In this document: in pieces, positions 1 through 64,000 of the stretch
Numbering within the stretch: the first letter of the stretch is position 1
How the letters are laid out: each line of letters begins with the position of its first letter
NCBI RefSeq assembly: GCF_030552475.1
Contig: NZ_JAUPED010000007.1
Span: 186,001 to 250,000, forward strand
Source: Mariniflexile sp. AS56
GTDB taxonomy: Bacteria > Bacteroidota > Bacteroidia > Flavobacteriales > Flavobacteriaceae
Reading direction: 5' to 3'
DNA: 64,000 nt
The notes under the pieces: model-generated
The model's input: only the letters and a program-made list of their open reading frames with translations
Told to the model about the DNA's origin: nothing
Database searches by the model: none
Made by a program: the position numbers and the translations under genes

Positions 1-81
1 AGAGCGGTTGTTTATTATTTATTAACGAAACATTTCAAGAAAGAATCTGTTTATTAATTTAAACAAACTTTATATATACAG

Positions 82-116
82 AGCGTTGCAATTTTAATTG
101 CGACGCTTTTTTTTTT
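82..116 (+). terminator. Intrinsic terminator of an upstream gene outside the window
   Basis: An 11-bp stem (82-92 pairing with 97-107, one G-T wobble) with a 4-nt loop is followed by a run of ten T residues. It should end transcription of a plus-strand gene lying before the window. The sequence before it (1-81) shows no coding signal. Confidence 0.8.
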
Positions 117-172
117 GAAATTACCATTACAAACGAACCAACTACTAGGTGTTGTGCTTTTTTATAGCAAAT

Positions 173-262
173 GGACCCGCGTTAGGGAGTGTACTGGAAA
201 GCCCACAGCGACGCAGGAGCGAGGACTTGTAAGGAAACGCCCGACCCGATAGGGGAACGCCC
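173..262. repeat. GC-rich repeat-like intergenic element
   Basis: This stretch is much richer in G and C than its surroundings and contains the blocks GGACCCGCGTTAGGGA, AAGCCCACAGCGACG and CCCGACCCGATAGGGG. From memory, very similar blocks recur between genes in many Flavobacteriaceae; I could not search for this. An open frame runs through it into the cvfB-like gene, but its translation has no family resemblance, so I treat it as non-coding. Role unknown. Confidence 0.45.
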
Positions 263-296
263 AATACATTTATTTAAAAATTATGATGAATATTGT

Positions 297-304
297 TACC
301 TTTG
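297..304 (+). promoter_or_regulatory. Probable TAnnTTTG promoter element
   Basis: TACCTTTG matches the Bacteroidota -7 consensus TAnnTTTG exactly. It ends 4 nt before the ATG at 309, so transcription would start at or next to the start codon and the message would be nearly leaderless. No clear -33 TTG is seen at the usual distance. The position favours 309 over the upstream ATG at 189 as the true start. Confidence 0.45.
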
Positions 305-308
305 CGGC

Positions 309-1139
309 ATGATAAGAATTGGTGAAGTTAATACATTAGAAATACTACGCGAAACCGACCACGGTGCGTATTTGGTAGACACAGAAGATAACGAAGTTTT
401 ATTACCAAATAGGTATGTGCCAACGGCGTTTAAAATTTACGATAAATTAGAGGTTTTTGTTTATTTAGATAACGAAGAACGCCCAGTGGCAACTACAGAT
501 ATGCCACATATTAAAGTGGGTGAGTTTGCTTTGTTGCGTTGTAATGCCGTGACCGAATATGGCGCGTTTTTAGACTGGGGTTTAGTAAAGGAATTATTTT
601 GTCCGTTTAAAGAGCAAGCCTTCAAAATGAAGCCTAAAGGTTGGTATTTAGTGTATTGCTATTTGGATGAAAAAACAGGCCGATTGGCTGCTTCTAGTAA
701 AACCAATAGTTTTTTAGATAATAAGGAGCTTACTGTGAGCCAGTTTGATGAGGTTGATATTATTGTATCGCATCCATCGGACATTGGAATGAACGTTATT
801 GTAAACAAAGCCCATATGGGATTAATTTACAACGACCAGATTTTTACCGATTTAAGTGTTGGCGATAAGTTGAAAGGTATTGTAAAGAAGGTGCGTCCAG
901 GAAATAAATTAGATATTTCGTTGGGGCAAATAGGTTATAGAAATATAGAGCCGAATGCAGAACGTATTATGCACGAACTTCATGATAATAGTGGGTTTTT
1001 AAACCTGACCGATAAATCGGATCCAGAGGTTATAAAAGACGTACTTCAAATGAGTAAAAAGAACTTTAAGAAGGCTGTAGGTACTTTATATAAGCAGAAA
1101 CAAATTGAGATTAAACCAGACGGTATTTACTTAGTTTAA
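309..1139 (+). CDS. CvfB-like S1 domain RNA-binding protein
   Basis: A 276-residue protein from the ATG at 309. The N-terminus MIRIGEVNTLEILRETDHGA is that of the conserved virulence factor B (YitL/CvfB) family, which has three tandem S1-like beta-barrels (here roughly residues 1-60, 65-130 and 140-210) followed by a winged helix (about 225-276, including DPEVIKDVLQMSKKNFKKAV). Family members bind RNA in the cytoplasm and affect expression of other genes; the target here is unknown. An in-frame ATG at 189 would add 40 residues read through a GC-rich repeat; I reject it because family members start at the first S1 barrel and a TAnnTTTG element sits just before 309. The gene ends 3 bp before mnmE, so the two are probably cotranscribed. 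Confidence 0.85.
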   Translation: MIRIGEVNTLEILRETDHGAYLVDTEDNEVLLPNRYVPTAFKIYDKLEVFVYLDNEERPVATTDMPHIKVGEFALLRCNAVTEYGAFLDWGLVKELFCPFKEQAFKMKPKGWYLVYCYLDEKTGRLAASSKTNSFLDNKELTVSQFDEVDIIVSHPSDIGMNVIVNKAHMGLIYNDQIFTDLSVGDKLKGIVKKVRPGNKLDISLGQIGYRNIEPNAERIMHELHDNSGFLNLTDKSDPEVIKDVLQMSKKNFKKAVGTLYKQKQIEIKPDGIYLV

Positions 1140-1142
1140 AAT

Positions 1143-2540
1143 ATGATTCATCAAGATACCATAGTCGCTTTAGCAACTCCATCTGGTGCGGGTGCTATTG
1201 CTGTGATACGTTTGTCTGGAAAAGATGCCATTTCTATTGCAGATGGTAGTTTTAAGTCCATAAAAAGTAAAAAGACACTTAGTAACCAAAAAACACATAC
1301 TATTCATTTAGGGCATGTTATTGATGGAAATAAAACCATTGATGAGGTGTTGGTTTCAGTATTTAAAAATCCGAACTCTTATACGGGTGAAGATGTGGTT
1401 GAGGTGTCGTGCCATGGTTCTAATTACATTCAACAGGAAATTATACAATTATTTCTAAGGAAGGGTTGCCGTATGGCCACGGCAGGAGAGTTTACTTTAC
1501 GTGCCTTTTTAAATGGTAAATTAGATTTAAGTCAAGCTGAAGCAGTTGCCGATTTAATTTCATCGGATAACGAAGCATCGCACCAAATAGCGATGCAACA
1601 AATGCGTGGTGGTTTTTCATCTGAAATAGCAAAATTACGTGAGGAACTTCTAAATTTCGCTTCGTTAATAGAATTGGAATTAGACTTTGCGGAAGAAGAT
1701 GTTGAGTTTGCAGATAGAACCCAATTTAAAGATTTAGTAGAACGCATCAGTTTTGTTTTAAAACGTTTGATAGACTCCTTTGCGGTTGGTAACGTTATTA
1801 AAAATGGTATTCCGGTAGCGATTGTAGGAGAGCCTAATGTTGGAAAATCGACGCTTCTAAATGCGCTTTTAAATGAAGAACGCGCCATTGTTTCGGAAAT
1901 AGCAGGAACTACAAGAGATACTATTGAAGATGAAATTTCAATTGGTGGTATTGGTTTCCGGTTTATTGATACAGCAGGTATTCGTGAAACGAAAGATGTG
2001 GTTGAAAGCATAGGTATTAAAAAAACTTTTGAAAAAATAGACCAAGCACAGGTAGTTGTTTTTCTTGCCGATAGTTTGAATTTCAAGGAGGATGTGTTTA
2101 TTAACTCCTTTAAAATTGAAATTGAAAAAATTAAAAACAAGTACCCTTTAAAACCTTTGCTAATTGTCGCAAATAAGGTTGATAAATTAGATGCCAATCA
2201 GATTGAATCTATTAAAAAGGAGATTCCTCAAATTCACTTTCTGTCTGCCAAAAAAAGTATTGGGGTCGACGAACTGAAAGATAAACTTCTAAGTTTTGTA
2301 AATACTGGTGCATTAAGAAATAACGATACCATAGTCACAAATTCAAGACATTACGATTCCTTATTAAAAGCATTGGATGAAATTGAAAAAGTAAAACATG
2401 GCTTACAGTCTGGGTTGTCTGGCGATTTATTAGCCATCGATATTCGTCAAGCATTGTATCATTTTGGTGAAATAACAGGAGAAATAACCAATGATGATTT
2501 GTTGGGTAATATTTTTGCTAATTTCTGTATTGGAAAGTAA
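1143..2540 (+). CDS. mnmE: tRNA uridine-5-carboxymethylaminomethyl modification GTPase MnmE
   Basis: A 465-residue cytoplasmic GTPase which, with MnmG, installs the carboxymethylaminomethyl group on wobble uridine 34 of certain tRNAs. The N-terminal tetrahydrofolate-binding domain spans about 1-120 (DTIVALATPSGAGAIAVIRLSG). The G domain is inserted in the helical domain, with P-loop GEPNVGKS at 229-236, the K-loop and switch region EIAGTTRDT near 252-260, DTAG at 276-279 and NKVD near 345. The C-terminus ends in FCIGK, whose cysteine is conserved and needed for modification. Length is normal. It follows the cvfB-like gene after 3 bp. This is a core housekeeping gene marking the left edge of the accessory region. 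Confidence 0.97.
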   Translation: MIHQDTIVALATPSGAGAIAVIRLSGKDAISIADGSFKSIKSKKTLSNQKTHTIHLGHVIDGNKTIDEVLVSVFKNPNSYTGEDVVEVSCHGSNYIQQEIIQLFLRKGCRMATAGEFTLRAFLNGKLDLSQAEAVADLISSDNEASHQIAMQQMRGGFSSEIAKLREELLNFASLIELELDFAEEDVEFADRTQFKDLVERISFVLKRLIDSFAVGNVIKNGIPVAIVGEPNVGKSTLLNALLNEERAIVSEIAGTTRDTIEDEISIGGIGFRFIDTAGIRETKDVVESIGIKKTFEKIDQAQVVVFLADSLNFKEDVFINSFKIEIEKIKNKYPLKPLLIVANKVDKLDANQIESIKKEIPQIHFLSAKKSIGVDELKDKLLSFVNTGALRNNDTIVTNSRHYDSLLKALDEIEKVKHGLQSGLSGDLLAIDIRQALYHFGEITGEITNDDLLGNIFANFCIGK

Positions 2541-2812
2541 TGAGGGATAGCAAAGGATAGTAAAAGAATATAAATAGCTAATAACTAGTGTTTTTATAAA
2601 AATTAATTTTGTTTTCTTTCCTTTCAAAACAATTTGTTGGTAGTTTTGGTACTCCTAAAGTACAGCTACATCATTTTATTTTTCGCATATCGATTTTTAG
2701 TGGTTCACTTTAATCCGCTGTGGGTGGTATACTATACCCGTTTATTGCGATTAACACATTTATATAAATGTATTCTTATACTTTTATAGGCTTACTATAT
2801 TTATACAAAAAT

Positions 2813-2858
2813 ATCAGTTGATTTTTAACGCTTGCATATGAAGAAAAAATCAACTGAT
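2813..2858. repeat. Perfect 14-bp inverted repeat with 18-nt spacer
   Basis: ATCAGTTGATTTTT at 2813-2826 is the exact reverse complement of AAAAATCAACTGAT at 2845-2858. It has no following T-run of terminator quality on the plus strand. It lies downstream of mnmE and upstream of the hip operators, so it could be a terminator for mnmE or a recombination scar. Confidence 0.6.
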
Positions 2859-2878
2859 TTTTAAAACGAAAAAATTAC

Positions 2879-2970
2879 ACCTTAAAAGGTATAAAAACTA
2901 CAAAAAAAAACAACATACACCCTTAAAGGTATAATATAAATATATTTTATTATATTGTACCCATAAAGGT
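2879..2970 (+). promoter_or_regulatory. Three HipB-type operator boxes at exact 40-bp spacing
   Basis: Boxes ACCTTAAAAGGT (2879-2890), ACCCTTAAAGGT (2919-2930) and ACCCATAAAGGT (2959-2970) share the palindromic frame ACC-N6-GGT, and each is followed by ATA. The last box ends 5 bp before the ATG of the HTH gene. A 40-bp step puts all three on the same DNA face. HipB proteins autoregulate by binding palindromes upstream of their own operon, so these are the expected operators; this is inference from position and symmetry. Confidence 0.7.
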
Positions 2971-2975
2971 ATATT

Positions 2976-3218
2976 ATGAATAACTGGGATAGAGAGAACG
3001 GGATTGCCCAATTTGTGAGGGATAGACGTAAAAAAGCAAAACTAACACAGGTAGAGTTATCAGACTTTACAGGAGTAGGATTGCGTTTTGTGCGCGAACT
3101 TGAACAAGGAAAACCAAATCTAATGTCAGATAAAGTAAATCAAGTACTTTTATTTTTCGGACACACATTAACTCCAACACCTATAAGCGATGAGACAAGG
3201 CGAAATATGGGTAAATAA
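2976..3218 (+). CDS. HipB-like XRE-family antitoxin/autorepressor
   Basis: An 80-residue protein with one Cro/C1-type helix-turn-helix (about residues 20-60, LTQVELSDFTGVGLRFVRELEQGKPNL). The LRFVRELEQGKP segment is typical of HipB-like DNA-binding partners of HipA kinases. It probably dimerises on the three boxes just upstream and represses the operon. Its end overlaps the next gene by 29 bp, indicating translational coupling. It belongs to the accessory region and not to the mnmE unit. Confidence 0.85.
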   Translation: MNNWDRENGIAQFVRDRRKKAKLTQVELSDFTGVGLRFVRELEQGKPNLMSDKVNQVLLFFGHTLTPTPISDETRRNMGK

Positions 3219-3507
3219 TAGACTAGCAGGTACCTTAACAGAATATGACAATGATTATAATTTTGAGTATAAAAAAACATACTTAGAAGACGAAAACGCT
3301 ATACAAATTAGCGTAACACTACCATTACAAAAAGAACCTTTTAAATCTGAACAATTATTTCCCTTCTTCGATGGTTTAATTCCTGAAGGGTGGTTATTAG
3401 ATATTGCACATAAAAATTGGAAAATAAACCCAAGAGATCGTATGGGATTATTATTGACGACATGCAGAGATTGTATTGGTAATATTAGTATTACAGAGAA
3501 AATATGA
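3190..3507 (+). CDS. HipS-like protein: stand-alone N-terminal domain of HipA
   Basis: A 105-residue protein equal to the N-terminal subdomain of HipA that is fused to the kinase in Escherichia coli. Recognisable motifs are GEIWVNNRLAGTL near the start, SVTLPL in the middle and FPFFDGLIPEGWLL (about 58-71), then DRMGLLLTTCRDCIGNISI (about 83-101). In the known tripartite HipBST module this separate domain (HipS) is the antitoxin that neutralises the kinase. It overlaps the HTH gene by 29 bp and the kinase gene by 4 bp (ATGA), so the three are translated as a unit. Assigning antitoxin function is by analogy. Confidence 0.85.
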   Translation: MRQGEIWVNNRLAGTLTEYDNDYNFEYKKTYLEDENAIQISVTLPLQKEPFKSEQLFPFFDGLIPEGWLLDIAHKNWKINPRDRMGLLLTTCRDCIGNISITEKI

Positions 3508-4448
3508 ACTATTGCTTAGCCTGCCATAAAGAACTAAATAAAGGTGATACATATTATCACCAAAATTGCCTTGCAGATTTTTGGCAAGAAGATGCACCGG
3601 TGCTAGAACTAGATTATGAATTATCTCAAATCGAAGACTTAGCAAAAGCAAACGTAGCACAACGTATTATTGTAACAGGTGTACAGCCCAAATTATCATT
3701 GGGTTTTACAGAAGAAAATACTCAAAGCCGATTAACTATTGTAGGTGCTTTAAACGGGCGCTATATCTTAAAGCCACCTTTTGAGTTATATCCACAAATG
3801 CCAGAAATTGAAGCCTTGTCTATGTTACTAACACAAGCTTGTGGTATAGCAACAGTTCCTTTTTTACTAATTCCTTTAAAAGACGGATCATTAGCTTATT
3901 TAACAAAACGTATAGATCGTAATGCGAAGGGAGATAAATATCCTATGGAAGATGCTTGTCAATTTACAGAACGCCTAACAGAACATAAATATCGGGGTTC
4001 TTATGAGCAAATAGCAAAAGGAATTTTTAGGTATGCTCAAAATCCTTTACTGGAAACCGTAAAGTTTTATCAGCAAGTGATTGTATCTTTCCTGATTGGA
4101 AATAATGATATGCATTTAAAGAACTTTTCTATAATAGCCCATGATAGTAAACATTATGAACTGTCACCTGCTTATGATATGGTGGCAGTAAAATTGTTAA
4201 TTCCAGACGACCCAGAAGAACTAGCATTAAATCTTAATGGAAAAAAGCGAAAACTAAATCGGCGAGATTTTAATGAAGCGATGTTAAAAGCAAATATACC
4301 TGAAAAAGCAATTGAAAACCTTTGGAAACGTATAGAAAAAGGAATGGCGAATTGGAAAGCGTTAATTGATAGTAGTTTTTTAAGTGAAGAGAATAAAAAC
4401 ACCCTAAAAACATTAATAGAAAATAGAGCAAAACAAGTAGGGCTTTAA
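3504..4448 (+). CDS. HipT-like serine/threonine kinase toxin
   Basis: A 314-residue HipA-fold kinase lacking the N-terminal subdomain, which is supplied by the previous gene. Seen: a P-loop-like segment TGVQPKLSLG (58-67) containing candidate autophosphorylation residues T58 and S65, ATP-binding K90 in YILKP, catalytic NNDMHLKN with D202, and metal-binding D225 in SPAYDMV. The N-terminus carries a possible zinc site, C4, C7, H19 and C22. HipA and HipT kinases phosphorylate aminoacyl-tRNA synthetases (GltX and TrpS respectively) and stop growth; the target here is unknown. The ATGA overlap couples it to the HipS-like gene. No truncation is seen. Confidence 0.88.
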   Translation: MNYCLACHKELNKGDTYYHQNCLADFWQEDAPVLELDYELSQIEDLAKANVAQRIIVTGVQPKLSLGFTEENTQSRLTIVGALNGRYILKPPFELYPQMPEIEALSMLLTQACGIATVPFLLIPLKDGSLAYLTKRIDRNAKGDKYPMEDACQFTERLTEHKYRGSYEQIAKGIFRYAQNPLLETVKFYQQVIVSFLIGNNDMHLKNFSIIAHDSKHYELSPAYDMVAVKLLIPDDPEELALNLNGKKRKLNRRDFNEAMLKANIPEKAIENLWKRIEKGMANWKALIDSSFLSEENKNTLKTLIENRAKQVGL

Positions 4449-4634
4449 AATAGTGAGAAATATTTCGCTTTATAATTTGTAATAAATTTTTATGGATAAA
4501 AGCGTGGATACAATAAGGGATATTAAAAGAATATTATAACATAAGGTTTTATGGAAATTTATAGTTTTAATATCTTTAAAGTTCATCTAGTATAAAAGTG
4601 TTTAATGATTAAAGTATCTGACATTTAGTGATAT

Positions 4635-7600
4635 ATGAAAATAATTAATAACCAAGATTCTTTTTTAATAAAGGAATTAGACCACTTAATAAGTGAAACA
4701 TCAAAAATATACCTAAGCTGTAATTATTTTACTGCATTTGCAGTTTTTGAAATATTAGACATATTAAAAAAATCTAGCTCGATTAATGTATTACTTGATT
4801 TTCAAGCACAAGAGGAAGATGATTTTAAATTTATTCAAAATGAAGCTGAAAGTAAGTTAAATTTAAAGTTAAACAGAAAGTTTAAAATCAATCAAGTCAT
4901 AAGTTTAATTGAGGATAAATTACAATTACGAAAAGGAGGTATAGGAAATCTAAATATAATGTTAGTTGAAAACGAAGGGGTTTCAACTTGCTTTATGTTA
5001 ACGCCTATGAATTTAGATTCTGTTTGTTTGGGCTTACAAGCATCGAAAACACCTATTTTTATAAGTGCAGTAGAGGATACTGGAAATCAATTTTTGGGAT
5101 TATTTAAAAACGCTTGGGAAAACAGCATCCAATCACTTAACTCTACAATAATCGAGAAGCTTGAAAAAGGTACTAAAGATTATACTGGAGAAGAAATTTA
5201 TAAATATTGCATCCGTGAAATATTCCATTACTCGACTATAAATGAAAGAGCCGATGAAAAATTACAGAAAATAGGGTTTAAAGATTCTAAAATTTGGAGC
5301 TTACTTTACAACTTTCAAAAGGATGCTGTTATTGGTGCTATCGAAAAAATTGAAACCTATGGCGGTTGTATTATAGCAGATTCTGTTGGTTTAGGTAAGA
5401 CTTTTGAAGCTCTGGGAGTCATTCATTACTATTCAATTCAAAATAAAAATATTTTAGTTTTAGCTCCAAAAAAGTTAAGAGAAAACTGGACACTTTACTC
5501 CAGAAACACCGATAAAAGAAACATTTTAGCTCAAGATAGACTAAATTATGATGTGCTAAATCATACAGACCTTTCGAGGCTACGAGGTAAATCTGGAGAT
5601 ATAGATTTAGACACTATCAATTGGGGTATATACGATCTTGTTGTTATAGACGAATCTCACAATTTCCGTAACAACCCCACGAGAAAAGGGATGACACGCT
5701 ACAAGCGGTTAATGACAGATATTATTAAAGCGAACGTAAAAACTCGTGTATTAATGCTATCTGCTACTCCCGTAAATAATAAAATGAATGACTTAAAAAA
5801 TCAGGTGGCATTTATTACTGAAGGAAACGATGAAGCTTTTATGAGTCATGGTATTGATAGTATTTCTCAAGTTATGCGTGATGCACAACGAAGGTTTACA
5901 CAGTGGTATAGGGATAGTGACCCAGATGACTTGAATGTTAACGATTTAATGGACAGTTTAGATGGGGCATATTTTAGAATATTAGATATGTTAACCATTG
6001 CAAGGTCTCGTAAACATATTGAGAAATATTATGATACTTCTAATATTGGCAAATTTCCAACACGTTTAACACCAGAAACGGTAAAACCTGAAATTGACAC
6101 CAAAGGAAAGTTTAAAGATATTGGGGAGATATATGATGAAATAAGCACATTAACACTGGCTTCTTATTCACCGCTCGGATACGTACGTTCAGAAAAACGT
6201 GAGTTTTACGAGCAAAAATATGACATGGAAACCCATACAGGTAGCGTTTTCAAACAAGTAGACCGTGAACAGAGTTTAATTTATTTAATGCGTGTAAATC
6301 TCTTAAAACGCCTTGAAAGCTCTATACATTCATTTAAGTTGACAACCGAAAGATTAATAGCATTAGTTAACGCTAACCTTAAGCAACTTAAAGACCATAA
6401 GAACGGAGAAACAGATTATGATATTAACATTACTGATGTTGATATTGACGATGTAGAATTCGAAGACTTACTAATTGGAGGAAAAACAAAAGTATTAATT
6501 CAAGATATTGACACCATTCGTTGGAAACAAGATTTAGAGCATGATAAACATATATTAAAAACTTTATTGAGTACCATTGAGCTTATTGACGAGGAACGTG
6601 ATGCCAAACTAAAAGAATTAAAAACGCGTATTTCAGATAAAGTAGATAATCAGCCTTATAACCAAGGCAATAAAAAAGTTATTGTTTTCACTGCATTTTC
6701 AGATACAGCGAATTACCTGTACGATGCATTAAGCGACTGGTTAAAAAATGAGAAAGGGCTTTATAGTGCTTTAGTTACGGGTTCTGGTAAAAATAAAACA
6801 AATTTGAAAGGGTGTAAAAACGACCTTAACACGGTTCTTACTTATTTTTCACCACGTTCTAAAAACAGAAAAGATATTTATCCAAATGCGACAAGTGAAA
6901 TAGATATCATGTTTTGTACAGATTGTATTTCAGAAGGGCAAAACCTTCAAGATTGTGACTATTTAGTTAATTACGATATACACTGGAACCCTGTTCGAAT
7001 TATTCAACGATTTGGACGTATAGACCGTATTGGTTCTATCAATAAAGAAATACAATTAGTTAACTTTTTTCCTAGCATGGAATTAGACCAGTTTATAGAT
7101 TTAGTTGGAAAAGTACAAGGTCGTATGGTCATGCTAGATGTATCTGCTACAGGAGAGGATAACGTGATAAGTAAATCGAGTAAAGAAATGCAAGATCTCG
7201 ATTATCGTAAACGCCAGCTTAAGCAATTACAAAATCAGGTTTTAGATTTAGAAGATATTGAAGGTAGTATTTCAATTACAGATATGACTTTTAATGATTT
7301 TAAGATTGACCTAGAAAAAAGCTCAGACCAGCAATTATTAGATTTAAAAGACATTCCCCCAGCATCGTATGCCGTAGTGAAATCTAATTTATCCGAAATT
7401 AAAGAAGGTGTAATTTATTGTTTAAAAGATACCAATTCAGAATCTAAGGAGAAATTGAAGAATAATATTCTTTATCCATTTTTCTTAGTATATGTTAGTA
7501 TAGATGGTACGTATATGGTAAAGCCTACACAATCCAAAAAGGCTTTAGATTATTTTAGAAAACTATGTATGGGGCAAGATGTTATTTTACCGGAACTTAT

Positions 7601-7805
7601 AGCTCAGTTTGAAAAAGAAACTCGAAATAATAAAAACATGACTGCGTACACTAGTGTTTTAAAAAGCACAATTCAAGAAGTTGTAGGAGTTCAAGAAGAA
7701 ATAGGTTTGGACTCTTTGGCAACTAGAGGGGCTATTAACTTATTAAGTAAAGCTATAAATGAAGATGAAAGTTTAGAATTGGTAAGTTACTTAGTTATTA
7801 AATAA
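4635..7805 (+). CDS. SNF2/RapA-type helicase with N-terminal PLD-like domain
   Basis: A 1056-residue protein. Residues about 1-170 resemble the phospholipase D-like module often placed before bacterial SNF2 helicases, but I see no HxKxxxxD catalytic motif, so it is probably non-catalytic. The helicase core has Walker A ADSVGLGKT (248-256), DESH (339-342), SATPVNN near 374 and motif VI QRFGRIDRIG near 791-800. It is the first gene of a four-gene unit with a DUF4391-like protein and type III Mod and Res; it overlaps the next gene by 1 bp. Known type III systems need only Mod and Res, so the helicase is an added component, plausibly a translocase. The 186-bp gap before it shows no convincing promoter. 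Confidence 0.88.
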   Translation: MKIINNQDSFLIKELDHLISETSKIYLSCNYFTAFAVFEILDILKKSSSINVLLDFQAQEEDDFKFIQNEAESKLNLKLNRKFKINQVISLIEDKLQLRKGGIGNLNIMLVENEGVSTCFMLTPMNLDSVCLGLQASKTPIFISAVEDTGNQFLGLFKNAWENSIQSLNSTIIEKLEKGTKDYTGEEIYKYCIREIFHYSTINERADEKLQKIGFKDSKIWSLLYNFQKDAVIGAIEKIETYGGCIIADSVGLGKTFEALGVIHYYSIQNKNILVLAPKKLRENWTLYSRNTDKRNILAQDRLNYDVLNHTDLSRLRGKSGDIDLDTINWGIYDLVVIDESHNFRNNPTRKGMTRYKRLMTDIIKANVKTRVLMLSATPVNNKMNDLKNQVAFITEGNDEAFMSHGIDSISQVMRDAQRRFTQWYRDSDPDDLNVNDLMDSLDGAYFRILDMLTIARSRKHIEKYYDTSNIGKFPTRLTPETVKPEIDTKGKFKDIGEIYDEISTLTLASYSPLGYVRSEKREFYEQKYDMETHTGSVFKQVDREQSLIYLMRVNLLKRLESSIHSFKLTTERLIALVNANLKQLKDHKNGETDYDINITDVDIDDVEFEDLLIGGKTKVLIQDIDTIRWKQDLEHDKHILKTLLSTIELIDEERDAKLKELKTRISDKVDNQPYNQGNKKVIVFTAFSDTANYLYDALSDWLKNEKGLYSALVTGSGKNKTNLKGCKNDLNTVLTYFSPRSKNRKDIYPNATSEIDIMFCTDCISEGQNLQDCDYLVNYDIHWNPVRIIQRFGRIDRIGSINKEIQLVNFFPSMELDQFIDLVGKVQGRMVMLDVSATGEDNVISKSSKEMQDLDYRKRQLKQLQNQVLDLEDIEGSISITDMTFNDFKIDLEKSSDQQLLDLKDIPPASYAVVKSNLSEIKEGVIYCLKDTNSESKEKLKNNILYPFFLVYVSIDGTYMVKPTQSKKALDYFRKLCMGQDVILPELIAQFEKETRNNKNMTAYTSVLKSTIQEVVGVQEEIGLDSLATRGAINLLSKAINEDESLELVSYLVIK

Positions 7806-8572
7806 TGAGTTTAAACTATAACAACATATTTAAAATTCCAGATATAAACCTGAGTGGGCAAAAGTTAACTAAGGCTTACTTTCTTCGAAACTTCGATCTG
7901 TCTGCTGGTGAGAAAAAACTATTAAATTTAGGAATTGAACAGATGGAGTTTATTGCTCAAATAATTCCTCAACGTAGTAATATACCAGCAGTTATTAACG
8001 AAAAAGACAGTTTTGAGCAGATATTAATTTTGCTATGTACGGTTACAGATAGCATATTAGATAGTACTGCCGATAATTGTATTCAACTCATTCAAAAATA
8101 TATTTCGCATCAAGTACTTTTGATTGTAGAAGATAAAAATGATTTTATATTGAACGCTACCGAAAAACGCATCAATCAAGTAGATAAAAATAAGTTAACG
8201 ATAGAACGGTATTTTACAACTAAAAAACTTTCTAAACTGTATAAAGACGCTGTTGTAGATGCATTTTTTAATGCATTAGATTTTACCACCCTCGACAAAA
8301 CAAATTTAGAATTATTATATAAAAATTACATTCAGGCAATTGTTCAATTTCAAACCACTAGTATTACAGGTAGCTTTCAAAAGCGAACGCACACCAGAAC
8401 TAATGAAGATATGGCTACTATGGAATCCATAGAAACATTGGAAAATGAAATAACTACATTAGCCAACCAGATGAAGAAATTAAGTCAGATGAATGAAAAA
8501 ATTCAGCTGAATATTAAAATACATAATAAACGTAAAGAGATTCAATCTCTAAAAGATGCACTCTTGCGTTGA
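7805..8572 (+). CDS. DUF4391-like protein
   Basis: A 255-residue cytoplasmic protein matching my recollection of DUF4391: an early hydrophobic FKIP motif, a central region with IQKYISHQVLLIVEDKND (about residues 97-114) and an N-x-x-D-K-N-K-L-T segment. The C-terminal third (about 205-255) is rich in E, K, N and Q and probably forms a coiled coil (LENEITTLANQMKKLSQMNE). DUF4391 genes often sit between a helicase and type III modification genes, as here; no biochemical role is known to me. It starts on the last base of the helicase stop codon. Its final codons lie in a repeat-like sequence (8567-8590), so the C-terminus may have been altered by repeat insertion. Confidence 0.72.
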   Translation: MSLNYNNIFKIPDINLSGQKLTKAYFLRNFDLSAGEKKLLNLGIEQMEFIAQIIPQRSNIPAVINEKDSFEQILILLCTVTDSILDSTADNCIQLIQKYISHQVLLIVEDKNDFILNATEKRINQVDKNKLTIERYFTTKKLSKLYKDAVVDAFFNALDFTTLDKTNLELLYKNYIQAIVQFQTTSITGSFQKRTHTRTNEDMATMESIETLENEITTLANQMKKLSQMNEKIQLNIKIHNKRKEIQSLKDALLR

Positions 8573-8590
8573 GAGGAGTCGAAATGAAAC
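8567..8590. repeat. REP-like element at the DUF4391-mod junction
   Basis: The core GTTGAGAGGAGTCGAAA matches, from memory, the common Bacteroidota repeat whose translation reads VERSRNE. It supplies the stop codon of the upstream gene and lies in the leader of mod. It is probably a half-palindrome, since no complementary copy is adjacent. Confidence 0.5.
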
Positions 8591-8597
8591 TTTAAGT

Positions 8598-10463
8598 ATG
8601 GAACAAATTAAACAAGGAGACCACTTATCTCAAAGTGAAAATATAGTAGAAACAAATATAGATAAGCTAAAAGCCCTATTTCCTGAGATTGTAACCGAAG
8701 GGAAAATAGATTTTAAAGTGTTACAGGAAGTTTTAGGTAACGAGCTTGAAGAGGGCGAAGAATATTACCGTTTTACGTGGGCTGGAAAAGCCAATGCCAG
8801 ACGTGAAGCCCAAAAACCAAGTACAGGTACATTACGACCAGCACCAGAAGAAAGTGTAGATTGGGATACTACACAAAACTTATATATTGAAGGGGATAAT
8901 CTAGAAGTATTAAAACTCTTGCAGAAGAGTTATGCTGGTAAGGTAAAAATGATTTACATAGACCCACCATATAATACAGGTAAAGACTTTGTTTATAAAG
9001 ATAATTATAAAGATAACTTGCGTAATTACCAAGAAATTACAGGTCAAGTAGATGAAGAAGGTAATAAACTAAGCACTAATAGTGATAGTGATGGTAGATT
9101 TCATTCTAATTGGTTAAATATGATGTATCCTCGTTTACGTTTGGCTCGTAATTTATTAAAAGAAGATGGTGTTATTTTTATGAGTATTGATGATAATGAG
9201 TTTCAAAATTTAATAAAATTAGCTAATGATGTTTTCGGAGAAAATAACTTTGTCGAAAATTTAGTTTGGAAAAGGCGAGCAACACCACCAAATGATAGAA
9301 TAATTGGAAAAAATCATGAATATCTTGTTATTTTTGCTAAAAGCATTGATAAACTTTCAATAAACCTACAGCCAAGAAGTGAAAAACTCAATAGTAGATA
9401 TTCCAATCCTGATGAAGACCCTAGAGGTAATTGGGTTGCTTCAGACTTAAGTGCCAACGGGAAAGGTGGGAGATTGACAGAGAGTTGTATTTTCGATATT
9501 AAAAACCCTGAAACGGGTAAGCTCTTTTCACCACCAGCAAATAAATGTTGGCTATACAATAGGGAGAAAGTAGAAATGCTCATTTCTGAAAATAGAATTG
9601 GATTTAGAGAGAATTCTGGTTCCCCCTTTTTGAAGAGATACCTTTCTGAAGTTCGGCAAGGTTCAACATTAGCTACGATTCTTGATAATCACGGTTATTC
9701 TCAGGATTCAGCTAAAGAAATAAAAACACTTTTCAGTGCAGATGTGTTTGATTTTCCTAAACCAACGAAACTTTTAAAAACGATTCTTACTACAGGAACT
9801 AAAGATGATGAAATTGTTCTCGACTTTTTTTCAGGTTCTGCATCTAGTGCAGTTTCTATTTTAGAATTAAATTCTCAAGACGATAATAAGAGGCGATTTA
9901 TTCAAGTTCAATTACCAGAGCAAACTGATAAAAATAGTGAAGCCTTTAAGGAAGGGTATAAGACCATTACTGAGATAGGAAAAGAACGCATCCGCAGAGC
10001 ATCAAAAAAAATAGCTGAAGAATATCCAGAAAAAGCAAAAGACTTAGACTTAGGTTTTAAAGTCTTTAAACTAGATACCTCAAATATTAAAGCTTGGGAT
10101 GGTAATCCAGCCAATCTAGATGAAAGTCTTTTTGATGCCCAAGATAATGTTAAAACAGACCGTACAGAACACGATGTATTGTACGAGATATTATTAAAAT
10201 ATGGTTTAGACCTTACCTTACCCATAGAAGAACAACAAATAGAAGGCAAAACGGTTTTTAGTGTCGGTTTTGGTGCCTTGTTTATTTGCTTAGCAGATAC
10301 TATTAGCAGCAAAGTAGCAGAAGGTATTGGAGCTTGGAAAGAAGAATTACAGCCAGAAGTTTGTAGGGTAGTGTTTAAAGATACTGGTTTTACAGACGTA
10401 GAAAAAACGAATAGTATCCAGATATTAAAACGTTTTGGTATTACAGAAATTAAAAGTATCTAA
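8598..10463 (+). CDS. mod: Type III restriction-modification DNA methyltransferase (Mod)
   Basis: A 621-residue beta-class adenine-N6-type methyltransferase from the ATG at 8598. Catalytic motif DPPYNTGKDF lies at 122-131 and the AdoMet-binding motif DFFSGSASSA near 412-421; this order (motif IV before motif I) is the beta class used by type III Mod subunits. The variable region between about 200 and 390 should hold the target recognition domain. An upstream ATG at 8556 would add 14 residues encoded by the REP-like repeat, and I reject it. The gene ends 3 bp before res. Mod modifies one strand of an asymmetric site and is needed for cleavage by the Mod-Res complex. The recognition sequence cannot be read from the protein. 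Confidence 0.93.
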   Translation: MEQIKQGDHLSQSENIVETNIDKLKALFPEIVTEGKIDFKVLQEVLGNELEEGEEYYRFTWAGKANARREAQKPSTGTLRPAPEESVDWDTTQNLYIEGDNLEVLKLLQKSYAGKVKMIYIDPPYNTGKDFVYKDNYKDNLRNYQEITGQVDEEGNKLSTNSDSDGRFHSNWLNMMYPRLRLARNLLKEDGVIFMSIDDNEFQNLIKLANDVFGENNFVENLVWKRRATPPNDRIIGKNHEYLVIFAKSIDKLSINLQPRSEKLNSRYSNPDEDPRGNWVASDLSANGKGGRLTESCIFDIKNPETGKLFSPPANKCWLYNREKVEMLISENRIGFRENSGSPFLKRYLSEVRQGSTLATILDNHGYSQDSAKEIKTLFSADVFDFPKPTKLLKTILTTGTKDDEIVLDFFSGSASSAVSILELNSQDDNKRRFIQVQLPEQTDKNSEAFKEGYKTITEIGKERIRRASKKIAEEYPEKAKDLDLGFKVFKLDTSNIKAWDGNPANLDESLFDAQDNVKTDRTEHDVLYEILLKYGLDLTLPIEEQQIEGKTVFSVGFGALFICLADTISSKVAEGIGAWKEELQPEVCRVVFKDTGFTDVEKTNSIQILKRFGITEIKSI

Positions 10464-10466
10464 GCT

Positions 10467-13400
10467 ATGAAAATTAAATTTGAAAGCAGTTTAGATTATC
10501 AAAACGATGCTATAAAAGCGATTACTAATATATTCCAAGGTCAAGAAATATGCGAGGCTAATTTTACGGTGTATTCTCCAGAATTTCTAGCAAAGCAACA
10601 AAATATAGCTTTTAACGAAATAGGCTATGGAAATCGCTTAATGCTTACTGAGGGGAAATTAATCGAGAATGTACAAAACATACAATTAGCAAATGGATTA
10701 AAACCTAGTAACCGTAATGAGGTAGACAGAAATCATTTAGATTTTACTATTGAAATGGAGACTGGTACAGGAAAAACCTATGTGTATTTACGTTCCATTA
10801 TGGAAATGTATAGACAGTATGGGTTTTCAAAACATATTATAGTGGTACCCTCTATTCCTATAAAAGAAGGGGTTTATAAATCGCTTCAAATCACCGAAGA
10901 CCATTTTAAAGAATTGTACGATAACATTAACTACAATTTCTTTATATACGATAGTAGTAAACTTAACGAAGTAAGAGACTTTTCTACTAACGATGGTTTA
11001 TCCATTATGGTCATTAATATTGATGCCTTCAGTAAAAGTTTTAAAAATCCAGCGAGTAAGGGAAAAGAAAATATAATCCATAGGTATAACGATAAGTTAG
11101 GATATAAACCTCTAGACCTTATTAAGAATACGAATCCAATTGTATTTATAGACGAACCTCAGACTACAATGAGCACGCCTATTAGAAAAAAGGCGGTTCA
11201 GGGATTAAATCCTTTAGCTGTATTGCGTTATTCTGCGACTCATAAAAAGGATGAGAAAATCAATATGATGTATAAGCTGGATGCTGTAGACGCTTATGAT
11301 AAGAAATTAGTTAAGCAAATAGAAATAGGTTCTGTTCAGACTGAAGGGATGAATAATCAAGCCTATATACGTTTGGTTAAAGTTAATGTTGGTAAAGGGA
11401 GTCCGACAGTAAATTTAGAATTAGATGTGCTGGTAAAAGGAAAAATAAAACGTGTTGTAAAAAGCAATCTTCAACAAAATCAAGATTTGGAAGAGCTTAC
11501 AGGACGTTTAGAATACGAAGGTTATATCATTAAAGATATTTATGGACATGCTGGTAATGAATATATAGATTTTACCAGTAGAACTGAAGAATTAAAGCTA
11601 GGTGAAGCTATTGGTAGTGTAGATGATAGACAAGTAAAAACGGCACTTATAAACAAAACCATTGAAGCCCATCTAGATAAAGAATTAGTGTTAAACCCAC
11701 AAGGTATTAAGGTTTTGAGCTTGTTTTTTATCGATTCGGTTGGAAAATATCGTGTTTACGATGAAGAAGGAAATCCATCACTAGGTGAATATGCCGAAAT
11801 CTTTGAGAAAGAATATCAGAAGCTTATCAGAAAAACTAAATACGCAAGTCTATTTGGTGAAATGAAAGATGTTGAAGTTGATGCTTCAGTAGTTCATAAT
11901 GGTTATTTTTCTATTGATAAAAAAAGTAAAGTCAGTAATAAAAAAGAAAAATACGAATACTTTAAAGATACTTCAGGTTCTGTAAATGCAGATGAAGATA
12001 CTTATAGTCTTATTATGCGAGATAAGGAAAAGTTACTGAGTTTCGATTCTAAATTACGCTTCATATTTTCGCATTCAGCTTTAAAGGAAGGTTGGGATAA
12101 TCCAAATGTGTTTCAGATTTGTACGTTAAAAGATGCTGGTAATTCTGAGATTAGACGACGACAAGAAATTGGTCGTGGTTTACGTTTATGTGTCAATCAG
12201 GAAGGAGAACGTGTCTACGGTTTTGAAACTAATACACTAACCGTAATGGCTACAGAATCTTATGTAGATTTTGTAGGTAATCTTCAAAAGGAAATTGAAA
12301 CTGAAACAGGTATTAAGTTTGGAGTTCTAGAATCGCATAGCTTTAATAACGTGGTGATGAGTATTGATGATGAAGTTGTTAATTATCTTGGTCAAGAAAA
12401 GTCTGAGCAACTATTCGATTACCTTATTTTAAAAGGTTACATAGATACAAGAGGGAAAGTACAAGATTTATTACGTGTAGCCATTAAAGAAGATGCAGTG
12501 GAATTGCCAGAAGAGTTTACCGAAAATGAGCATATAGAAAAGCAGATTTTAAGTCATTTAAAAGATGCAGCTGGAAAACTACAGATTAAAAATCAAGACG
12601 ACAAAAAGAAAGTCAAGGTAAACAAACGCATATTAAATAGCCCTGAATTTAAAGCACTTTGGGAGCGTGTTAAATACAAGACCACGTTCTCTGTAGATTT
12701 TGATTCTGATAGCTTGGTGAAAGAATGTATTAAGGCTTTAGATGATAGATTGAAAATTACAAGAGGAAAACTACATTATAGCAAAGTAAAAATTGCTATG
12801 AATATAGGAGGACTTCAGGTTAACGAAGACCCAAAAACCTATTCCGAAAACATAAATGATGAAGTTCAGGTTTTACCAGACATTGTTGGGTATCTTCAGA
12901 ACGAAACACAACTAACACGTAAGTCTATTGTTAAGATTCTAACAGGAACTAATAAGCTACCTTATTTTAAAATTAATCCTCAGAAGTTTATCGAAGGGTG
13001 TATCGACATTATAAATGAACAAATGCGTTTACATATAATTGATGGTATCCAGTATAAGAAAATAGGTGATTCTGAATATTACAGTCAGGAGCTATTCGAA
13101 AACGAAGAGTTATTCGGTTACCTGAAAAGTAACTTAACAGAATCTGAAAAATCACCATATGATTATGTAGTATATGATTCTTCAGTAGAGTCTAAGTTAG
13201 CTGTAGAATTTGAAAACAGTGAAAACATTTCTGTATATGCAAAACTTCCAAATTGGTTTAAAATAGATACACCACTTGGAACATATAATCCAGATTGGGC
13301 TATACTTTGGAAAGATGGTGACGATGAGAAATTATTTTTCGTTGTAGAATCCAAAGGAACAACCTTATTTGGTGATTTACGTCCGAAAGAACAGGGTAAA

Positions 13401-13496
13401 ATTGATTGTGGTAAAAGACATTTCAATGCTTTAGGAGCAGAAATGATTGTAGCCGTTAATATGGATGATGTTAGTGGTCATGCTTTAATGAAGTAA
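10467..13496 (+). CDS. res: Type III restriction endonuclease subunit (Res)
   Basis: A 1009-residue SF2 translocase-nuclease. Walker A is METGTGKT (97-104), motif II is DEPQ near 229, SATH follows near 256, and motif VI is EIRRRQEIGRGLRL near 563-576. The C-terminal nuclease has the PD-(D/E)xK signature, PDW near 942 with ESK near 961. With Mod it should cut DNA carrying two unmodified sites after ATP-driven communication along the DNA. It is the last gene of the four-gene unit and is followed by a strong hairpin at 13513-13563. Length and motifs are intact. Confidence 0.94.
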   Translation: MKIKFESSLDYQNDAIKAITNIFQGQEICEANFTVYSPEFLAKQQNIAFNEIGYGNRLMLTEGKLIENVQNIQLANGLKPSNRNEVDRNHLDFTIEMETGTGKTYVYLRSIMEMYRQYGFSKHIIVVPSIPIKEGVYKSLQITEDHFKELYDNINYNFFIYDSSKLNEVRDFSTNDGLSIMVINIDAFSKSFKNPASKGKENIIHRYNDKLGYKPLDLIKNTNPIVFIDEPQTTMSTPIRKKAVQGLNPLAVLRYSATHKKDEKINMMYKLDAVDAYDKKLVKQIEIGSVQTEGMNNQAYIRLVKVNVGKGSPTVNLELDVLVKGKIKRVVKSNLQQNQDLEELTGRLEYEGYIIKDIYGHAGNEYIDFTSRTEELKLGEAIGSVDDRQVKTALINKTIEAHLDKELVLNPQGIKVLSLFFIDSVGKYRVYDEEGNPSLGEYAEIFEKEYQKLIRKTKYASLFGEMKDVEVDASVVHNGYFSIDKKSKVSNKKEKYEYFKDTSGSVNADEDTYSLIMRDKEKLLSFDSKLRFIFSHSALKEGWDNPNVFQICTLKDAGNSEIRRRQEIGRGLRLCVNQEGERVYGFETNTLTVMATESYVDFVGNLQKEIETETGIKFGVLESHSFNNVVMSIDDEVVNYLGQEKSEQLFDYLILKGYIDTRGKVQDLLRVAIKEDAVELPEEFTENEHIEKQILSHLKDAAGKLQIKNQDDKKKVKVNKRILNSPEFKALWERVKYKTTFSVDFDSDSLVKECIKALDDRLKITRGKLHYSKVKIAMNIGGLQVNEDPKTYSENINDEVQVLPDIVGYLQNETQLTRKSIVKILTGTNKLPYFKINPQKFIEGCIDIINEQMRLHIIDGIQYKKIGDSEYYSQELFENEELFGYLKSNLTESEKSPYDYVVYDSSVESKLAVEFENSENISVYAKLPNWFKIDTPLGTYNPDWAILWKDGDDEKLFFVVESKGTTLFGDLRPKEQGKIDCGKRHFNALGAEMIVAVNMDDVSGHALMK

Positions 13497-13512
13497 AATA
13501 GGAGCACAGTAA

Positions 13513-13563
13513 TTTAAAAGTTTTACACCCAATCCTAATAGAATTGGTTGTAAAACTTTTAAA
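13513..13563. terminator. Long hairpin terminator after res
   Basis: A 15-bp perfect stem (13513-13527 with 13549-13563) is extended by five more pairs after one mismatch, leaving a 9-nt loop. The descending arm ends in CTTTTAAATATTT, so T-richness is moderate. It sits 16 bp after the res stop codon. Confidence 0.65.
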
Positions 13564-13746
13564 TATTTCCATTGCTTTGTTTAATTACGCATCAATATGG
13601 ATAGAAAAAGCATAATGTTAAAGGCTAGATTTAGGAGAAACATAAAAGTTTTTATTATCCTTTAGTTCTCTTTAGAACCCTACTTTGTACCGCATATGTA
13701 TTACACAGGTACCCTAACCCCTTAGAAAACAGCAGTAATTACATAT

Positions 13747-13763
13747 TGTATTGGAAAATAGAT
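13747..13763. repeat. Left copy of a 17-bp direct repeat
   Basis: TGTATTGGAAAATAGAT occurs here and at 25289-25305. Both copies are preceded, 55-62 bp upstream, by TTTGTACC followed by G or C and CAT. The pair may mark ends of an inserted segment; see findings. Confidence 0.55.
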
Positions 13764-13789
13764 TTAGAAGTCTGAGTTTTTGAAATTAG

Positions 13790-14248
<459 letters not shown>

Positions 14249-14396
14249 GATTGGTTACTTTCATTTACTTCTCAAAAAACTGATGCTTGTATTTTTAAAC
14301 CTATGTTTAAATTTAATACTAAAAATAAACCAGTTTAATTACACGAACTGTTATTTTGGATTCAAATATTCAGTTTCCATTTTCAAGAAATTAATA

Positions 14397-16466
14397 TTAC
14401 GAACTTAATTCACGGCAAGTTTTGCAATAGGGTTTGTCTTTTATATAGTGATTCCAATTTTCTTTAGTTAAATTAGAAAGGAGTCTTTTACAGACTTCAT
14501 CAATTAAAAAATCACCTTTTAAGTATTCTAGTTTTGATTCATTTTTCCAGATTTTCGAAACATCCCAACCTATTAGATGTCCATTAATATCTATCCCAAA
14601 TAAAACCCTGTCAAACGAGTTAAAATATAATTTGATTATTTCAGTAGGGCTTAAAATTCTAAAAATTTCTTTCACTTGAGCTGTGTATGTATACATCTGC
14701 ATAAAGTGTATAACATTAGGGCCTCCAATTTCTGATGAGAAATAAATCTCACTATCTAATAGTCCAAAACCAACATTTCCAATGCCATAATTGTAAGTGA
14801 AAGTTTGCTCATTTTCTTTCGAAAACCTAAAGTTAAAAGGCTTGTTAAAGTACATCTTATTTATTGAGCCTCCTAGGCTCAAGCCAGCGAGGTCTGATCC
14901 GTTGACGACAAAATTTCCACCAGAGGAATAGTGCATGCTAGAAAACAAATCATAAGGAAGGAAAACATTTCCTTTTTCTTTTCCAATGTTAGGATTCAAA
15001 TCAAAAAACAGGATGGAATCACCTTTCCATAAAGCAATTTCGTTTGTCTCAATAGGAGATCCTGTAGTTAAACCAGTTTGGGTTTTATTAATAGCAAAAT
15101 CAGATAATTCTGTCTCAATAAAGACTTCTTTCTTTTGTTTCCAATCATAGCATAGTAATTTACCATTAAAGTCCATTATATATAGAAGAGACATGCCTTC
15201 ATCAAAATCTAATTTCTTGCATCTTATAGGTAAAACGAATGAGTTTTTTAGTTTTGATTTATGGTTATACCTTATGATTTTAGTTTGATTTGGTAAATTT
15301 TGAACAATGAGTAATTCATCACTGTTTATGAAAAATATTTTTGACGCCTGCGGTGCATTAATTAATTTCTTTAATTTAAATGTTTTATTTGCCTCAGATA
15401 AATAGATATCGCCATTTTCGAGTATAATTGAAAAGTAATTTTCCGAAAAAGAAATGGGACTCATTGACATATCAACAACTTTTTGATCAAATATTCTTTT
15501 AAATTTTTGGACACCTAAAAAAGAGAGACTATTGTTGAGTATTATTTCTGCATCTTTATTTTGGTTTATTTTGTATGATTCAATAGCTAATAACATCCTT
15601 AAATTGATGTTAAATGGGTCAAAATTATTTGACTTTATATTGTTGCTAAGCAATTCTTCGTTTTTTAATAAACCAATTAAATTGGAGGCATAAAGCGCTT
15701 GAGCAGAATCGTTTAATTTCTTTAAAACTAGTGTGGATATTTTAAGTTCTTTATTCAAATTTACGATAGAGCTGTCCAATTCAGTTATTTTGTAGTTACG
15801 TTGAAATAATAAATTGTTTTTAATGCTGATCGAGTCAGATAAACCAGTGTTTTGAAATTCTAAACTTGTTTTCTCGTTAATTAATAATTTTTGATCAACT
15901 TGTAAATTATCAATATCTTTCTTGAGAAGATATGAATAGGTGCTTCCAACTAAAATTCCTGCTGCAATAAGTATCATTGTAGCTATAGCAAGATTTCTCA
16001 GTACCTTAATTCTCTTTCGATAAGTGAATGATCCAATAATCCTATTAATAATCTTTTTAGAAGGTTCTGAATTTTTCCAAATATTTGTACTTTCAATCGT
16101 TATAGCCAGTCCCTTTAGAACGTCTTCATATTGCCCAAGATTTTCAATATTATCAATTTTAATTGGTATAATCAGTCTTCCCGTTTTTTTAAATTCAATA
16201 ATTTCTTGAAACATAGCTTGTGACAAAAAAGCTTTAGGAGAAAGGATTATAACCATTGCAGAGCAGCTTTTCAAAGCATCTAAAAGCGCTTTTGGAATCT
16301 TTTCCCCAGGATGGTTATGATATTGATCTAAGTAGCAAAAATATTGCCTAGTAGATAATTTGTTTGCCATAGTTAGTGCATAGTCTAAAGAATCTGCCCG
16401 AGAATATGATATAAAAATATCGTTACCTCTAATCCTATTAGTCCTGTCCTTAAGCTTTTTAAACAT
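14397..16466 (-). CDS. TIR-transmembrane-beta-propeller protein
   Basis: A 689-residue protein. TIR domain at about 14-135 (NDIFISYSRAD at 15-25; candidate catalytic Glu E88 in AMFQEII), one membrane helix at about 157-178, a predicted coiled coil at about 183-265, then a repeat region (about 320-630) that looks like a beta-propeller. The C-terminus VCKRLLSNLTKENWNHY followed by PYCKTC matches the tail I associate with bacterial WD40 proteins carrying TIR, caspase or AAA domains. Bacterial TIR domains are often NADases that trigger abortive defence; here the TIR would face the cytoplasm and the propeller the periplasm if inserted N-in. It neighbours a restriction locus. A 52-bp conserved module lies 90 bp before its start. 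Function as a defence or signalling sensor is inference. Confidence 0.82.
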   Translation of the reverse strand: MFKKLKDRTNRIRGNDIFISYSRADSLDYALTMANKLSTRQYFCYLDQYHNHPGEKIPKALLDALKSCSAMVIILSPKAFLSQAMFQEIIEFKKTGRLIIPIKIDNIENLGQYEDVLKGLAITIESTNIWKNSEPSKKIINRIIGSFTYRKRIKVLRNLAIATMILIAAGILVGSTYSYLLKKDIDNLQVDQKLLINEKTSLEFQNTGLSDSISIKNNLLFQRNYKITELDSSIVNLNKELKISTLVLKKLNDSAQALYASNLIGLLKNEELLSNNIKSNNFDPFNINLRMLLAIESYKINQNKDAEIILNNSLSFLGVQKFKRIFDQKVVDMSMSPISFSENYFSIILENGDIYLSEANKTFKLKKLINAPQASKIFFINSDELLIVQNLPNQTKIIRYNHKSKLKNSFVLPIRCKKLDFDEGMSLLYIMDFNGKLLCYDWKQKKEVFIETELSDFAINKTQTGLTTGSPIETNEIALWKGDSILFFDLNPNIGKEKGNVFLPYDLFSSMHYSSGGNFVVNGSDLAGLSLGGSINKMYFNKPFNFRFSKENEQTFTYNYGIGNVGFGLLDSEIYFSSEIGGPNVIHFMQMYTYTAQVKEIFRILSPTEIIKLYFNSFDRVLFGIDINGHLIGWDVSKIWKNESKLEYLKGDFLIDEVCKRLLSNLTKENWNHYIKDKPYCKTCRELSS

Positions 16467-16555
16467 TGTAAGTTTCAGTAATTTAAATTGAATTTTGAAA
16501 AATAAAATCTTTTAGGTTGTGATTGCTTTTAACGGCAGTCTGGCTAATGTTAAAA

Positions 16556-16607
16556 GGGAAGAATTGTATTTTACTTATAGTAAGTAATGTAGTATAAATA
16601 TATGAAA
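16556..16607 (-). promoter_or_regulatory. 52-bp conserved upstream module, copy 1
   Basis: On the plus strand it reads GGGAAGAATTGTATTT, 21 variable bases, then TATAAATATATGAAA. A second copy with both blocks identical and the same 21-base spacing is at 21852-21903. Each copy lies upstream of a minus-strand gene, so a shared promoter or regulator site is plausible. No standard promoter consensus fits clearly. Confidence 0.5.
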
Positions 16608-16776
16608 AATATATTTAGTCCATTTCACGGTGAATAATAAATTGACAATAAATATTTTAAAAATCTACAATAGGTTAGGAGTTAAGGAGTATTAAGAATG
16701 CTTGTTTTACAAGTGAAAGTATACATGGTAATTATGATGGCTAACTAATGGTATTGGCTGAGGTAGAGATTGTAAA

Positions 16777-16996
16777 ATGTGCAACCAAAAACTATGTAAA
16801 TTATTATTCATGAATAGTTTTAATGTTTTTAAATACTACAAGGCGTGTAGAGAGGTTTATGAGCGGCTAGTGAATAAAGAAAGAGCAAAAAGTTGCGTTA
16901 ATTACAGTGGCTAATAAGTTGCTTAAACAATGCTTGGCTATTGCTAAATCAGGTAGGCTGTATGATGAAACTTATGTTTCTGTATTGCTTAAATAA
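16777..16996 (+). pseudogene. IS110-family transposase C-terminal remnant, frameshifted
   Basis: Two overlapping frames together give the end of an IS110/IS116-type transposase. The first (16777-16914) reads CKLLFMNSFNVFKYYKACRE then VYERLVNKERAKS and stops; the second (16892-16996) reads VALITVANKLLKQCLAIAKS then GRLYDETYVSVLLK. The pattern of YxACREVYERLV, then LIxVANKLLKQ.FAIAKSG and YDETY, is the conserved C-terminus of this family. The N-terminal DEDD catalytic part is absent, so the element is dead. A shorter related fragment lies at 23111. Confidence 0.78.
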
Positions 16997-17012
16997 TTAG
17001 AGAAAAAAGCAT

Positions 17013-17051
17013 AAAAAAAGCTTAGAAAATCAACTACTTGAATTTCTAAGC
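17013..17051 (-). terminator. Intrinsic terminator of the S9 peptidase gene
   Basis: Read on the minus strand, a 9-bp stem GCTTAGAAA/TTTCTAAGC (17051-17043 with 17028-17020) with a 14-nt loop is followed by seven T residues (complement of 17019-17013). It lies about 70 bp after the minus-strand stop at 17122. Confidence 0.85.
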
Positions 17052-17121
17052 CCAACATAATAGTGTCTAATAATTTTGAAGAAATGACTTGTTTTTTACC
17101 TCAGTTCTTTGTCATGTGCTT

Positions 17122-19047
17122 TTAGTTTAAGTTTCTTTCTAAGAATTCAGCAACTCTTACATAGGCAGTTATTCGATTATTCATTTTGTAAATAAAATGT
17201 CCTTCATCCGGAAACCTTAAATATTCAGCTTCTCCACCATTATTTCTAATACCTTCAACAAATCTATCAGACTCCGTTACGGGATCTCTAGTGTCATTTG
17301 CTCCGTGCAGTACCATCACTGGTGATGTAACTTGATCAATGTAGGTAAATGGAGAAATGGTTTCAAAAAACTGTCTATCCTCTGGATTATCTATGTCTCC
17401 ATATTCTAAGCGGTCTGAAGCTTTTAATTCTGGTGAAGCAGCCTCTAAAGCAGTTACCCAATTAGAAACTCCCACAAAGGCAACACCACATTCAAAAACT
17501 TCTGGTAATCTAGTCATTGCCGCCATGGTGAGATATCCACCGTATGAGGTTCCCATTATAGCAGTTTTTTCAGCATTACCGATGTTGCTTTCTGATAGAT
17601 ATTTTACGGCATCTTCAAGGTCATAAAGTTCATTTTCTCTTTTGCGAAGGTTGTTTTCTCGTGCATAGGTTTTACCATACCCCGTCGAACCGCGAAAATT
17701 AAGATCAAAAACGACAAAGCCTTTTGCAACTAAGTATTGAGAAAGCGCATTAAAATAAGGTCTTGATTGCATAGTGGGGCCGCCGTGCACTCTTAAAACT
17801 AGAGGAGAGCTCGCACTTATTTCTTTAGGAGCGTAGAGTAAACCATGTACGGTCAGGCCATCCCTAGCTTTAAAGCTGTGTGCCTCTGGCAATACCATTT
17901 TGCTTAGATCTAATCCTGCATTGCTGGATACAGTAATACGAGAAGTCTCTTTAGTTTTTGGTGCCCAAGCCCATAAATCACCGGGTGTTTTAGGGCTTGA
18001 AATATTAGCTATAAACTTGTTACTGTTAGAAGTAGTTAATTTTATTATACCTTCTGGCCATTTAGGGGATGCAACTACTTTTTCTTTAATAACATCAGTA
18101 ATATAATGCTTGGAATATCCAGCTTCATTAGACACCCAATGAAGCATTGCATCTTTGTCTGAAAGTAATATCTGCTCAATATCAAATTCCTTCTGAAGTA
18201 TATAGTCAAAGGAGGTATTACCTATGGTGTACATCGCAACTCCAATATACTCCTCATCTCTATTTGTACGTAAATAAAATGCACTATTATCTGCTTTCCA
18301 TTGTATGTCCCCAAAAAAGGAGAAGTCGTTTTGTTTATTTAGTTGCACGAGTGACTCATCAGTCAGATTAAGTAAAAACAGATTGTTTGCGTCTTCACCA
18401 ATTGATTCTGAAATTATGATATACTGCCCATTAGGAGAAAATGATACTGGGTAATACCCTAATTTTCCCAAATGCACTTGCTTGTCCGTGTTGCTTTTTA
18501 AATCATACACGTGGATGTCAAAATCAACACCATTTCTTTCGGTTGTAGAATAGGTTATTAAAGAACCATCCTTATTAAAGTTACCAAAATACCGATACGC
18601 ATCAGAAGGCGGTAAAAGTTCCTTTTCATTTAAACCATCGCTAGAAATGAGGTAGAAAGCTACTTTTTCGTTGCCTTCTTTGTCAGTTCCGTATAGAATT
18701 TCATTAGTAGTCGGAGACCATTTATGAAAAGTTACGGAGTTTCCAAAAGTTATTTGTTTTGGTGCACTCAGTTGATCGGTACGTGTTACCCAAATTTGGA
18801 ATTCACCAGTTAATTGTGTTCTGTAGGCAACCAGAGAGCCATCTGGAGAGAGTGAGGGAGCAACAGCCTCTTGTACTTTTAGAAACCTAGTGATGTCTGG
18901 CTCCGAAGACCCAGCTAGAGAAATTTTATTGGAGACTGCTATTGGCACATCATTCTCGAAAATATTTGAAGATTTAGAATTTGATTGCTTTTCATTACAT
19001 CCATAAATCAGAAAAAGGATGATTAGACATTGAATTAAATTTCTCAT
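17122..19047 (-). CDS. S9-family (prolyl oligopeptidase-type) lipoprotein peptidase
   Basis: A 641-residue secreted serine peptidase. The start at 19047 gives MRNLIQCLIILFLIYGC, a lipoprotein signal peptide with lipobox IYGC; an upstream in-frame ATG at 19110 would bury it. Residues about 50-380 form the WD40-like TolB/DPP propeller. The C-terminal alpha/beta-hydrolase has nucleophile S501 in GTSYGGYL, D585 in HGANDTRDP and H617 in DEGHF. Such enzymes release dipeptides or cleave oligopeptides at the cell envelope. It has its own terminator downstream. The upstream intergenic DNA holds an attC-like folded element separating it from the serine hydrolase gene. Confidence 0.92.
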   Translation of the reverse strand: MRNLIQCLIILFLIYGCNEKQSNSKSSNIFENDVPIAVSNKISLAGSSEPDITRFLKVQEAVAPSLSPDGSLVAYRTQLTGEFQIWVTRTDQLSAPKQITFGNSVTFHKWSPTTNEILYGTDKEGNEKVAFYLISSDGLNEKELLPPSDAYRYFGNFNKDGSLITYSTTERNGVDFDIHVYDLKSNTDKQVHLGKLGYYPVSFSPNGQYIIISESIGEDANNLFLLNLTDESLVQLNKQNDFSFFGDIQWKADNSAFYLRTNRDEEYIGVAMYTIGNTSFDYILQKEFDIEQILLSDKDAMLHWVSNEAGYSKHYITDVIKEKVVASPKWPEGIIKLTTSNSNKFIANISSPKTPGDLWAWAPKTKETSRITVSSNAGLDLSKMVLPEAHSFKARDGLTVHGLLYAPKEISASSPLVLRVHGGPTMQSRPYFNALSQYLVAKGFVVFDLNFRGSTGYGKTYARENNLRKRENELYDLEDAVKYLSESNIGNAEKTAIMGTSYGGYLTMAAMTRLPEVFECGVAFVGVSNWVTALEAASPELKASDRLEYGDIDNPEDRQFFETISPFTYIDQVTSPVMVLHGANDTRDPVTESDRFVEGIRNNGGEAEYLRFPDEGHFIYKMNNRITAYVRVAEFLERNLN

Positions 19048-19073
19048 AATTAGTATTGATTTAGAATGTGTGG

Positions 19074-19207
19074 TAACGTCTGGGCTATGAGTAGTTGCGA
19101 GGGTTAGCACTTAACTTTGCAAGTACACACTAAACTGAAAATCCGCAAGGATTTTCAGAAGTAGGCGAGAACAAGCAATTACTTACAGCGATTTTTATAC
19201 CCAGTTA
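19074..19207. repeat. attC-like folded intergenic element
   Basis: The sequence can fold end to end: CTGGG (19080-19084) pairs with CCCAG (19200-19204), GTAGTTGC (19091-19098) with GCAATTAC (19175-19182, one G-T wobble), and a perfect 10-bp hairpin with GCAA loop lies in the middle (19135-19158). From memory, similar elements (a GTTAGCACTTAAC block, a GAAAATCC hairpin and a CCCAGTTA end) are scattered between genes in many Flavobacteriaceae. Its end overlaps the last codons of the serine hydrolase gene. Confidence 0.6.
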
Positions 19208-20380
19208 TTTATTATTAAGTATAGGGATTATCCTGTCTTGCAAAACTCTCCAAGTCGACTTTTCAGGCTCATCATTAATATTCCAGCCATTAAAGACAAT
19301 TATTAAATTGTATTCAGGTGCCATCATTAAATACTGTCCGCCATATCCATTACCTGCATAAATACTGGATTCACCTTTATTAGTATATTCCGGAATCCAC
19401 CATTGATAGCCATAACCCATATCACGTCTCCAGTCAGGTTTTACGTCTTGTATTAAAGGGCTCGTGGATGTAGAGACCCAATTTTCTGATACAATTTGTT
19501 TGTCATTCCATTTCCCTTTATTCAAAAATAATGAACCAATTTTCACTAAGTCTTCCGCCTTAAGGTATAAACCTCCTTCTGTATCAATTTCTCCATTAGG
19601 GGTTTCTTTCCAATAGTAATCTGTAATGTCTAGTGGCTCAAATAATTTTTCTTCTGCCCAATGGTCAATACGTTTGCCTGTAATAGTTCTAATAATTTCA
19701 CCTAAAAGAACAGTACCGCCACCATTATACACGAATTTTGTTCCTGGTATTGTGTCCATAGGTTTGCTTAAAACATATTCTACCCAGTTGTCACTTGATT
19801 CCAGTAAAAAACAGTCATTAGTATTGTCATTATGGTCGGTCTCCTCATTCCACTTTAAACCACTTCTCATTGTTAACAAATCCTCAATTGTTATATTCTC
19901 TTTTTGTTTATCCAGAAAACCAGTACCATAACCTTTCAATAAAGGCATTGCTTTATTGTCTACGTTATATTGCTCATTCAAATCTAACGCAATGCCAAAC
20001 AGGATTGAGGTAATACTTTTGGTTACAGATTGAAGTGTGTGTAATTCACTTTGCTTATAGTAAGGATGCCAATTCGTACTATTGAAATTGTATTGATGAT
20101 TGGTTGTGTCATATTTTTGAACAACGAATTCATAGTCCTGCTCATATTTATAATCTGCCAATAACTCGTCATTTTGTATCAGCATAAAGCGATCTATTAA
20201 TCCATAATCTCCATTATTTATTTCTGAATTAATAGAATCAATCACAGCAGAAAGGACATTTGGGGAAGTTACTTTTTGTTGGTCTTTAGTTGAGTCTTTA
20301 TTTTTTGAGTTACAACCAATAACTACACCTACAAGCAAAATTGAAAATGCTAGCGTTTTAATTTTATTTATTATTCTCAT
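19205..20380 (-). CDS. Serine hydrolase of the class C beta-lactamase/esterase family, lipoprotein
   Basis: A 391-residue secreted protein with lipoprotein signal MRIINKIKTLAFSILLVGVV then IGC. The beta-lactamase-fold SxxK motif is S118-V-T-K121, a Tyr motif appears as YNGGGTVLLGEI, and the third motif as GNGYGGQYL near the C-terminus. This family includes EstB-type esterases, D-aminopeptidases and penicillin-binding-protein-like enzymes; the substrate cannot be read from the sequence. A palindrome 19 bp before the start may be an operator. The stop codon falls inside the attC-like element, so the extreme C-terminus may have been reshaped by it. Confidence 0.88.
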   Translation of the reverse strand: MRIINKIKTLAFSILLVGVVIGCNSKNKDSTKDQQKVTSPNVLSAVIDSINSEINNGDYGLIDRFMLIQNDELLADYKYEQDYEFVVQKYDTTNHQYNFNSTNWHPYYKQSELHTLQSVTKSITSILFGIALDLNEQYNVDNKAMPLLKGYGTGFLDKQKENITIEDLLTMRSGLKWNEETDHNDNTNDCFLLESSDNWVEYVLSKPMDTIPGTKFVYNGGGTVLLGEIIRTITGKRIDHWAEEKLFEPLDITDYYWKETPNGEIDTEGGLYLKAEDLVKIGSLFLNKGKWNDKQIVSENWVSTSTSPLIQDVKPDWRRDMGYGYQWWIPEYTNKGESSIYAGNGYGGQYLMMAPEYNLIIVFNGWNINDEPEKSTWRVLQDRIIPILNNK

Positions 20381-20398
20381 AATTTTGTTCTAATTGGG

Positions 20399-20416
20399 TA
20401 TACACAATGGTGTATA
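20399..20416 (-). promoter_or_regulatory. Palindrome upstream of the serine hydrolase gene
   Basis: TATACAC-AATG-GTGTATA, with perfect 7-bp arms, lies 18 bp before the minus-strand start codon at 20380, where a repressor dimer could sit. No regulator gene is adjacent. Confidence 0.4.
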
Positions 20417-20482
20417 TTATAGATTTAAAAGAAAATTTAATTTTTATTTAGCAAATAGATTCAACCTTTTAACAAAACACAA

Positions 20483-21409
20483 TTAAAATAATTCTGCCAT
20501 AACTGGCAAATGATCCGATTGCCAAATGCTATTCATTATAGAGCTATCATTACAAGCGCCATTAGGCGCAAAAACATAATTGCTAGGAACAACTATTTTA
20601 GCTGCATTGCCAGATGAAAAAACATAATCACCACCTCTATCTCCATTTTCACCATGCCAGCAACCATTACTTTTGTTGCAACTAAAGATAATATTTAAAA
20701 TTTTGGCTTCAGTTGAAACATCTGCATTGCCTAATGGTTGCCACTCCATTTTTCTTAAATTCTTCGTTTTCCAATTCCATCCTGTCTCATTAAAATCACC
20801 AGTCATTATTATCCTATAATTTGTTGTTGCATCAAAGTGTTTCATTGTTTTCGCTGCTGCACTCAAATCATAACTAACGGCTTCAAAACATGAGTATTTA
20901 TATGCTGGATGTTTTGTGTTATGACTGTCACCATGTGGTGAATGTACATTGATAAATATGATCTTATCGCTTGTATTGATGTCTTCTAAGAGCAAAACAT
21001 GAAATGGACGATCCGTTTTCGAGCTATTAAATTGGCTACAAACATGTTCAATTAAATTATATTTTGATGCATCATAAAAACTAGCCATCTGCATTGCATG
21101 TCCTCCATTTGTAGCGTGTGTTTTACTTTTAATCATTTTAAGTTTTGATAAAGTTTGTTTCGCTTCAGCTTGAAGGTATTGTATTTTATTGGCCTCTTGT
21201 ATTCCGACAAAGTCAAAATTTGAATGCCCAAGAGATGCTGGTGCTCCATCTAAGAAACCTGCCATATTTTGTGCGCAAATTGTTAACTGGTCTTCGACAA
21301 CCCACACACAATTTTTTCCTAAATCATAGGCAGATCCACTTGCATCATGGCACATCGCTTGGAAACAAATATTATAAGATAAAACGAGAATTGATTTGTT
21401 TTGAGCCAT
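20483..21409 (-). CDS. Endonuclease/exonuclease/phosphatase-fold protein
   Basis: A 308-residue protein with the metal-dependent EEP (DNase I-like) fold: VLSYNIC near 9-15, QEA with metal-binding E72, NVHSPHG near 154-160, TGDFNE with D205 and N207, GGDYVF, and the C-terminal SDHLPVMAE. The family includes DNases, sphingomyelinases and inositol phosphatases; no subfamily marker decides between them. There is no signal peptide, so it is probably cytoplasmic. Its start overlaps the end of a small upstream frame (21319-21708), suggesting they belong to one transcript. A conserved module lies further upstream at 21852. Confidence 0.88.
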   Translation of the reverse strand: MAQNKSILVLSYNICFQAMCHDASGSAYDLGKNCVWVVEDQLTICAQNMAGFLDGAPASLGHSNFDFVGIQEANKIQYLQAEAKQTLSKLKMIKSKTHATNGGHAMQMASFYDASKYNLIEHVCSQFNSSKTDRPFHVLLLEDINTSDKIIFINVHSPHGDSHNTKHPAYKYSCFEAVSYDLSAAAKTMKHFDATTNYRIIMTGDFNETGWNWKTKNLRKMEWQPLGNADVSTEAKILNIIFSCNKSNGCWHGENGDRGGDYVFSSGNAAKIVVPSNYVFAPNGACNDSSIMNSIWQSDHLPVMAELF

Positions 21410-21708
21410 TTGAAATTTGTTTTTTTATTGGTTATAAATGTTATCGAGATTTCAATTGTGTTTATTTTATATAATAGAATTTTAAGAAACTGATAATCTT
21501 TTGAGTATTGAGATAGGGTTGTTTGAATAAGGCTATCAATTGCTGGTGAAAGATTACCGACCACACCTCCACCTATGGCGTAATTTGGTTTGGAATTTTG
21601 ATTAATCCATCCCGAAACATCGACGCCTTTATCTAGTAATGATTTTATATAATCAAGATCCTCTTGCACATAGTCTATGTCCTGTTTTGTACCTAATGGG
21701 TAAGTCAT
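21319..21708 (-). CDS. Small hypothetical protein, possibly truncated
   Basis: A 129-residue frame. The first ~70 residues (MTYPLGTKQDIDYVQEDLDY, IKSLLDKGVDVSGWI) look like real coding sequence with an acidic helix; the rest (from about residue 75) is hydrophobic, AT-driven and overlaps the EEP gene by 91 bp in another frame, which suggests a frameshift or lost stop. I do not recognise a family. It lies between the conserved module at 21852 and the EEP gene and may be a decayed first gene of that unit. Confidence 0.35.
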   Translation of the reverse strand: MTYPLGTKQDIDYVQEDLDYIKSLLDKGVDVSGWINQNSKPNYAIGGGVVGNLSPAIDSLIQTTLSQYSKDYQFLKILLYKINTIEISITFITNKKTNFKWLKTNQFSFYLIIFVSKRCAMMQVDLPMI

Positions 21709-22072
21709 TGTACTAATTTAGTTTGATTCTACATATTTAAAATAGAGGAAGTCTATTTTTATGTTCATCTTAAAATTTGTTTGATATTAATTAAATCATT
21801 AAAAAGTTTAAGAAAGCATTTCTCTTAAATAAGAATGATAAAAATTCTTTAGGGAAGAATTGTATTTGATTAAGAATAAGTAGCTTATTATAAATATATG
21901 AAATTATTTTTAGACACTTAACTTTATAAATAAGAAATTTTGAATTATTATCATTTTTTATACCTCCTAAAAATATGTCTATATTAATGTCTATTAATAA
22001 AAATAGTGGTAATTAATTTATTGTTTTGAAGTGGTTAGACTATTTTTTAACTTTATAAAAAAAGTATATGTC
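21709..22072. other. Divergent intergenic region before the SRAP gene
   Basis: Very AT-rich. It contains the second copy of the 52-bp module (21852-21903). No other structure and no promoter matching TAnnTTTG was found for either flanking gene. Confidence 0.5.
21852..21903 (-). promoter_or_regulatory. 52-bp conserved upstream module, copy 2
   Basis: GGGAAGAATTGTATTT at 21852-21867, 21 variable bases, TATAAATATATGAAA at 21889-21903; both blocks and the spacing are identical to 16556-16607. It lies 144 bp upstream of the small minus-strand frame and 443 bp upstream of the EEP gene. Confidence 0.5.
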
Positions 22073-22816
22073 ATGTGTTTTCATACCAGTACAACTCATA
22101 AAACAAAAAAGTTAGAGGCGCATTTTAAGGTGGAATTGAATAATGAAAATATAAGGACCGTATTTGATAAGCCAAATTATCACCTAAACGGATTTGCGCA
22201 TCCCAATATGCTGGTGATTCCTCAGGAGAAAAACCAAGTATTAGCTCCTGGGGTGTGGGGAATTGTGCCAACAAATAAAAGTAGTCAAGAAATTAAGGAT
22301 TACTATAAAGAAGCGGTCAAGTATGGAGGTGGATTAAATGCGAAATCTGAAAAATTATTTGATCACTATTTATATAGAGAATCGGCTTTAACTAGACGGT
22401 GTGTTATTCCTGTAACTGGCTTTTATGAACCCCATGAACACAATAAAAAGAAATACCCTTTTTATATTCAAGGAAAAGACCGTCAACCTTTGGGCTTGGC
22501 AGGTATCTATTCCGTTATAGATACTTATATCACATTTAGTATTTTAACTAAAGCTGCATCACCTTTATTTGAAAAAATACATAATCTTAAAAAAAGGCAG
22601 CCAGTTATATTAGATGAATTACAAATAGGGGACTGGTTGGATGGTAGTATAAACCAAAACGATGTAAAAGATATTATTTTTAGTAACTATTCAGAATCCA
22701 AATTGGAGGCATATACTATTAGTAAAGATTTATTCAGTCCAAAAGTTGATAGTAACATTGAATCTATAACAACTAAAGTCGAATATGCTGAATTAAATAA
22801 AACCATGCTGGATTAA
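22073..22816 (+). CDS. SRAP-domain protein (YedK/HMCES-like)
   Basis: A 247-residue protein. The start at 22073 gives MCFHTS, placing the catalytic cysteine at position 2 where the family needs it after Met removal; the upstream ATG at 22031 would block this. Other SRAP residues are present: NAKSE (N89-E93), E119 in GFYEP and H170 in IHNLKKRQPVIL. SRAP proteins form a thiazolidine crosslink with abasic sites in single-stranded DNA and so protect them during replication. Family members have normal length near 220-250 residues. It stands alone and is transcribed away from the EEP gene; the downstream 400 bp carry mobile-element remains. Confidence 0.93.
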   Translation: MCFHTSTTHKTKKLEAHFKVELNNENIRTVFDKPNYHLNGFAHPNMLVIPQEKNQVLAPGVWGIVPTNKSSQEIKDYYKEAVKYGGGLNAKSEKLFDHYLYRESALTRRCVIPVTGFYEPHEHNKKKYPFYIQGKDRQPLGLAGIYSVIDTYITFSILTKAASPLFEKIHNLKKRQPVILDELQIGDWLDGSINQNDVKDIIFSNYSESKLEAYTISKDLFSPKVDSNIESITTKVEYAELNKTMLD

Positions 22817-22832
22817 GTTTAATTAATTATTG

Positions 22833-22989
22833 TATTACAGTTGTAATATCCAAGGATTAGATTGGAATTTGTTTTGAGTTTTTTTCAACTTCGTCGAGAT
22901 AAAGAAAATCCGATGAAATACATGAATTTTCAATTTGAGATAAACATTTCGAAGTTGAGATCAATATAAATATTACAGATGTAATATTT
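22833..22989. repeat. MITE-like element bounded by ATTACA-NN-TGTAAT palindromes
   Basis: The left end is a 7-bp-arm palindrome TATTACA-GT-TGTAATA (22833-22848) and the right end a 10-bp-arm palindrome AAATATTACA-GA-TGTAATATTT (22968-22989). Inside, TCAACTTCG (22885-22893) is inverted as CGAAGTTGA (22950-22958). Nested inverted repeats without coding capacity suggest a miniature element or structured RNA. The TACANNTGTA core also equals BlaI/CopY-type operators, an alternative reading. Confidence 0.5.
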
Positions 22990-23110
22990 AAGTATCAAGA
23001 AGTTATATTTTGATTTGATTATTTTATTGGCGGGAGTGAATTAATTTTGGTCATATCTATAATTAAAAGAAAGTGGAATTAATGTTAATAGTGCAAGTTC
23101 TATTTGTAGA

Positions 23111-23155
23111 ATGTGCAACCAAACACTACGTGAATTATTAAATAAGTGCGGTTTT
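23111..23155 (+). pseudogene. Second, shorter IS110-like fragment
   Basis: ATGTGCAACCAAACACTACG and the following ~25 bases match the start of the fragment at 16777 with few differences (MCNQTLRELL against MCNQKLCKLL). No further transposase sequence follows. The call rests on similarity to the other fragment only. Confidence 0.45.
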
Positions 23156-23231
23156 AATTCTTATAATTATTTTGAATGTTTCTAATATGAATTAACTTTC
23201 TAAGTTGTTTATTTGTGCTTCAAAATATATT

Positions 23232-23861
23232 ATGTTTTTTTTCACCTATTTACTTTTAGGATTTTTTATTGCGGCTTCGGGTAGTATTGTACCTAGTTTT
23301 CTAAATTTAACTGTTGTTAAATTTAGTTTAAAAAGTGGTAGAAAATCGGCTTATTATCTTATTGCTGGTTTCGCCACAGTACTGTTTCTTCAAGCAAATA
23401 TTGGAGCCTATTTATCAAGTGTTTTAATGAAAAATTCAGAATACATTACCATAATTCAAAAAGTGGGTACAGGAATTCTATTCCTTTTGTCTCTAAATTT
23501 TTTCAGAATGTATTTTACTTCAAAAAAACGAAAAAAGAAAGAAGACATTGATAAATCGAAAGCGTATTTACACGGTATAGGTATGTCTTTACTAAATACT
23601 TTTGCTATTCCATTTTATTTCACTTCTATTTCTTTTTTAATAGGATTAGAGTATTTCGAATATTCTATTCTGAATAGTTTATATTTTTCAATAGGTTCAA
23701 CTGTAGGCTCATTTTCATTGTACGCAATGTATGCAACAGTTGCTAGCAAAATTGAACACAAACTCACTTTTATAGCAACCAAAATGGATTTTATTTTAGG
23801 TTGTTTAACAGGTGTAGTAGGTATTGGTAATCTAGTTTATTTACTTTTATTCAAAGGGTGA
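23232..23861 (+). CDS. LysE-family-like inner-membrane transporter
   Basis: A 209-residue very hydrophobic protein with about six membrane segments (near 2-24, 36-58, 66-88, 113-135, 145-168 and 190-208) and a basic loop KKRKKKED after the third. The N-terminus FTYLLLGFFIAASGSIVPSF then LNLTVVKFSLKSGRK resembles LysE/RhtB exporters of amino acids or small solutes. I place the start at 23232 (MFFFTYLLLG) because the ATG at 23205 adds a short polar stretch before the first helix. Substrate unknown. It is followed by a strong hairpin that also lies in the control region of the fic gene. Confidence 0.75.
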   Translation: MFFFTYLLLGFFIAASGSIVPSFLNLTVVKFSLKSGRKSAYYLIAGFATVLFLQANIGAYLSSVLMKNSEYITIIQKVGTGILFLLSLNFFRMYFTSKKRKKKEDIDKSKAYLHGIGMSLLNTFAIPFYFTSISFLIGLEYFEYSILNSLYFSIGSTVGSFSLYAMYATVASKIEHKLTFIATKMDFILGCLTGVVGIGNLVYLLLFKG

Positions 23862-23915
23862 TATTGTAGTCTTACTTAAAACTGAAGGCTTCCTCATTTT
23901 AAGAAGTTCTTTTTT

Positions 23916-23956
23916 AATAATGAGCCGATTAATTTTGTTAATCGGCTCATTATTTT
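23916..23956. terminator. Hairpin after the LysE-like gene, overlapping the fic control region
   Basis: A perfect 17-bp stem (23916-23932 with 23938-23954) with a 5-nt loop is followed by TT. It could end transcription of the LysE-like gene, but the core is also one of two related palindromes before fic, so it may be mainly an operator. Confidence 0.65.
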
Positions 23957-23994
23957 ATGTATTTTTGAGCCAATAAAACAATCTAATCGACTCA
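23921..23994 (+). promoter_or_regulatory. fic promoter between two 29-bp palindromic operators
   Basis: The palindromes at 23921-23949 and 23966-23994 both start TGAGCC, end CTCA and are exactly 29 bp; arms are TGAGCCGATTAA/TTAATCGGCTCA in the first and TGAGCCAATAAA/TAATCGACTCA in the second. Between them lies a promoter with TTG at 23935-23937, 22 bp, and TATTTTTG at 23960-23967. The second palindrome touches the ATG. This layout suggests tight repression, possibly by the winged helix of the Fic protein itself. Confidence 0.7.
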
Positions 23995-25096
23995 TGACTT
24001 ATAATTGGCAACAAAAAGATTGGACAAAATTCAGCTATGATATAAGTAAACTAGAGGATAAACTCTATGCTTTTGCTGAAAAATCAGGACGTATTAGTGG
24101 GATTTTGAAAGCCATGACAAGGGAAGATCATGTTCAGACGATGATAAATATTATGGTTGCAGAAGCCATTAAAACTTCTGAAATTGAAGGGGAGTATTTA
24201 AGTCGAATCGATGTGATTTCCTCAATCCGTAATAATTTGGGGCTCAATGCTAATCCAGAACGTGTTAAAGATAAAAATGCAGAGGGTATGGCAACCCTAA
24301 TAACAGATGTGCAAAACAGCTATGCTGAAAAACTGACTAAAGAAAAGCTTTTTGATTGGCATAAAATGATATTTCCTTTGGCCTCAAATATTAATGTAGG
24401 TGGCTGGAGACTACATGAAGACCCTATGCAGGTTGTGTCTGGTAGAATAGACAAACCAGTTGTTCATTTTGAAGCACCACCATCTAAGCTGGTACCGTTA
24501 GAGATGGATAACTTCATCGCTTGGTTTAATCAAACAGCTCCCAATGGTTCTAGAACGATTAAACATGCCGCTATACGATGCCTATCTCTCACCTTTATTT
24601 TGAAACAATTCATCCATTTGAAGATGGCAATGGACGTATTGGACGTTCTATAGCCGAAAAAGCATTATCACAGTCTGTAGGCTACCCTCTTCTTTTAAGT
24701 CTTTCGGCGACAATAGAAGCAAAGAAAAAAGAGTATTATAATGCATTAAAACAGGGGCAAAGCAGTAATGAAATTACACCTTGGCTTGAATATTTTATAG
24801 ATGTTATATTGAAATCGCAAGATGAATCTGAATCCTTAATTCACTTCACTCTGAGAAAAGCTAAGCTTTTTGACCACTATGAAAGTAAATTAAATGAAAG
24901 GCAATTAAAAGCTATTAAGCGCATGCTCGAAGAAGGACCAAAAGGGTTTGAAGGAGGCATGACTGCTAAAAAATACATGCGAATTACCCAAACGTCTAAA
25001 CCAACAGCTACAAGGGATTTACAAAAATTAGTGGAGTTAAAAATATTTGGAGTAGAAGGTGATGGACGTAGTACATCTTACCAAATTATTTTATAA
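23994..25096 (+). pseudogene. fic: Fic-family AMP transferase gene split by an 11-bp insertion
   Basis: Two frames together form a DUF4172-Fic-winged helix protein of about 365 residues. Frame 1 (23994-24653) carries the N-terminal DUF4172 helices, the inhibitory helix motif T-S-E-I-E-G (S/T-xxx-E-G/N) and the first Fic helices. It leaves the family sequence at KHAAI and stops. Frame 2 (ATG at 24578 to 25096) carries SHLYFETIHPFEDGNGRIGR, the complete catalytic HPFxDGNGR motif, then a winged helix (MRITQTSKPTATRDLQKLVE). Removing bases 24575-24585, a near-duplicate of the preceding bases, restores one frame with KHAAISHLYFETI. Fic enzymes transfer AMP to target proteins. The insertion itself creates the ATG of frame 2. 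Probably inactive, but two translated halves are possible. Confidence 0.85.
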
Positions 25097-25173
25097 AATA
25101 TTTCTATTCTTTTATAAATTGTAGTTTTATTAGATAGATACTTTTTTAGTAAAATTTTGAGTAATTCTTATTA

Positions 25174-25200
25174 TTGAATTATCACTAATTATTACCTTTG
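25174..25200 (+). promoter_or_regulatory. Promoter-like TTG/TAnnTTTG pair without a following gene
   Basis: TTG at 25174-25176 and TACCTTTG at 25193-25200 are separated by 16 bp, close to the usual 17-23. No open frame follows; a terminator does. Confidence 0.5.
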
Positions 25201-25288
25201 AAATCATAGTGCGAATTTCCGTGGAGTTTCCGGGCCCATTTGTACCCCATTATCTGTTAAGCCTTGTAAACAAAGGGAAGTTTAATTC

Positions 25289-25305
25289 TGTATTGGAAAA
25301 TAGAT
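25289..25305. repeat. Right copy of a 17-bp direct repeat
   Basis: TGTATTGGAAAATAGAT is identical to 13747-13763, with the shared block TTTGTACC(C)CAT about 55 bp before it. Confidence 0.55.
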
Positions 25306-25333
25306 ACACATAACAACACACATAGAAACAAAG

Positions 25334-25360
25334 AAAACCCTTATTTTATAAGGGTTTTTT
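25334..25360. terminator. Bidirectional terminator closing the glycan locus
   Basis: An 11-bp perfect stem AAAACCCTTAT/ATAAGGGTTTT (25334-25344 with 25348-25358) with a TTT loop is followed by TT on the plus strand and by a T-rich stretch on the minus strand. It can end the long minus-strand transcript, whose last stop codon is at 25443, and the small-RNA candidate. Confidence 0.8.
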
Positions 25361-25442
25361 CGTTTTATACTTTTCCTTATTCATCAATTACGTAAAATCT
25401 ATCTTGCCTGTTTTAAGTAATGATTGGTAAGGTTATTGAGGT

Positions 25443-27656
25443 TTACAAGTTCTTATTTGGAGTTCTACCTAATACAAAATGAAGTGTACCTCCTTCTAAA
25501 ATTTGTTCATGAGTTATAGTGAATTTATTATAAGCCTTCCCGTTTAAAGTAATAGCCTGTACATAACAATTCTCTTCTGATTGATTTTCGGTAGTTATTA
25601 CAAACTGTTTCCCGTTTTCCAATTGAATAGTCGCTTCTTCAACAAAAGGAGATGTTAAACTATAAACACCATCAGCGGGATTTATGGGATACATTCCAAC
25701 AGATGAAAACACCAACCATGCCGACATTTGCCCACAATCTTCATTTCCACAATAGCCATCAGGTTTAGTGCTGTATTGCGTATTTATAATTCTACGTACC
25801 ATTTCTTGTGTTTTCCAAGGTTGCCCAACATTATTATATAAGTACGAAACATGGTGACTTGGTTCATTACCATGTGCATATTGGCCAATCATACCTGTGC
25901 TGAAAATGGGTAATTTATCTTCGGCGGTAGGGTAATATGTAAACATAGAATCTAACTTTGTGGTAAATTGTTGCTTTCCAAGAGTATTTATTAAGCCATC
26001 CATGTCTTGCGGTACAAACCAGAAATATTGCCATGCATTGCTTTCGCAAAATTCTCTGGTATATGCTTTTGCTGAAAATGAACTTTCAAACACACCCGCT
26101 TCACTTTTTGGGCGAAAGAAGGTCGATTTAGAATCGTATAAGTTTTTCCAATTATTGGCTCTTTTTGAAAATGTTTGTTGGATATCATTTTCACCTAAAG
26201 CTCCTGCCAATTGTGCAATACACCAATCGTTATACGCATATTCTAAGGTTTTTGAAACGGACCAACTTTCGCCTTCTTCAGATGTTGGTACGTAGCCTAA
26301 TTTCATATAAGTATCTATTTGTCTACCCTTTTCTGTTGCAGATGCTACACAAGCTTCTAAAGCCTTTTTAGCGTCCAAAGGAATGCCTTTAAAATAAGCA
26401 TCTACAATTACAGGAACCGCATGGTAGCCAATCATCATATTGGTTTCGTTTCCTGCTAACGACCATACGGGTAATAAGCCTGTTTCATCATAATGTGATA
26501 AAAACGACTTGATCATATCTCCAGTTTCTTTAGGTGCTAAAATAGTATACAATGGGTGAGTGGCTCTAAAAGTGTCCCAAAGTGAAAAGGTATCGTATTT
26601 ATTATAGCCTTCTGCTTTATGAACTACTCCATCGGCGCCTTTGTAATTTCCATCGACATCACTGTGTAACGAGGGTGTTAAAAAAACATGGTACAAATTG
26701 GTGTAAAACAATTCTTTTTGTGCCTTTGTACCTTTAATTTTAATTTTAGAAAGATAGGTTTCCCAGGTGTGTTCTGTATCTTGAACGGTTTGCTCAAAAT
26801 TCCAATGCGGTAATTCAGCCTTTAAATTTTTGCGTGCTCCTGCTATACTGGCTGATGATAATGCCACTTTTACTTGTATCTTATCTTGCTCCTGTGTTTT
26901 ATAATGGGCTACAATGCGCGTGAATTTCCCATTTATTATGGTAGTGTTTTTTTCTTCTGAATTTTCAAACAGTAGTGCCTTATCAAAAGGTTTTGAGAAT
27001 TTCATCACGAAATAGACACGCTGATCTGATGCCCAACCTTTAGATTTTCGATATCCCGAAATGGTTTGATCATCTTCTATGGTTATTTGAGTGTCTACAG
27101 GGGCATCCCAATTTAAACTATAGCCTAAATCAAGAATGATTTGGCTTTTTTCATCTTCTGGAAATGTATATTGATGAAACCCAACACGAGATGTCGTGGT
27201 TAATTCTGCTTTTATACCTGAACTTAACAAATCTACGGAGTAATATCCAGGGCTTGCTTTTTCACGATCGTGTGAGAATTTTGAGTAGGGGCGGTAACGA
27301 CCTTCAGGTGTTAGGCTTTCTGTAAACTTACTATTCAATGGCATCACCAATAAATCGTACATATCGCCTGCACCCGTGCCAGAAAGGTGTGTATGACTAA
27401 AACCAGCTATGGTAGAATCTGGGTAAAAATAACCCGCAATCCTATCCCAACCTGGTAATCCATTATCCGGACTTAATTGCACCATACCAAATGGTACAAC
27501 CGCACCTGGATAGGTGTTTCCTGGGCCATCGGTTCCGGTAAACGTATTCACATAACTGGTTAGTTTCTCTGTGGAGGCTACGTTTTTATCCGTTTTACTT
27601 TCTTTACAGGAAATAATCCCCAAACATACTAGTAATAAATAACTGTAATATTTCAT
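25443..27656 (-). CDS. GH92 alpha-mannosidase-family protein, lipoprotein (copy 1)
   Basis: A 737-residue exported enzyme with lipoprotein signal MKYYSYLLLVCLGIISC. The GH92 beta-sandwich is at about 32-290 (YVNTFTGTDGPGNTYPGA, GFSHTHLSGTGAGD) and the (alpha/alpha)6 domain follows to the end. Hallmarks are E404 in AGNETNMMIG, equivalent to the general acid of characterised exo-alpha-1,2-mannosidases, GNEPSHHVSYL near 596-606, and GNEDCGQMSAW (637-647) with the putative base aspartate. GH92 enzymes are Ca-dependent inverting exo-alpha-mannosidases used on N-glycans. It is the last gene of the array, followed by the terminator at 25334. Of the three GH92 proteins here it has the most canonical motifs; linkage specificity is not readable. 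Confidence 0.93.
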   Translation of the reverse strand: MKYYSYLLLVCLGIISCKESKTDKNVASTEKLTSYVNTFTGTDGPGNTYPGAVVPFGMVQLSPDNGLPGWDRIAGYFYPDSTIAGFSHTHLSGTGAGDMYDLLVMPLNSKFTESLTPEGRYRPYSKFSHDREKASPGYYSVDLLSSGIKAELTTTSRVGFHQYTFPEDEKSQIILDLGYSLNWDAPVDTQITIEDDQTISGYRKSKGWASDQRVYFVMKFSKPFDKALLFENSEEKNTTIINGKFTRIVAHYKTQEQDKIQVKVALSSASIAGARKNLKAELPHWNFEQTVQDTEHTWETYLSKIKIKGTKAQKELFYTNLYHVFLTPSLHSDVDGNYKGADGVVHKAEGYNKYDTFSLWDTFRATHPLYTILAPKETGDMIKSFLSHYDETGLLPVWSLAGNETNMMIGYHAVPVIVDAYFKGIPLDAKKALEACVASATEKGRQIDTYMKLGYVPTSEEGESWSVSKTLEYAYNDWCIAQLAGALGENDIQQTFSKRANNWKNLYDSKSTFFRPKSEAGVFESSFSAKAYTREFCESNAWQYFWFVPQDMDGLINTLGKQQFTTKLDSMFTYYPTAEDKLPIFSTGMIGQYAHGNEPSHHVSYLYNNVGQPWKTQEMVRRIINTQYSTKPDGYCGNEDCGQMSAWLVFSSVGMYPINPADGVYSLTSPFVEEATIQLENGKQFVITTENQSEENCYVQAITLNGKAYNKFTITHEQILEGGTLHFVLGRTPNKNL

Positions 27657-29321
27657 TTATTTCGTTCTTAATTTATTCACTTTAAGATCTGCATAATTTG
27701 CAATATGTCTTTTATAGTCTTGTGTATATAGCGTTGCAATGGTACTGTATTTTTCTGCAAGCTTGTTGTAGTCCTTCCAAGCCTTATCATAGGCCTTAAT
27801 CCACTTTTGAACTTCTTTAGTATCGCCTTTACTTACCGCATTATCCATATAGACAAGTGTTCTATATATATTATACAACTTCAAACCGTATTCCGATGAC
27901 CCTATAGCGTGACTTTTAGTTTCTTTATTTTGCCAATGAATTGATTTAGCCAACTTCACAATTTTTTTCCATTTTGTGATAGATTCATCTTTTTGATCTA
28001 AGTTTCTTTGATGCTCTAAATCACCTTTAACTACCATTGGCCAAGCAATTCCTTGGTCTCTGGTCCACCATGGATTCATATCTCTATACGTACTGTTTCT
28101 GCCTCTTACTACGGCTTCCGCAGAAAGCAAACATAATTTCCTGAATTTTGCAACGTCATCACCTTTTAAATGTAAACGCTCTGTGGCATATCTGTTAAAA
28201 ATAAACGCTTCACTCTTATCTATATTTTGTCCCCATTGTGCCACAACCCAAGAGTTTAAATCGCACCACAATTCGTCTTTTATATATGGGCCATCCCATC
28301 CACCACCACGAGACCATGTCCAAACACCTGCATATAATTCAGGCTTCGTATCAACAAACTCTTGAATACTGTTAATTTGATCTTCTGGCATCCTCGCATG
28401 CTCCTCAAAACCATCTATAACACCATTAGCAATATAATTAGGGTAAGCGCCTTTACCTTCGTATTCACGAGCAGATTGCACTTCAATAATTTGGCGGTGA
28501 CGCCCTTGACCAATGACTTTGCTAAACTCGTTTGATCTATGAAAATCACCTTCACAATGTTTGATACTTATAATTAAGTTGTCGTGTGGTTCTACCGCGT
28601 TACTTACTGCCAAATAATCATCCATATCTCTATCAAACGCTCCCCAAGTACGAAAAATAAGTTGTTTATCTCTTTTCTCGCAAATCTCTTCTTTTAAGAT
28701 ATTTATTAAAGGAATAATTGTTTTCTTCGGATTTGTTTTATCCTCAATAGCTCCCAGGTGATAGGGTGCATCGTGCAAATAGGTTTCACCAATACGAACT
28801 ACCAATCCATCCAAATCAGGAAACTGATCGAACATTTCATTAATTTGAGCACGAATTAATTTTTCGGTTAAAGCATCATTAGGATTACCAAAAGTTTTTT
28901 CAATATGGTATTTCTCAATCAATCTTTTAGGAAATAAAACAAGATCAGACATCGCATAAATAGCCATATCTTCAGCTTTACAAGCTGCATGCATTTGTTT
29001 TATTTGCGCTGCTTTTTCATCTACCCATTTACGATCTTCAGAACCTTTAGGCAAAATATCTGCATCAACGGATTCCCAGTTTATAGCTAATGCGGGCGAT
29101 TCAAAAAGAAAATACACTTTTCCATTATATCCCATTTCTTTAATAACCGCTGGGTTGTTGTATTTAGAATCATACGGAGTCTCACCTGGATTGTGATGTA
29201 CCATATCTAAAATTAAAGGCGCATTCTGGTTCTGACTTATCAGTTTTGCACCCATAATACTAAAAAAAACTAAAATGGATAGCACTAATTGATTACTTAA
29301 ATTTGATTTATTTATCTTCAT
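27657..29321 (-). CDS. Secreted protein of unassigned family, possible TIM-barrel glycoside hydrolase
   Basis: A 554-residue protein with an N-terminal hydrophobic signal (about 10-29). I cannot assign a family. Features suggest a (beta/alpha)8 hydrolase: LVVRIGETYLHDAPYHLG (173-190) with acidic E179, LIFRTWGAFDRDMDD (221-235), IIEVQSAREYEGKGAYPNYI (278-297) with E280 and E286, and VWTWSRGGGWDGPY (333-346). The layout recalls GH67/GH115-type uronidases and GH20 barrels only loosely. Its stop codon abuts GH92 copy 1, and it follows a GH20 gene after 10 bp, so it shares the locus. The position among exo-enzymes makes a debranching glycosidase plausible, which is inference. Confidence 0.6.
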   Translation of the reverse strand: MKINKSNLSNQLVLSILVFFSIMGAKLISQNQNAPLILDMVHHNPGETPYDSKYNNPAVIKEMGYNGKVYFLFESPALAINWESVDADILPKGSEDRKWVDEKAAQIKQMHAACKAEDMAIYAMSDLVLFPKRLIEKYHIEKTFGNPNDALTEKLIRAQINEMFDQFPDLDGLVVRIGETYLHDAPYHLGAIEDKTNPKKTIIPLINILKEEICEKRDKQLIFRTWGAFDRDMDDYLAVSNAVEPHDNLIISIKHCEGDFHRSNEFSKVIGQGRHRQIIEVQSAREYEGKGAYPNYIANGVIDGFEEHARMPEDQINSIQEFVDTKPELYAGVWTWSRGGGWDGPYIKDELWCDLNSWVVAQWGQNIDKSEAFIFNRYATERLHLKGDDVAKFRKLCLLSAEAVVRGRNSTYRDMNPWWTRDQGIAWPMVVKGDLEHQRNLDQKDESITKWKKIVKLAKSIHWQNKETKSHAIGSSEYGLKLYNIYRTLVYMDNAVSKGDTKEVQKWIKAYDKAWKDYNKLAEKYSTIATLYTQDYKRHIANYADLKVNKLRTK

Positions 29322-29331
29322 TATCTATTGC

Positions 29332-31635
29332 TTAAAAACGTGTAACCGAACCACTCATTGGGGTTAACTCTTCACCTTGTATGGCATACTTAACTTCTAT
29401 GACTCTTGGTTTATCGCTTGGTCTGTATTTAATGGTTATAGGGTGCCATCCTTGTTTTAAAGCTGCTTTTCCATAACTCTTTCTAGGTCCGTGCCATCCA
29501 CTATTATCAACTATCACTTCATCACCAATAAATAATAAATCTCCACCATCAGAACGTGTTTCAAATTCATAAATGGCGTCTTTATTAGCCTTAAAATAAC
29601 CTTGGTAAATGATTGAGAAATTCTTTTCATCTTTAAAATCTCCCAATGCAATTGTATCTACTTTAGTAAAGTTAGATGTGGAGGGCGTTTTAAGATCTTC
29701 TACCTTTTTAAATTTCCCTTTGATAATCCACCTTTTTAAGCCTGTTTCTACTGGATTCACTTCTATAGGGGTTATATAGTTTTTTTGAATAACCTTGGTT
29801 GTTTTTAGGTCGTTAAATTTTTCGCCACGATAGGCACGGGCTTTAATAGTAATGGTGTCGTTTACTAGAAAAGGAGCTTCATATTTTATAGTTTCTTTTG
29901 TTGGAATACTGCCGTCTAAAGAATAATAAATATCTACACCCTCAAGTGGATAAGCTAATTTTAAAGAGACTTCGGTATTATCAACAAAAGCGATGTCTTT
30001 TTGAAGACCTTCTACCGCAGGGATGTAATAATACACATCAAGAACATCTAATCGGTCATACTGTTTTTCTACTCTTTTATTGAATGATTCAAAATCGCGT
30101 TCTTGATCGACCCATGCATTTTCTGCAACGGCTAACATTCTAGGAAACGCTTGATATTGCAAACGCTTAAAACTAGGAATCCATTCAGACCATAAATTGG
30201 CTTGAATTCCTAAAACGTGTTCAGCTTCTGCATCTGTGAAATCTTCGGGAATAGGTTCATAATTGTAAACACCTTCTAGAGTGTTTCCTTCGTTTAAGTA
30301 ATCGAAATAATATGCAGCTGTTGTAGTCACTACAATATCATTTCCATTGGCTGCGGCTTTTTTTGGTGCATCTGGTGCCCAGTTTCTCCACCACATAACG
30401 TTGGCTTCTTTGGTTAATCCACCTCTTACAATTTCATCCCAACCCATAAATTGTTTCCCTTTAGATTGTAAAAATTGTTCGATGTCTCTATTGAAATGCG
30501 ATTGTAATTCGTGTTCGTCTTTAAGATTATGCTCTTTGATGGCTTTTTGACAATGTGGGCATTTTTCCCAAGATTTTATGTTGACTTCATCACCTCCAAT
30601 ATGAACGTACTTAGCAGGAAATAATTCCACAACTTCACTCAGTACATTTTTCATAAAATCATAGGTTGTTTCTTTTCCTAAACAAGTTGGGTAAGTAAAA
30701 ACAGTATCCCAACCTGATTCTTCATTACAAGATAGAAAAGGATAATTATCTATTGCCGATTTAAAATGACCTGGCATATCTATTTCAGGAATCACAGTGA
30801 TGCATCTAGCATCGGCATACGATACAATTTCTTTAATTTGATCTTGGGTGAAAAAGCCACCATATTTACGTTCGCCATCAATGGTCTTAAAGTTAGATTC
30901 GTCTATAGTATAAAGCTTATTTTCTTTTGCTCTATCCATACAAATGGTGTCTTGATTGTTTGGTGTTCTCCAAGCTCCTTTTTCTGTTAATAAAGGGTAT
31001 TTCTTTATTTCAATACGCCAACCTTGGTCATCGGTTAAATGCATATGATAGGTATTTAACTTGAACAGAGCCATGTAATCTAAAAAGTCTTTTACCTCAT
31101 TTATATTAAAAAAATGACGACTAAAATCCATATGCATGCCGCGCCACTCAAAACGAGGCGCATCTTCCACCATGGCACATGGTACAAACCAATCGGTATT
31201 TGTTTTTTCTTTACTCTCAATTTCATTTGGCAATAACTGGCGAATGGTTTGAACGGCATTAAAAAAACCACGTTCTTCTGAAGCTTTTATGTTAATTGAT
31301 GTTGGGTTTATATCTAATTTATAAGCACCTTCTTTTAAACCTTCCACGGTTTCAAAAACAACTGCATCATCAAGCTTTGTATTTGAAACTTGTAAATTGT
31401 AACCTGCTGCATTTTTAAATAAACCTATTAAATAATTTGCTGCTTTTTGATGACTCTCATCATTAAGTATAATTTTTGTACTAGATTCAAACTGAAATGA
31501 ACTTTCTTTTAATTGAAAACTCAAGGGTTTAGGTAGTAATGAGATTTGCTCTTGTTTAAAAGTAGGTTTTGTTTGCGAGCATGACACCAAAAGCAATGTT
31601 ACTAATAGAAATGTAATATGTTTTTTCATAATCAT
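29332..31635 (-). CDS. GH20 beta-N-acetylhexosaminidase with PA14-like C-terminal domain, lipoprotein
   Basis: A 767-residue exported enzyme; MIMKKHITFLLVTLLLVSC is a lipoprotein signal. The GH20b domain is at about 30-160, and the catalytic barrel at about 163-520 contains FEWRGMHMDFSRHFF, HLTDDQGWRIEIKKYP and the catalytic pair D349-E350 in VHIGGDE. A chitobiase-type Fn3-like segment (about 555-640) and a PA14-like domain (about 645-755, with YEFETRSDGGDLLFIGDE) follow. GH20 enzymes remove terminal beta-GlcNAc or beta-GalNAc by substrate-assisted catalysis; the Asp orients the acetamido group. It overlaps the next gene's stop by 4 bp. The PA14-like module, absent in the second GH20 here, may bind glycan. 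Confidence 0.94.
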   Translation of the reverse strand: MIMKKHITFLLVTLLLVSCSQTKPTFKQEQISLLPKPLSFQLKESSFQFESSTKIILNDESHQKAANYLIGLFKNAAGYNLQVSNTKLDDAVVFETVEGLKEGAYKLDINPTSINIKASEERGFFNAVQTIRQLLPNEIESKEKTNTDWFVPCAMVEDAPRFEWRGMHMDFSRHFFNINEVKDFLDYMALFKLNTYHMHLTDDQGWRIEIKKYPLLTEKGAWRTPNNQDTICMDRAKENKLYTIDESNFKTIDGERKYGGFFTQDQIKEIVSYADARCITVIPEIDMPGHFKSAIDNYPFLSCNEESGWDTVFTYPTCLGKETTYDFMKNVLSEVVELFPAKYVHIGGDEVNIKSWEKCPHCQKAIKEHNLKDEHELQSHFNRDIEQFLQSKGKQFMGWDEIVRGGLTKEANVMWWRNWAPDAPKKAAANGNDIVVTTTAAYYFDYLNEGNTLEGVYNYEPIPEDFTDAEAEHVLGIQANLWSEWIPSFKRLQYQAFPRMLAVAENAWVDQERDFESFNKRVEKQYDRLDVLDVYYYIPAVEGLQKDIAFVDNTEVSLKLAYPLEGVDIYYSLDGSIPTKETIKYEAPFLVNDTITIKARAYRGEKFNDLKTTKVIQKNYITPIEVNPVETGLKRWIIKGKFKKVEDLKTPSTSNFTKVDTIALGDFKDEKNFSIIYQGYFKANKDAIYEFETRSDGGDLLFIGDEVIVDNSGWHGPRKSYGKAALKQGWHPITIKYRPSDKPRVIEVKYAIQGEELTPMSGSVTRF

Positions 31636-33740
31636 CTTTTTATATTCTTTTTCATGTTTTCTTCAACAGCTTTATCAAAAGCTATTGTTATAGATTCGGT
31701 TAGTTTTGCTTTTTTAATCCAATCACCATCACCGTAAATCCCTGATTTTGTATAATCGAATGGTTTAAAGTTTATTTTTTTGAAATTTGCTTTCCGCTCA
31801 AATTTGAAATCGAAATTTGAAGCATCCTTAAAATAAGGATCCCCTATGATACTATTATTATCATGTCCCAATTGTTGCCAAACTTTAAATGTTTTACCAT
31901 TGAAATTGTAAGTGCCAAGACTCGTATTCCAATACAAATTAGTATCCATTTTAGCTATAACCTTGTCCCAAGCGCCTTTTAGCAACATGCCTTCTTTAAA
32001 AATAACAATATTATTTGTAAAAGTGAATGATGTGTGTGCCTCTGCTATGGTACACTGCATCTGATACTTTTTAGCAAAGGCCAAAATGTTATTCTGTATT
32101 AGATTTTCCTTACCATAATTTTGTTGAAATCCCCCCGTTTTGGTATTGTATACTACATTGTTTTTAAAAACAATTCCTGTAGAACCTTCATCGGCATACA
32201 TACCCCAACCTCCGTAGGAATACGCATGAATATCATGAATCACATTATTTTCAATACGGGTTCCTTCAGATTCTCCAAGCGTATAAATACCAGCCATGTC
32301 GCTTAACAAATCCCATCCTATGTGATGAATATGGTTATAAGCTATAGTATTTCGTTTTGCAAGACTTGGTGCATACCCCCAAACCCAACCCACAGAGATA
32401 CCTGTGTAATAGAAATTACCAATATCATTATGGGTTACTTTATTATCTGAACTATGCCCAACCCATATTCCTACTGCAGCAGGAAACTCTTTGCCACCAG
32501 ACTGTATAATATTGTTATGAATATTTATATTGTGAGTATGTTCTTTGCCTTCTAAAGCCTTAAAATCTCCCAAATAAATACCACCACCTCCCAAATTGTG
32601 CAAATAGGTGTTTTCTACAAAAGCATTACTACAACCTTTACCAAACCACAAGGCATGCTGTCCTGTCTTTGAAATTTCACAATGAGAAAATGTTATATTT
32701 TTTGCTCCTTCTAAATAAATAGCTGCATTTAATTTTGCCGCTGCTTGGTTGGGTTCTGAACCCGATTTCGGGATTTCGTAATGACAATACTCAAAACCTA
32801 AACCTTCAAAACGAATGTATTCTACATATTTATTTTGAATAGCACTTCCTTTTATACTTATTAATTGTTGCAATACGGGGGCTATTACCGTACTGTTATC
32901 TGGAGATTCATTGGGTTGTGGTACATAGTACAAAATTCCCTTTTGATTTAAAAACCATTCACCAGGGGTATCTAAAGCTCCTTTATAATTTTCAAAAACA
33001 ATGCGTCCACCTTTCTTTATTTCGTTCCAAGGTTTCATACCTTTTCCTGATGTTGTAATTGATAAACTATCAGTATCAATAGCATCGATGTGCCTTAAGG
33101 TGTAATCCCATTTGTGATAGGCTTTGAACCTTACTTCTTCAATTTCATCCTTGGTGATATCTACTAAAGCCGCGAACATATTTTTATCAAAAAATAATTT
33201 TTGTTGTGCCTTTGGAGCGACCTTACCAGGGCCTTTTTCCCAGATGTGTTGTTGCACAGAATCTATTTCCAAAAAACCACTATTAGGTGTTCGAGCTAAA
33301 ACGGCTCTTTTACCATTTACATATAATTGATCAAATTGCCATTTGTAATAAGCGCTTTCTGGAATTTTAACTTCCCAAACACCTTTTTCATTGACTGAAA
33401 ATCCAGTAATTATTTTTCCGCCACTAAAAGTTGGTTTGGCATTTTTAGCGGCTTTATAGGTGATGGGGGAATTTTTGGTCCCACCATCTTCTGGAAATAA
33501 TTCCAAAGGTTCTTTCATCGTATAATAACCTTCCTCTACAATTACCGTATAAGCATGTTGTTTTTTTGATAAGGTTTTATGCTGGCGTATGGCATCGCGA
33601 GCAGCCGTTAATGTTGCTAAAGGAGCTTCTTTTGTTCCTGGGTTTATATCATTCCCTATGGGCGAAACATGAAAATACTGTTGTGCATTTAACGATAAAC
33701 TACAACAAAAAAGCAAGCTTAATATATAAATAACCCTCAT
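31632..33740 (-). CDS. Secreted right-handed beta-helix protein, GH141-like
   Basis: A 702-residue protein; the start at 33740 gives the signal peptide MRVIYILSLLFCCSLSLNAQ. An upstream ATG at 33785 adds 15 charged residues and overlaps the previous gene. YFHVSPIGNDINPGTKEAPL then TLTAARDAIR is the typical opening of GH141 and related beta-helix enzymes, followed by pectate-lyase-like coils with repeated N-N-x-I and H-N-x-I turns (about 330-590). The founding GH141 member is an alpha-L-fucosidase from a rhamnogalacturonan II locus; others act on xylan. With four GH29/GH95 genes nearby a fucosidase role fits, but the family also contains unrelated activities. It overlaps the GH20 gene by 4 bp. 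Confidence 0.7.
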   Translation of the reverse strand: MRVIYILSLLFCCSLSLNAQQYFHVSPIGNDINPGTKEAPLATLTAARDAIRQHKTLSKKQHAYTVIVEEGYYTMKEPLELFPEDGGTKNSPITYKAAKNAKPTFSGGKIITGFSVNEKGVWEVKIPESAYYKWQFDQLYVNGKRAVLARTPNSGFLEIDSVQQHIWEKGPGKVAPKAQQKLFFDKNMFAALVDITKDEIEEVRFKAYHKWDYTLRHIDAIDTDSLSITTSGKGMKPWNEIKKGGRIVFENYKGALDTPGEWFLNQKGILYYVPQPNESPDNSTVIAPVLQQLISIKGSAIQNKYVEYIRFEGLGFEYCHYEIPKSGSEPNQAAAKLNAAIYLEGAKNITFSHCEISKTGQHALWFGKGCSNAFVENTYLHNLGGGGIYLGDFKALEGKEHTHNINIHNNIIQSGGKEFPAAVGIWVGHSSDNKVTHNDIGNFYYTGISVGWVWGYAPSLAKRNTIAYNHIHHIGWDLLSDMAGIYTLGESEGTRIENNVIHDIHAYSYGGWGMYADEGSTGIVFKNNVVYNTKTGGFQQNYGKENLIQNNILAFAKKYQMQCTIAEAHTSFTFTNNIVIFKEGMLLKGAWDKVIAKMDTNLYWNTSLGTYNFNGKTFKVWQQLGHDNNSIIGDPYFKDASNFDFKFERKANFKKINFKPFDYTKSGIYGDGDWIKKAKLTESITIAFDKAVEENMKKNIKR

Positions 33741-33769
33741 CAATATTTTTATTCTTTTAGAACCTTTAA

Positions 33770-36238
33770 TTAGTTGTCCTGCCATTCAATCTCGCCATTT
33801 TCCAGACTCCAATCATTTCCAAAATAACCAGTTGCTTTAATACTTTCTATACCGTTTTGGTAAATAGTAGGGGTGAAGATCATCATATCTGGGATATCGG
33901 TTCCAGATCCAAAATACTTGTTGGGAACCATGGCTTTAAAGCCTTCAATACCGGTTCCAGATATGGCCGCAACCGATGCTGTTTTGCTGTCTTTCCTTGG
34001 ATAAATTAAATACGTACCGTAGTTATTTCCTTTTAAAATTTTATGACCAACTTTAACTTCATCACGTTTAACTTGAACAGGGCTTTCTGATAATAGTAAT
34101 TTCCATGCAGCATTAGTGGTAGCGTTACCATACAGAATAACAGACCTGTCTTTAAATTTTTTAAGTGAAAATTCTTTATCTGAAATAATATCTATAGAAC
34201 CATTCCCTCTGTAATAAAAGGTTTCAGCATCAAAGCGCACTTTGTTAATAGCCCATTGGTTTTCTTCTTGAGTTCCCTTAGTTCCATACACAAACACCAT
34301 GTTATTTTTAAAAGCATCTTTAAAATTACCATAGCGTAGCGGATTTTTTTCAAAGCTACTTGTTGGTTTTTCAGTTAAAACCCATGTATTATTTTCTTTT
34401 TCAAACCATAATTCATCTTTTTTATAAGATGCTATGTTGTTAAAAGAAACACTATCAACCATCACTTCAATGGTATCAGATGCCATAGTGTGTTTTATAT
34501 CTAGCTTAAACTTTTTTAAATTTTCAGTTTCAATAGAAATGTGTCGCTTTCTTAAAATGACGTCGTTTTTTATTTGTTTTTCATTACGTACATTTTGAGT
34601 GACTTTAACACCCGAAAATTCAAATAGTTTTTCTTGTTGATATAAGGTTATATATCTACTTTCTGAGGAAACACCGGGACTTGCTGTTCTAAATTCAAAT
34701 GTTTTTACATCATCATTATTAGGAATGGTATGCCATTTAAAGTAATCGAATATCGAGCTGAAATCAATACCAAACCAATGTTTTTTATCTTCATACTCAA
34801 GGTAAGCAAAATCAGGATGAAATTCTGCTAGATGTTTACGCATAAAACGGGCTTGGTCTACAGGTACTACATCATCGGCATCACCATGTTGTATGTACAC
34901 ACCTTGTTGAAGGTAATTTCTAGACAATTCCAATGTATGACTTGCATGGTTGGCTCGAACAAACATATTTTCTAGAGCTGTTGGGTTTTCCAAGGCCTCT
35001 TTATTGGCATAAGAAAACAAAGAATACCACCCAGACATAGGTACAATAGCAGCCCATTTGCTAGGAAACGTGGCGCCTACATGCCAAGTACCATGACCAC
35101 CCATAGAATGTCCTGTTAAATAGGTTCGGTTGGGGTCTGTACCATACATGTTTTCTGCAAGTTCTTGAACTTCCATGGCGTCCCAACGGCCCCAATCTTC
35201 CCAATTAAAACCATAATCTCTTCTGTTTGTTGGTGCAATCACGTGTCCCCAATCTTTAGCTTTATATTGAACCGCCTGATTTTTGGCTTCTACATTGGCT
35301 CCATGTAATGAAAGAAACATGGCTGGTTTATCTCCTGGTTTTATAAGGCCTTCTTTCACAGAAAAATATTGAACGCTCCCATCTATTTTAGAAATGAATG
35401 TTCTGGTATAACGTTCTTCAGGTGTTCTTACATGATACAAAACAGACGTTTCATCTATAAGTTTTAATCCTTCAAATAATTTAATTTTCACTCTTACTGT
35501 ATCTTTTTTAGAATAAGCGTCTTTTACCAAATAGGGCACTTTTCGCATAGACAATGGAATGATGGTCGATACGTTTGTTTCTAGTGTTTCACCGTTTGCT
35601 TCAGATACAAGTCTGAGGTTTCTTAATGTTTTCGAGGTTGAATTTAATATTCTGATGGATCCTGTTTTTGTATCATTTTCAGTGGTTAAAAAATCAGGAT
35701 TCGTCATATCTCTCTCTAATAAAGCGATTGGTTTTTCAATAGATAATAATTGCATAAACACTTCACCACGACCTCCTTTTACTAAGAAGGTATTCTTACC
35801 TTTTAGTAATTCTACGGGGTGAAACGTAAGGTGTTTATTATACACATCGCCACCACGGGGAATACCATTTACAAATACTTCATTATGACCAGAAATTTCT
35901 AAAATTTTAATTTCTGATATGAGTGAATTATAAGTGACATACAAATAACCACCCCTTAATTTTCTGGTTTTAAAAACACCTTTTTCATTTACTGTTAATG
36001 GCTCCCAACGCTCCACTTCACCTTGTCTGCCAATGCCAACAGAATCGGTTTCAATAGGTTCATAGTCCTTTTTTGTAATGAGATTATAAAAAACGGGATC
36101 GGTATAAATAATGGACCGGTTTCCCTTACTAGTTGATCCTGTTACCAATCCGTTTTTTAAAGCAATCGTGTCTTGGGCGTTAAGGGAACTGCTTATAAAA
36201 AAAACAAGGAGAATAAATTTTAATGTGAATTTGGTCAT
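33770..36238 (-). CDS. Secreted alpha/beta-hydrolase (esterase or prolyl-oligopeptidase-like)
   Basis: An 822-residue protein with signal peptide MTKFTLKFILLVFFISSSLN ending in AQ. The N-terminal ~280 residues are beta-rich and contain VFVNGIPRGGDVYNKHLTFH, as in carbohydrate-binding jelly-roll folds. The hydrolase core (about 300-525) has nucleophile S378 in TGHSMGGHGTWH, an Asp in HGDADDVVP and a His in EDKKHWFGI. A further ~290 residues follow and are unassigned. The S9/DLH-type core is found in PUL acetyl or feruloyl esterases as well as peptidases. In this context removal of acyl groups from the glycan, or trimming of glycopeptides, is possible; neither can be decided from sequence. Confidence 0.75.
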   Translation of the reverse strand: MTKFTLKFILLVFFISSSLNAQDTIALKNGLVTGSTSKGNRSIIYTDPVFYNLITKKDYEPIETDSVGIGRQGEVERWEPLTVNEKGVFKTRKLRGGYLYVTYNSLISEIKILEISGHNEVFVNGIPRGGDVYNKHLTFHPVELLKGKNTFLVKGGRGEVFMQLLSIEKPIALLERDMTNPDFLTTENDTKTGSIRILNSTSKTLRNLRLVSEANGETLETNVSTIIPLSMRKVPYLVKDAYSKKDTVRVKIKLFEGLKLIDETSVLYHVRTPEERYTRTFISKIDGSVQYFSVKEGLIKPGDKPAMFLSLHGANVEAKNQAVQYKAKDWGHVIAPTNRRDYGFNWEDWGRWDAMEVQELAENMYGTDPNRTYLTGHSMGGHGTWHVGATFPSKWAAIVPMSGWYSLFSYANKEALENPTALENMFVRANHASHTLELSRNYLQQGVYIQHGDADDVVPVDQARFMRKHLAEFHPDFAYLEYEDKKHWFGIDFSSIFDYFKWHTIPNNDDVKTFEFRTASPGVSSESRYITLYQQEKLFEFSGVKVTQNVRNEKQIKNDVILRKRHISIETENLKKFKLDIKHTMASDTIEVMVDSVSFNNIASYKKDELWFEKENNTWVLTEKPTSSFEKNPLRYGNFKDAFKNNMVFVYGTKGTQEENQWAINKVRFDAETFYYRGNGSIDIISDKEFSLKKFKDRSVILYGNATTNAAWKLLLSESPVQVKRDEVKVGHKILKGNNYGTYLIYPRKDSKTASVAAISGTGIEGFKAMVPNKYFGSGTDIPDMMIFTPTIYQNGIESIKATGYFGNDWSLENGEIEWQDN

Positions 36239-36251
36239 ATTGAAATAGCTG

Positions 36252-37553
36252 CTATTTGATTTTAAGTTTTATAATTTCATCTATTTCATTTAAAGAATTA
36301 CTATCTACGTAAATAAATGTACCTTCTTTTAATTGCTTGAATTTGATTTTTGTTTTACCATCGAATGATGTCGCCGAAGATATTTTTTCTTTAAATTCAG
36401 GAATGAAAATATAAGGATCGTGGGTTGGGTTTAAAATATGAACGTACAATGTTTTATCTTTTTTGGTAATAGTTCCCCAATCTTGAGTTTGTATAACATC
36501 GCCTCTAGTGCCGTAAATACTTTCACCATATTTAGAAGTCCATTCGCCCATTTCCTTTAAAGTATTTACAAACTCTGGTTGTATTTCTCCATTGGGCATT
36601 GGCCCTACATTCAATAATAAATTACCGTTTTTACCAGCTGCTTTTACTAAAAAATGTATCAGTTGTTTTGTAGATTTAAACTTGTTGTCATAAATACTAT
36701 AGCCCCATTTACTTGCCATAGTGGCACAAGATTCTAAAGGTAATTGACTTACGTGAACACCATCACTAAAACCACCATGGTTTTCTCCTGGTAAATCACG
36801 CTCAAACGTTTGTATATCATCACCTGGTATGGGTTGTATGTGGTGATTGTTTGCAATTAAAGTACTTGGACTTAACTCATGTATTAAAGAGTATATTTCG
36901 TCATATTTCCAGTTTGCTTCTTTTCGATCCCAATGTCCGTCAAACCAAATCATACCTATTTCTCCATAATTGGTAAGCAATTCTGTAAGTTGGGCTTTCA
37001 TAAAATCTACATATTTATTCCAAGCTTCTTCATCTCCTTTTTTACCATCTTTGTAATCATCACGTTTCCAGTCTAGTAAAGAATAGTAGAAATTTAATTT
37101 AATTCCTTCTTTTTTACATGCTGCGGCCAGTTCCTTTAAGGGATCTTTTCCGTAAGGGGTAGCATCTACTATATTGAAGTCACTCGCATCAGTATCAAAC
37201 ATACTAAAACTGTCGTGGTGACGCGATGTAATGGTTATGTATTTCATCCCTGCAGATTTTGCAATTTTAACCCATTCTTCCGCATTAAAATCTTGTGGAT
37301 TAAAAAAGTCTGCCAAACGTTCATAGTTATCTGCTTTAATCTTTTTCAATAACATCACCCATTCACCATCGGCCAAAACGCTGTAAACCCCCCAATGGAT
37401 AAACATACCGAATTTCATGTCTTGAAACTCTTTACGCGCATCTAAGTTATTTTGAGTAGGTGTATACTCTGGCATAGGGAATTGGTACTGTTTTTGTGCA
37501 TTACTTGTAAATGCAAGTAGGCCTAATAGGCAAATAATAGCGATCTTCTTCAT
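36252..37553 (-). CDS. GH29 alpha-L-fucosidase (copy 1)
   Basis: A 433-residue secreted enzyme with signal peptide MKKIAIICLLGLLAFTSNAQ. The GH29 barrel shows KFGMFIHWGVYSVLADGEW (47-65), ITSRHHDSFSMFD (108-120) and the nucleophile D205 in MIWFDGHWD. GNLLLNVGPMPNGEIQPEF marks the end of the barrel and a C-terminal beta-sandwich follows. GH29 enzymes are retaining exo-alpha-L-fucosidases; subfamily A or B cannot be set by eye. It is 13 bp from the alpha/beta-hydrolase gene and 20 bp from GH92 copy 2. Confidence 0.93.
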   Translation of the reverse strand: MKKIAIICLLGLLAFTSNAQKQYQFPMPEYTPTQNNLDARKEFQDMKFGMFIHWGVYSVLADGEWVMLLKKIKADNYERLADFFNPQDFNAEEWVKIAKSAGMKYITITSRHHDSFSMFDTDASDFNIVDATPYGKDPLKELAAACKKEGIKLNFYYSLLDWKRDDYKDGKKGDEEAWNKYVDFMKAQLTELLTNYGEIGMIWFDGHWDRKEANWKYDEIYSLIHELSPSTLIANNHHIQPIPGDDIQTFERDLPGENHGGFSDGVHVSQLPLESCATMASKWGYSIYDNKFKSTKQLIHFLVKAAGKNGNLLLNVGPMPNGEIQPEFVNTLKEMGEWTSKYGESIYGTRGDVIQTQDWGTITKKDKTLYVHILNPTHDPYIFIPEFKEKISSATSFDGKTKIKFKQLKEGTFIYVDSNSLNEIDEIIKLKIK

Positions 37554-37573
37554 GTTATTAGTTTTTGTTTTTC

Positions 37574-39907
37574 TTAATTTATTACGGGTTGCGGTCCCAT
37601 TTCCATTTCTAAAATACCTCCTTGAGTTATTTCTTTATGTGTTATCCAAAAGCGATTTAATGATTTCCCGTTTAACTTTATGGATTGTATATAAATGTTT
37701 TCTTCTGAATTATTTTTAGCAATTATTTTAAAGGTTTTTCCTGAGTAATAATTTTGGTCTAATTTTATTTCAATTTCATTGAAAACAGGACTCGTTATTT
37801 GATATTTATTATCCCCAGGATTTATAGGGTGAATACCAATAGATGCTAACACATACCAGGCGGACAATTGCCCAACATCTTCATTACCGCATAATCCGTA
37901 AGCATCGGTACCATAGGCTTTACTACAAATTTTACGTGTTATTTTTTGGGTTAAATGTGGTGCACCTGCTTCGTTTAACATAAAAGGAACGTGGTGTACC
38001 GGTTCATTGGCGTGATTGTAATAATTGTTCCAAAGGAAATGATCTGGAGTGTTTTCAAAGAAAGCAATCAATTCGTTTTTAAAAGCTTCTTCGCCACCCA
38101 TTAAAGTTTTTAGCCCCTCAATATCGTGAGGTACAAACCAACCTTGTTGGTAGGGGTTACTTTCTATGCATCCTTGACCGTGCACTGTTTTTCCTTTCCA
38201 TTCCAACCAAACTCCGGTGCTGTCTTTGGCTCTAAACCAATTCACTTCATCGTTCCAAATATTCTTGTAATTTTTGCTTTTTTTGAAATATGCTGTAGCG
38301 ATGTTATTTTTTCCTAAGGATTTTGCAAAGGTTGCCAATGCCCAATCGGAATAGGCATACTCCAAAGTTTTAGATATATGTTTATGGGAATAACCTAATT
38401 CACCATTTCCAGTATTATCTACGGTGTTTTTAGAATACTTAAACGCTTTCTCTATATCGTAATTTCGAATGCCTTTTTGGTAGGCATCATTAATAACTGA
38501 AACAGCAGGGTTACCTAACATAACGCCGGAATAAGAGTTTAGCATTTCCCAACGCGGTAAGTATTCTTTGCCACTTAACTCAGCGATTTGTAAAAGGGAG
38601 TTAATCTCATCATTTACCAAGGTTGGATTGATAATGGTTTGTAAAGGAAATTGAGATCGAAACACATCCCAACCACTAAAAATAGTTCGGTAGGTGAAAT
38701 TTTTGGTTTGATGCACTTTTTTATCAGCTCCTATGTAATTTCCATTGACGTCTGAAAAAGCACGTGGATCTATTAAAGTATGATATAATGATGTGTAAAA
38801 AATAGTTTTATCTCTATCTGTAGCGCCTTCAACCGATATGTTGTCAATAGCTTTACTCCAGCTATCACGAGCTTCCTGTTTTGTTTTATCGAAATTCCAA
38901 TGGTTAATATCGTGTTCTAAATTCTCTTTAGCTCCAGCAATACTTACAAATGAAATGCCACTTTTAACCAACACTTCTTCGTCTACTTTGGTACTAAAAT
39001 TGGTGTAAAAACCTAAATGCTTGCCTTGCATCTCCGTTTTACCTTCAAAGATTTCAGCATTTTTAATTGAATCTTGATAGTTATCTCTTCTAATAAAACG
39101 CATTTTTCTAGGCACGTCCGGAATATCGGCACTCCAAATACCATAATCTTTTAACGGCTTGCTAAATTCACAATAGAAATACACCACGTAATCGGCATTT
39201 CCTGCACCAGCGCCCCAGCCACCACCTTCGGGAGGACATTTCATCCAACCTTGTATGGTGTTTTCGTTTACTACTTTTATGTATTGTTCTGTTGAAGTTC
39301 CACCAACACGACGCGCTAAATCAATTTGAACGCGCGAACTATCAGATTCAGGATAGGTAAAACGAATAATACCTGCTCTTGGTGCCGAAGTTAATTCTGC
39401 TTTCACATTATAATCATCTAAAGTTACAGCATAATATCCTGCCTCTGTAGTTTCAGTATCATGAGAATATCGAGAACGGTAACCGCTTTCTGGATTTTCG
39501 GCAACACCCCGATTAGTTTGTAGTTTTCCTGTTGTAGGTGTTACTAAAAAGTTGCCTAAATCGCCAAACCAACCCACGCCACTCATGTGTGTAAAACTGA
39601 AACCTTCCATGGTTGGGTGTTCATAAGAATACCCAGAACCATTATCACCATCAGAAACCGTATCCGGACTTAATTGCACCAAGCCAAATGGCGTTGCAGT
39701 ACCCGGAAATGTTTTACCAAAACCATGAGCATCTTTAGATTTTTCACCATAAGTAATAGCACCAATTATAGGGTCTATATAATCTACGGGCTGCTTTTGG
39801 GTTGTTTTGGTTTCTTTTTCAGATTTTGAAGATTTACAAGAACCCGCCACAAGAACCGTTAATGCTAGACAGAAATAAAATGATATGTTTCTTTTTGTTC
39901 TACTCAT
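37574..39907 (-). CDS. GH92-family protein with altered acid position, lipoprotein (copy 2)
   Basis: A 777-residue exported protein with lipoprotein signal MSRTKRNISFYFCLALTVLV then AGSC. GH92 motifs are clear: GKTFPGTATPFGLVQLSPDT, GFSFTHMSGVGWFGDLG, NHANEPVHHVPFML and GNEDVGQLSAW. At the position of the general-acid glutamate (E404 in copy 1, E419 in copy 3) it has Y459, in WEMLNSYSGVMLGNP. In GH92, substitution at this position is known in the mannose-1-phosphate uncapping enzymes, where Gln replaces Glu. Copy 2 may therefore cleave a different linkage, or act on a substrate not needing acid catalysis. It sits between GH29 copy 1 and a sulfatase gene. Confidence 0.9.
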   Translation of the reverse strand: MSRTKRNISFYFCLALTVLVAGSCKSSKSEKETKTTQKQPVDYIDPIIGAITYGEKSKDAHGFGKTFPGTATPFGLVQLSPDTVSDGDNGSGYSYEHPTMEGFSFTHMSGVGWFGDLGNFLVTPTTGKLQTNRGVAENPESGYRSRYSHDTETTEAGYYAVTLDDYNVKAELTSAPRAGIIRFTYPESDSSRVQIDLARRVGGTSTEQYIKVVNENTIQGWMKCPPEGGGWGAGAGNADYVVYFYCEFSKPLKDYGIWSADIPDVPRKMRFIRRDNYQDSIKNAEIFEGKTEMQGKHLGFYTNFSTKVDEEVLVKSGISFVSIAGAKENLEHDINHWNFDKTKQEARDSWSKAIDNISVEGATDRDKTIFYTSLYHTLIDPRAFSDVNGNYIGADKKVHQTKNFTYRTIFSGWDVFRSQFPLQTIINPTLVNDEINSLLQIAELSGKEYLPRWEMLNSYSGVMLGNPAVSVINDAYQKGIRNYDIEKAFKYSKNTVDNTGNGELGYSHKHISKTLEYAYSDWALATFAKSLGKNNIATAYFKKSKNYKNIWNDEVNWFRAKDSTGVWLEWKGKTVHGQGCIESNPYQQGWFVPHDIEGLKTLMGGEEAFKNELIAFFENTPDHFLWNNYYNHANEPVHHVPFMLNEAGAPHLTQKITRKICSKAYGTDAYGLCGNEDVGQLSAWYVLASIGIHPINPGDNKYQITSPVFNEIEIKLDQNYYSGKTFKIIAKNNSEENIYIQSIKLNGKSLNRFWITHKEITQGGILEMEMGPQPVIN

Positions 39908-39929
39908 GAAATGGGCTGCTTTTAGTCTA

Positions 39930-41417
39930 TTAGTGCGCTGCTGTGTTTTGTGCGCTTTCTGTTTTGAAAATATCTACGGGTACATCATTTTCTTGTGATT
40001 TTCCAGTGGTTGTTCTACCGTTTTCAACAATACGTTTTAATTTTTTTGTCAATTTGGCAACAACTCTAGGATGCTTCTTATAAACATTAGTCGTTTCTTC
40101 AGCATCGGTTTTCATGTTATACAATTGAATTTCTGGTAGGTTTTCTGCTTTAGCTTTATTATCATTTGGATTAGACCAACCACCAGAACCAGGTGTTAAT
40201 TCCAATTTCCATTTTTTATTCCTAATAGAAAATTTACCATGTATAGAATGATGAACCACTAAATTATAATCCGTTTTTGCCTTTTTGTTTTTCAGCATTG
40301 GTAGAATACTATACGAATCTACACCAGCATTATCATCCACATTTAAACCTGCAATTTCAGCACAAGTCGCCATTAAACTCGTTTGGCAAATAAGCTTATC
40401 GTTTATAGAGTTAGCCTCAATATGTTCTGGCCATCTTACCATAAAAGGAATGCGGTGTCCGCCTTCCCAAATATCAGATTTGTAACCTCTAAAATCAGCA
40501 CTTGGGTAATGTCCGAATTCATTTTCTAACTTACCAACTTTTGCAACAGGGTAGGAGCAACCATTATCACTTGTGAAAAACACCAAAGTATTATCCTCAA
40601 TGCCATTTGCTTTTAAGGCTTCAAGCACACGACCAACAACATCATCCGTTTCCATAACAAAATCGGCATAAGCGCCCATACCACTTTTTCCTTGCCAAGC
40701 TTTTGATGGTACCACAGGACTATGCGGTGAGTTTAATGCCAAATACATAAAAAATGGCGTATCGTTTTTAGATTCCTTAGCGATATAATCTTCGGCATGA
40801 TCACCTAAAAATTGTAACATTTTCACAGGTTCCATTGTATCAACAACCTTATCGTCTTTTATAACCGTTTTCATAACTCTAGAGTGGTGAAAGCCAATAT
40901 AAGAGTCAAAACCACGAGAAACTGGTCCGTTTGGTACCGTAGAACCAATCGCTGGGCCAATTACTTTTTTACCATCGTAAACTTCAACAGGATTTCCTTC
41001 GTCGTCAACAAACTTAAACCCAAGATGCCATTTACCAATAGCTGCGGTTTTGTAACCTGCCTCTTTAAGCATTTTCGGAACCGTCATTTGGTCTTCTGCT
41101 ATTAAAGGTTCTAATTCTTCACCTCCAGCTAAAACACCTTGTTGCAGTCTAGAACGCCATGAATAACGTCCTGTTAAAATAGCGTATCGGGATGGCGTAC
41201 ATACTGAAGAAGCAGAGTGCGCATCGGTAAACGTCATAGATTCTTTCGAAAAGGCATCTATTTTAGGAGTAAGTATTTTTCCTTTTTCAGGATTTAAAAC
41301 TTGTACATCGCCATAGCCTAAATCGTCACAAATGATGTAAACAATATTTGGTTTTTTTTGAGCTGAAGCTGAAGCAACAACGAACATAAAAAGAGCTACT
41401 AATTTTGATAGTTTCAT
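39930..41417 (-). CDS. S1-family sulfatase, Cys type (copy 1)
   Basis: A 495-residue secreted sulfatase with signal peptide MKLSKLVALFMFVVASASAQ. PNIVYIICDDLGYGD supplies the N-terminal metal aspartates. The formylglycine motif is C73-T-P-S-R with YAILTG following; VVPSKAW and FTSDNGC lie in the expected places. The cysteine must be converted to formylglycine by FGE or an anaerobic maturase, neither of which is in the window. Resemblance is to arylsulfatase A/GalNAc- or Gal-6-sulfatase-like S1 members (YSWRSRLQQGVL), not more precise. It is preceded by the widest gap of the array (91 bp), so a promoter for the distal half could lie there. Confidence 0.93.
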   Translation of the reverse strand: MKLSKLVALFMFVVASASAQKKPNIVYIICDDLGYGDVQVLNPEKGKILTPKIDAFSKESMTFTDAHSASSVCTPSRYAILTGRYSWRSRLQQGVLAGGEELEPLIAEDQMTVPKMLKEAGYKTAAIGKWHLGFKFVDDEGNPVEVYDGKKVIGPAIGSTVPNGPVSRGFDSYIGFHHSRVMKTVIKDDKVVDTMEPVKMLQFLGDHAEDYIAKESKNDTPFFMYLALNSPHSPVVPSKAWQGKSGMGAYADFVMETDDVVGRVLEALKANGIEDNTLVFFTSDNGCSYPVAKVGKLENEFGHYPSADFRGYKSDIWEGGHRIPFMVRWPEHIEANSINDKLICQTSLMATCAEIAGLNVDDNAGVDSYSILPMLKNKKAKTDYNLVVHHSIHGKFSIRNKKWKLELTPGSGGWSNPNDNKAKAENLPEIQLYNMKTDAEETTNVYKKHPRVVAKLTKKLKRIVENGRTTTGKSQENDVPVDIFKTESAQNTAAH

Positions 41418-41436
41418 GTGTTATTTCTATTGTTTT

Positions 41437-41508
41437 TTATTGGTCACATGGCTCTTCCTTATAATCATTTCCTTGTGGTTTAAATTTAGTAATGGAAGTT
41501 TCATGATT
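41437..41508 (-). other. In-frame reading extension after the GH20 stop codon
   Basis: Directly after the TAA of the GH20 gene (41511-41509) the same frame stays open for 23 codons, NHETSITKFKPQGNDYKEEP then CDQ, before a second TAA. It fills most of the only sizeable gap in the array. It could be chance or the vestige of a longer C-terminus or a lost gene. Confidence 0.35.
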
Positions 41509-43401
41509 TTATTTTAATCGTATTTCTGTTATTTCACCTAGTAATTCGCCAGCATCGTTAAATAAACCAGCTTTTAAAAGGGTTTTAGGTTTTGTTTTAA
41601 AATCGCCTTCATACTTAATGGCGTTGGTTGTTGGATCGCTACCATCAAGCGTGTAATAAATAGAAAAGCCAACGGTTTCTGTTTTCAAAAACACAATAGC
41701 TTCTGTATTTAATTGATCGATAGCAAAGGCAGGATATACAGTAAACATGCTATTTGCATAATTGACGTCATCTCTTTCTAAACGTTTAAAATGATCGGTT
41801 TTTAATGCATTTTGAAAACGTTCCCAATTTTTTACTTTTGGATTGCTCCAAGACACCTCGGCACTTGCTAAGGTTCTTGGGTAAAGCATGTATTCAAAAT
41901 GTTCTTCGGTTGGTGTAAATTCGGCCCATAAACAAGTTTGATTTCCTAATACACGGCTCGCTTCTTCCGCAGTTAATTCAGCAGGAATAGGTTCATGATT
42001 ATAAACTACAGAGAGCGGTAATACTGAATTTGGTCCTTCTGGCTCCATAAATGTTGGACCTTGAACACGACTGATGTATGAGTGTAAATACGACGTCATA
42101 ATGGTTGGGTAACCTTCACGAGGTGCTTGTAATTCCGGTGTATGCATGCCTCTTCTCCAAGCCATAATAGTAGCACCTTTGGCTCCTTTTCCGCTTAAAA
42201 TTTCATCCCAACCAATCATTAGTTTATTTTGGGCGGTTACTATTTTATTTACTTTTTGAATAAAATGACTTTGTAATTCTTCCTCATCAGCAAGATTGTG
42301 GTCTGTCATTACCTTTTGGCAATGCGGACATTTTTTCCAATTGGTTTTGTTGCATTCATCTCCACCAATATGGATGTATTTTGAAGGAAATAACTCGGCT
42401 ACTTCTTTTATCACATCCTCTAAAAAAGCATAGGTAGTTTCTTTTCCTGCACAAACTGCGTTATCGGGTGCTTTTCCACCAGTGGCTAATTCAAAATTAG
42501 CATCAGTTTCACCGTCAAAACAAAACAATTCTGGATACGATGCTACTAAAGCTTTACTGTGTCCGGGAACATCAATTTCTGGTATTACTTCTATATTCCT
42601 AGCCGATGCATAAGCAATAACTTCTTTAATATCTTCTTGGGTATAAAAACCACCAACGGTTTTAGGTTCATCTGCTGTAGCATGCTCACGAGACCACCAA
42701 GCAATGCCTGTTCTGTCTGCTCGCCAAGCTCCTTTTTGAGTGAGGTTTGGATATTTTTTAATTTCAATTCTCCAGCCTTGATCGTCGGTTAGATGCCAAT
42801 GAAATTTATTTATTTTATATGAAGCTAATACGTCAAGCTGCTTTAAAATAAAAGCTTTGGTTTGAAAATTACGAGAAACATCGAACAACACACCACGCCA
42901 ATGGAATCTTGGATTGTCGGTAATAGTCAAACTTGGTATGGCTGTAGTTCCATTAGAACCGGCAGGAATAGCCTGTCTCAAAGTTTGGAAACCATTAAAT
43001 AATCCAGCATAATCAGTTGCTTTTACAGTAATTTTAGAAGCATTTACTTCTAAAATATAACCTTCGGCTTCAATAGATGCGTTTTTTACTTTTTCAAAAA
43101 CAATAACGTTTTTAGACGCTGAGGTTCTTCCTGTGTTTACAGTAAGCGATAAACCGGTGTCATTTGTAAGTGTTGATGACACCATAGGTGCTAAAGCTTT
43201 GCTGAATTTCTTCGGAATAAAAACTTGCGTGTTTTCATCTAATTTAAATCCGCGTGAAGCGTATACAACAGATTCTGGTTGCGGAATAAAAGTATTCTGA
43301 ACATCTTGAGCATAAATACTTACTGAAAACATGAGACATACTAAAAGTAATGCTATTGTTTTTGCTCCGTAAATATTCGTCTTATATGAAGTGTTTATCA
43401 T
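41509..43401 (-). CDS. GH20 beta-N-acetylhexosaminidase (copy 2)
   Basis: A 630-residue secreted enzyme; a hydrophobic signal at about 14-30 ends in VSIYAQ. The GH20b domain is at about 35-160 and the barrel at about 165-530, with FHWRGVLFDVSRNFQ, HLTDDQGWRIEIKKYPN and the catalytic pair D348-E349 in IHIGGDE. A chitobiase-type C-terminal domain ends the protein (IYYTLDGSDPTTNAIKYEG); unlike copy 1 it has no PA14-like module. It removes terminal beta-linked GlcNAc or GalNAc. The two copies share the CPHCQK insert after the catalytic pair but differ elsewhere, suggesting different linkages or different arms. Its stop is followed by the in-frame extension described at 41437. Confidence 0.94.
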   Translation of the reverse strand: MINTSYKTNIYGAKTIALLLVCLMFSVSIYAQDVQNTFIPQPESVVYASRGFKLDENTQVFIPKKFSKALAPMVSSTLTNDTGLSLTVNTGRTSASKNVIVFEKVKNASIEAEGYILEVNASKITVKATDYAGLFNGFQTLRQAIPAGSNGTTAIPSLTITDNPRFHWRGVLFDVSRNFQTKAFILKQLDVLASYKINKFHWHLTDDQGWRIEIKKYPNLTQKGAWRADRTGIAWWSREHATADEPKTVGGFYTQEDIKEVIAYASARNIEVIPEIDVPGHSKALVASYPELFCFDGETDANFELATGGKAPDNAVCAGKETTYAFLEDVIKEVAELFPSKYIHIGGDECNKTNWKKCPHCQKVMTDHNLADEEELQSHFIQKVNKIVTAQNKLMIGWDEILSGKGAKGATIMAWRRGMHTPELQAPREGYPTIMTSYLHSYISRVQGPTFMEPEGPNSVLPLSVVYNHEPIPAELTAEEASRVLGNQTCLWAEFTPTEEHFEYMLYPRTLASAEVSWSNPKVKNWERFQNALKTDHFKRLERDDVNYANSMFTVYPAFAIDQLNTEAIVFLKTETVGFSIYYTLDGSDPTTNAIKYEGDFKTKPKTLLKAGLFNDAGELLGEITEIRLK

Positions 43402-43409
43402 GTGTTATT

Positions 43410-44840
43410 CTAATTTAAACTTACAGCAAGCGTGTTAAAAGATTTTCCGTCTAGAGTTACTTTTACAATCTCGTTATTGATGTTTAATGCTAATTCTTGT
43501 GCTTCCGAAGTATTGTTGTAAGCCAAAACAGTTACCTCATTATTCGCTTTGTTATAAAAGGCAAGTGCGTTATTAGTATCTCCAGAGGCCGCTAATTTTA
43601 CCGAACCTGGCGCTACAAAAGCACTTAAATGTTTCATTAAATAAAACTCAGGATTGTATTTTATAGCTTTAGTTTTGCTATCAATAGAAATCATAGAATT
43701 TTGTTTCCATCCCCATTGGCTTTTTCCTGTTTCATCTAAAACCATATTCCAATACATGTATGAGTTGGCACCGTTTTCAAAGTAATGCTTCATTAAGTTG
43801 AAGGTGTATTCTGCCGCTTTCCAATCGTTAGAACCGTCACCACATTCTGTTTCAGTTTGCATTAATTGCATGTCTGGATATTTAGCATGTACAGCTTCAA
43901 TAGCGCCTTTTCCTGCCCATTGAAAACCAACACCTGTAACATAATCTTCAGTGTTTTTGTATTGTAAAATAGCATCTACACGTTCTATTTGCGGACGCTC
44001 AACAGTACCTAACCAGATATCTGTATCTAAATTTTCAGCTTTAAGTTTCGGACCTAAATAGTCGGCTATAAAAATGCCTAAATCTTGAGGTTTCCAAACG
44101 CATGATGGAAAGTTTTGAGCCGAATTTGGTTCGTTTTGAACATGAACAGCGCTAATTTCAATACCTTCATTATCATAAGCTTTTATGAATTTTGAAAAGT
44201 ATAAAGCGTAAGATTCTAAATATTCTGGTTCCATAATGAAACGAGACACTAATTCTTCCGTAGAACTCCATTCCTCTGGTAAATCGTTAAATTCAGGATT
44301 AGATTTACAAGCGTAATGTTTGCTATGTTTCATCCAAGATGGCGGACACCAAGGTGAAGCCCAAACTTCTATGTCCGGATTTATTTTTTGTGCTTCCTTA
44401 ATGTATGGAATTAAACGTTTTTTATCACGATCGATAGAGAAGTTCGACATTGCGAAATCTTCCGCAGTTTCGTTATGGCTATACCAATCTACAGCATAAT
44501 CATTAGCGCCAATAGGCATTCTACAAACGTTGAATTTACAACCCGTTTCCTGACTAAATAAATCGTTTAAAATTTGTTGTTTTTCTTCTGGAGTTACCAT
44601 AGCTAAAGCATCCCAACCTAATTCGTTGAAACAGCCGCCAAAACCTGTAACTTCTTGTTCTTGGTTTTGTGTATCAATAGTAATGGATAGGTTAGTAGCT
44701 GTGCTTTCCGTAGAAGGATTGTAGATTTTTTCAACCCAAACATGATCATTAGTACTGCTTACCCAAGTTACTTGAGGTTGATTTTTACAAGCTGAAAAAG
44801 CGACTAAAAGGGTTAAAGCTGAATATTTAAAAACGTTCAT
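43410..44840 (-). CDS. GH30-family glycosidase, lipoprotein
   Basis: A 476-residue exported enzyme with lipoprotein signal MNVFKYSALTLLVAFSAC. Motifs of the glucosylceramidase-like GH30 branch are present: VTGFGGCFNELGWDAL (64-79), WASPWCPPSWMK (160-171), acid/base E237 in HVQNEPNS, and the nucleophile region LMQTETECGDG with E330 as best candidate. A small beta-sandwich follows from about 400. GH30 includes beta-glucosidases, beta-xylosidases and beta-1,6-glucanases. In an N-glycan setting a core beta-xylosidase role would fit, but the sequence does not show it. It lies 6 bp from the GH3 gene, probably acting with it. Confidence 0.9.
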   Translation of the reverse strand: MNVFKYSALTLLVAFSACKNQPQVTWVSSTNDHVWVEKIYNPSTESTATNLSITIDTQNQEQEVTGFGGCFNELGWDALAMVTPEEKQQILNDLFSQETGCKFNVCRMPIGANDYAVDWYSHNETAEDFAMSNFSIDRDKKRLIPYIKEAQKINPDIEVWASPWCPPSWMKHSKHYACKSNPEFNDLPEEWSSTEELVSRFIMEPEYLESYALYFSKFIKAYDNEGIEISAVHVQNEPNSAQNFPSCVWKPQDLGIFIADYLGPKLKAENLDTDIWLGTVERPQIERVDAILQYKNTEDYVTGVGFQWAGKGAIEAVHAKYPDMQLMQTETECGDGSNDWKAAEYTFNLMKHYFENGANSYMYWNMVLDETGKSQWGWKQNSMISIDSKTKAIKYNPEFYLMKHLSAFVAPGSVKLAASGDTNNALAFYNKANNEVTVLAYNNTSEAQELALNINNEIVKVTLDGKSFNTLAVSLN

Positions 44841-44846
44841 AATGTT

Positions 44847-47528
44847 CTATTTTACTGTTAAAATTTTTCTTAAACGGATATCTTTTGATGAAGCACCAAC
44901 CATGATTCTAAAATCGCCTGCTTCAACTAATCTTTTCATGTCTTTGTCTAACATAGATAAGGCTTCCGGATCTAATTTAAAGGTTACATTTTGAGATTCT
45001 CCAGGGTTTAAAGTGATGCGTTTAAAACCTTTTAATTCTTTAATAGGGCGAGATACTGAAGCTAATTCATCACGGATATAAAGTTGAACCACTTCGTCTC
45101 CAGCAACTGTTCCTGCATTTTTAATGGTGCATGAAACTTCTACGCTTTCGTTAGCTGAAATATTATTTTTACTGAATTCAATATCTGAATATTCAAAGGC
45201 AGTATAACTTAATCCGTAACCAAAAGGGAATAAAGGTTGCCCAGTTAAGTTGTGGTAATTATCGCCACGACCGGTTGGTTTATTGTTGTAATACAATGGA
45301 CATTGCGCTTCATCTACCGGAAAAGTAATTGGTAAACGTCCAGCAGGATTTTCGTCACCAAAAAGGATATCGGCAAAACCGTTTCCCCCATTTTCACCAG
45401 AATACCATGCCATTAAAACACTATCGACATCGTTAATCCAGTTAGACATAGTAATGGCACTACCACCAACTAAAACAACAACTGTTGGTTTTCCTGTTTT
45501 AGCAACGGCTTTAATTAATGCTTCTTGATGACCTGGTAAAGCTAATAACGCACGATCTTGAAATTCACCTTCGTGAATACCAGCAACCACTACCGCAACA
45601 TCACTTTGTTCTGCAGCTGCAACAGCATCGGCAATTTGTTGTTCCCATTCGTTTTGAATTTCGGCATCCCAAATTAATTTGAATTTTGCATTTCCTGCAG
45701 CTTCAAAAAATTCAATTTTAATGTCGTATGTTTTTCCTTCATCAAAAGAAAAAGGTTTTAAAATATTGTTGTATGATTGTTTTTGCCAGTTGTCAATAAT
45801 TAATTTGCCATCTAAATACATGCGGTACCCATCATTACCTTCAATACCAATATTGAAAACACCTGTTTTTGGCGCTTTTAGTTTTCCTGTCCATCGTACC
45901 GAAAACCAATCGTAAGCTAAATCTTCATGTGGTGAAAATAAGGTCCATCCAAACTTAATTTGCTTATCAATACGTTCTACTTTAGGTTGGCCGCTTAATT
46001 TAATATTATCAAAATAATCACCTTTTAAACCTGCAACTTGTTTACCTTCTTTGGTAGTGGATAAGTACGAAGAGGCTATTACGTTATAATTTTCTTCAGT
46101 TAAAGCTACACCAGGCGCATAGATAATATTGTCTTGTCCTATTTTATCTGATACCCCTTGATACATAGAAATAAGATTATTTCCTGGGCCACTATAACCA
46201 CCTAATCGCACGGTTTTCACATCGTGACCAATAAGTGCTATTTTTTTAACAGTTTTATCAATTGGTAAAGTTTCATTTTCATTTTTTAATAAAACCATCG
46301 CTTTAGAGGCTGCTTTTCTGGCCAACTCACGGTGTGTTTTATGTCCGTTCCAAATTGCTGCTTCTTTAGCATCTACGTATGGGTTTTCAAATAAACCTAA
46401 TTCGAATTTAGCTTTTAAAATACGGCTAACTGCTTCGTCAATCGCTTTAATATCGACCATTCCATTTTTGTAAGCTTCCCAAAATAAAGGGTAGTGGTTG
46501 TAGTTGGTTTGAAACATAACATCTAAACCAGCTTCTACAGCATCTTCTGTAGCTTCGGCATAATCTTTAGCTGTAAAGTGTAATACATTAGCACCACCTG
46601 TAGCTCCAGCATCGGAAATTACAAAGCCATCAAAACCCCATTCTTCTTTCAGTTTAGTACGCAATAACCACTCGTTAGACGTACATGGCGTACCGTTTAA
46701 TGAGTTGTAAGACGTCATTACTGAACGCGCACCTACTTTTTGAAAAACAGCTTTAAAAGCAGGAAAGTAAATTTCCTCTAAAATACGTTCGTTATAACTA
46801 ATTGGGTAACTATCACGACCACCTGCGCCTACATTAGCAACAAAGTGTTTTGGTGTGGTTATTACACCTTCTTTCTCGAATTCTCCAAGATAAGAAAGCG
46901 CCATTTGCGTTGTTAAATATGGATCTTCACCATAAGTTTCTTCGGTACGTCCCCAACGTACATCGCGTGCTATGTTTAATACTGGCGATAATATTTGACG
47001 AATTCCTCTTGTTTTTGTCTCCTTTGTTATGGCACCGGCTACTTCGCCAACTAAGTCTGTATCCCAAGTTGCTGCTAATGCAATGGCTTGCGGATACATG
47101 GTAGCTCCATCTCGAGCTAAACCGTGAAGCGCTTCGTTAAAAGGAATAATAGGAATTCCTAAACGGGTTTCTTCTAAGAAAAACTTTTGAAGTTCGTTAA
47201 TTTCTTTAGCCATATTAGCTGCGGTTCCCGTAGAACCATAGTCCATAATTTGCTCGGCGGCATTATCATTTAATCCTTTTGAAGAAATTTGAAAACCAAA
47301 AATACCGTGTTTCAATTTGTCTTTTCCAATCTTTAAATCGCCTGGAATCATAAACATTTGCCAGAATTTTTCTTCTAACGTCATTCTGCCTAATAAATCG
47401 CTTACACGTTCTTCAACGGGTAACTTCGGGTTTTTATAAGGTGGGTCTTTCTTATTAGAAAAAGCGAAAGCACTTATGATTAGTGCAAAAACACTGACTA
47501 TTTTTAGGGTATGGAGAATCTTTTTCAA
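44847..47528 (-). CDS. GH3 beta-glycosidase with PA14 insert
   Basis: An 893-residue secreted enzyme with an N-terminal signal (about 6-24). The GH3 N-terminal barrel has the nucleophile D306 in GFVISDAGAT, preceded by KHFVANVGAGGRDSYPISYN. A PA14 domain (about 500-630, GDYFDNIKLSG, NDGYRMYLDGKLIID) is inserted in the C-terminal alpha/beta domain, which resumes with VAVVVAGIHEGEFQDRALLALPG. A fibronectin III-like domain ends it. GH3 enzymes remove terminal beta-glucose, xylose or GlcNAc; beta-1,2-xylosidases acting on plant N-glycans are known in GH3. The nucleophile motif reads SDAGA in place of the common SDW, which may influence the -1 subsite. Confidence 0.92.
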   Translation of the reverse strand: MKKILHTLKIVSVFALIISAFAFSNKKDPPYKNPKLPVEERVSDLLGRMTLEEKFWQMFMIPGDLKIGKDKLKHGIFGFQISSKGLNDNAAEQIMDYGSTGTAANMAKEINELQKFFLEETRLGIPIIPFNEALHGLARDGATMYPQAIALAATWDTDLVGEVAGAITKETKTRGIRQILSPVLNIARDVRWGRTEETYGEDPYLTTQMALSYLGEFEKEGVITTPKHFVANVGAGGRDSYPISYNERILEEIYFPAFKAVFQKVGARSVMTSYNSLNGTPCTSNEWLLRTKLKEEWGFDGFVISDAGATGGANVLHFTAKDYAEATEDAVEAGLDVMFQTNYNHYPLFWEAYKNGMVDIKAIDEAVSRILKAKFELGLFENPYVDAKEAAIWNGHKTHRELARKAASKAMVLLKNENETLPIDKTVKKIALIGHDVKTVRLGGYSGPGNNLISMYQGVSDKIGQDNIIYAPGVALTEENYNVIASSYLSTTKEGKQVAGLKGDYFDNIKLSGQPKVERIDKQIKFGWTLFSPHEDLAYDWFSVRWTGKLKAPKTGVFNIGIEGNDGYRMYLDGKLIIDNWQKQSYNNILKPFSFDEGKTYDIKIEFFEAAGNAKFKLIWDAEIQNEWEQQIADAVAAAEQSDVAVVVAGIHEGEFQDRALLALPGHQEALIKAVAKTGKPTVVVLVGGSAITMSNWINDVDSVLMAWYSGENGGNGFADILFGDENPAGRLPITFPVDEAQCPLYYNNKPTGRGDNYHNLTGQPLFPFGYGLSYTAFEYSDIEFSKNNISANESVEVSCTIKNAGTVAGDEVVQLYIRDELASVSRPIKELKGFKRITLNPGESQNVTFKLDPEALSMLDKDMKRLVEAGDFRIMVGASSKDIRLRKILTVK

Positions 47529-47541
47529 ACTGCTATTGTTT

Positions 47542-48912
47542 TTAATTATATTGATGTTGGTTTGCTTTTAAATCGGCATCGAATTCGGTCATCATTTTCT
47601 GTAACTTCTTTACGATTTTAGGGTTTGCCGCTGCTACGTTATTATTTTCAGAAATGTCTTCTTTAAGGTTATAAAGGGCAACACAATCTTTGGTAATACG
47701 TAATTTCCAATCGCCTTTTCTAACGGCTTCTAGTGTTGATTCTTTGTAGTAATAGAAACCGTCTTTTTCGTAAGGTGATTTTGCTTTTTCATTTCCGGAA
47801 AGTAAAGGCCAAATATTTTTACCATCCATAGGTTTTTCTGATACTTCAGTATCTGTTAAGTATGCTATAGTTGGTAATAAATCTATAGTTGAAGCGACTT
47901 TATCGGTAACACTTCCTGCTTTTATTTTACCTTTCCATTGTGCAATCATTGGTACACGCATGCCTCCTTCTAAGGTTTCAAATTTATGACCTCTTAATGG
48001 TAAAGCGCTCCCGCCTTCTTTTCCTTTAGTTGTCCAAGGACCATTATCTGAAGTGAAAACCACCAAAGTGTTTTCATCTAAATTTAAAGATTCTAATGTT
48101 TTTAAAATTTCGCCCATACTCCAGTCTAATTCCTCAATAACATCGCCATATAAACCTCTTGCACTTTTTCCTTTAAAATTAGGAGAAGCGTAAAGCGGCA
48201 CGTGTGGCATGCTTTGAGCCACATATAAAAAGAAAGGTTCGTCCTTATTTTCTTTAATAAAACTTACGGCTTCTTCGGTATATCGTTTTGTTAATGTTGA
48301 TTGATCTACAGGATATTCTATCACTTCGTCTTGTCTCATTAAAGGCACACGTCTTCCTCTCCATTTTTCTTCACGCAAACTATCAATGGTCATACCTTCT
48401 CTAAAAAGAATATGTTTTGAAACCTTTGATTTTGGGTTAACTGACATATCATTACTGAAAGGAATACCGTAATACCTATCAAAACCTTGGTTGGTTGGTA
48501 AATATTGAGCCTCGTCGCCAAGGTGCCATTTACCAATACATGCTGTATTGTAGCCTTTTGTTTTCAGCATATCAGCAATAGTCAATTCTTGATTGTTTAA
48601 ACCACCAGGTAAATTTGGCCAAAGTACTTTAGGTACGCCAACCCGTGGAGGATAAGAACCCGTTAACAAAGCTGCTCGTGATGGTGAACATATAGATGAA
48701 GCTGCATAAAAATCGGTAAATTTTATACCGTTTGCAGCCATATTATCTAAATTGGGTGTTTTTATTAATGGCGAACCAAAAACGCCAACATCTTGATACC
48801 CTTGATCGTCTGTAAAAAAGATAATGACGTTAGGTTTCTCAGTTGTTTTTTGTGCTGAAAGCGCTCCTGTACAACTTAAAAAAACGGTGAGTATGCTGAT
48901 TACGAATTTCAT
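47542..48912 (-). CDS. S1-family sulfatase, Cys type (copy 2)
   Basis: A 456-residue secreted sulfatase; MKFVISILTVFLSCTGALSA is a signal peptide. NVIIFFTDDQGYQDVG gives the metal aspartates, C75-S-P-S-R with AALLTG is the formylglycine site, and GKWHLGDE and FTSDNGPW are conserved S1 motifs. It resembles arylsulfatase A/GALNS-like S1 proteins. The sulfated residue is not readable. It lies 13 bp from GH3 and 8 bp from GH95, so desulfation may expose a fucose or hexose for these enzymes; this is context inference. Confidence 0.93.
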   Translation of the reverse strand: MKFVISILTVFLSCTGALSAQKTTEKPNVIIFFTDDQGYQDVGVFGSPLIKTPNLDNMAANGIKFTDFYAASSICSPSRAALLTGSYPPRVGVPKVLWPNLPGGLNNQELTIADMLKTKGYNTACIGKWHLGDEAQYLPTNQGFDRYYGIPFSNDMSVNPKSKVSKHILFREGMTIDSLREEKWRGRRVPLMRQDEVIEYPVDQSTLTKRYTEEAVSFIKENKDEPFFLYVAQSMPHVPLYASPNFKGKSARGLYGDVIEELDWSMGEILKTLESLNLDENTLVVFTSDNGPWTTKGKEGGSALPLRGHKFETLEGGMRVPMIAQWKGKIKAGSVTDKVASTIDLLPTIAYLTDTEVSEKPMDGKNIWPLLSGNEKAKSPYEKDGFYYYKESTLEAVRKGDWKLRITKDCVALYNLKEDISENNNVAAANPKIVKKLQKMMTEFDADLKANQHQYN

Positions 48913-48920
48913 ATTCTAAA

Positions 48921-51224
48921 TTATTTTTTATTTAATGAACCGTCGAACTTATAAGTTTTTCCAGCTTTTGTGTCAAATTCTATCGTGTTTCCGTTGTATC
49001 CTAAAACACAAGGTTCCCCTTTTTTAGATGTAATTTCAACGTATTGTAATTTCGAATTTTTCCAAGAGAAAGCCAATTCAAAACCACCTCTAGCAACAAT
49101 ACCTTTTACTTCACCATCGGCTAAAGCATCTGGTAAAGCTGGTAATAATTCAATTTTATCTAAATGACTTTGTATTAACATTTCTAAAATACCTGAAGCA
49201 CCACCAAAGTTTCCATCAATTTGAAATGGCGGATGCGCATCAAAAAGATTGGGGTAGGAGCCACCTCCAATTTTTCGCTCTTCATGTTCCGCAGGACTTA
49301 ATAAATTATGCAGTAACTTATAAGATCTGTTGCCATCCTTAAAACGTGACCAAAAATTGATTTTCCATGCTAAACTCCAACCTGTTCCGTTATCACCACG
49401 AAATTCTAAAGATTGTTTTGCTGCCTTCATAAATTCGGGAGTATTTTCGTAATTAATTTCACTTCCAGGATATACCGACCATAAGTGTGATACATGTCTG
49501 TGATGGTTTTCTGGGTTATCTTTATCTTCTAGCCATTCTTGCAATTGCCCGTGTTTACCTATTTGGTTTGGGGCAATTTTAGGAATCATAGTTGTTAGTT
49601 TTTCAGCGAAAGCTTCATCTGTTTTTAAGATTGAAGATGCTTCAACAACACTTTTGAAAAGGGCTCTTATGATTTGATGATCCATCGTTGGCCCAGCCAC
49701 TAAACCACCAATTTCTGGCGATGTAGATGGTGTACTTATTAGGTTACCTGTTTTTGGGTCTTCAACTAAAAAATCGGTGTAGAAAAGCGCCGCCTCTTTC
49801 ATGGAAGCATAGTTGTTCTTTAAAAACGTTTCATCTTTTGTAAATAAGTAATGTTCCCAAATATGTGAGCAAAGCCATGCACTACCAGATAACCAAAGCC
49901 CGTGATTAGAATGGTTTACTGGTGCGGCACCTCTCCAAATATCAACGTTGTGGTGTACATTCCAACCCTTTGCGCCGTAATGTTCTTTGGCTACGTTTTT
50001 TCCGGTTTCAGAAACATCTTTTATAAAATCGAAAAGCGGTTCGTGACATTCACTAAGGTTAGCAATTTCAACGGGCCAATAATTCATTTCTAAATTAATA
50101 TTGGTGGTGTAACTACTAAACCATGGCGGTGTCAATTTATGGTTCCAAATACCTTGTAATGTTGGTGGTTTCGTTCCTGGACGGCTACTCGCTATCATTA
50201 AATAACGGGCATATTGTACGTAAAGTGCAATTAATTGCGGGTCACTTGGGTGTTTCCAGAAATCGAAAATTCGCTTATCGGTGGTGTTTGCCGATTTTCC
50301 ATTATCACCAAAATCAATATCAAAACGGTTGTATAGTGATTGGTAATCTTTGAGGTGTAGTTTTTTTACTTTTTTATAATTTTCTGAAACAACCTGCGCT
50401 AAAGTGTTTTGCGTGATGTTTTCAGGATTTCCCGAAACATCATTGTATTTAACATAGTTTGTTGCTGCTGTTAAATATATGGTTGCTTTTGATGCATTGG
50501 AAATTTGAAGTTTCCCGTTTACAGTTTCAATAGTACCATTCGTTTGAATGTTTAAAGTGGCAACGCCTCTTAGTGCACCTTCTTTAACTTGAACCTTTAA
50601 GGTTTGTGTGTTTCCAACGGTTTCTACCGTTTTATCTTCGTGAAGCGCATCTAACCATAAATCGAAATTAAGAGCTTTAGATTTACTTGATGTTAAATTA
50701 ATTGCAATAATTTGCGATGGGTAACTAGAGAATACTTCTCTTTTGAAATCCACACCATCTACAGAATAAGAGACTTTACTAATTGCCTCTTCTATGTTTA
50801 GTTCTCTTGTGTAATTTGTATAGTTTTCATGACCTTTAAAAGCGATGTAAATATCACCAAAAGGTTGGTAAGGCTGTTGCTTTAAAGGCGTACTCATAAA
50901 CTCTTGCATCGCTAAGTTTTGAGCATCTACTTGTTTGCCGTTTGTTAATAACTGGCGAATGGTGTCTAAATACTTGTAAGCGCCTTTATGTGCATAATCA
51001 TGTGGTTTTCCTGCCCAAAGTGTTTCTTCGTTAAACTGAATATGTTCTTCGGAAACACCACCAAAAATCATAGCGCCCAAACTGCCATTTCCGATAGGTA
51101 AAGCTTCTGTCCACTCAACAGCAGGAGACTCATAAGTTAATTTATGAGTCTCCTGTGCTGAAATTGTTGCCATACCTAATAGAATAGACACACAGGAAAT
51201 AATTGTTTTTTTGTTCAATTTCAT
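48921..51224 (-). CDS. GH95 alpha-L-fucosidase/alpha-L-galactosidase-family protein
   Basis: A 767-residue secreted enzyme from the ATG at 51224, with signal peptide MKLNKKTIISCVSILLGMATI then SAQ; an ATG at 51278 lies inside the previous gene's end. The opening LTYESPAVEWTEALPIGNGS then LGAMIFGG is diagnostic of GH95. NTNINLEMNYWPVE (catalytic asparagine region), RHVSHLWSVYPG and FQIDGNFGGASGILEML (base aspartate) are conserved. GH95 enzymes are inverting and act on Fuc-alpha-1,2-Gal or alpha-L-Gal. Together with three GH29 proteins this gives the locus several ways to remove fucose. Length and motifs are complete. Confidence 0.94.
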   Translation of the reverse strand: MKLNKKTIISCVSILLGMATISAQETHKLTYESPAVEWTEALPIGNGSLGAMIFGGVSEEHIQFNEETLWAGKPHDYAHKGAYKYLDTIRQLLTNGKQVDAQNLAMQEFMSTPLKQQPYQPFGDIYIAFKGHENYTNYTRELNIEEAISKVSYSVDGVDFKREVFSSYPSQIIAINLTSSKSKALNFDLWLDALHEDKTVETVGNTQTLKVQVKEGALRGVATLNIQTNGTIETVNGKLQISNASKATIYLTAATNYVKYNDVSGNPENITQNTLAQVVSENYKKVKKLHLKDYQSLYNRFDIDFGDNGKSANTTDKRIFDFWKHPSDPQLIALYVQYARYLMIASSRPGTKPPTLQGIWNHKLTPPWFSSYTTNINLEMNYWPVEIANLSECHEPLFDFIKDVSETGKNVAKEHYGAKGWNVHHNVDIWRGAAPVNHSNHGLWLSGSAWLCSHIWEHYLFTKDETFLKNNYASMKEAALFYTDFLVEDPKTGNLISTPSTSPEIGGLVAGPTMDHQIIRALFKSVVEASSILKTDEAFAEKLTTMIPKIAPNQIGKHGQLQEWLEDKDNPENHHRHVSHLWSVYPGSEINYENTPEFMKAAKQSLEFRGDNGTGWSLAWKINFWSRFKDGNRSYKLLHNLLSPAEHEERKIGGGSYPNLFDAHPPFQIDGNFGGASGILEMLIQSHLDKIELLPALPDALADGEVKGIVARGGFELAFSWKNSKLQYVEITSKKGEPCVLGYNGNTIEFDTKAGKTYKFDGSLNKK

Positions 51225-51265
51225 AATTGTTTTATTTAGTCTATCTACAGTGTTTACTTTATAAA

Positions 51266-52876
51266 TTAAGCGTTCCAATGACTCTCTATAATCTCATGGA
51301 TTTCCGGATTATCTGGATCCGTATCTTTTAAAAGGTCTCTTTGTTTTAAGATTTCTGTTTTCATTTCTTTAATAATCTTTTGGTATTCCGGATCATTATA
51401 AGCATTATGAGATTCGTTAGGGTCTTTTTCTAAATCGTAAAAGTCCCAGAATTTCTTAGGCTGATTTTCTTTGGTATACCCATTTTCCTTTAATGCATTT
51501 CCGTAATAGAAGGCTAGTTTGTAACGTTCTCCTCTAATTCCAAAATGTCCAGGACGGTCTATAGAATGATCCCAATATCTATAATAACCGTATTTTCTCC
51601 AATCTTTAGAAGTATTCCCTTTTAAGTTTTCACGGAACGAGTGGCCTTGCATCGTTTCAGGATAATCAACACCTGCATAATCTGCAAATAATGCCGAGAA
51701 ATCTACATTTTCAACAAGATCAGAATTACGTGTTCCTGCAGGAATTTCTTTTGGATAACGAATTACAAAAGGCATATGAATAGATTCTTCATAGATCAAT
51801 CGTTTATCGAACCAACCGTGTTCTCCTAAAAAGTAACCTTGGTCTGCAGTATAAATAACGATGGTATTTTCTGCTAATCCAGATTTGTCTAAATAATCTA
51901 ATAATTTACCAATGTTATCATCAATAGCGGCGCCGCAACGCATGAAGTCTTTTACATATTTTTGATAAGTTTTATACCTTGCTTCATCATTTGTTAAACC
52001 ATCTACATTTAGTGGTAATTCAGGATACTTCATGTAGCCCGGTACATTTTCAGGGTCTTTGGATGCTAATAAATACCGTTCTTTTAAATTATCTACAGAC
52101 TGGCCTTTAAAAGATCGACCCGTAGTTTCTGCGCCTTGATCATAAAGTGAACTCGGAACAGGAATATCTTGATCTCTATACAAATGACTAAAACGTTCTG
52201 GATAATCAAATGGTTCGTGTGTGGCTTTAAAATGACACATCATCATGAAAGGTTTGTCTTTATCTCTATTGTCGATCCAGTCAATGGTTTTATCTGCAAT
52301 AACATCTGTACTAAAACCTTCATAAGCTTTACCACCTTCCATATAATCTTTCCAATTTTCTTTGGTTTTTAATATAGGATTCCAATATCTACCTTGTCCT
52401 GGTAAAACACTGTAATAATCAAACTCATCAGTAGGTTCTTGTTTTAAATGCCATTTACCTATAATGGATGTTTGGTAACCACCACGTTTTAAAACACCTG
52501 CAATGGTAGGATGTGTTGGAGGTAAACCTCCCGCTAGAATTTTAACACCATTTACGTGACTGTATTGCCCCGTAAGAATGGTTGCTCTACTTGGGGAACA
52601 GATAGAGTTAGATACCAAACAGTTATCTAACACAAGTCCTTCTGCAGCTAAACGTTCAATATTTGGAGTGTGAACATAATCTTTTAAAATCCCGTCATAT
52701 ATGCTCATTGCTTGAGAAGTATGATCATCTGCCATGATGAATAATATGTTGGGCCTTGTTTGTTCTTTTACTTCTGCTTTGGTTTTGGCATCTGCTTTCC
52801 CTTTACAGCTAACAATGCTTAGTGAAATTATTGAAATAAGTATGGTAATAAAATTTTGGATTTTCATCTTGTTCAT
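51266..52876 (-). CDS. S1-family sulfatase, Cys type, lipoprotein (copy 3)
   Basis: A 536-residue exported sulfatase with lipoprotein signal ending IVSC (start at 52876, or M4 at 52867). NILFIMADDHTSQAM, formylglycine site C93-S-P-S-R with ATILTG, GKWHLKQEPTD and YTADQGYFLGEHGWFDKR are present. The DYYSVLPGQGRYWNP and DQGYFLGEHGWFDKRLIYEE segments are shared with copy 5 at 57130, so these two form one subgroup. The subgroup resembles mucin-desulfating GlcNAc-6-O-sulfatases, from memory. If right, the substrate carries 6-sulfated GlcNAc. It abuts GH29 copy 2 after 5 bp. Confidence 0.92.
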   Translation of the reverse strand: MNKMKIQNFITILISIISLSIVSCKGKADAKTKAEVKEQTRPNILFIMADDHTSQAMSIYDGILKDYVHTPNIERLAAEGLVLDNCLVSNSICSPSRATILTGQYSHVNGVKILAGGLPPTHPTIAGVLKRGGYQTSIIGKWHLKQEPTDEFDYYSVLPGQGRYWNPILKTKENWKDYMEGGKAYEGFSTDVIADKTIDWIDNRDKDKPFMMMCHFKATHEPFDYPERFSHLYRDQDIPVPSSLYDQGAETTGRSFKGQSVDNLKERYLLASKDPENVPGYMKYPELPLNVDGLTNDEARYKTYQKYVKDFMRCGAAIDDNIGKLLDYLDKSGLAENTIVIYTADQGYFLGEHGWFDKRLIYEESIHMPFVIRYPKEIPAGTRNSDLVENVDFSALFADYAGVDYPETMQGHSFRENLKGNTSKDWRKYGYYRYWDHSIDRPGHFGIRGERYKLAFYYGNALKENGYTKENQPKKFWDFYDLEKDPNESHNAYNDPEYQKIIKEMKTEILKQRDLLKDTDPDNPEIHEIIESHWNA

Positions 52877-52881
52877 ATTTA

Positions 52882-54543
52882 TTAAAACTGAATATTTTTA
52901 AATGTTGCTTTTAGAACTACAGGATCACTTTTCCCATTTACTGCTGGCATAGTTATGGATAAGATCTCGTTAGATTGTTTAAAAGCTATTTTTTGATTGT
53001 TGTACAGTTGAACTAGGCTTTTTAATTTGCCAGGGTTTGCACTACGCTCTGTTCCAAAAGATGGAATTGTAAATTCACCTTCTGAAGGATTCATAACAAT
53101 AATATAGAAATCATCACCTTTAGTTGTGAATCTAACTTCATCGGAAGCTAAGGCAGGTGAAGCCGTCGTTCTTTGATTGAAGTGTTCATTTTTCTTTGTT
53201 TTCTCATCAATATCATTTCCAGCATTTCTTATCTCGCTATTATGAGTTGTACCACTTTCGCCTCGAACACTTTTACCATCACCATACACTTTCCATGGTC
53301 TAGTTCCGTAAATAGCTTCTCCGTTAATTTTTAGCCAATCTCCTACAGTAATTACAGTCTTTTTTATTTCGCCAGGAATAGTGCCATCTGGTTTTAATTC
53401 CATACTTAATAATAAGTTGCCATTTTTACTTACGGCATCAATCAACATTTCTAAAATAGTAGTTGCATTGTGAGTTAAATGACGATCTGTTTTGTAAAAC
53501 CAATCGGTAAAAGTAATTTCAGATTGCCAAGGATATTCACGAAGGGTGTTACTTCCTCCAGACTCTACTTCGTTTACAGTGCCTTTTTCTTGCCTTTTTA
53601 AAAGCATGACAGCTTCTATAGAACCGTTTTCTTTAAGACTATTGTTATATAACTTACGCGTAACTTCTTTGCCATATTCACCATAGGAGAAGTTAAAACC
53701 ATCGTTATACAGTAAGTCTGGCTTGTATTTTGTAACTAGTTCAATGTGGCGTTTTTGCCAGTTTTTCTTAATGTTTTCAAGAACTTCAGGCGTACGGTTT
53801 TCTGGTATGGGGCCATATAAATCTGCTGGATCTAAACCTTCCCACCATTTTCCTTTGCCATCAGCTTTTGTTAAACGGCCGTCATAAGGAACTCCTGCAT
53901 ATTCACCCATTTTATCTGCGCCAAATGCAGGCAACCACCAGTTTAAAAAACGATCGTCATGGCTGGTTACTCCAAATTTTAAACCGGCTTTACGTGTAGC
54001 TGATTCAAAAGTACCTATAATGTCTTTTTTTGGGCCTACATTTACGGAATTCCATGGATGATAAGAAGAATCGAATAAATCGAAATGATCATGATGGTTT
54101 GCTAATGCCACGATGTATTTTGCACCATTTTCTTTTGAGAAATTTATAAGGGCTTCGGCATCGAAGTTTTCAGCTTTCCAAGTATTGATAACATCTTTAA
54201 ATCCAAATTCTGAAGGATGACCATAGGTTTGTATATGATACGGATTGGCCATTTTACCGAATTTTTGACGACCAACATCTTTCATATACATATGGCGTGC
54301 ATACCAACCACCACCTTGTTCTGGCACACTTTGAGGACCCCAATGAAACCAAATCCCGAATTTAGCATCACGAAACCATTCTGGACATTCATATTGATTA
54401 GCAAGTTCATCCCAAGAGAGTTCCTTTTCTTGTGCCTGTGCGTATTTAGGCGAACACAGAGAAAGTGAAACCACAAAAAGCGCATTTAAAAAAACACACT
54501 TTTTAAAAGGGAATACTAATTTATTTGAATGGTTTAATGTCAT
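52882..54543 (-). CDS. GH29 alpha-L-fucosidase (copy 2)
   Basis: A 553-residue secreted enzyme with a signal ending near AQAQ (about residue 38). GH29 motifs are KFGIWFHWGPQSVPEQGGGW (61-80), ANHHDHFDLFDS (148-159) and the nucleophile D281 in DLLYNDGFN. It is longer than the other two copies, with an insertion around 205-250 and a C-terminal beta-domain from about 435. The loop sequences differ strongly from copies 1 and 3, suggesting another linkage or acceptor. Its start abuts the sulfatase gene at 54544 with no spacing. Confidence 0.92.
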   Translation of the reverse strand: MTLNHSNKLVFPFKKCVFLNALFVVSLSLCSPKYAQAQEKELSWDELANQYECPEWFRDAKFGIWFHWGPQSVPEQGGGWYARHMYMKDVGRQKFGKMANPYHIQTYGHPSEFGFKDVINTWKAENFDAEALINFSKENGAKYIVALANHHDHFDLFDSSYHPWNSVNVGPKKDIIGTFESATRKAGLKFGVTSHDDRFLNWWLPAFGADKMGEYAGVPYDGRLTKADGKGKWWEGLDPADLYGPIPENRTPEVLENIKKNWQKRHIELVTKYKPDLLYNDGFNFSYGEYGKEVTRKLYNNSLKENGSIEAVMLLKRQEKGTVNEVESGGSNTLREYPWQSEITFTDWFYKTDRHLTHNATTILEMLIDAVSKNGNLLLSMELKPDGTIPGEIKKTVITVGDWLKINGEAIYGTRPWKVYGDGKSVRGESGTTHNSEIRNAGNDIDEKTKKNEHFNQRTTASPALASDEVRFTTKGDDFYIIVMNPSEGEFTIPSFGTERSANPGKLKSLVQLYNNQKIAFKQSNEILSITMPAVNGKSDPVVLKATFKNIQF

Positions 54544-56070
54544 TTATTTCTTGTTCTTAAAATCAAAAGCTTCAATGTTATCAAAGAGTCCAAATTCATT
54601 TTTATCTAATTGAGCGGGATCACCAGTTTCATCAATCAGAATTTGTAATTCAGCCATTAAATCATCTTTAATAGTTGAGAATCTTTCATCGTGTATTAAA
54701 TTATTAAGCTCCCAAGAATCTTCTTTTACATTGAATAGTTGATAAGTAAACACCTCATGTTTTGCACTTATAATTAGTTTATAATCGCCTTTACGAACAG
54801 CACGGTGTCCGCCAGCAGGATTATGTTTTCTGTTTTTACTTAGTAAATCACCAGGCCAAGAATTATAAGCATAAAGCATACTGTTTCTCACTTCTTTCTT
54901 GTCACCTTTTATAACGGGTGTTAAATCTTTTGTTTCAATAGACTCAGGAATGTCTAAACCTGTTAAGCCACATAACGTAGGAAACACATCATGCAAATAG
55001 GCTAGGGCGTCGTTTTTTTGATTTTTAGGAATGTTTGGTCCGCAAAAAATTAGCGGTACACCAACACTATGTTCATACACATTTTGTTTCCCTAATAAAC
55101 CATGTTGGCCTAAAGCTAAACCGTTATCTCCTGCAAATACAATAATGGTGTTTTCGGCTTGTCCAGAAGCTTCTAACGCTTTTAAAATACGTCCAATTTG
55201 TGCATCGGTAGCGGTTATCATGGCGTAGTAATCTGATATTTCTTTTTGAATAATAGCTTCTGTTCTTGGGAAAGGCGCTAAAACTTCATCTCTAATTCTA
55301 TCATCAGCAATTTCAAAAGGATGCTCGGGCATAAAATTTTCTGGTAACTTTATAGTTTCGGGCGGGTACATATCATGAAATTCCTGTGGTGCAGTACGTG
55401 GGTCATGGGGTGCGGTAAAAGCAACGTACATTAAAAATGGGTCGTTTTCTTTGTAATTATCTAAAAAACCAACAGCGGCATCTGCAAAAACTTCACTGCT
55501 AAATTTTTCTTTGTCTTGGTAAGGCGCAGACCAGCCTGTTTCTGGTGTGTAATCTTTTACTTTTGTTCCAAAATGGGTGGTCATACCACCTAAAAAAGCC
55601 GATTTAATATGGTTGAAACCACGTTCTAACCAATCGGTGCCGTTATGTTGTTTTCCTGTGGCAAAGGTGGTATAGCCATGGGATTTAAAATATTCGGGAA
55701 AAGTTAACAAATCGCTTTTACCTCTTTCTTCCAGAGGAAAAGCAAATTGCGCATATACATTAGGCTCTATATTGAAATAGTGACGCCCCGTCATCAGCAT
55801 TGCTCTACTTGGTGAACAAACCGCTGCAGTGGTTGCACCTAAAATGTAGGAGTTTGTGAATGATGTTCCGTTTTGAACCAATTGGTCCATACTTGGTGTT
55901 TTTACATCATATTTATGCATGGCTTCGATGGTTCCTGCACGTTGGTCATCAGTAAATAAAAAAAGGATGTTTGGCTTTTTAGCAGCCTTTGCTGCAGGTT
56001 TAGTTTCCTTGCATCCAGCAGTAAATAAGGCAATAATTGCACAACTGTAAAGTATGTTTTTAATAGTCAT
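54544..56070 (-). CDS. S1-family sulfatase, Cys type, lipoprotein (copy 4)
   Basis: A 508-residue exported sulfatase with lipoprotein signal MTIKNILYSCAIIALFTAGC. NILFLFTDDQRAGTI gives the metal aspartates and C85-S-P-S-R with AMLMTG the formylglycine site. GKQHNGTDWLERGF replaces the usual GKWHLG, and FAGDNGLALGQHGLLGKQ is the late conserved motif. This pattern recalls choline-/iduronate-sulfatase-like branches of S1, different from copies 1-3 and 5. Its substrate is unknown. It lies between two GH29 genes (5 bp and 0 bp away), making a sulfated fucose or its neighbour a reasonable guess. Confidence 0.92.
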   Translation of the reverse strand: MTIKNILYSCAIIALFTAGCKETKPAAKAAKKPNILFLFTDDQRAGTIEAMHKYDVKTPSMDQLVQNGTSFTNSYILGATTAAVCSPSRAMLMTGRHYFNIEPNVYAQFAFPLEERGKSDLLTFPEYFKSHGYTTFATGKQHNGTDWLERGFNHIKSAFLGGMTTHFGTKVKDYTPETGWSAPYQDKEKFSSEVFADAAVGFLDNYKENDPFLMYVAFTAPHDPRTAPQEFHDMYPPETIKLPENFMPEHPFEIADDRIRDEVLAPFPRTEAIIQKEISDYYAMITATDAQIGRILKALEASGQAENTIIVFAGDNGLALGQHGLLGKQNVYEHSVGVPLIFCGPNIPKNQKNDALAYLHDVFPTLCGLTGLDIPESIETKDLTPVIKGDKKEVRNSMLYAYNSWPGDLLSKNRKHNPAGGHRAVRKGDYKLIISAKHEVFTYQLFNVKEDSWELNNLIHDERFSTIKDDLMAELQILIDETGDPAQLDKNEFGLFDNIEAFDFKNKK

Positions 56071-56075
56071 CTTTA

Positions 56076-57116
56076 TTATTCTTTAGCTAGCATTTTACCT
56101 ACTTTCTTTAAAATCTTGGCAGATTCTTTCGGGACAATACCTTGACCATCTGGACCCACATTTAATAAAAAGTTCCCACCTTTACCATTAATATCTTTTA
56201 GTTTTTCATAAACTTCTTCAGCATCTTTCCAATCGGTATCTTTTATTTTATAACCCCAAGAATCGTTCATGGTGTAGCAGGCTTCCCAATAGTGTTGTAG
56301 TTTCGATTCTGGATGGAATTGCTCTGGTGTACCAAAGTCCTTTTTAAATTTATCTCTTTTTGAAACACGGTTATTGATAATGATACTAGGTTTTAATTCT
56401 CTAATATACTGGTACAAATCGTTACCATCTTCCAAAGTCCACCAATCAACCCAGTCACCATCAAACCAAATAATATTGGTATCGTAATTTTCTATTAACT
56501 CTTTAATTTGGTTTTTTAGGTATTGAACATATTCTTCTTTTCTTCCTTCATGCATTTTCATCATTCCCCAACCTTTACCTTCTTCTACGTATTGAGAACC
56601 TTGGTGCCAATCGGTTATGCTATAATAAGTTCCAAAAATAATTCCTTCTTTTTTACAAGCATCTGCCAATTCTTGAACAAAATCACGTCCTTTCATGGGC
56701 GTACTTGCAATATCAAAATCGGTATATTTAGAATCGTACAAGCAAAAACCTTCATGATGTTTGGTGGTAATTACCAAATACTTCATGCCTGCTTTTTTGG
56801 CCAATTTCACAATTTTAGTGGCATTAAAATCTTTAGGGTTCCAAGTGTTAAGTAGTTTTGCATATTCTTCTGAAGGAATATCTTGATTCCCTTGAATCCA
56901 CTCGGCATAACGGCCTTTATCGTTTCCTTTATAAATTCCACCTAACTGGCTGTACAAACCAAAGTGGATAAACATCCCATATTTAGCATCATTAAACCAT
57001 TGCATTCTTTTGCTGAAATCGGCCTCAGATTCTTCTAAATAATTTATTTTATCCTGAGCAATTGAAGGTGCTGTTATAAATAATACTATTAAAATTGCTA
57101 AAAATTCCTTTTTCAT
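56076..57116 (-). CDS. GH29 alpha-L-fucosidase, barrel only (copy 3)
   Basis: A 346-residue secreted enzyme from the ATG at 57116, giving signal MKKEFLAILIVLFITAPSIA then Q; the ATG at 57128 is also possible and adds four residues. Motifs are KYGMFIHFGLYSQLGGIYKG, TTKHHEGFCLYDS and the nucleophile in IIWFDGDWVDWW (D223 counted from 57128). GNFLLNVGPDGQGIVP ends the barrel, and the protein stops shortly after, so it lacks the C-terminal beta-sandwich of copies 1 and 2. Short single-domain GH29 proteins of this type are common in Bacteroidota and are not obviously truncated. Confidence 0.92.
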   Translation of the reverse strand: MKKEFLAILIVLFITAPSIAQDKINYLEESEADFSKRMQWFNDAKYGMFIHFGLYSQLGGIYKGNDKGRYAEWIQGNQDIPSEEYAKLLNTWNPKDFNATKIVKLAKKAGMKYLVITTKHHEGFCLYDSKYTDFDIASTPMKGRDFVQELADACKKEGIIFGTYYSITDWHQGSQYVEEGKGWGMMKMHEGRKEEYVQYLKNQIKELIENYDTNIIWFDGDWVDWWTLEDGNDLYQYIRELKPSIIINNRVSKRDKFKKDFGTPEQFHPESKLQHYWEACYTMNDSWGYKIKDTDWKDAEEVYEKLKDINGKGGNFLLNVGPDGQGIVPKESAKILKKVGKMLAKE

Positions 57117-57129
57117 ATATAATTTCATT

Positions 57130-58737
57130 TTAATGGTTGTTCCCTTTTGCTTTTAGGTAGTTTTCTAAATTGGTGGCATTGAGTTCGTCACTATCACCAT
57201 ATTTAGTACGCATGTTTTCTAATTGCTGATGCATATTTTCTTTTACAGAAGTATATGAGGGGTCGTTATAAATATTTTTCATTTCTGAAGGGTCTTTTTC
57301 TAGATCATACAATTCCCATTGTTCAATATCATAATAGAAATGAATTAATTTATAGCGATCCGTTCTTACTCCGTAATGACGCTTAACATGATGCTCGCCT
57401 GGAAATTCATAATAGGTGTAATAAATAGCATCGCGCCATTCGCTGGCTTCACCACTCACTAATTTTCTAAAAGATTCTCCTTGAATGTCTTTAGGAATTT
57501 CAACACCTGCGTAATCTAAAAAAGTAGGGGCGAAGTCTAAATTTTGAACTAAGGCATCAATAACTGTTTCTGGTTTAATTTCTTTTGGGTATTTTACTAA
57601 AATGGGGGTTCTAAAAGATTCCTCATACATAAAACGTTTATCAAACCAACCATGTTCACCTAGATAAAACCCTTGATCTGAGGTGTAAACTACAATGGTG
57701 TTTTCTTCTAAACCGTTTTCTTTTAAATAATCTAAAACTTCACCAACGCCATCATCAACAGATTGAATGGTGCGTAAATAATCTTGCATGTATCTGTTAA
57801 ATTTCCAAAGGGCTAATTCTTTTCCTTGTGGGTTTTTAGCTTTAAAATCTGCAATGATAGGGTCGTAATAGGCATCCCAAGCTGTTTTTTGCACATCAGT
57901 CATTCTATCATACCTCTTTTGGAAATAGGGTCTGTACTTGGTTTTAATAGTACCGTCTTTATCTAACATTTTTAAATCGTACACCAAATCCATGTCTTTA
58001 AAAATGCCCATTTCATGTTGAGCAGCTGCAGGACGCCCCTCATAATCATCAAAGAAATTTGCTGGCGGATCGAAGGTTTTATTGTCAAATAATGTTAAAT
58101 ATTTTTCTTCTGGCATCCAAGTTCTATGTGGTGCTTTTTGATGGTATAATAATAAAAAAGGTTTGTTTTTTTCTCGTTTGTTTTTTAACCAATTAAGTGC
58201 AATATCGGTAGTGACATTTGTTACGTAACCTGGAATTTGCTTTTTAACACCATTCTCAATAAAATCGGGTGAATAATATTCACCTTGCCCTGGAAGCACG
58301 TTGGAATAATCGAAGCCTTGTGGTAACCCATCCATATGGATTTTTCCAACTAAAGCCGTTTGGTAGCCTGCTTTTTGCAGTGATTTTGCAAAATTATCTT
58401 GATCCCAATTAAAAGGGCTAATATTATCAACTTTGCCGTTTACAAAACTGTGCTTTCCTGTAAGCATTACCGCCCTACTAGGTGCACAAATAGAATTGGT
58501 TACATAGCCTCTATTAAAAATGGCGCCTTCTTTGGCTATTCTATCAATGTTTGGGGTGTTATTTAATCCATGTCCATAAGCACTAATGGCTTGGTAGGCA
58601 TGGTCATCACTCATTATGAAAATGATGTTAGGTTTTTGGTTATTAGCTTCACTTACTGCTGTTTTCGATTCTTTACATCCTAAAACTATAAAGGTTGAGA
58701 ACACAAGTAAGCTAAATCTATTAAAGGCTATTTTCAT
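57130..58737 (-). CDS. S1-family sulfatase, Cys type, lipoprotein (copy 5)
   Basis: A 535-residue exported sulfatase with lipoprotein signal MKIAFNRFSLLVFSTFIVLG then C21. NIIFIMSDDHAYQAISAYG, formylglycine site C84-A-P-S-R with AVMLTG, GKIHMDGLPQGFDYSNVLPG and YTSDQGFYLGEHGWFDKRFM are conserved. It is the closest relative of copy 3 in the window and of the same presumed GlcNAc-6-sulfatase-like subgroup, with a long insert (about 205-290) containing YDLKMLDKDG. Alanine follows the cysteine where copies 2-4 have serine; both are allowed in CxPxR sites. It lies 1 bp from GH29 copy 3. Confidence 0.92.
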   Translation of the reverse strand: MKIAFNRFSLLVFSTFIVLGCKESKTAVSEANNQKPNIIFIMSDDHAYQAISAYGHGLNNTPNIDRIAKEGAIFNRGYVTNSICAPSRAVMLTGKHSFVNGKVDNISPFNWDQDNFAKSLQKAGYQTALVGKIHMDGLPQGFDYSNVLPGQGEYYSPDFIENGVKKQIPGYVTNVTTDIALNWLKNKREKNKPFLLLYHQKAPHRTWMPEEKYLTLFDNKTFDPPANFFDDYEGRPAAAQHEMGIFKDMDLVYDLKMLDKDGTIKTKYRPYFQKRYDRMTDVQKTAWDAYYDPIIADFKAKNPQGKELALWKFNRYMQDYLRTIQSVDDGVGEVLDYLKENGLEENTIVVYTSDQGFYLGEHGWFDKRFMYEESFRTPILVKYPKEIKPETVIDALVQNLDFAPTFLDYAGVEIPKDIQGESFRKLVSGEASEWRDAIYYTYYEFPGEHHVKRHYGVRTDRYKLIHFYYDIEQWELYDLEKDPSEMKNIYNDPSYTSVKENMHQQLENMRTKYGDSDELNATNLENYLKAKGNNH

Positions 58738-58758
58738 CTTAAAAATTTTATTTTGCTT

Positions 58759-61005
58759 TTATTTTTTTGGGTGATTTCCCATTTCTAATTCTAAAACAGC
58801 GCCATCGACCAATTCTGAATGAGTCACCCAATAGCGATTTAATGGTTTTCCATTAAGTTTGATAGATTGGATGTATATGTTTTCTTTGGAATTGTTTTTT
58901 GTTTGAATTTTCAGGGTTTTCCCTGAATAGTATTTAGAATCTAATTGAATTTCAATAGTATCAAAAACAGGACTTGTAATTTGATACACATTATCTCCAA
59001 TGGATGCGGGATAAATACCCATCATCGCATATACTAACCAAGCAGACATGGTACCGGTATCATCATTTCCTGGTAATCCAGCAGGTTTGTTTTGAAAATA
59101 GCGGTTGGTTAACTCTCTAACCAACTTCTGACTTCTCCATGCTTCACCTTTTACATAGTTAAAAAGAAAAGGGTAGGCAATGTCTGGCTCGTTTGCCATA
59201 TCAAATTGATTGGTGTCAAAAACTTTTTGTAACTGTTTAACAAAGCTTTTGTCGCCGCCCATTAAATTTATTAGACCTTTAATATCTTGAGGTGCCATGA
59301 AAGCGTATTGCCATGCATTGCCTTCAATAAAGCCAATATTCTCTGTGAAATTAGCTCCTGCTAAGGGATCAAAAGGTTTATAAAAAGAGCCATCAGCATT
59401 TCGTGGTCTTAATAGTTTATAGTCGCTATCAAATAATTTTCTATATGAAATAGAACGTTTTTTATAGGTTTTGTAATCGTTTTTATGTCCCAATTCTTTT
59501 GCTAACATGGCGATAGCAAAGTCTGAAGCATTATATTCTTGTGTGGTTGAAACAGAACCTTTAGTATCGGTTGTTAAATAGCCTTTTTCTAAGTAATTTT
59601 TTAACCCCGGACGCAATGGATTATTTTGTGTTTGATTGGCGCTTTTTAGCATGGCGGTGTATGCTTTCTGCACATCAAAATCTTGTATTCCTTTCAAATA
59701 AGTGTCAGAAATAACGATGCTCGCAGGGTCGCCAACCATGGTGAAGGTTTCGGTTGAATTTAATTCCCACTTCGGCAACCAACCATTTTCGTCGTACATC
59801 GCTAACATGCTTTTTACCATGTCCGATTGTTGCTCAGGATATACTAAAGACATGAGTTGATGCAGGTTTCTATAGGTATCCCACAGTGAAAATACGGTAT
59901 ATCGTGTTCCTGATGTGTTGCCTACCTTTCCTGTTTTAATTTCAGGATAATCACCATTGCTATCATTTAAGGTGTTTGGATGAATTAAAGTGTGGTATAA
60001 CGCCGTATAAAAATTGATTTTATCTTCGTCTGTTCCTCCTGTTACTTTTACGCGTGAAAGTAGCGTGTTCCATGCGTTAAAAGTTTCCTTATAAATAGCA
60101 TCAAACGATTTGTTTGAAGTTTCAATTTCCAAATTTTCTCTAGCGTTTTCAATACTGACATAAGAAACTCCTATTTTAACTTCAACCGTTTCTTCTTTAT
60201 CAAAATGGTATGAAAAGTATGAACCTATACTATCACCAACAACCATTTTGGTCGTTTGTTCCATCAGTCGGGTTTTGCCGTTGTAGGTCATCCATTTAGC
60301 CTCTTCACCTGAATAGCTTCTTGGTTTTTTCCATGCACCAAATTCATTTGCAGGTTTAGAAAATTTAGCCACAAAATAAACAGGATAGGCATCTTCAGGA
60401 CTATTGTAACAAAAAGAACCAACGCTTCGCATCCCTTCAATTTCGGTTGAAGATATAATTTGGACCATGGCGCCTTCTTCATTAGTGAGCCCTAATCCTA
60501 AATTTATAAGAATATTAGATTGGCCTTTTGGAAATGTGAATTTGCTAACTCCAACACGTTTGGAGGCTGTAAATTCAGTTTTAATTTGGTACTTATTTAG
60601 GGTGTTGCTGTAGTATCCTGCTTTTGCAATTTCATTTGAATAGGTTGTGCCATATTTTAAATGATTAGTTTCAATGTGGCCTGTTGTTGGCATAAGCAAA
60701 ATAACCCCTAAGTCTGGGCAACCCACACCACTTAAATTTACTTGGCTAAAGCCTGTCAAGAAGGTGTTTTCGTTTACATAAGGGTTAGATAACCAACGAC
60801 TATCTTTTTCTAATTTATTTTGTTTTCCTGCTACATTAAATGGAGAAATACTCGCCATCCCTCTAGGCGCAATAGGTCCTGGGAATGTAGCACCAAAATT
60901 TGAAGTTCCAATAAAAGGGTTTACATACGTAGCGTACTCTTGCGATGCTACGTATGAAACACTTGAACTTACCAAAATTAAACACAAAAAAAACGTTCTA
61001 TACAT
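58759..61005 (-). CDS. GH92-family alpha-mannosidase-like protein (copy 3)
   Basis: A 748-residue secreted enzyme with signal peptide MYRTFFLCLILVSSSVSYVA then SQ. GH92 landmarks: ATYVNPFIGTSNFGATFPG, FLTGFSQVNLSGVGCPDLG (FSQVNLSG where copy 1 has FSHTHLSG), putative general acid E419 in ELNSTETFTMVGDP, and GNDDTGTMSAW with the base aspartates. NEPDIAYPFLFN replaces the HH-containing NEPxHH motif of copies 1 and 2, so the metal or subsite region differs. It probably removes another alpha-mannosyl linkage of the same glycan. It directly abuts the glycosylasparaginase gene, which supports an N-glycan substrate. Confidence 0.91.
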   Translation of the reverse strand: MYRTFFLCLILVSSSVSYVASQEYATYVNPFIGTSNFGATFPGPIAPRGMASISPFNVAGKQNKLEKDSRWLSNPYVNENTFLTGFSQVNLSGVGCPDLGVILLMPTTGHIETNHLKYGTTYSNEIAKAGYYSNTLNKYQIKTEFTASKRVGVSKFTFPKGQSNILINLGLGLTNEEGAMVQIISSTEIEGMRSVGSFCYNSPEDAYPVYFVAKFSKPANEFGAWKKPRSYSGEEAKWMTYNGKTRLMEQTTKMVVGDSIGSYFSYHFDKEETVEVKIGVSYVSIENARENLEIETSNKSFDAIYKETFNAWNTLLSRVKVTGGTDEDKINFYTALYHTLIHPNTLNDSNGDYPEIKTGKVGNTSGTRYTVFSLWDTYRNLHQLMSLVYPEQQSDMVKSMLAMYDENGWLPKWELNSTETFTMVGDPASIVISDTYLKGIQDFDVQKAYTAMLKSANQTQNNPLRPGLKNYLEKGYLTTDTKGSVSTTQEYNASDFAIAMLAKELGHKNDYKTYKKRSISYRKLFDSDYKLLRPRNADGSFYKPFDPLAGANFTENIGFIEGNAWQYAFMAPQDIKGLINLMGGDKSFVKQLQKVFDTNQFDMANEPDIAYPFLFNYVKGEAWRSQKLVRELTNRYFQNKPAGLPGNDDTGTMSAWLVYAMMGIYPASIGDNVYQITSPVFDTIEIQLDSKYYSGKTLKIQTKNNSKENIYIQSIKLNGKPLNRYWVTHSELVDGAVLELEMGNHPKK

Positions 61006-62019
61006 TTAGTTATTTTTAGTCATTTTAGAGGCGGCAGGTTCCATTCTATTTCCCTTTTCATTATCGCATACAGCGTAATTAAAACCAGGGCGTATGCTAT
61101 AACCTGCGTGTTCGCCATTTTTGTTAATTGCTATAAAACCGACTTGTAAGTATGCCATGTCTTTATGGTTTTTATGCTTGTTATAAATACGCTCAACAAT
61201 TTCTTTACACGCTTCGAAAGGTGATTTCCCTTGTCGCATCAGTTCAACAACCATAGCACTACCAGCGGTTCTGATAACGGCTTCACCTAGGCCTGTTGCT
61301 GCTGCGGCACCTACATCATTATCTAAAAAAAGTCCGGCACCAATAATAGGAGAATCACCCACGCGACCATGCATTTTCCAAGCAGCGCCACTGGTGGTGC
61401 AACCTCCAGATAAATTACCGTCTTCATCTAACACCAACATGCTTATGGTATCATGATTTTCAATATTAATAACGGGTTTATATTTGGAGTCTTTAAGCCA
61501 TTTTTTCCAAGCTAACTTTGATTTTTCTGTGAGTAAATTTTCTTCTTTAAAACCCTCTGATAATGCAAATTGCAAAGCGCCTTCACCTGTAAGCATGACA
61601 TGGGGCGTACTATCCAATACCTTTTTTGCAACAGCAATAGGGTGCTTTATACCTTGTAAAAAAGACACAGCACCACAATCGCTATTTTTATCCATAATGC
61701 AGGCATCAAGAGTTACTTTACCTTCTCTATCGGGTAAACCTCCGTAACCTACGCTTCTTACTTCTGGGTCTGCTTCTGGAACACCAACACCTGCTACAAT
61801 AGCGTCTAAGGCTGGTGTACCATTTTTTAATTGTTTCCAAGTTTCTTCATTCGCAGCCAAACCATGTCGCCATGTAGAAATAACTAATGGTTTTTTTTGA
61901 GGTTTTACACTTATAGGAACACCGTCTTTATTTGTTGCAGACACACCACAACTAAAGGCGGTAGTGATTCCTACGGTGCCAATGGCTGCTTTTTTTATAA
62001 AACCTCTTCTACTAGACAT
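61006..62019 (-). CDS. N4-(beta-N-acetylglucosaminyl)-L-asparaginase (glycosylasparaginase)
   Basis: A 337-residue Ntn-hydrolase exported by the Tat pathway: the N-terminus MSSRRGFIKKAAIGTVGITT has the twin-arginine motif. The enzyme cleaves the amide bond between asparagine and the innermost GlcNAc of N-glycans once the peptide is degraded to free Asn. The self-cleavage site and nucleophile T191 are in ENHDTISMLVLDEDG, the same HDTI motif as in the characterised Elizabethkingia (Flavobacterium) meningosepticum enzyme; HGRVGDSPIIGAGLFLDNDV and AAAATGLGEAVIRT line the active site. Length is normal. It is co-linear with GH92, GH20 and GH29 genes and is the strongest clue that the locus handles glycoprotein glycans. 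Confidence 0.94.
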   Translation of the reverse strand: MSSRRGFIKKAAIGTVGITTAFSCGVSATNKDGVPISVKPQKKPLVISTWRHGLAANEETWKQLKNGTPALDAIVAGVGVPEADPEVRSVGYGGLPDREGKVTLDACIMDKNSDCGAVSFLQGIKHPIAVAKKVLDSTPHVMLTGEGALQFALSEGFKEENLLTEKSKLAWKKWLKDSKYKPVINIENHDTISMLVLDEDGNLSGGCTTSGAAWKMHGRVGDSPIIGAGLFLDNDVGAAAATGLGEAVIRTAGSAMVVELMRQGKSPFEACKEIVERIYNKHKNHKDMAYLQVGFIAINKNGEHAGYSIRPGFNYAVCDNEKGNRMEPAASKMTKNN

Positions 62020-62022
62020 ATT

Positions 62023-63135
62023 TTATTTTTTTGAAGCTTTTATAATTTCAAATTGTTCCTCGGTCATTGAGTAATCATCAAAAAAAGCAACACCTTGTGC
62101 GCCGTTATCTTTTGCTAATTGAATGGCTTCTTTTAAATCTGGGTTACTCAATTTAGGTGTATATAAACCAGTGTGTAATTCGGTTGGTCTGCCTTCAAGG
62201 TCATCTATACCTTGCTTTGTGGCATAGCCAATCCAATCTAATTCTTCATTGTAAAAATTGTAATAAATCATAGGTAACACCATGTCTATTTTCCATTTAT
62301 CCCAACGTTGGCGTACCATATGGTCTGCCATTTCAGGGTAAGGGAACACGGCGGCACTTAATTTTTTATTATGGTTATGAACAATCTCATACGCTTCACC
62401 TACTAAGGATTGAATTTCATTTAAACGAAAGTTTTTCCATTCAATGTCTATAGCAGGGTTGCTCATTTTACGAGGGTCTTTATGATGAATCGCCATGAAC
62501 TTCTCGACACTAGCATCTGAGTAATCAAAATCATAATCTGGTAATTCCTCTTCTTGTTTTAAATCGTATTTTGGCAATAAACCTACAGGCAAATATACAT
62601 CGGGGTAACGTATGTAATCTAGATGTACACTAGCAACGCCTTCAACCTCTGCTAAACCTTCAACCAAACTTAAAATATGTTTTCTGGCTTCTGGGTGACT
62701 AGGGGATAACCACTGGTAGTACCCAACATACGGTCTTTCCTCTTTATTAAAACAAGATTTTCCGTTACGGCTTACCATATACCATTCTGGGTGTTGTAAA
62801 GCAATGGAGTCTCCTGGTCTGTTGGTTGTAAACATCCAAGCATGTACTTCCAATCCTGCTTTGTTTGCTATAGGTGTTAGTCTTTTTAATAGTTTAGCAT
62901 CTGCACCCGTATTAATTAAAACAGCATCGATACCATAGTTTTTTAATTTATTGAAATGTGCAGCGTATGCTGAATCGGATTTTTTATGACCCGCTGTAAT
63001 CCAGTTCCAGTACTTGAATTTTTCAGTATTTTCAATCTCTGAGTCGTTAGACTCTGTAACGGCATTCGGTTTTGAAGCGTTGTTACATGCTACGACACTT
63101 AGTAAAAGACTGAAAAATGCTATTTTTAATTTCAT
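62023..63135 (-). CDS. GHL10/COG1649 family 10-like glycosyl hydrolase lipoprotein
   Basis: A 370-residue exported protein; the start at 63135 gives lipoprotein signal MKLKIAFFSLLLSVVAC, while the ATG at 63177 would add 14 polar residues overlapping the next gene. The (beta/alpha)8 fold of the GHL10 group is suggested by DAVLINTGADAKLLKRL, EVHAWMFTTNRPG, SVHLDYIRYPDV and DMVLPMIYYNFYNEELDW. The group is annotated as glycosyl hydrolase-like; few members are characterised and some act on bacterial exopolysaccharides. Its role here is unknown. It lies 4 bp from the CBM9-like gene. Confidence 0.8.
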   Translation of the reverse strand: MKLKIAFFSLLLSVVACNNASKPNAVTESNDSEIENTEKFKYWNWITAGHKKSDSAYAAHFNKLKNYGIDAVLINTGADAKLLKRLTPIANKAGLEVHAWMFTTNRPGDSIALQHPEWYMVSRNGKSCFNKEERPYVGYYQWLSPSHPEARKHILSLVEGLAEVEGVASVHLDYIRYPDVYLPVGLLPKYDLKQEEELPDYDFDYSDASVEKFMAIHHKDPRKMSNPAIDIEWKNFRLNEIQSLVGEAYEIVHNHNKKLSAAVFPYPEMADHMVRQRWDKWKIDMVLPMIYYNFYNEELDWIGYATKQGIDDLEGRPTELHTGLYTPKLSNPDLKEAIQLAKDNGAQGVAFFDDYSMTEEQFEIIKASKK

Positions 63136-63139
63136 AGAA

Positions 63140-64000
63140 TTATTTTTTTGATATAAATTTTCCGTCTTCTTTAACAAAGAGTGTTTTGTTTGTAAACGGA
63201 CTTTTAATTGATAGGTTGAACCCTGTACTATGGTTTTCTAATATTGGTTTTACTGTTTTCCCTTCAATAGTAATAGTTGTTTTTGCTAAGCTTTCAATTG
63301 AAGTTAAATAGTTGTTGTGTTTTTTAAAATGAGTATTTTGAATGCGATACATTTTATACAACGCCCATTTTATTTTTTCATCTTCCGAAATTTTAAAGCT
63401 ATGATCTTTTTTTGGCGCTTCAGATGAAAAATAAACATAGCCCCATTTTTCTGGTTCGTGCATATTGACAACCCCCATAGGTGACCAAACCCAATTATAT
63501 TCATGCAACAGTTTACCTTTAGCATCTTTTTTTCGTTCATAAACACCATTGGTTAATTGAAAATCCCAATTAACTCGAGAGAAATTAACCCTCCAGAAAG
63601 AATCGGTTGGTATGTTTTTTTGAAAATAACCGGTTTTATATACCGCCCAAGGAATGGCTATTTCTAACATCCAGCCTTCATCTGTATCGCTAGGATCATT
63701 AATGGTTCCATTAACTTTCACTGCCGATTTTAACCCCGTAATATTCCAATCATTCAAGACCACGTTTTCAGTTCTATAAGGTTGTGAAATGAATAGATCC
63801 CAAACGGTATTTAGTGCATTAATTTCTAATTCGTAATAATTATGAGTGTCTCCATCTGGTTCTATAAACACTTCAAAATCATTGTTGTAAAAAATAATGG
63901 TATCTCTTTTTGTTAAGTTCGCCCACACATGTGGTTCTTCCATTTTTGCAAGAATGTAAAAGTAGGTGTCATCCCATAGCATTTTAACTTGCGTTTTGTA
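63140..64000 (-). CDS. CBM9-like carbohydrate-binding protein, partial (start beyond window)
   Basis: The frame is open to the window edge; the codons before the internal ATG at 63982 read YKTQVK, continuing the expected strand sequence, so the gene begins upstream of 64000. The visible ~286 residues contain the CBM9-like pattern MLWDDTYFYILAKMEEPHVW, YNNDFEVFIEPDGDTHNYYE, WMLEIAIPWAVY and WRVNFSRVNWDF, and a C-terminal linker-like part. Proteins of this kind in PULs are exported and bind glycan or assist neighbouring hydrolases; none is known to me to be catalytic. It is the most promoter-proximal gene visible. Confidence 0.8.
   Translation of the reverse strand, partial: YKTQVKMLWDDTYFYILAKMEEPHVWANLTKRDTIIFYNNDFEVFIEPDGDTHNYYELEINALNTVWDLFISQPYRTENVVLNDWNITGLKSAVKVNGTINDPSDTDEGWMLEIAIPWAVYKTGYFQKNIPTDSFWRVNFSRVNWDFQLTNGVYERKKDAKGKLLHEYNWVWSPMGVVNMHEPEKWGYVYFSSEAPKKDHSFKISEDEKIKWALYKMYRIQNTHFKKHNNYLTSIESLAKTTITIEGKTVKPILENHSTGFNLSIKSPFTNKTLFVKEDGKFISKK

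Follow-up and report, generated by a model that had tools for sequence, protein, structure and literature searches.

The window, that is, the whole analysed stretch of 64,000 nucleotides from Mariniflexile sp. AS56, harbors a run of 22 genes on a single strand (25443-63982), most of them sugar-degrading, which includes the gene of the protein considered here, P0001. The run comprises three GH92, two GH20, and three GH29 genes, one each of GH95, GH30, and GH3, a GH141-like gene, and five sulfatase genes, accompanied by genes for S9/esterase, Asparaginase_2, GHL10, and CBM9-like proteins. They are arranged as follows, with the basis of each assignment given last:

25443..27656, minus strand: GH92 (α-mannosidase family), directly downstream of P0001; Pfam
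27657..29321, minus strand: GH67-like P0001, 554 aa; open reading frame, alignments, and model
29332..31635, minus strand: GH20 (β-hexosaminidase family), directly upstream of P0001; Pfam
31632..33785, minus strand: right-handed β-helix protein, GH141-like; Pfam GH141_M at 23.7 bits, below the cut-off of 27
33770..36238, minus strand: S9/esterase-type hydrolase; Pfam
36252..37553, minus strand: GH29 (α-fucosidase family); Pfam
37574..39907, minus strand: GH92; Pfam
39930..41417, minus strand: sulfatase; Pfam
41509..63982, minus strand: remainder of the run (GH20, GH30, GH3, sulfatase, GH95, sulfatase, GH29, sulfatase, GH29, sulfatase, GH92, Asparaginase_2, GHL10, CBM9-like); Pfam

The P0001 gene directly adjoins that of GH92, and 10 bases separate it from the GH20 gene. 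A scan for promoters and terminators gave no excess over shuffled sequences, and an operon is therefore argued from gene order alone.

The open reading frame of P0001 fills the whole interval 27657-29321 on the minus strand with 554 codons, while the plus strand of the same interval is interrupted by many stops. A first-pass annotation, made from the sequence alone, had described a 554-residue protein here with two conserved-looking acidic motifs and a tryptophan/glycine loop, and this protein proved to be real and encoded on the minus strand; the quoted sequences RIGETYLHDAPYH, EVQSAREYEG, and TWSRGGGWDGPY correspond to residues 176-188, 280-289, and 335-346, respectively. Its placement between GH92 and GH20 was borne out by strong Pfam matches of both flanking genes. 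The protein had also been called exported, with which its hydrophobic, signal-peptide-like N-terminus of ~29 residues, as judged by eye, agrees, and P0001 is thus predicted to be probably secreted.

The same annotation could not place the protein in a family, which holds for P0001 taken alone, as it falls below every Pfam and NCBIfam cut-off; the profile of its relatives, in contrast, places it near GH67. The nearest Pfam match is GH67M (PF07488), with 16.5 bits against a cut-off of 23.5, besides which two chance-level Pfam matches were obtained. The search of the single sequence against NCBIfam returned one chance-level match and none above the cut-off, and that against the PDB sequences returned nothing useful. 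Neither GH67N nor GH67C matched P0001 at E <= 1, and a true GH67 protein (L034), serving as positive control, was matched by GH67N, GH67M, and GH67C. A paralogue in the same genome, 76% identical to P0001, reaches 24.4-25.6 bits against GH67M and the relative L020 reaches 23.0 bits (cut-off 23.5), and 22 of 27 aligned members match this model at E <= 0.1, the best at 1.8e-6. The 20 members of a wider alignment (A4) matched 0 NCBIfam families at E <= 0.001.

Relatives of P0001 are encoded at 31 loci in the searched genome contigs, with best segments 46-88% identical, and since a second copy also exists in the window's own genome, the family is not a product of chance. It is real, and neither Pfam nor NCBIfam has a name for it. 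In the literature search, no GH67-like or GH67-related wording, and no title or abstract start describing this family, was found among the matches listed. The hosts are marine Flavobacteriaceae, Ancylomarina, Pontiellaceae, and records titled Verrucomicrobiota, Kiritimatiellota, and Lentisphaeria, together with two water-deer gut MAGs and one Prevotellaceae MAG, whose proteins are 46-47% identical to P0001. A profile search across 395 genomes sampled from the window's phylum retrieved the family in two, one of them the window's own. The gene also occurs in Formosa algae (L026) and Flavobacterium algicola (L004), both of which are described as fucoidan degraders in an excerpt of PMC12786026.

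The window protein, its paralogue, and the proteins of 25 loci out of the 31, all at least 46% identical to P0001, were aligned as a set of 27 members; 25 loci are likewise represented in alignment A2 and in the tree, from which L008, L011, L014, L022, L026, and L028 were left out. Thirteen positions (126, 176, 179, 184, 224, 254, 257, 259, 262, 280, 286, 336, and 342) are identical in 27/27 aligned members.

Several more distant or unusual relatives were observed. Three remote ones in Pontiellaceae and a Verrucomicrobiota MAG (L056:1150-2856, L057:838-2553, and L058:1201-2910; 20-22% identity) keep RIGE/RMGE-, FRTW-, SDFFR-, and REYEG-type motifs and show no obvious signal peptide at the start, and they may possibly constitute a cytoplasmic sister family. 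A side branch of 34-36% identity (L055:1426-3114, minus strand, and L062:8001-9650, plus strand) keeps E179, D259, and E280 and has alanine in place of E286, so that a different base or specificity is perhaps to be expected there. In the gut-type Bacteroidales MAGs (L029, L030, and L031), the domain is located inside open frames of 1612-2372 aa, one of which (L030:502-5328, plus strand) combines it with DUF5013 repeats and has a GH36 gene nearby.

The link to GH67 emerged after the profile had been widened with more distant members (20-36% identity), which came from other genomes searched and from a Persicobacter plasmid. When the resulting 20-member profile was compared with 177,635 PDB sequences, GH67 α-glucuronidases were the only matches at E <= 10, comprising five sequences with E values of 1.6e-4 to 1.3e-3. 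The hhalign comparison of the wide family with three true GH67s gave a probability of 97.4% (E 1e-11, 321 columns), against 1.3% for two window GH20s (E 0.04, 66 columns) and 3.1% for GH29 (E 0.014, 83 columns) as controls. Among 1107 ORFs, a 19-row profile ranked all five GH67s first behind the family (E 6.9e-12 to 2.2e-4), the next ORF standing at E 1.1, while a 13-row core profile retrieved the three remote relatives at the top, then four of the five GH67s (4.1e-7, 3.4e-4, 0.0072, and 0.17), and the fifth at E 2.0, behind one unrelated ORF at 0.98. The narrow 27-member profile gave chance matches only against the PDB sequences, and the narrow alignment reached a probability of 10.6% (E 0.0029) against GH67 in hhalign; the link is therefore significant only when the relatives of 20-36% identity are added. 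Identity between P0001 and GH67 amounts to 11-14% for the solved structures in the VIA comparison and to 18-20% in hhalign. Judged by these profiles, P0001 is a distant homologue of GH67, and it is assigned to an unnamed branch beside that family because it lacks the N-terminal domain of GH67 and shares no more than 11-20% identity with it. The earlier view of a protein without assignable family kin is thus not supported as it stood, in view of the sequence profiles, the predicted fold, and the paralogue that just passes the GH67M cut-off.

The AlphaFold model of P0001 (mean pLDDT 84.5, pTM 0.86) exhibits eight barrel strands in a predicted (β/α)8 fold. A glycoside hydrolase whose active site lies in a barrel, as the first-pass annotation had envisaged, is very likely. 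That annotation had proposed a structure search against GH67, GH115, GH20, and GH84, in which the barrel was recovered and GH67 came out closest by both Foldseek and VIA. Foldseek against the PDB ranked GH67 best (from E 9.1e-12), followed by GH138 (from 3.6e-11) and then GH84 (from 4.7e-9). The top VIA match was GH67 1mqr (Z 21.7, 411 residues, rmsd 4.0), with GH138 6hzg at Z 19.3 (463 residues, rmsd 4.2), the unrelated barrel 8qk1 at 18.5, GH20C and GH84 at 18.2 and less, and GH115 4c90 at 17.2. The VIA margin is modest, the GH67 range being 19.3-21.7 against 17.2-18.5 for GH20/GH84-type barrels, and the GH67 claim is therefore carried by the sequence evidence.

Three other families were also considered. 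For GH20, a high VIA Z is common to many barrels and the hhalign comparison with the window GH20s was negative; its catalytic model PF00728 did not match P0001 at E <= 1, and the two GH20 neighbours in the window matched it strongly. For GH84, which was compared through profile search and fold only, the VIA Z of 17-18 is at a level common to many such barrels, and the 20-member profile found no GH84 chain in the PDB at E <= 10. For GH115 (BoAgu115A, 4c90), the VIA Z of 17.2 is not above the level of the GH20/GH84 barrels. An excerpt of PMC3879575 states that GH115 and GH67 share a core fold and that the active-site residues of GH115 do not match those of GH67; the active site of GH115 is thus unlike GH67 by that description, whereas the residues of P0001 match GH67.

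The solved GH67 enzymes, Cellvibrio GlcA67A (1gqi/1h41) and Geobacillus AguA (1mqq/1mqr), resemble P0001 in the barrel fold, in the helical region after the barrel, and in the R, K, D, E, E, and W at matching positions. They differ from it in length (about 680-720 aa vs 554 aa), in domain content, as P0001 has no GH67N or GH67C match and its barrel begins at about residue 36, and in setting, namely xylan for GH67 and a marine sulfated-fucose context for P0001.

The residue register was set by the mutants in the PDB entries 1h41 (E292A) and 1mqr (E386Q), which correspond to E313 and E409 of the GH67 protein L034. In the combined alignment, R224, K254, D259, F260, E280, and W342 are identical in all GH67 and family rows shown, and so is E286, except for alanine in the remote members L055 and L062. 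R224, K254, D259, and E286 are equivalent to R325, K360, D365, and E393 of the Cellvibrio enzyme, R176 aligns with a GH67 lysine (Cellvibrio K288), and E280 and E286 are equivalent to E386 and E392 of the Geobacillus enzyme. D259 and E286, aligned with GH67 D365/E393, are both kept in 27/27 close members; E179, D259, E280, and E286 together are identical in 27/27, and E179, D259, and E280, as well as R176, R224, and K254, are kept in all 20 members of A4. E179 is situated in the same loop as the acid of GH67 (E292/E285, after strand 4), 1-2 columns off in three alignments, and residues 180-184 of the model have pLDDT < 50. In the predicted structure, residues 126, 176-179, 224, 254-259, 280-286, and 336 are placed at or just past the C-terminal ends of the strands, the usual site of the active center in such barrels.

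We take Cellvibrio D365/E393 to be the catalytic base pair of GH67, and K288/R325/K360 are presumably its carboxylate-binding residues. By alignment, E179, D259, E280, and E286 are candidate catalytic residues of P0001, and R176, R224, and K254 are candidate carboxylate-binding residues. E179 and E280/E286 had already been suggested as mutation targets; the latter pair coincides with GH67 E386/E392 of Geobacillus, while E179 falls in the correct loop yet out of register by one or two columns. The catalytic acid of GH67 is described as residing on a mobile loop in an excerpt of PMC3879575. A GH67-like mode of working is likely for P0001.

The gene order around the relatives was sorted into two marine contexts, labelled here A and B; the counts cover fetched loci, mostly with 10 kb on each side, for 29 of the 31 loci (L024 and L025, on short contigs, were dropped). 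Context A, to which the window belongs by gene order, includes 14 loci, with a homologue of the window-type GH20 upstream in 14/14 and GH92, GH29, S9, and GH141-like genes in most, though not in every locus. Context B includes nine loci and the paralogue of the window's genome, with GH95 in 8/9 and GH31 in 6/9, and in six loci no ORF of at least 250 aa separates GH95 from the GH67-like gene. Fucosidase genes were found at 19/29 loci and sulfatase genes at 20/29, each against 3/14 control stretches, and FdlA-like genes at 6/9 B loci, 0/14 A loci, and 1/14 control stretches, where the 14 controls are a small, non-random set drawn from the two contigs that carry the gene copies, and loci that are related do not count independently.

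The paralogue locus (G000:C23:208000-239999; L059, L061) contains two successive genes whose best PDB match is the fucoidan lyase FdlA (1.3e-35 and 3.6e-53), one gene matching heparinase II/III-like lyases (3e-40), and another matching Uly1040 (1.2e-36), for all of which no Pfam match was found at E <= 0.001. GH95, GH31, an SGNH/CE2-type esterase, and DUF2961 are also present there, with sulfatases further on. It looks like a locus for uronic-acid-containing fucoidan. In a tree with 30 rows, all 11 of the A rows sampled group in a single clade (SH-aLRT 98) that lies within the B rows, although this tree was built quickly, carries no bootstrap values, and brings together the long branches of gut and remote rows. 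This nesting would fit one move of the gene from a fucoidan-type locus into locus A.

Taken together, P0001 is proposed, with moderate confidence, to work in the periplasm as an exo-acting α-uronidase of the unnamed branch of the GH67 superfamily, with α-glucuronidase as the likeliest activity and a sulfated fucose-containing algal glycan as the probable target. In the proposed mechanism, the protein would be exported to the periplasm, where E179, after strand 4, would protonate the glycosidic oxygen, and D259 with E286 (possibly E280) would activate a water molecule, leading to a single inverting displacement. The carboxylate of the sugar would be held by R176, R224, and K254. The sugar removed would probably be an α-linked glucuronic acid branch, the loss of which would clear the way for the neighbouring fucosidases, mannosidases, and sulfatases. 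The open reading frame, the barrel model, the homology to GH67, the conserved residues, and the gene neighbourhood are observed here, and export, catalysis, inversion, the uronic acid, and the glycan are inferred from them.

With regard to the substrate, the GlcA of the glycan cut by FdlA is joined to mannose by a β-linkage, and the FdlA-like genes therefore point to a uronic-acid glycan rather than to the α-GlcA bond. As described in excerpts, FdlA cleaves sulfated fucoglucuronomannan, a GlcA-containing fucoidan (PMC9410043), and α-D-GlcA branches occur on some fucoidans (PMC10673560). Among the findings that count against the proposed reading are the absence of FdlA-like genes from all 14 context A loci and the GH36-type genes next to the gut relatives, where the marine enzymes are lacking, as well as the shifted register of E179 with the poorly modelled residues 180-184, the alanine in place of E286 in L055 and L062, the weak results of the narrow alignment, and the modest VIA margin. 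For the window locus, an acidic N-glycan or mannan is also a possible substrate. Excerpts report that GH92-rich PULs might target N-glycosylated glycoproteins (PMC6298971) and that a sulfated mannan PUL contains GH92 and sulfatases (PMC13063451); since both are common to the window, a sulfated mannan or a glycoprotein is possible there. According to an excerpt of the arabinogalactan paper PMC11036162, the GH67 described there shares its PUL with GH10 and GH43.

The glycone might nevertheless be another one. A GH67-superfamily hydrolase could act on a galacturonate-like α-uronide, as in GH138, or on a sulfated sugar whose sulfate would be held by R176, R224, and K254, which we regard as unlikely. 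GH138 (BP0997, 6hzg), a rhamnogalacturonan II enzyme, is an α-galacturonidase and thus acts on a uronic acid; it is the second-best fold match, sulfatases are common nearby (20/29 loci), and the gut relatives adjoin GH36-type genes. The resemblance is, however, one of fold only, with 10-12% identity in VIA, and its Z of 19.3 is within 1 of the unrelated barrel 8qk1, whereas the family profile finds GH67 and no GH138 sequence in the PDB at E <= 10. Likewise, P0001 might be an outlying GH67 already filed in CAZy, or its family might already be numbered, so that nothing new would be at hand. This is a serious though rather doubtful alternative, which would be in keeping with the paralogue above the GH67M cut-off and with the 22/27 members that match this model; P0001 itself stays below the cut-off (16.5), lacks GH67N and GH67C matches at E <= 1 where a true GH67 has all three domains, and is only 11-14% identical to the solved GH67s. 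A non-catalytic glycan-binding or decayed barrel protein, finally, is highly improbable, as the loss of E286 in the two remote members L055 and L062, which would suit it, stands against E179, D259, E280, and E286 in 27/27 close members and E179, D259, and E280 in 20/20 of the wider set.

If the α-glucuronidase reading is extended to the whole family, a new GH family beside GH67 may be tentatively put forward, a conjecture that we hold with slightly more doubt than conviction. It would embrace α-glucuronidases without the GH67 N-terminal domain, which strip α-GlcA branches from sulfated fucose-containing algal glycans, and which would have arisen in fucoidan-lyase loci and entered a mannose/GlcNAc/fucose glycan locus in a single recruitment. 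The degradation of sulfated, fucose-rich algal glycans is difficult, and some of its steps are without a known enzyme; the main text of a 2025 review of fucoidan-degrading enzymes contains 0 occurrences of glucuronidase, glucuron-, GH67, or GH115 (PMC11943901). If true, the removal of α-GlcA branches would fill a missing step and supply a tool for sequencing such glycans, and the GH67 superfamily would be extended past xylan.

Some further features of the window were recorded. An Asparaginase_2 protein (61006-62019, minus strand) lies inside the sugar locus, and if it is of the glycosylasparaginase type, N-glycans would be part of the substrate of the window locus. Two overlapping ORFs in different frames (23994-24653 and 24578-25096, plus strand) together resemble a single Fic-type gene that a frameshift has broken in two, either a true break or an assembly error, and HPFEDGNGRIGR, seen in this pair (23994-25096), is presumably the Fic motif. 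At 4635-13496 on the plus strand, a SNF2/helicase-C protein, another ORF, an N6_N4 methylase, and a ResIII/RE_endonuc protein follow in a row, which by their domains is a type III restriction-modification-like locus. Near these restriction-like genes, a 689-aa protein with an N-terminal TIR domain (14397-16466, minus strand) is a possible defence gene.
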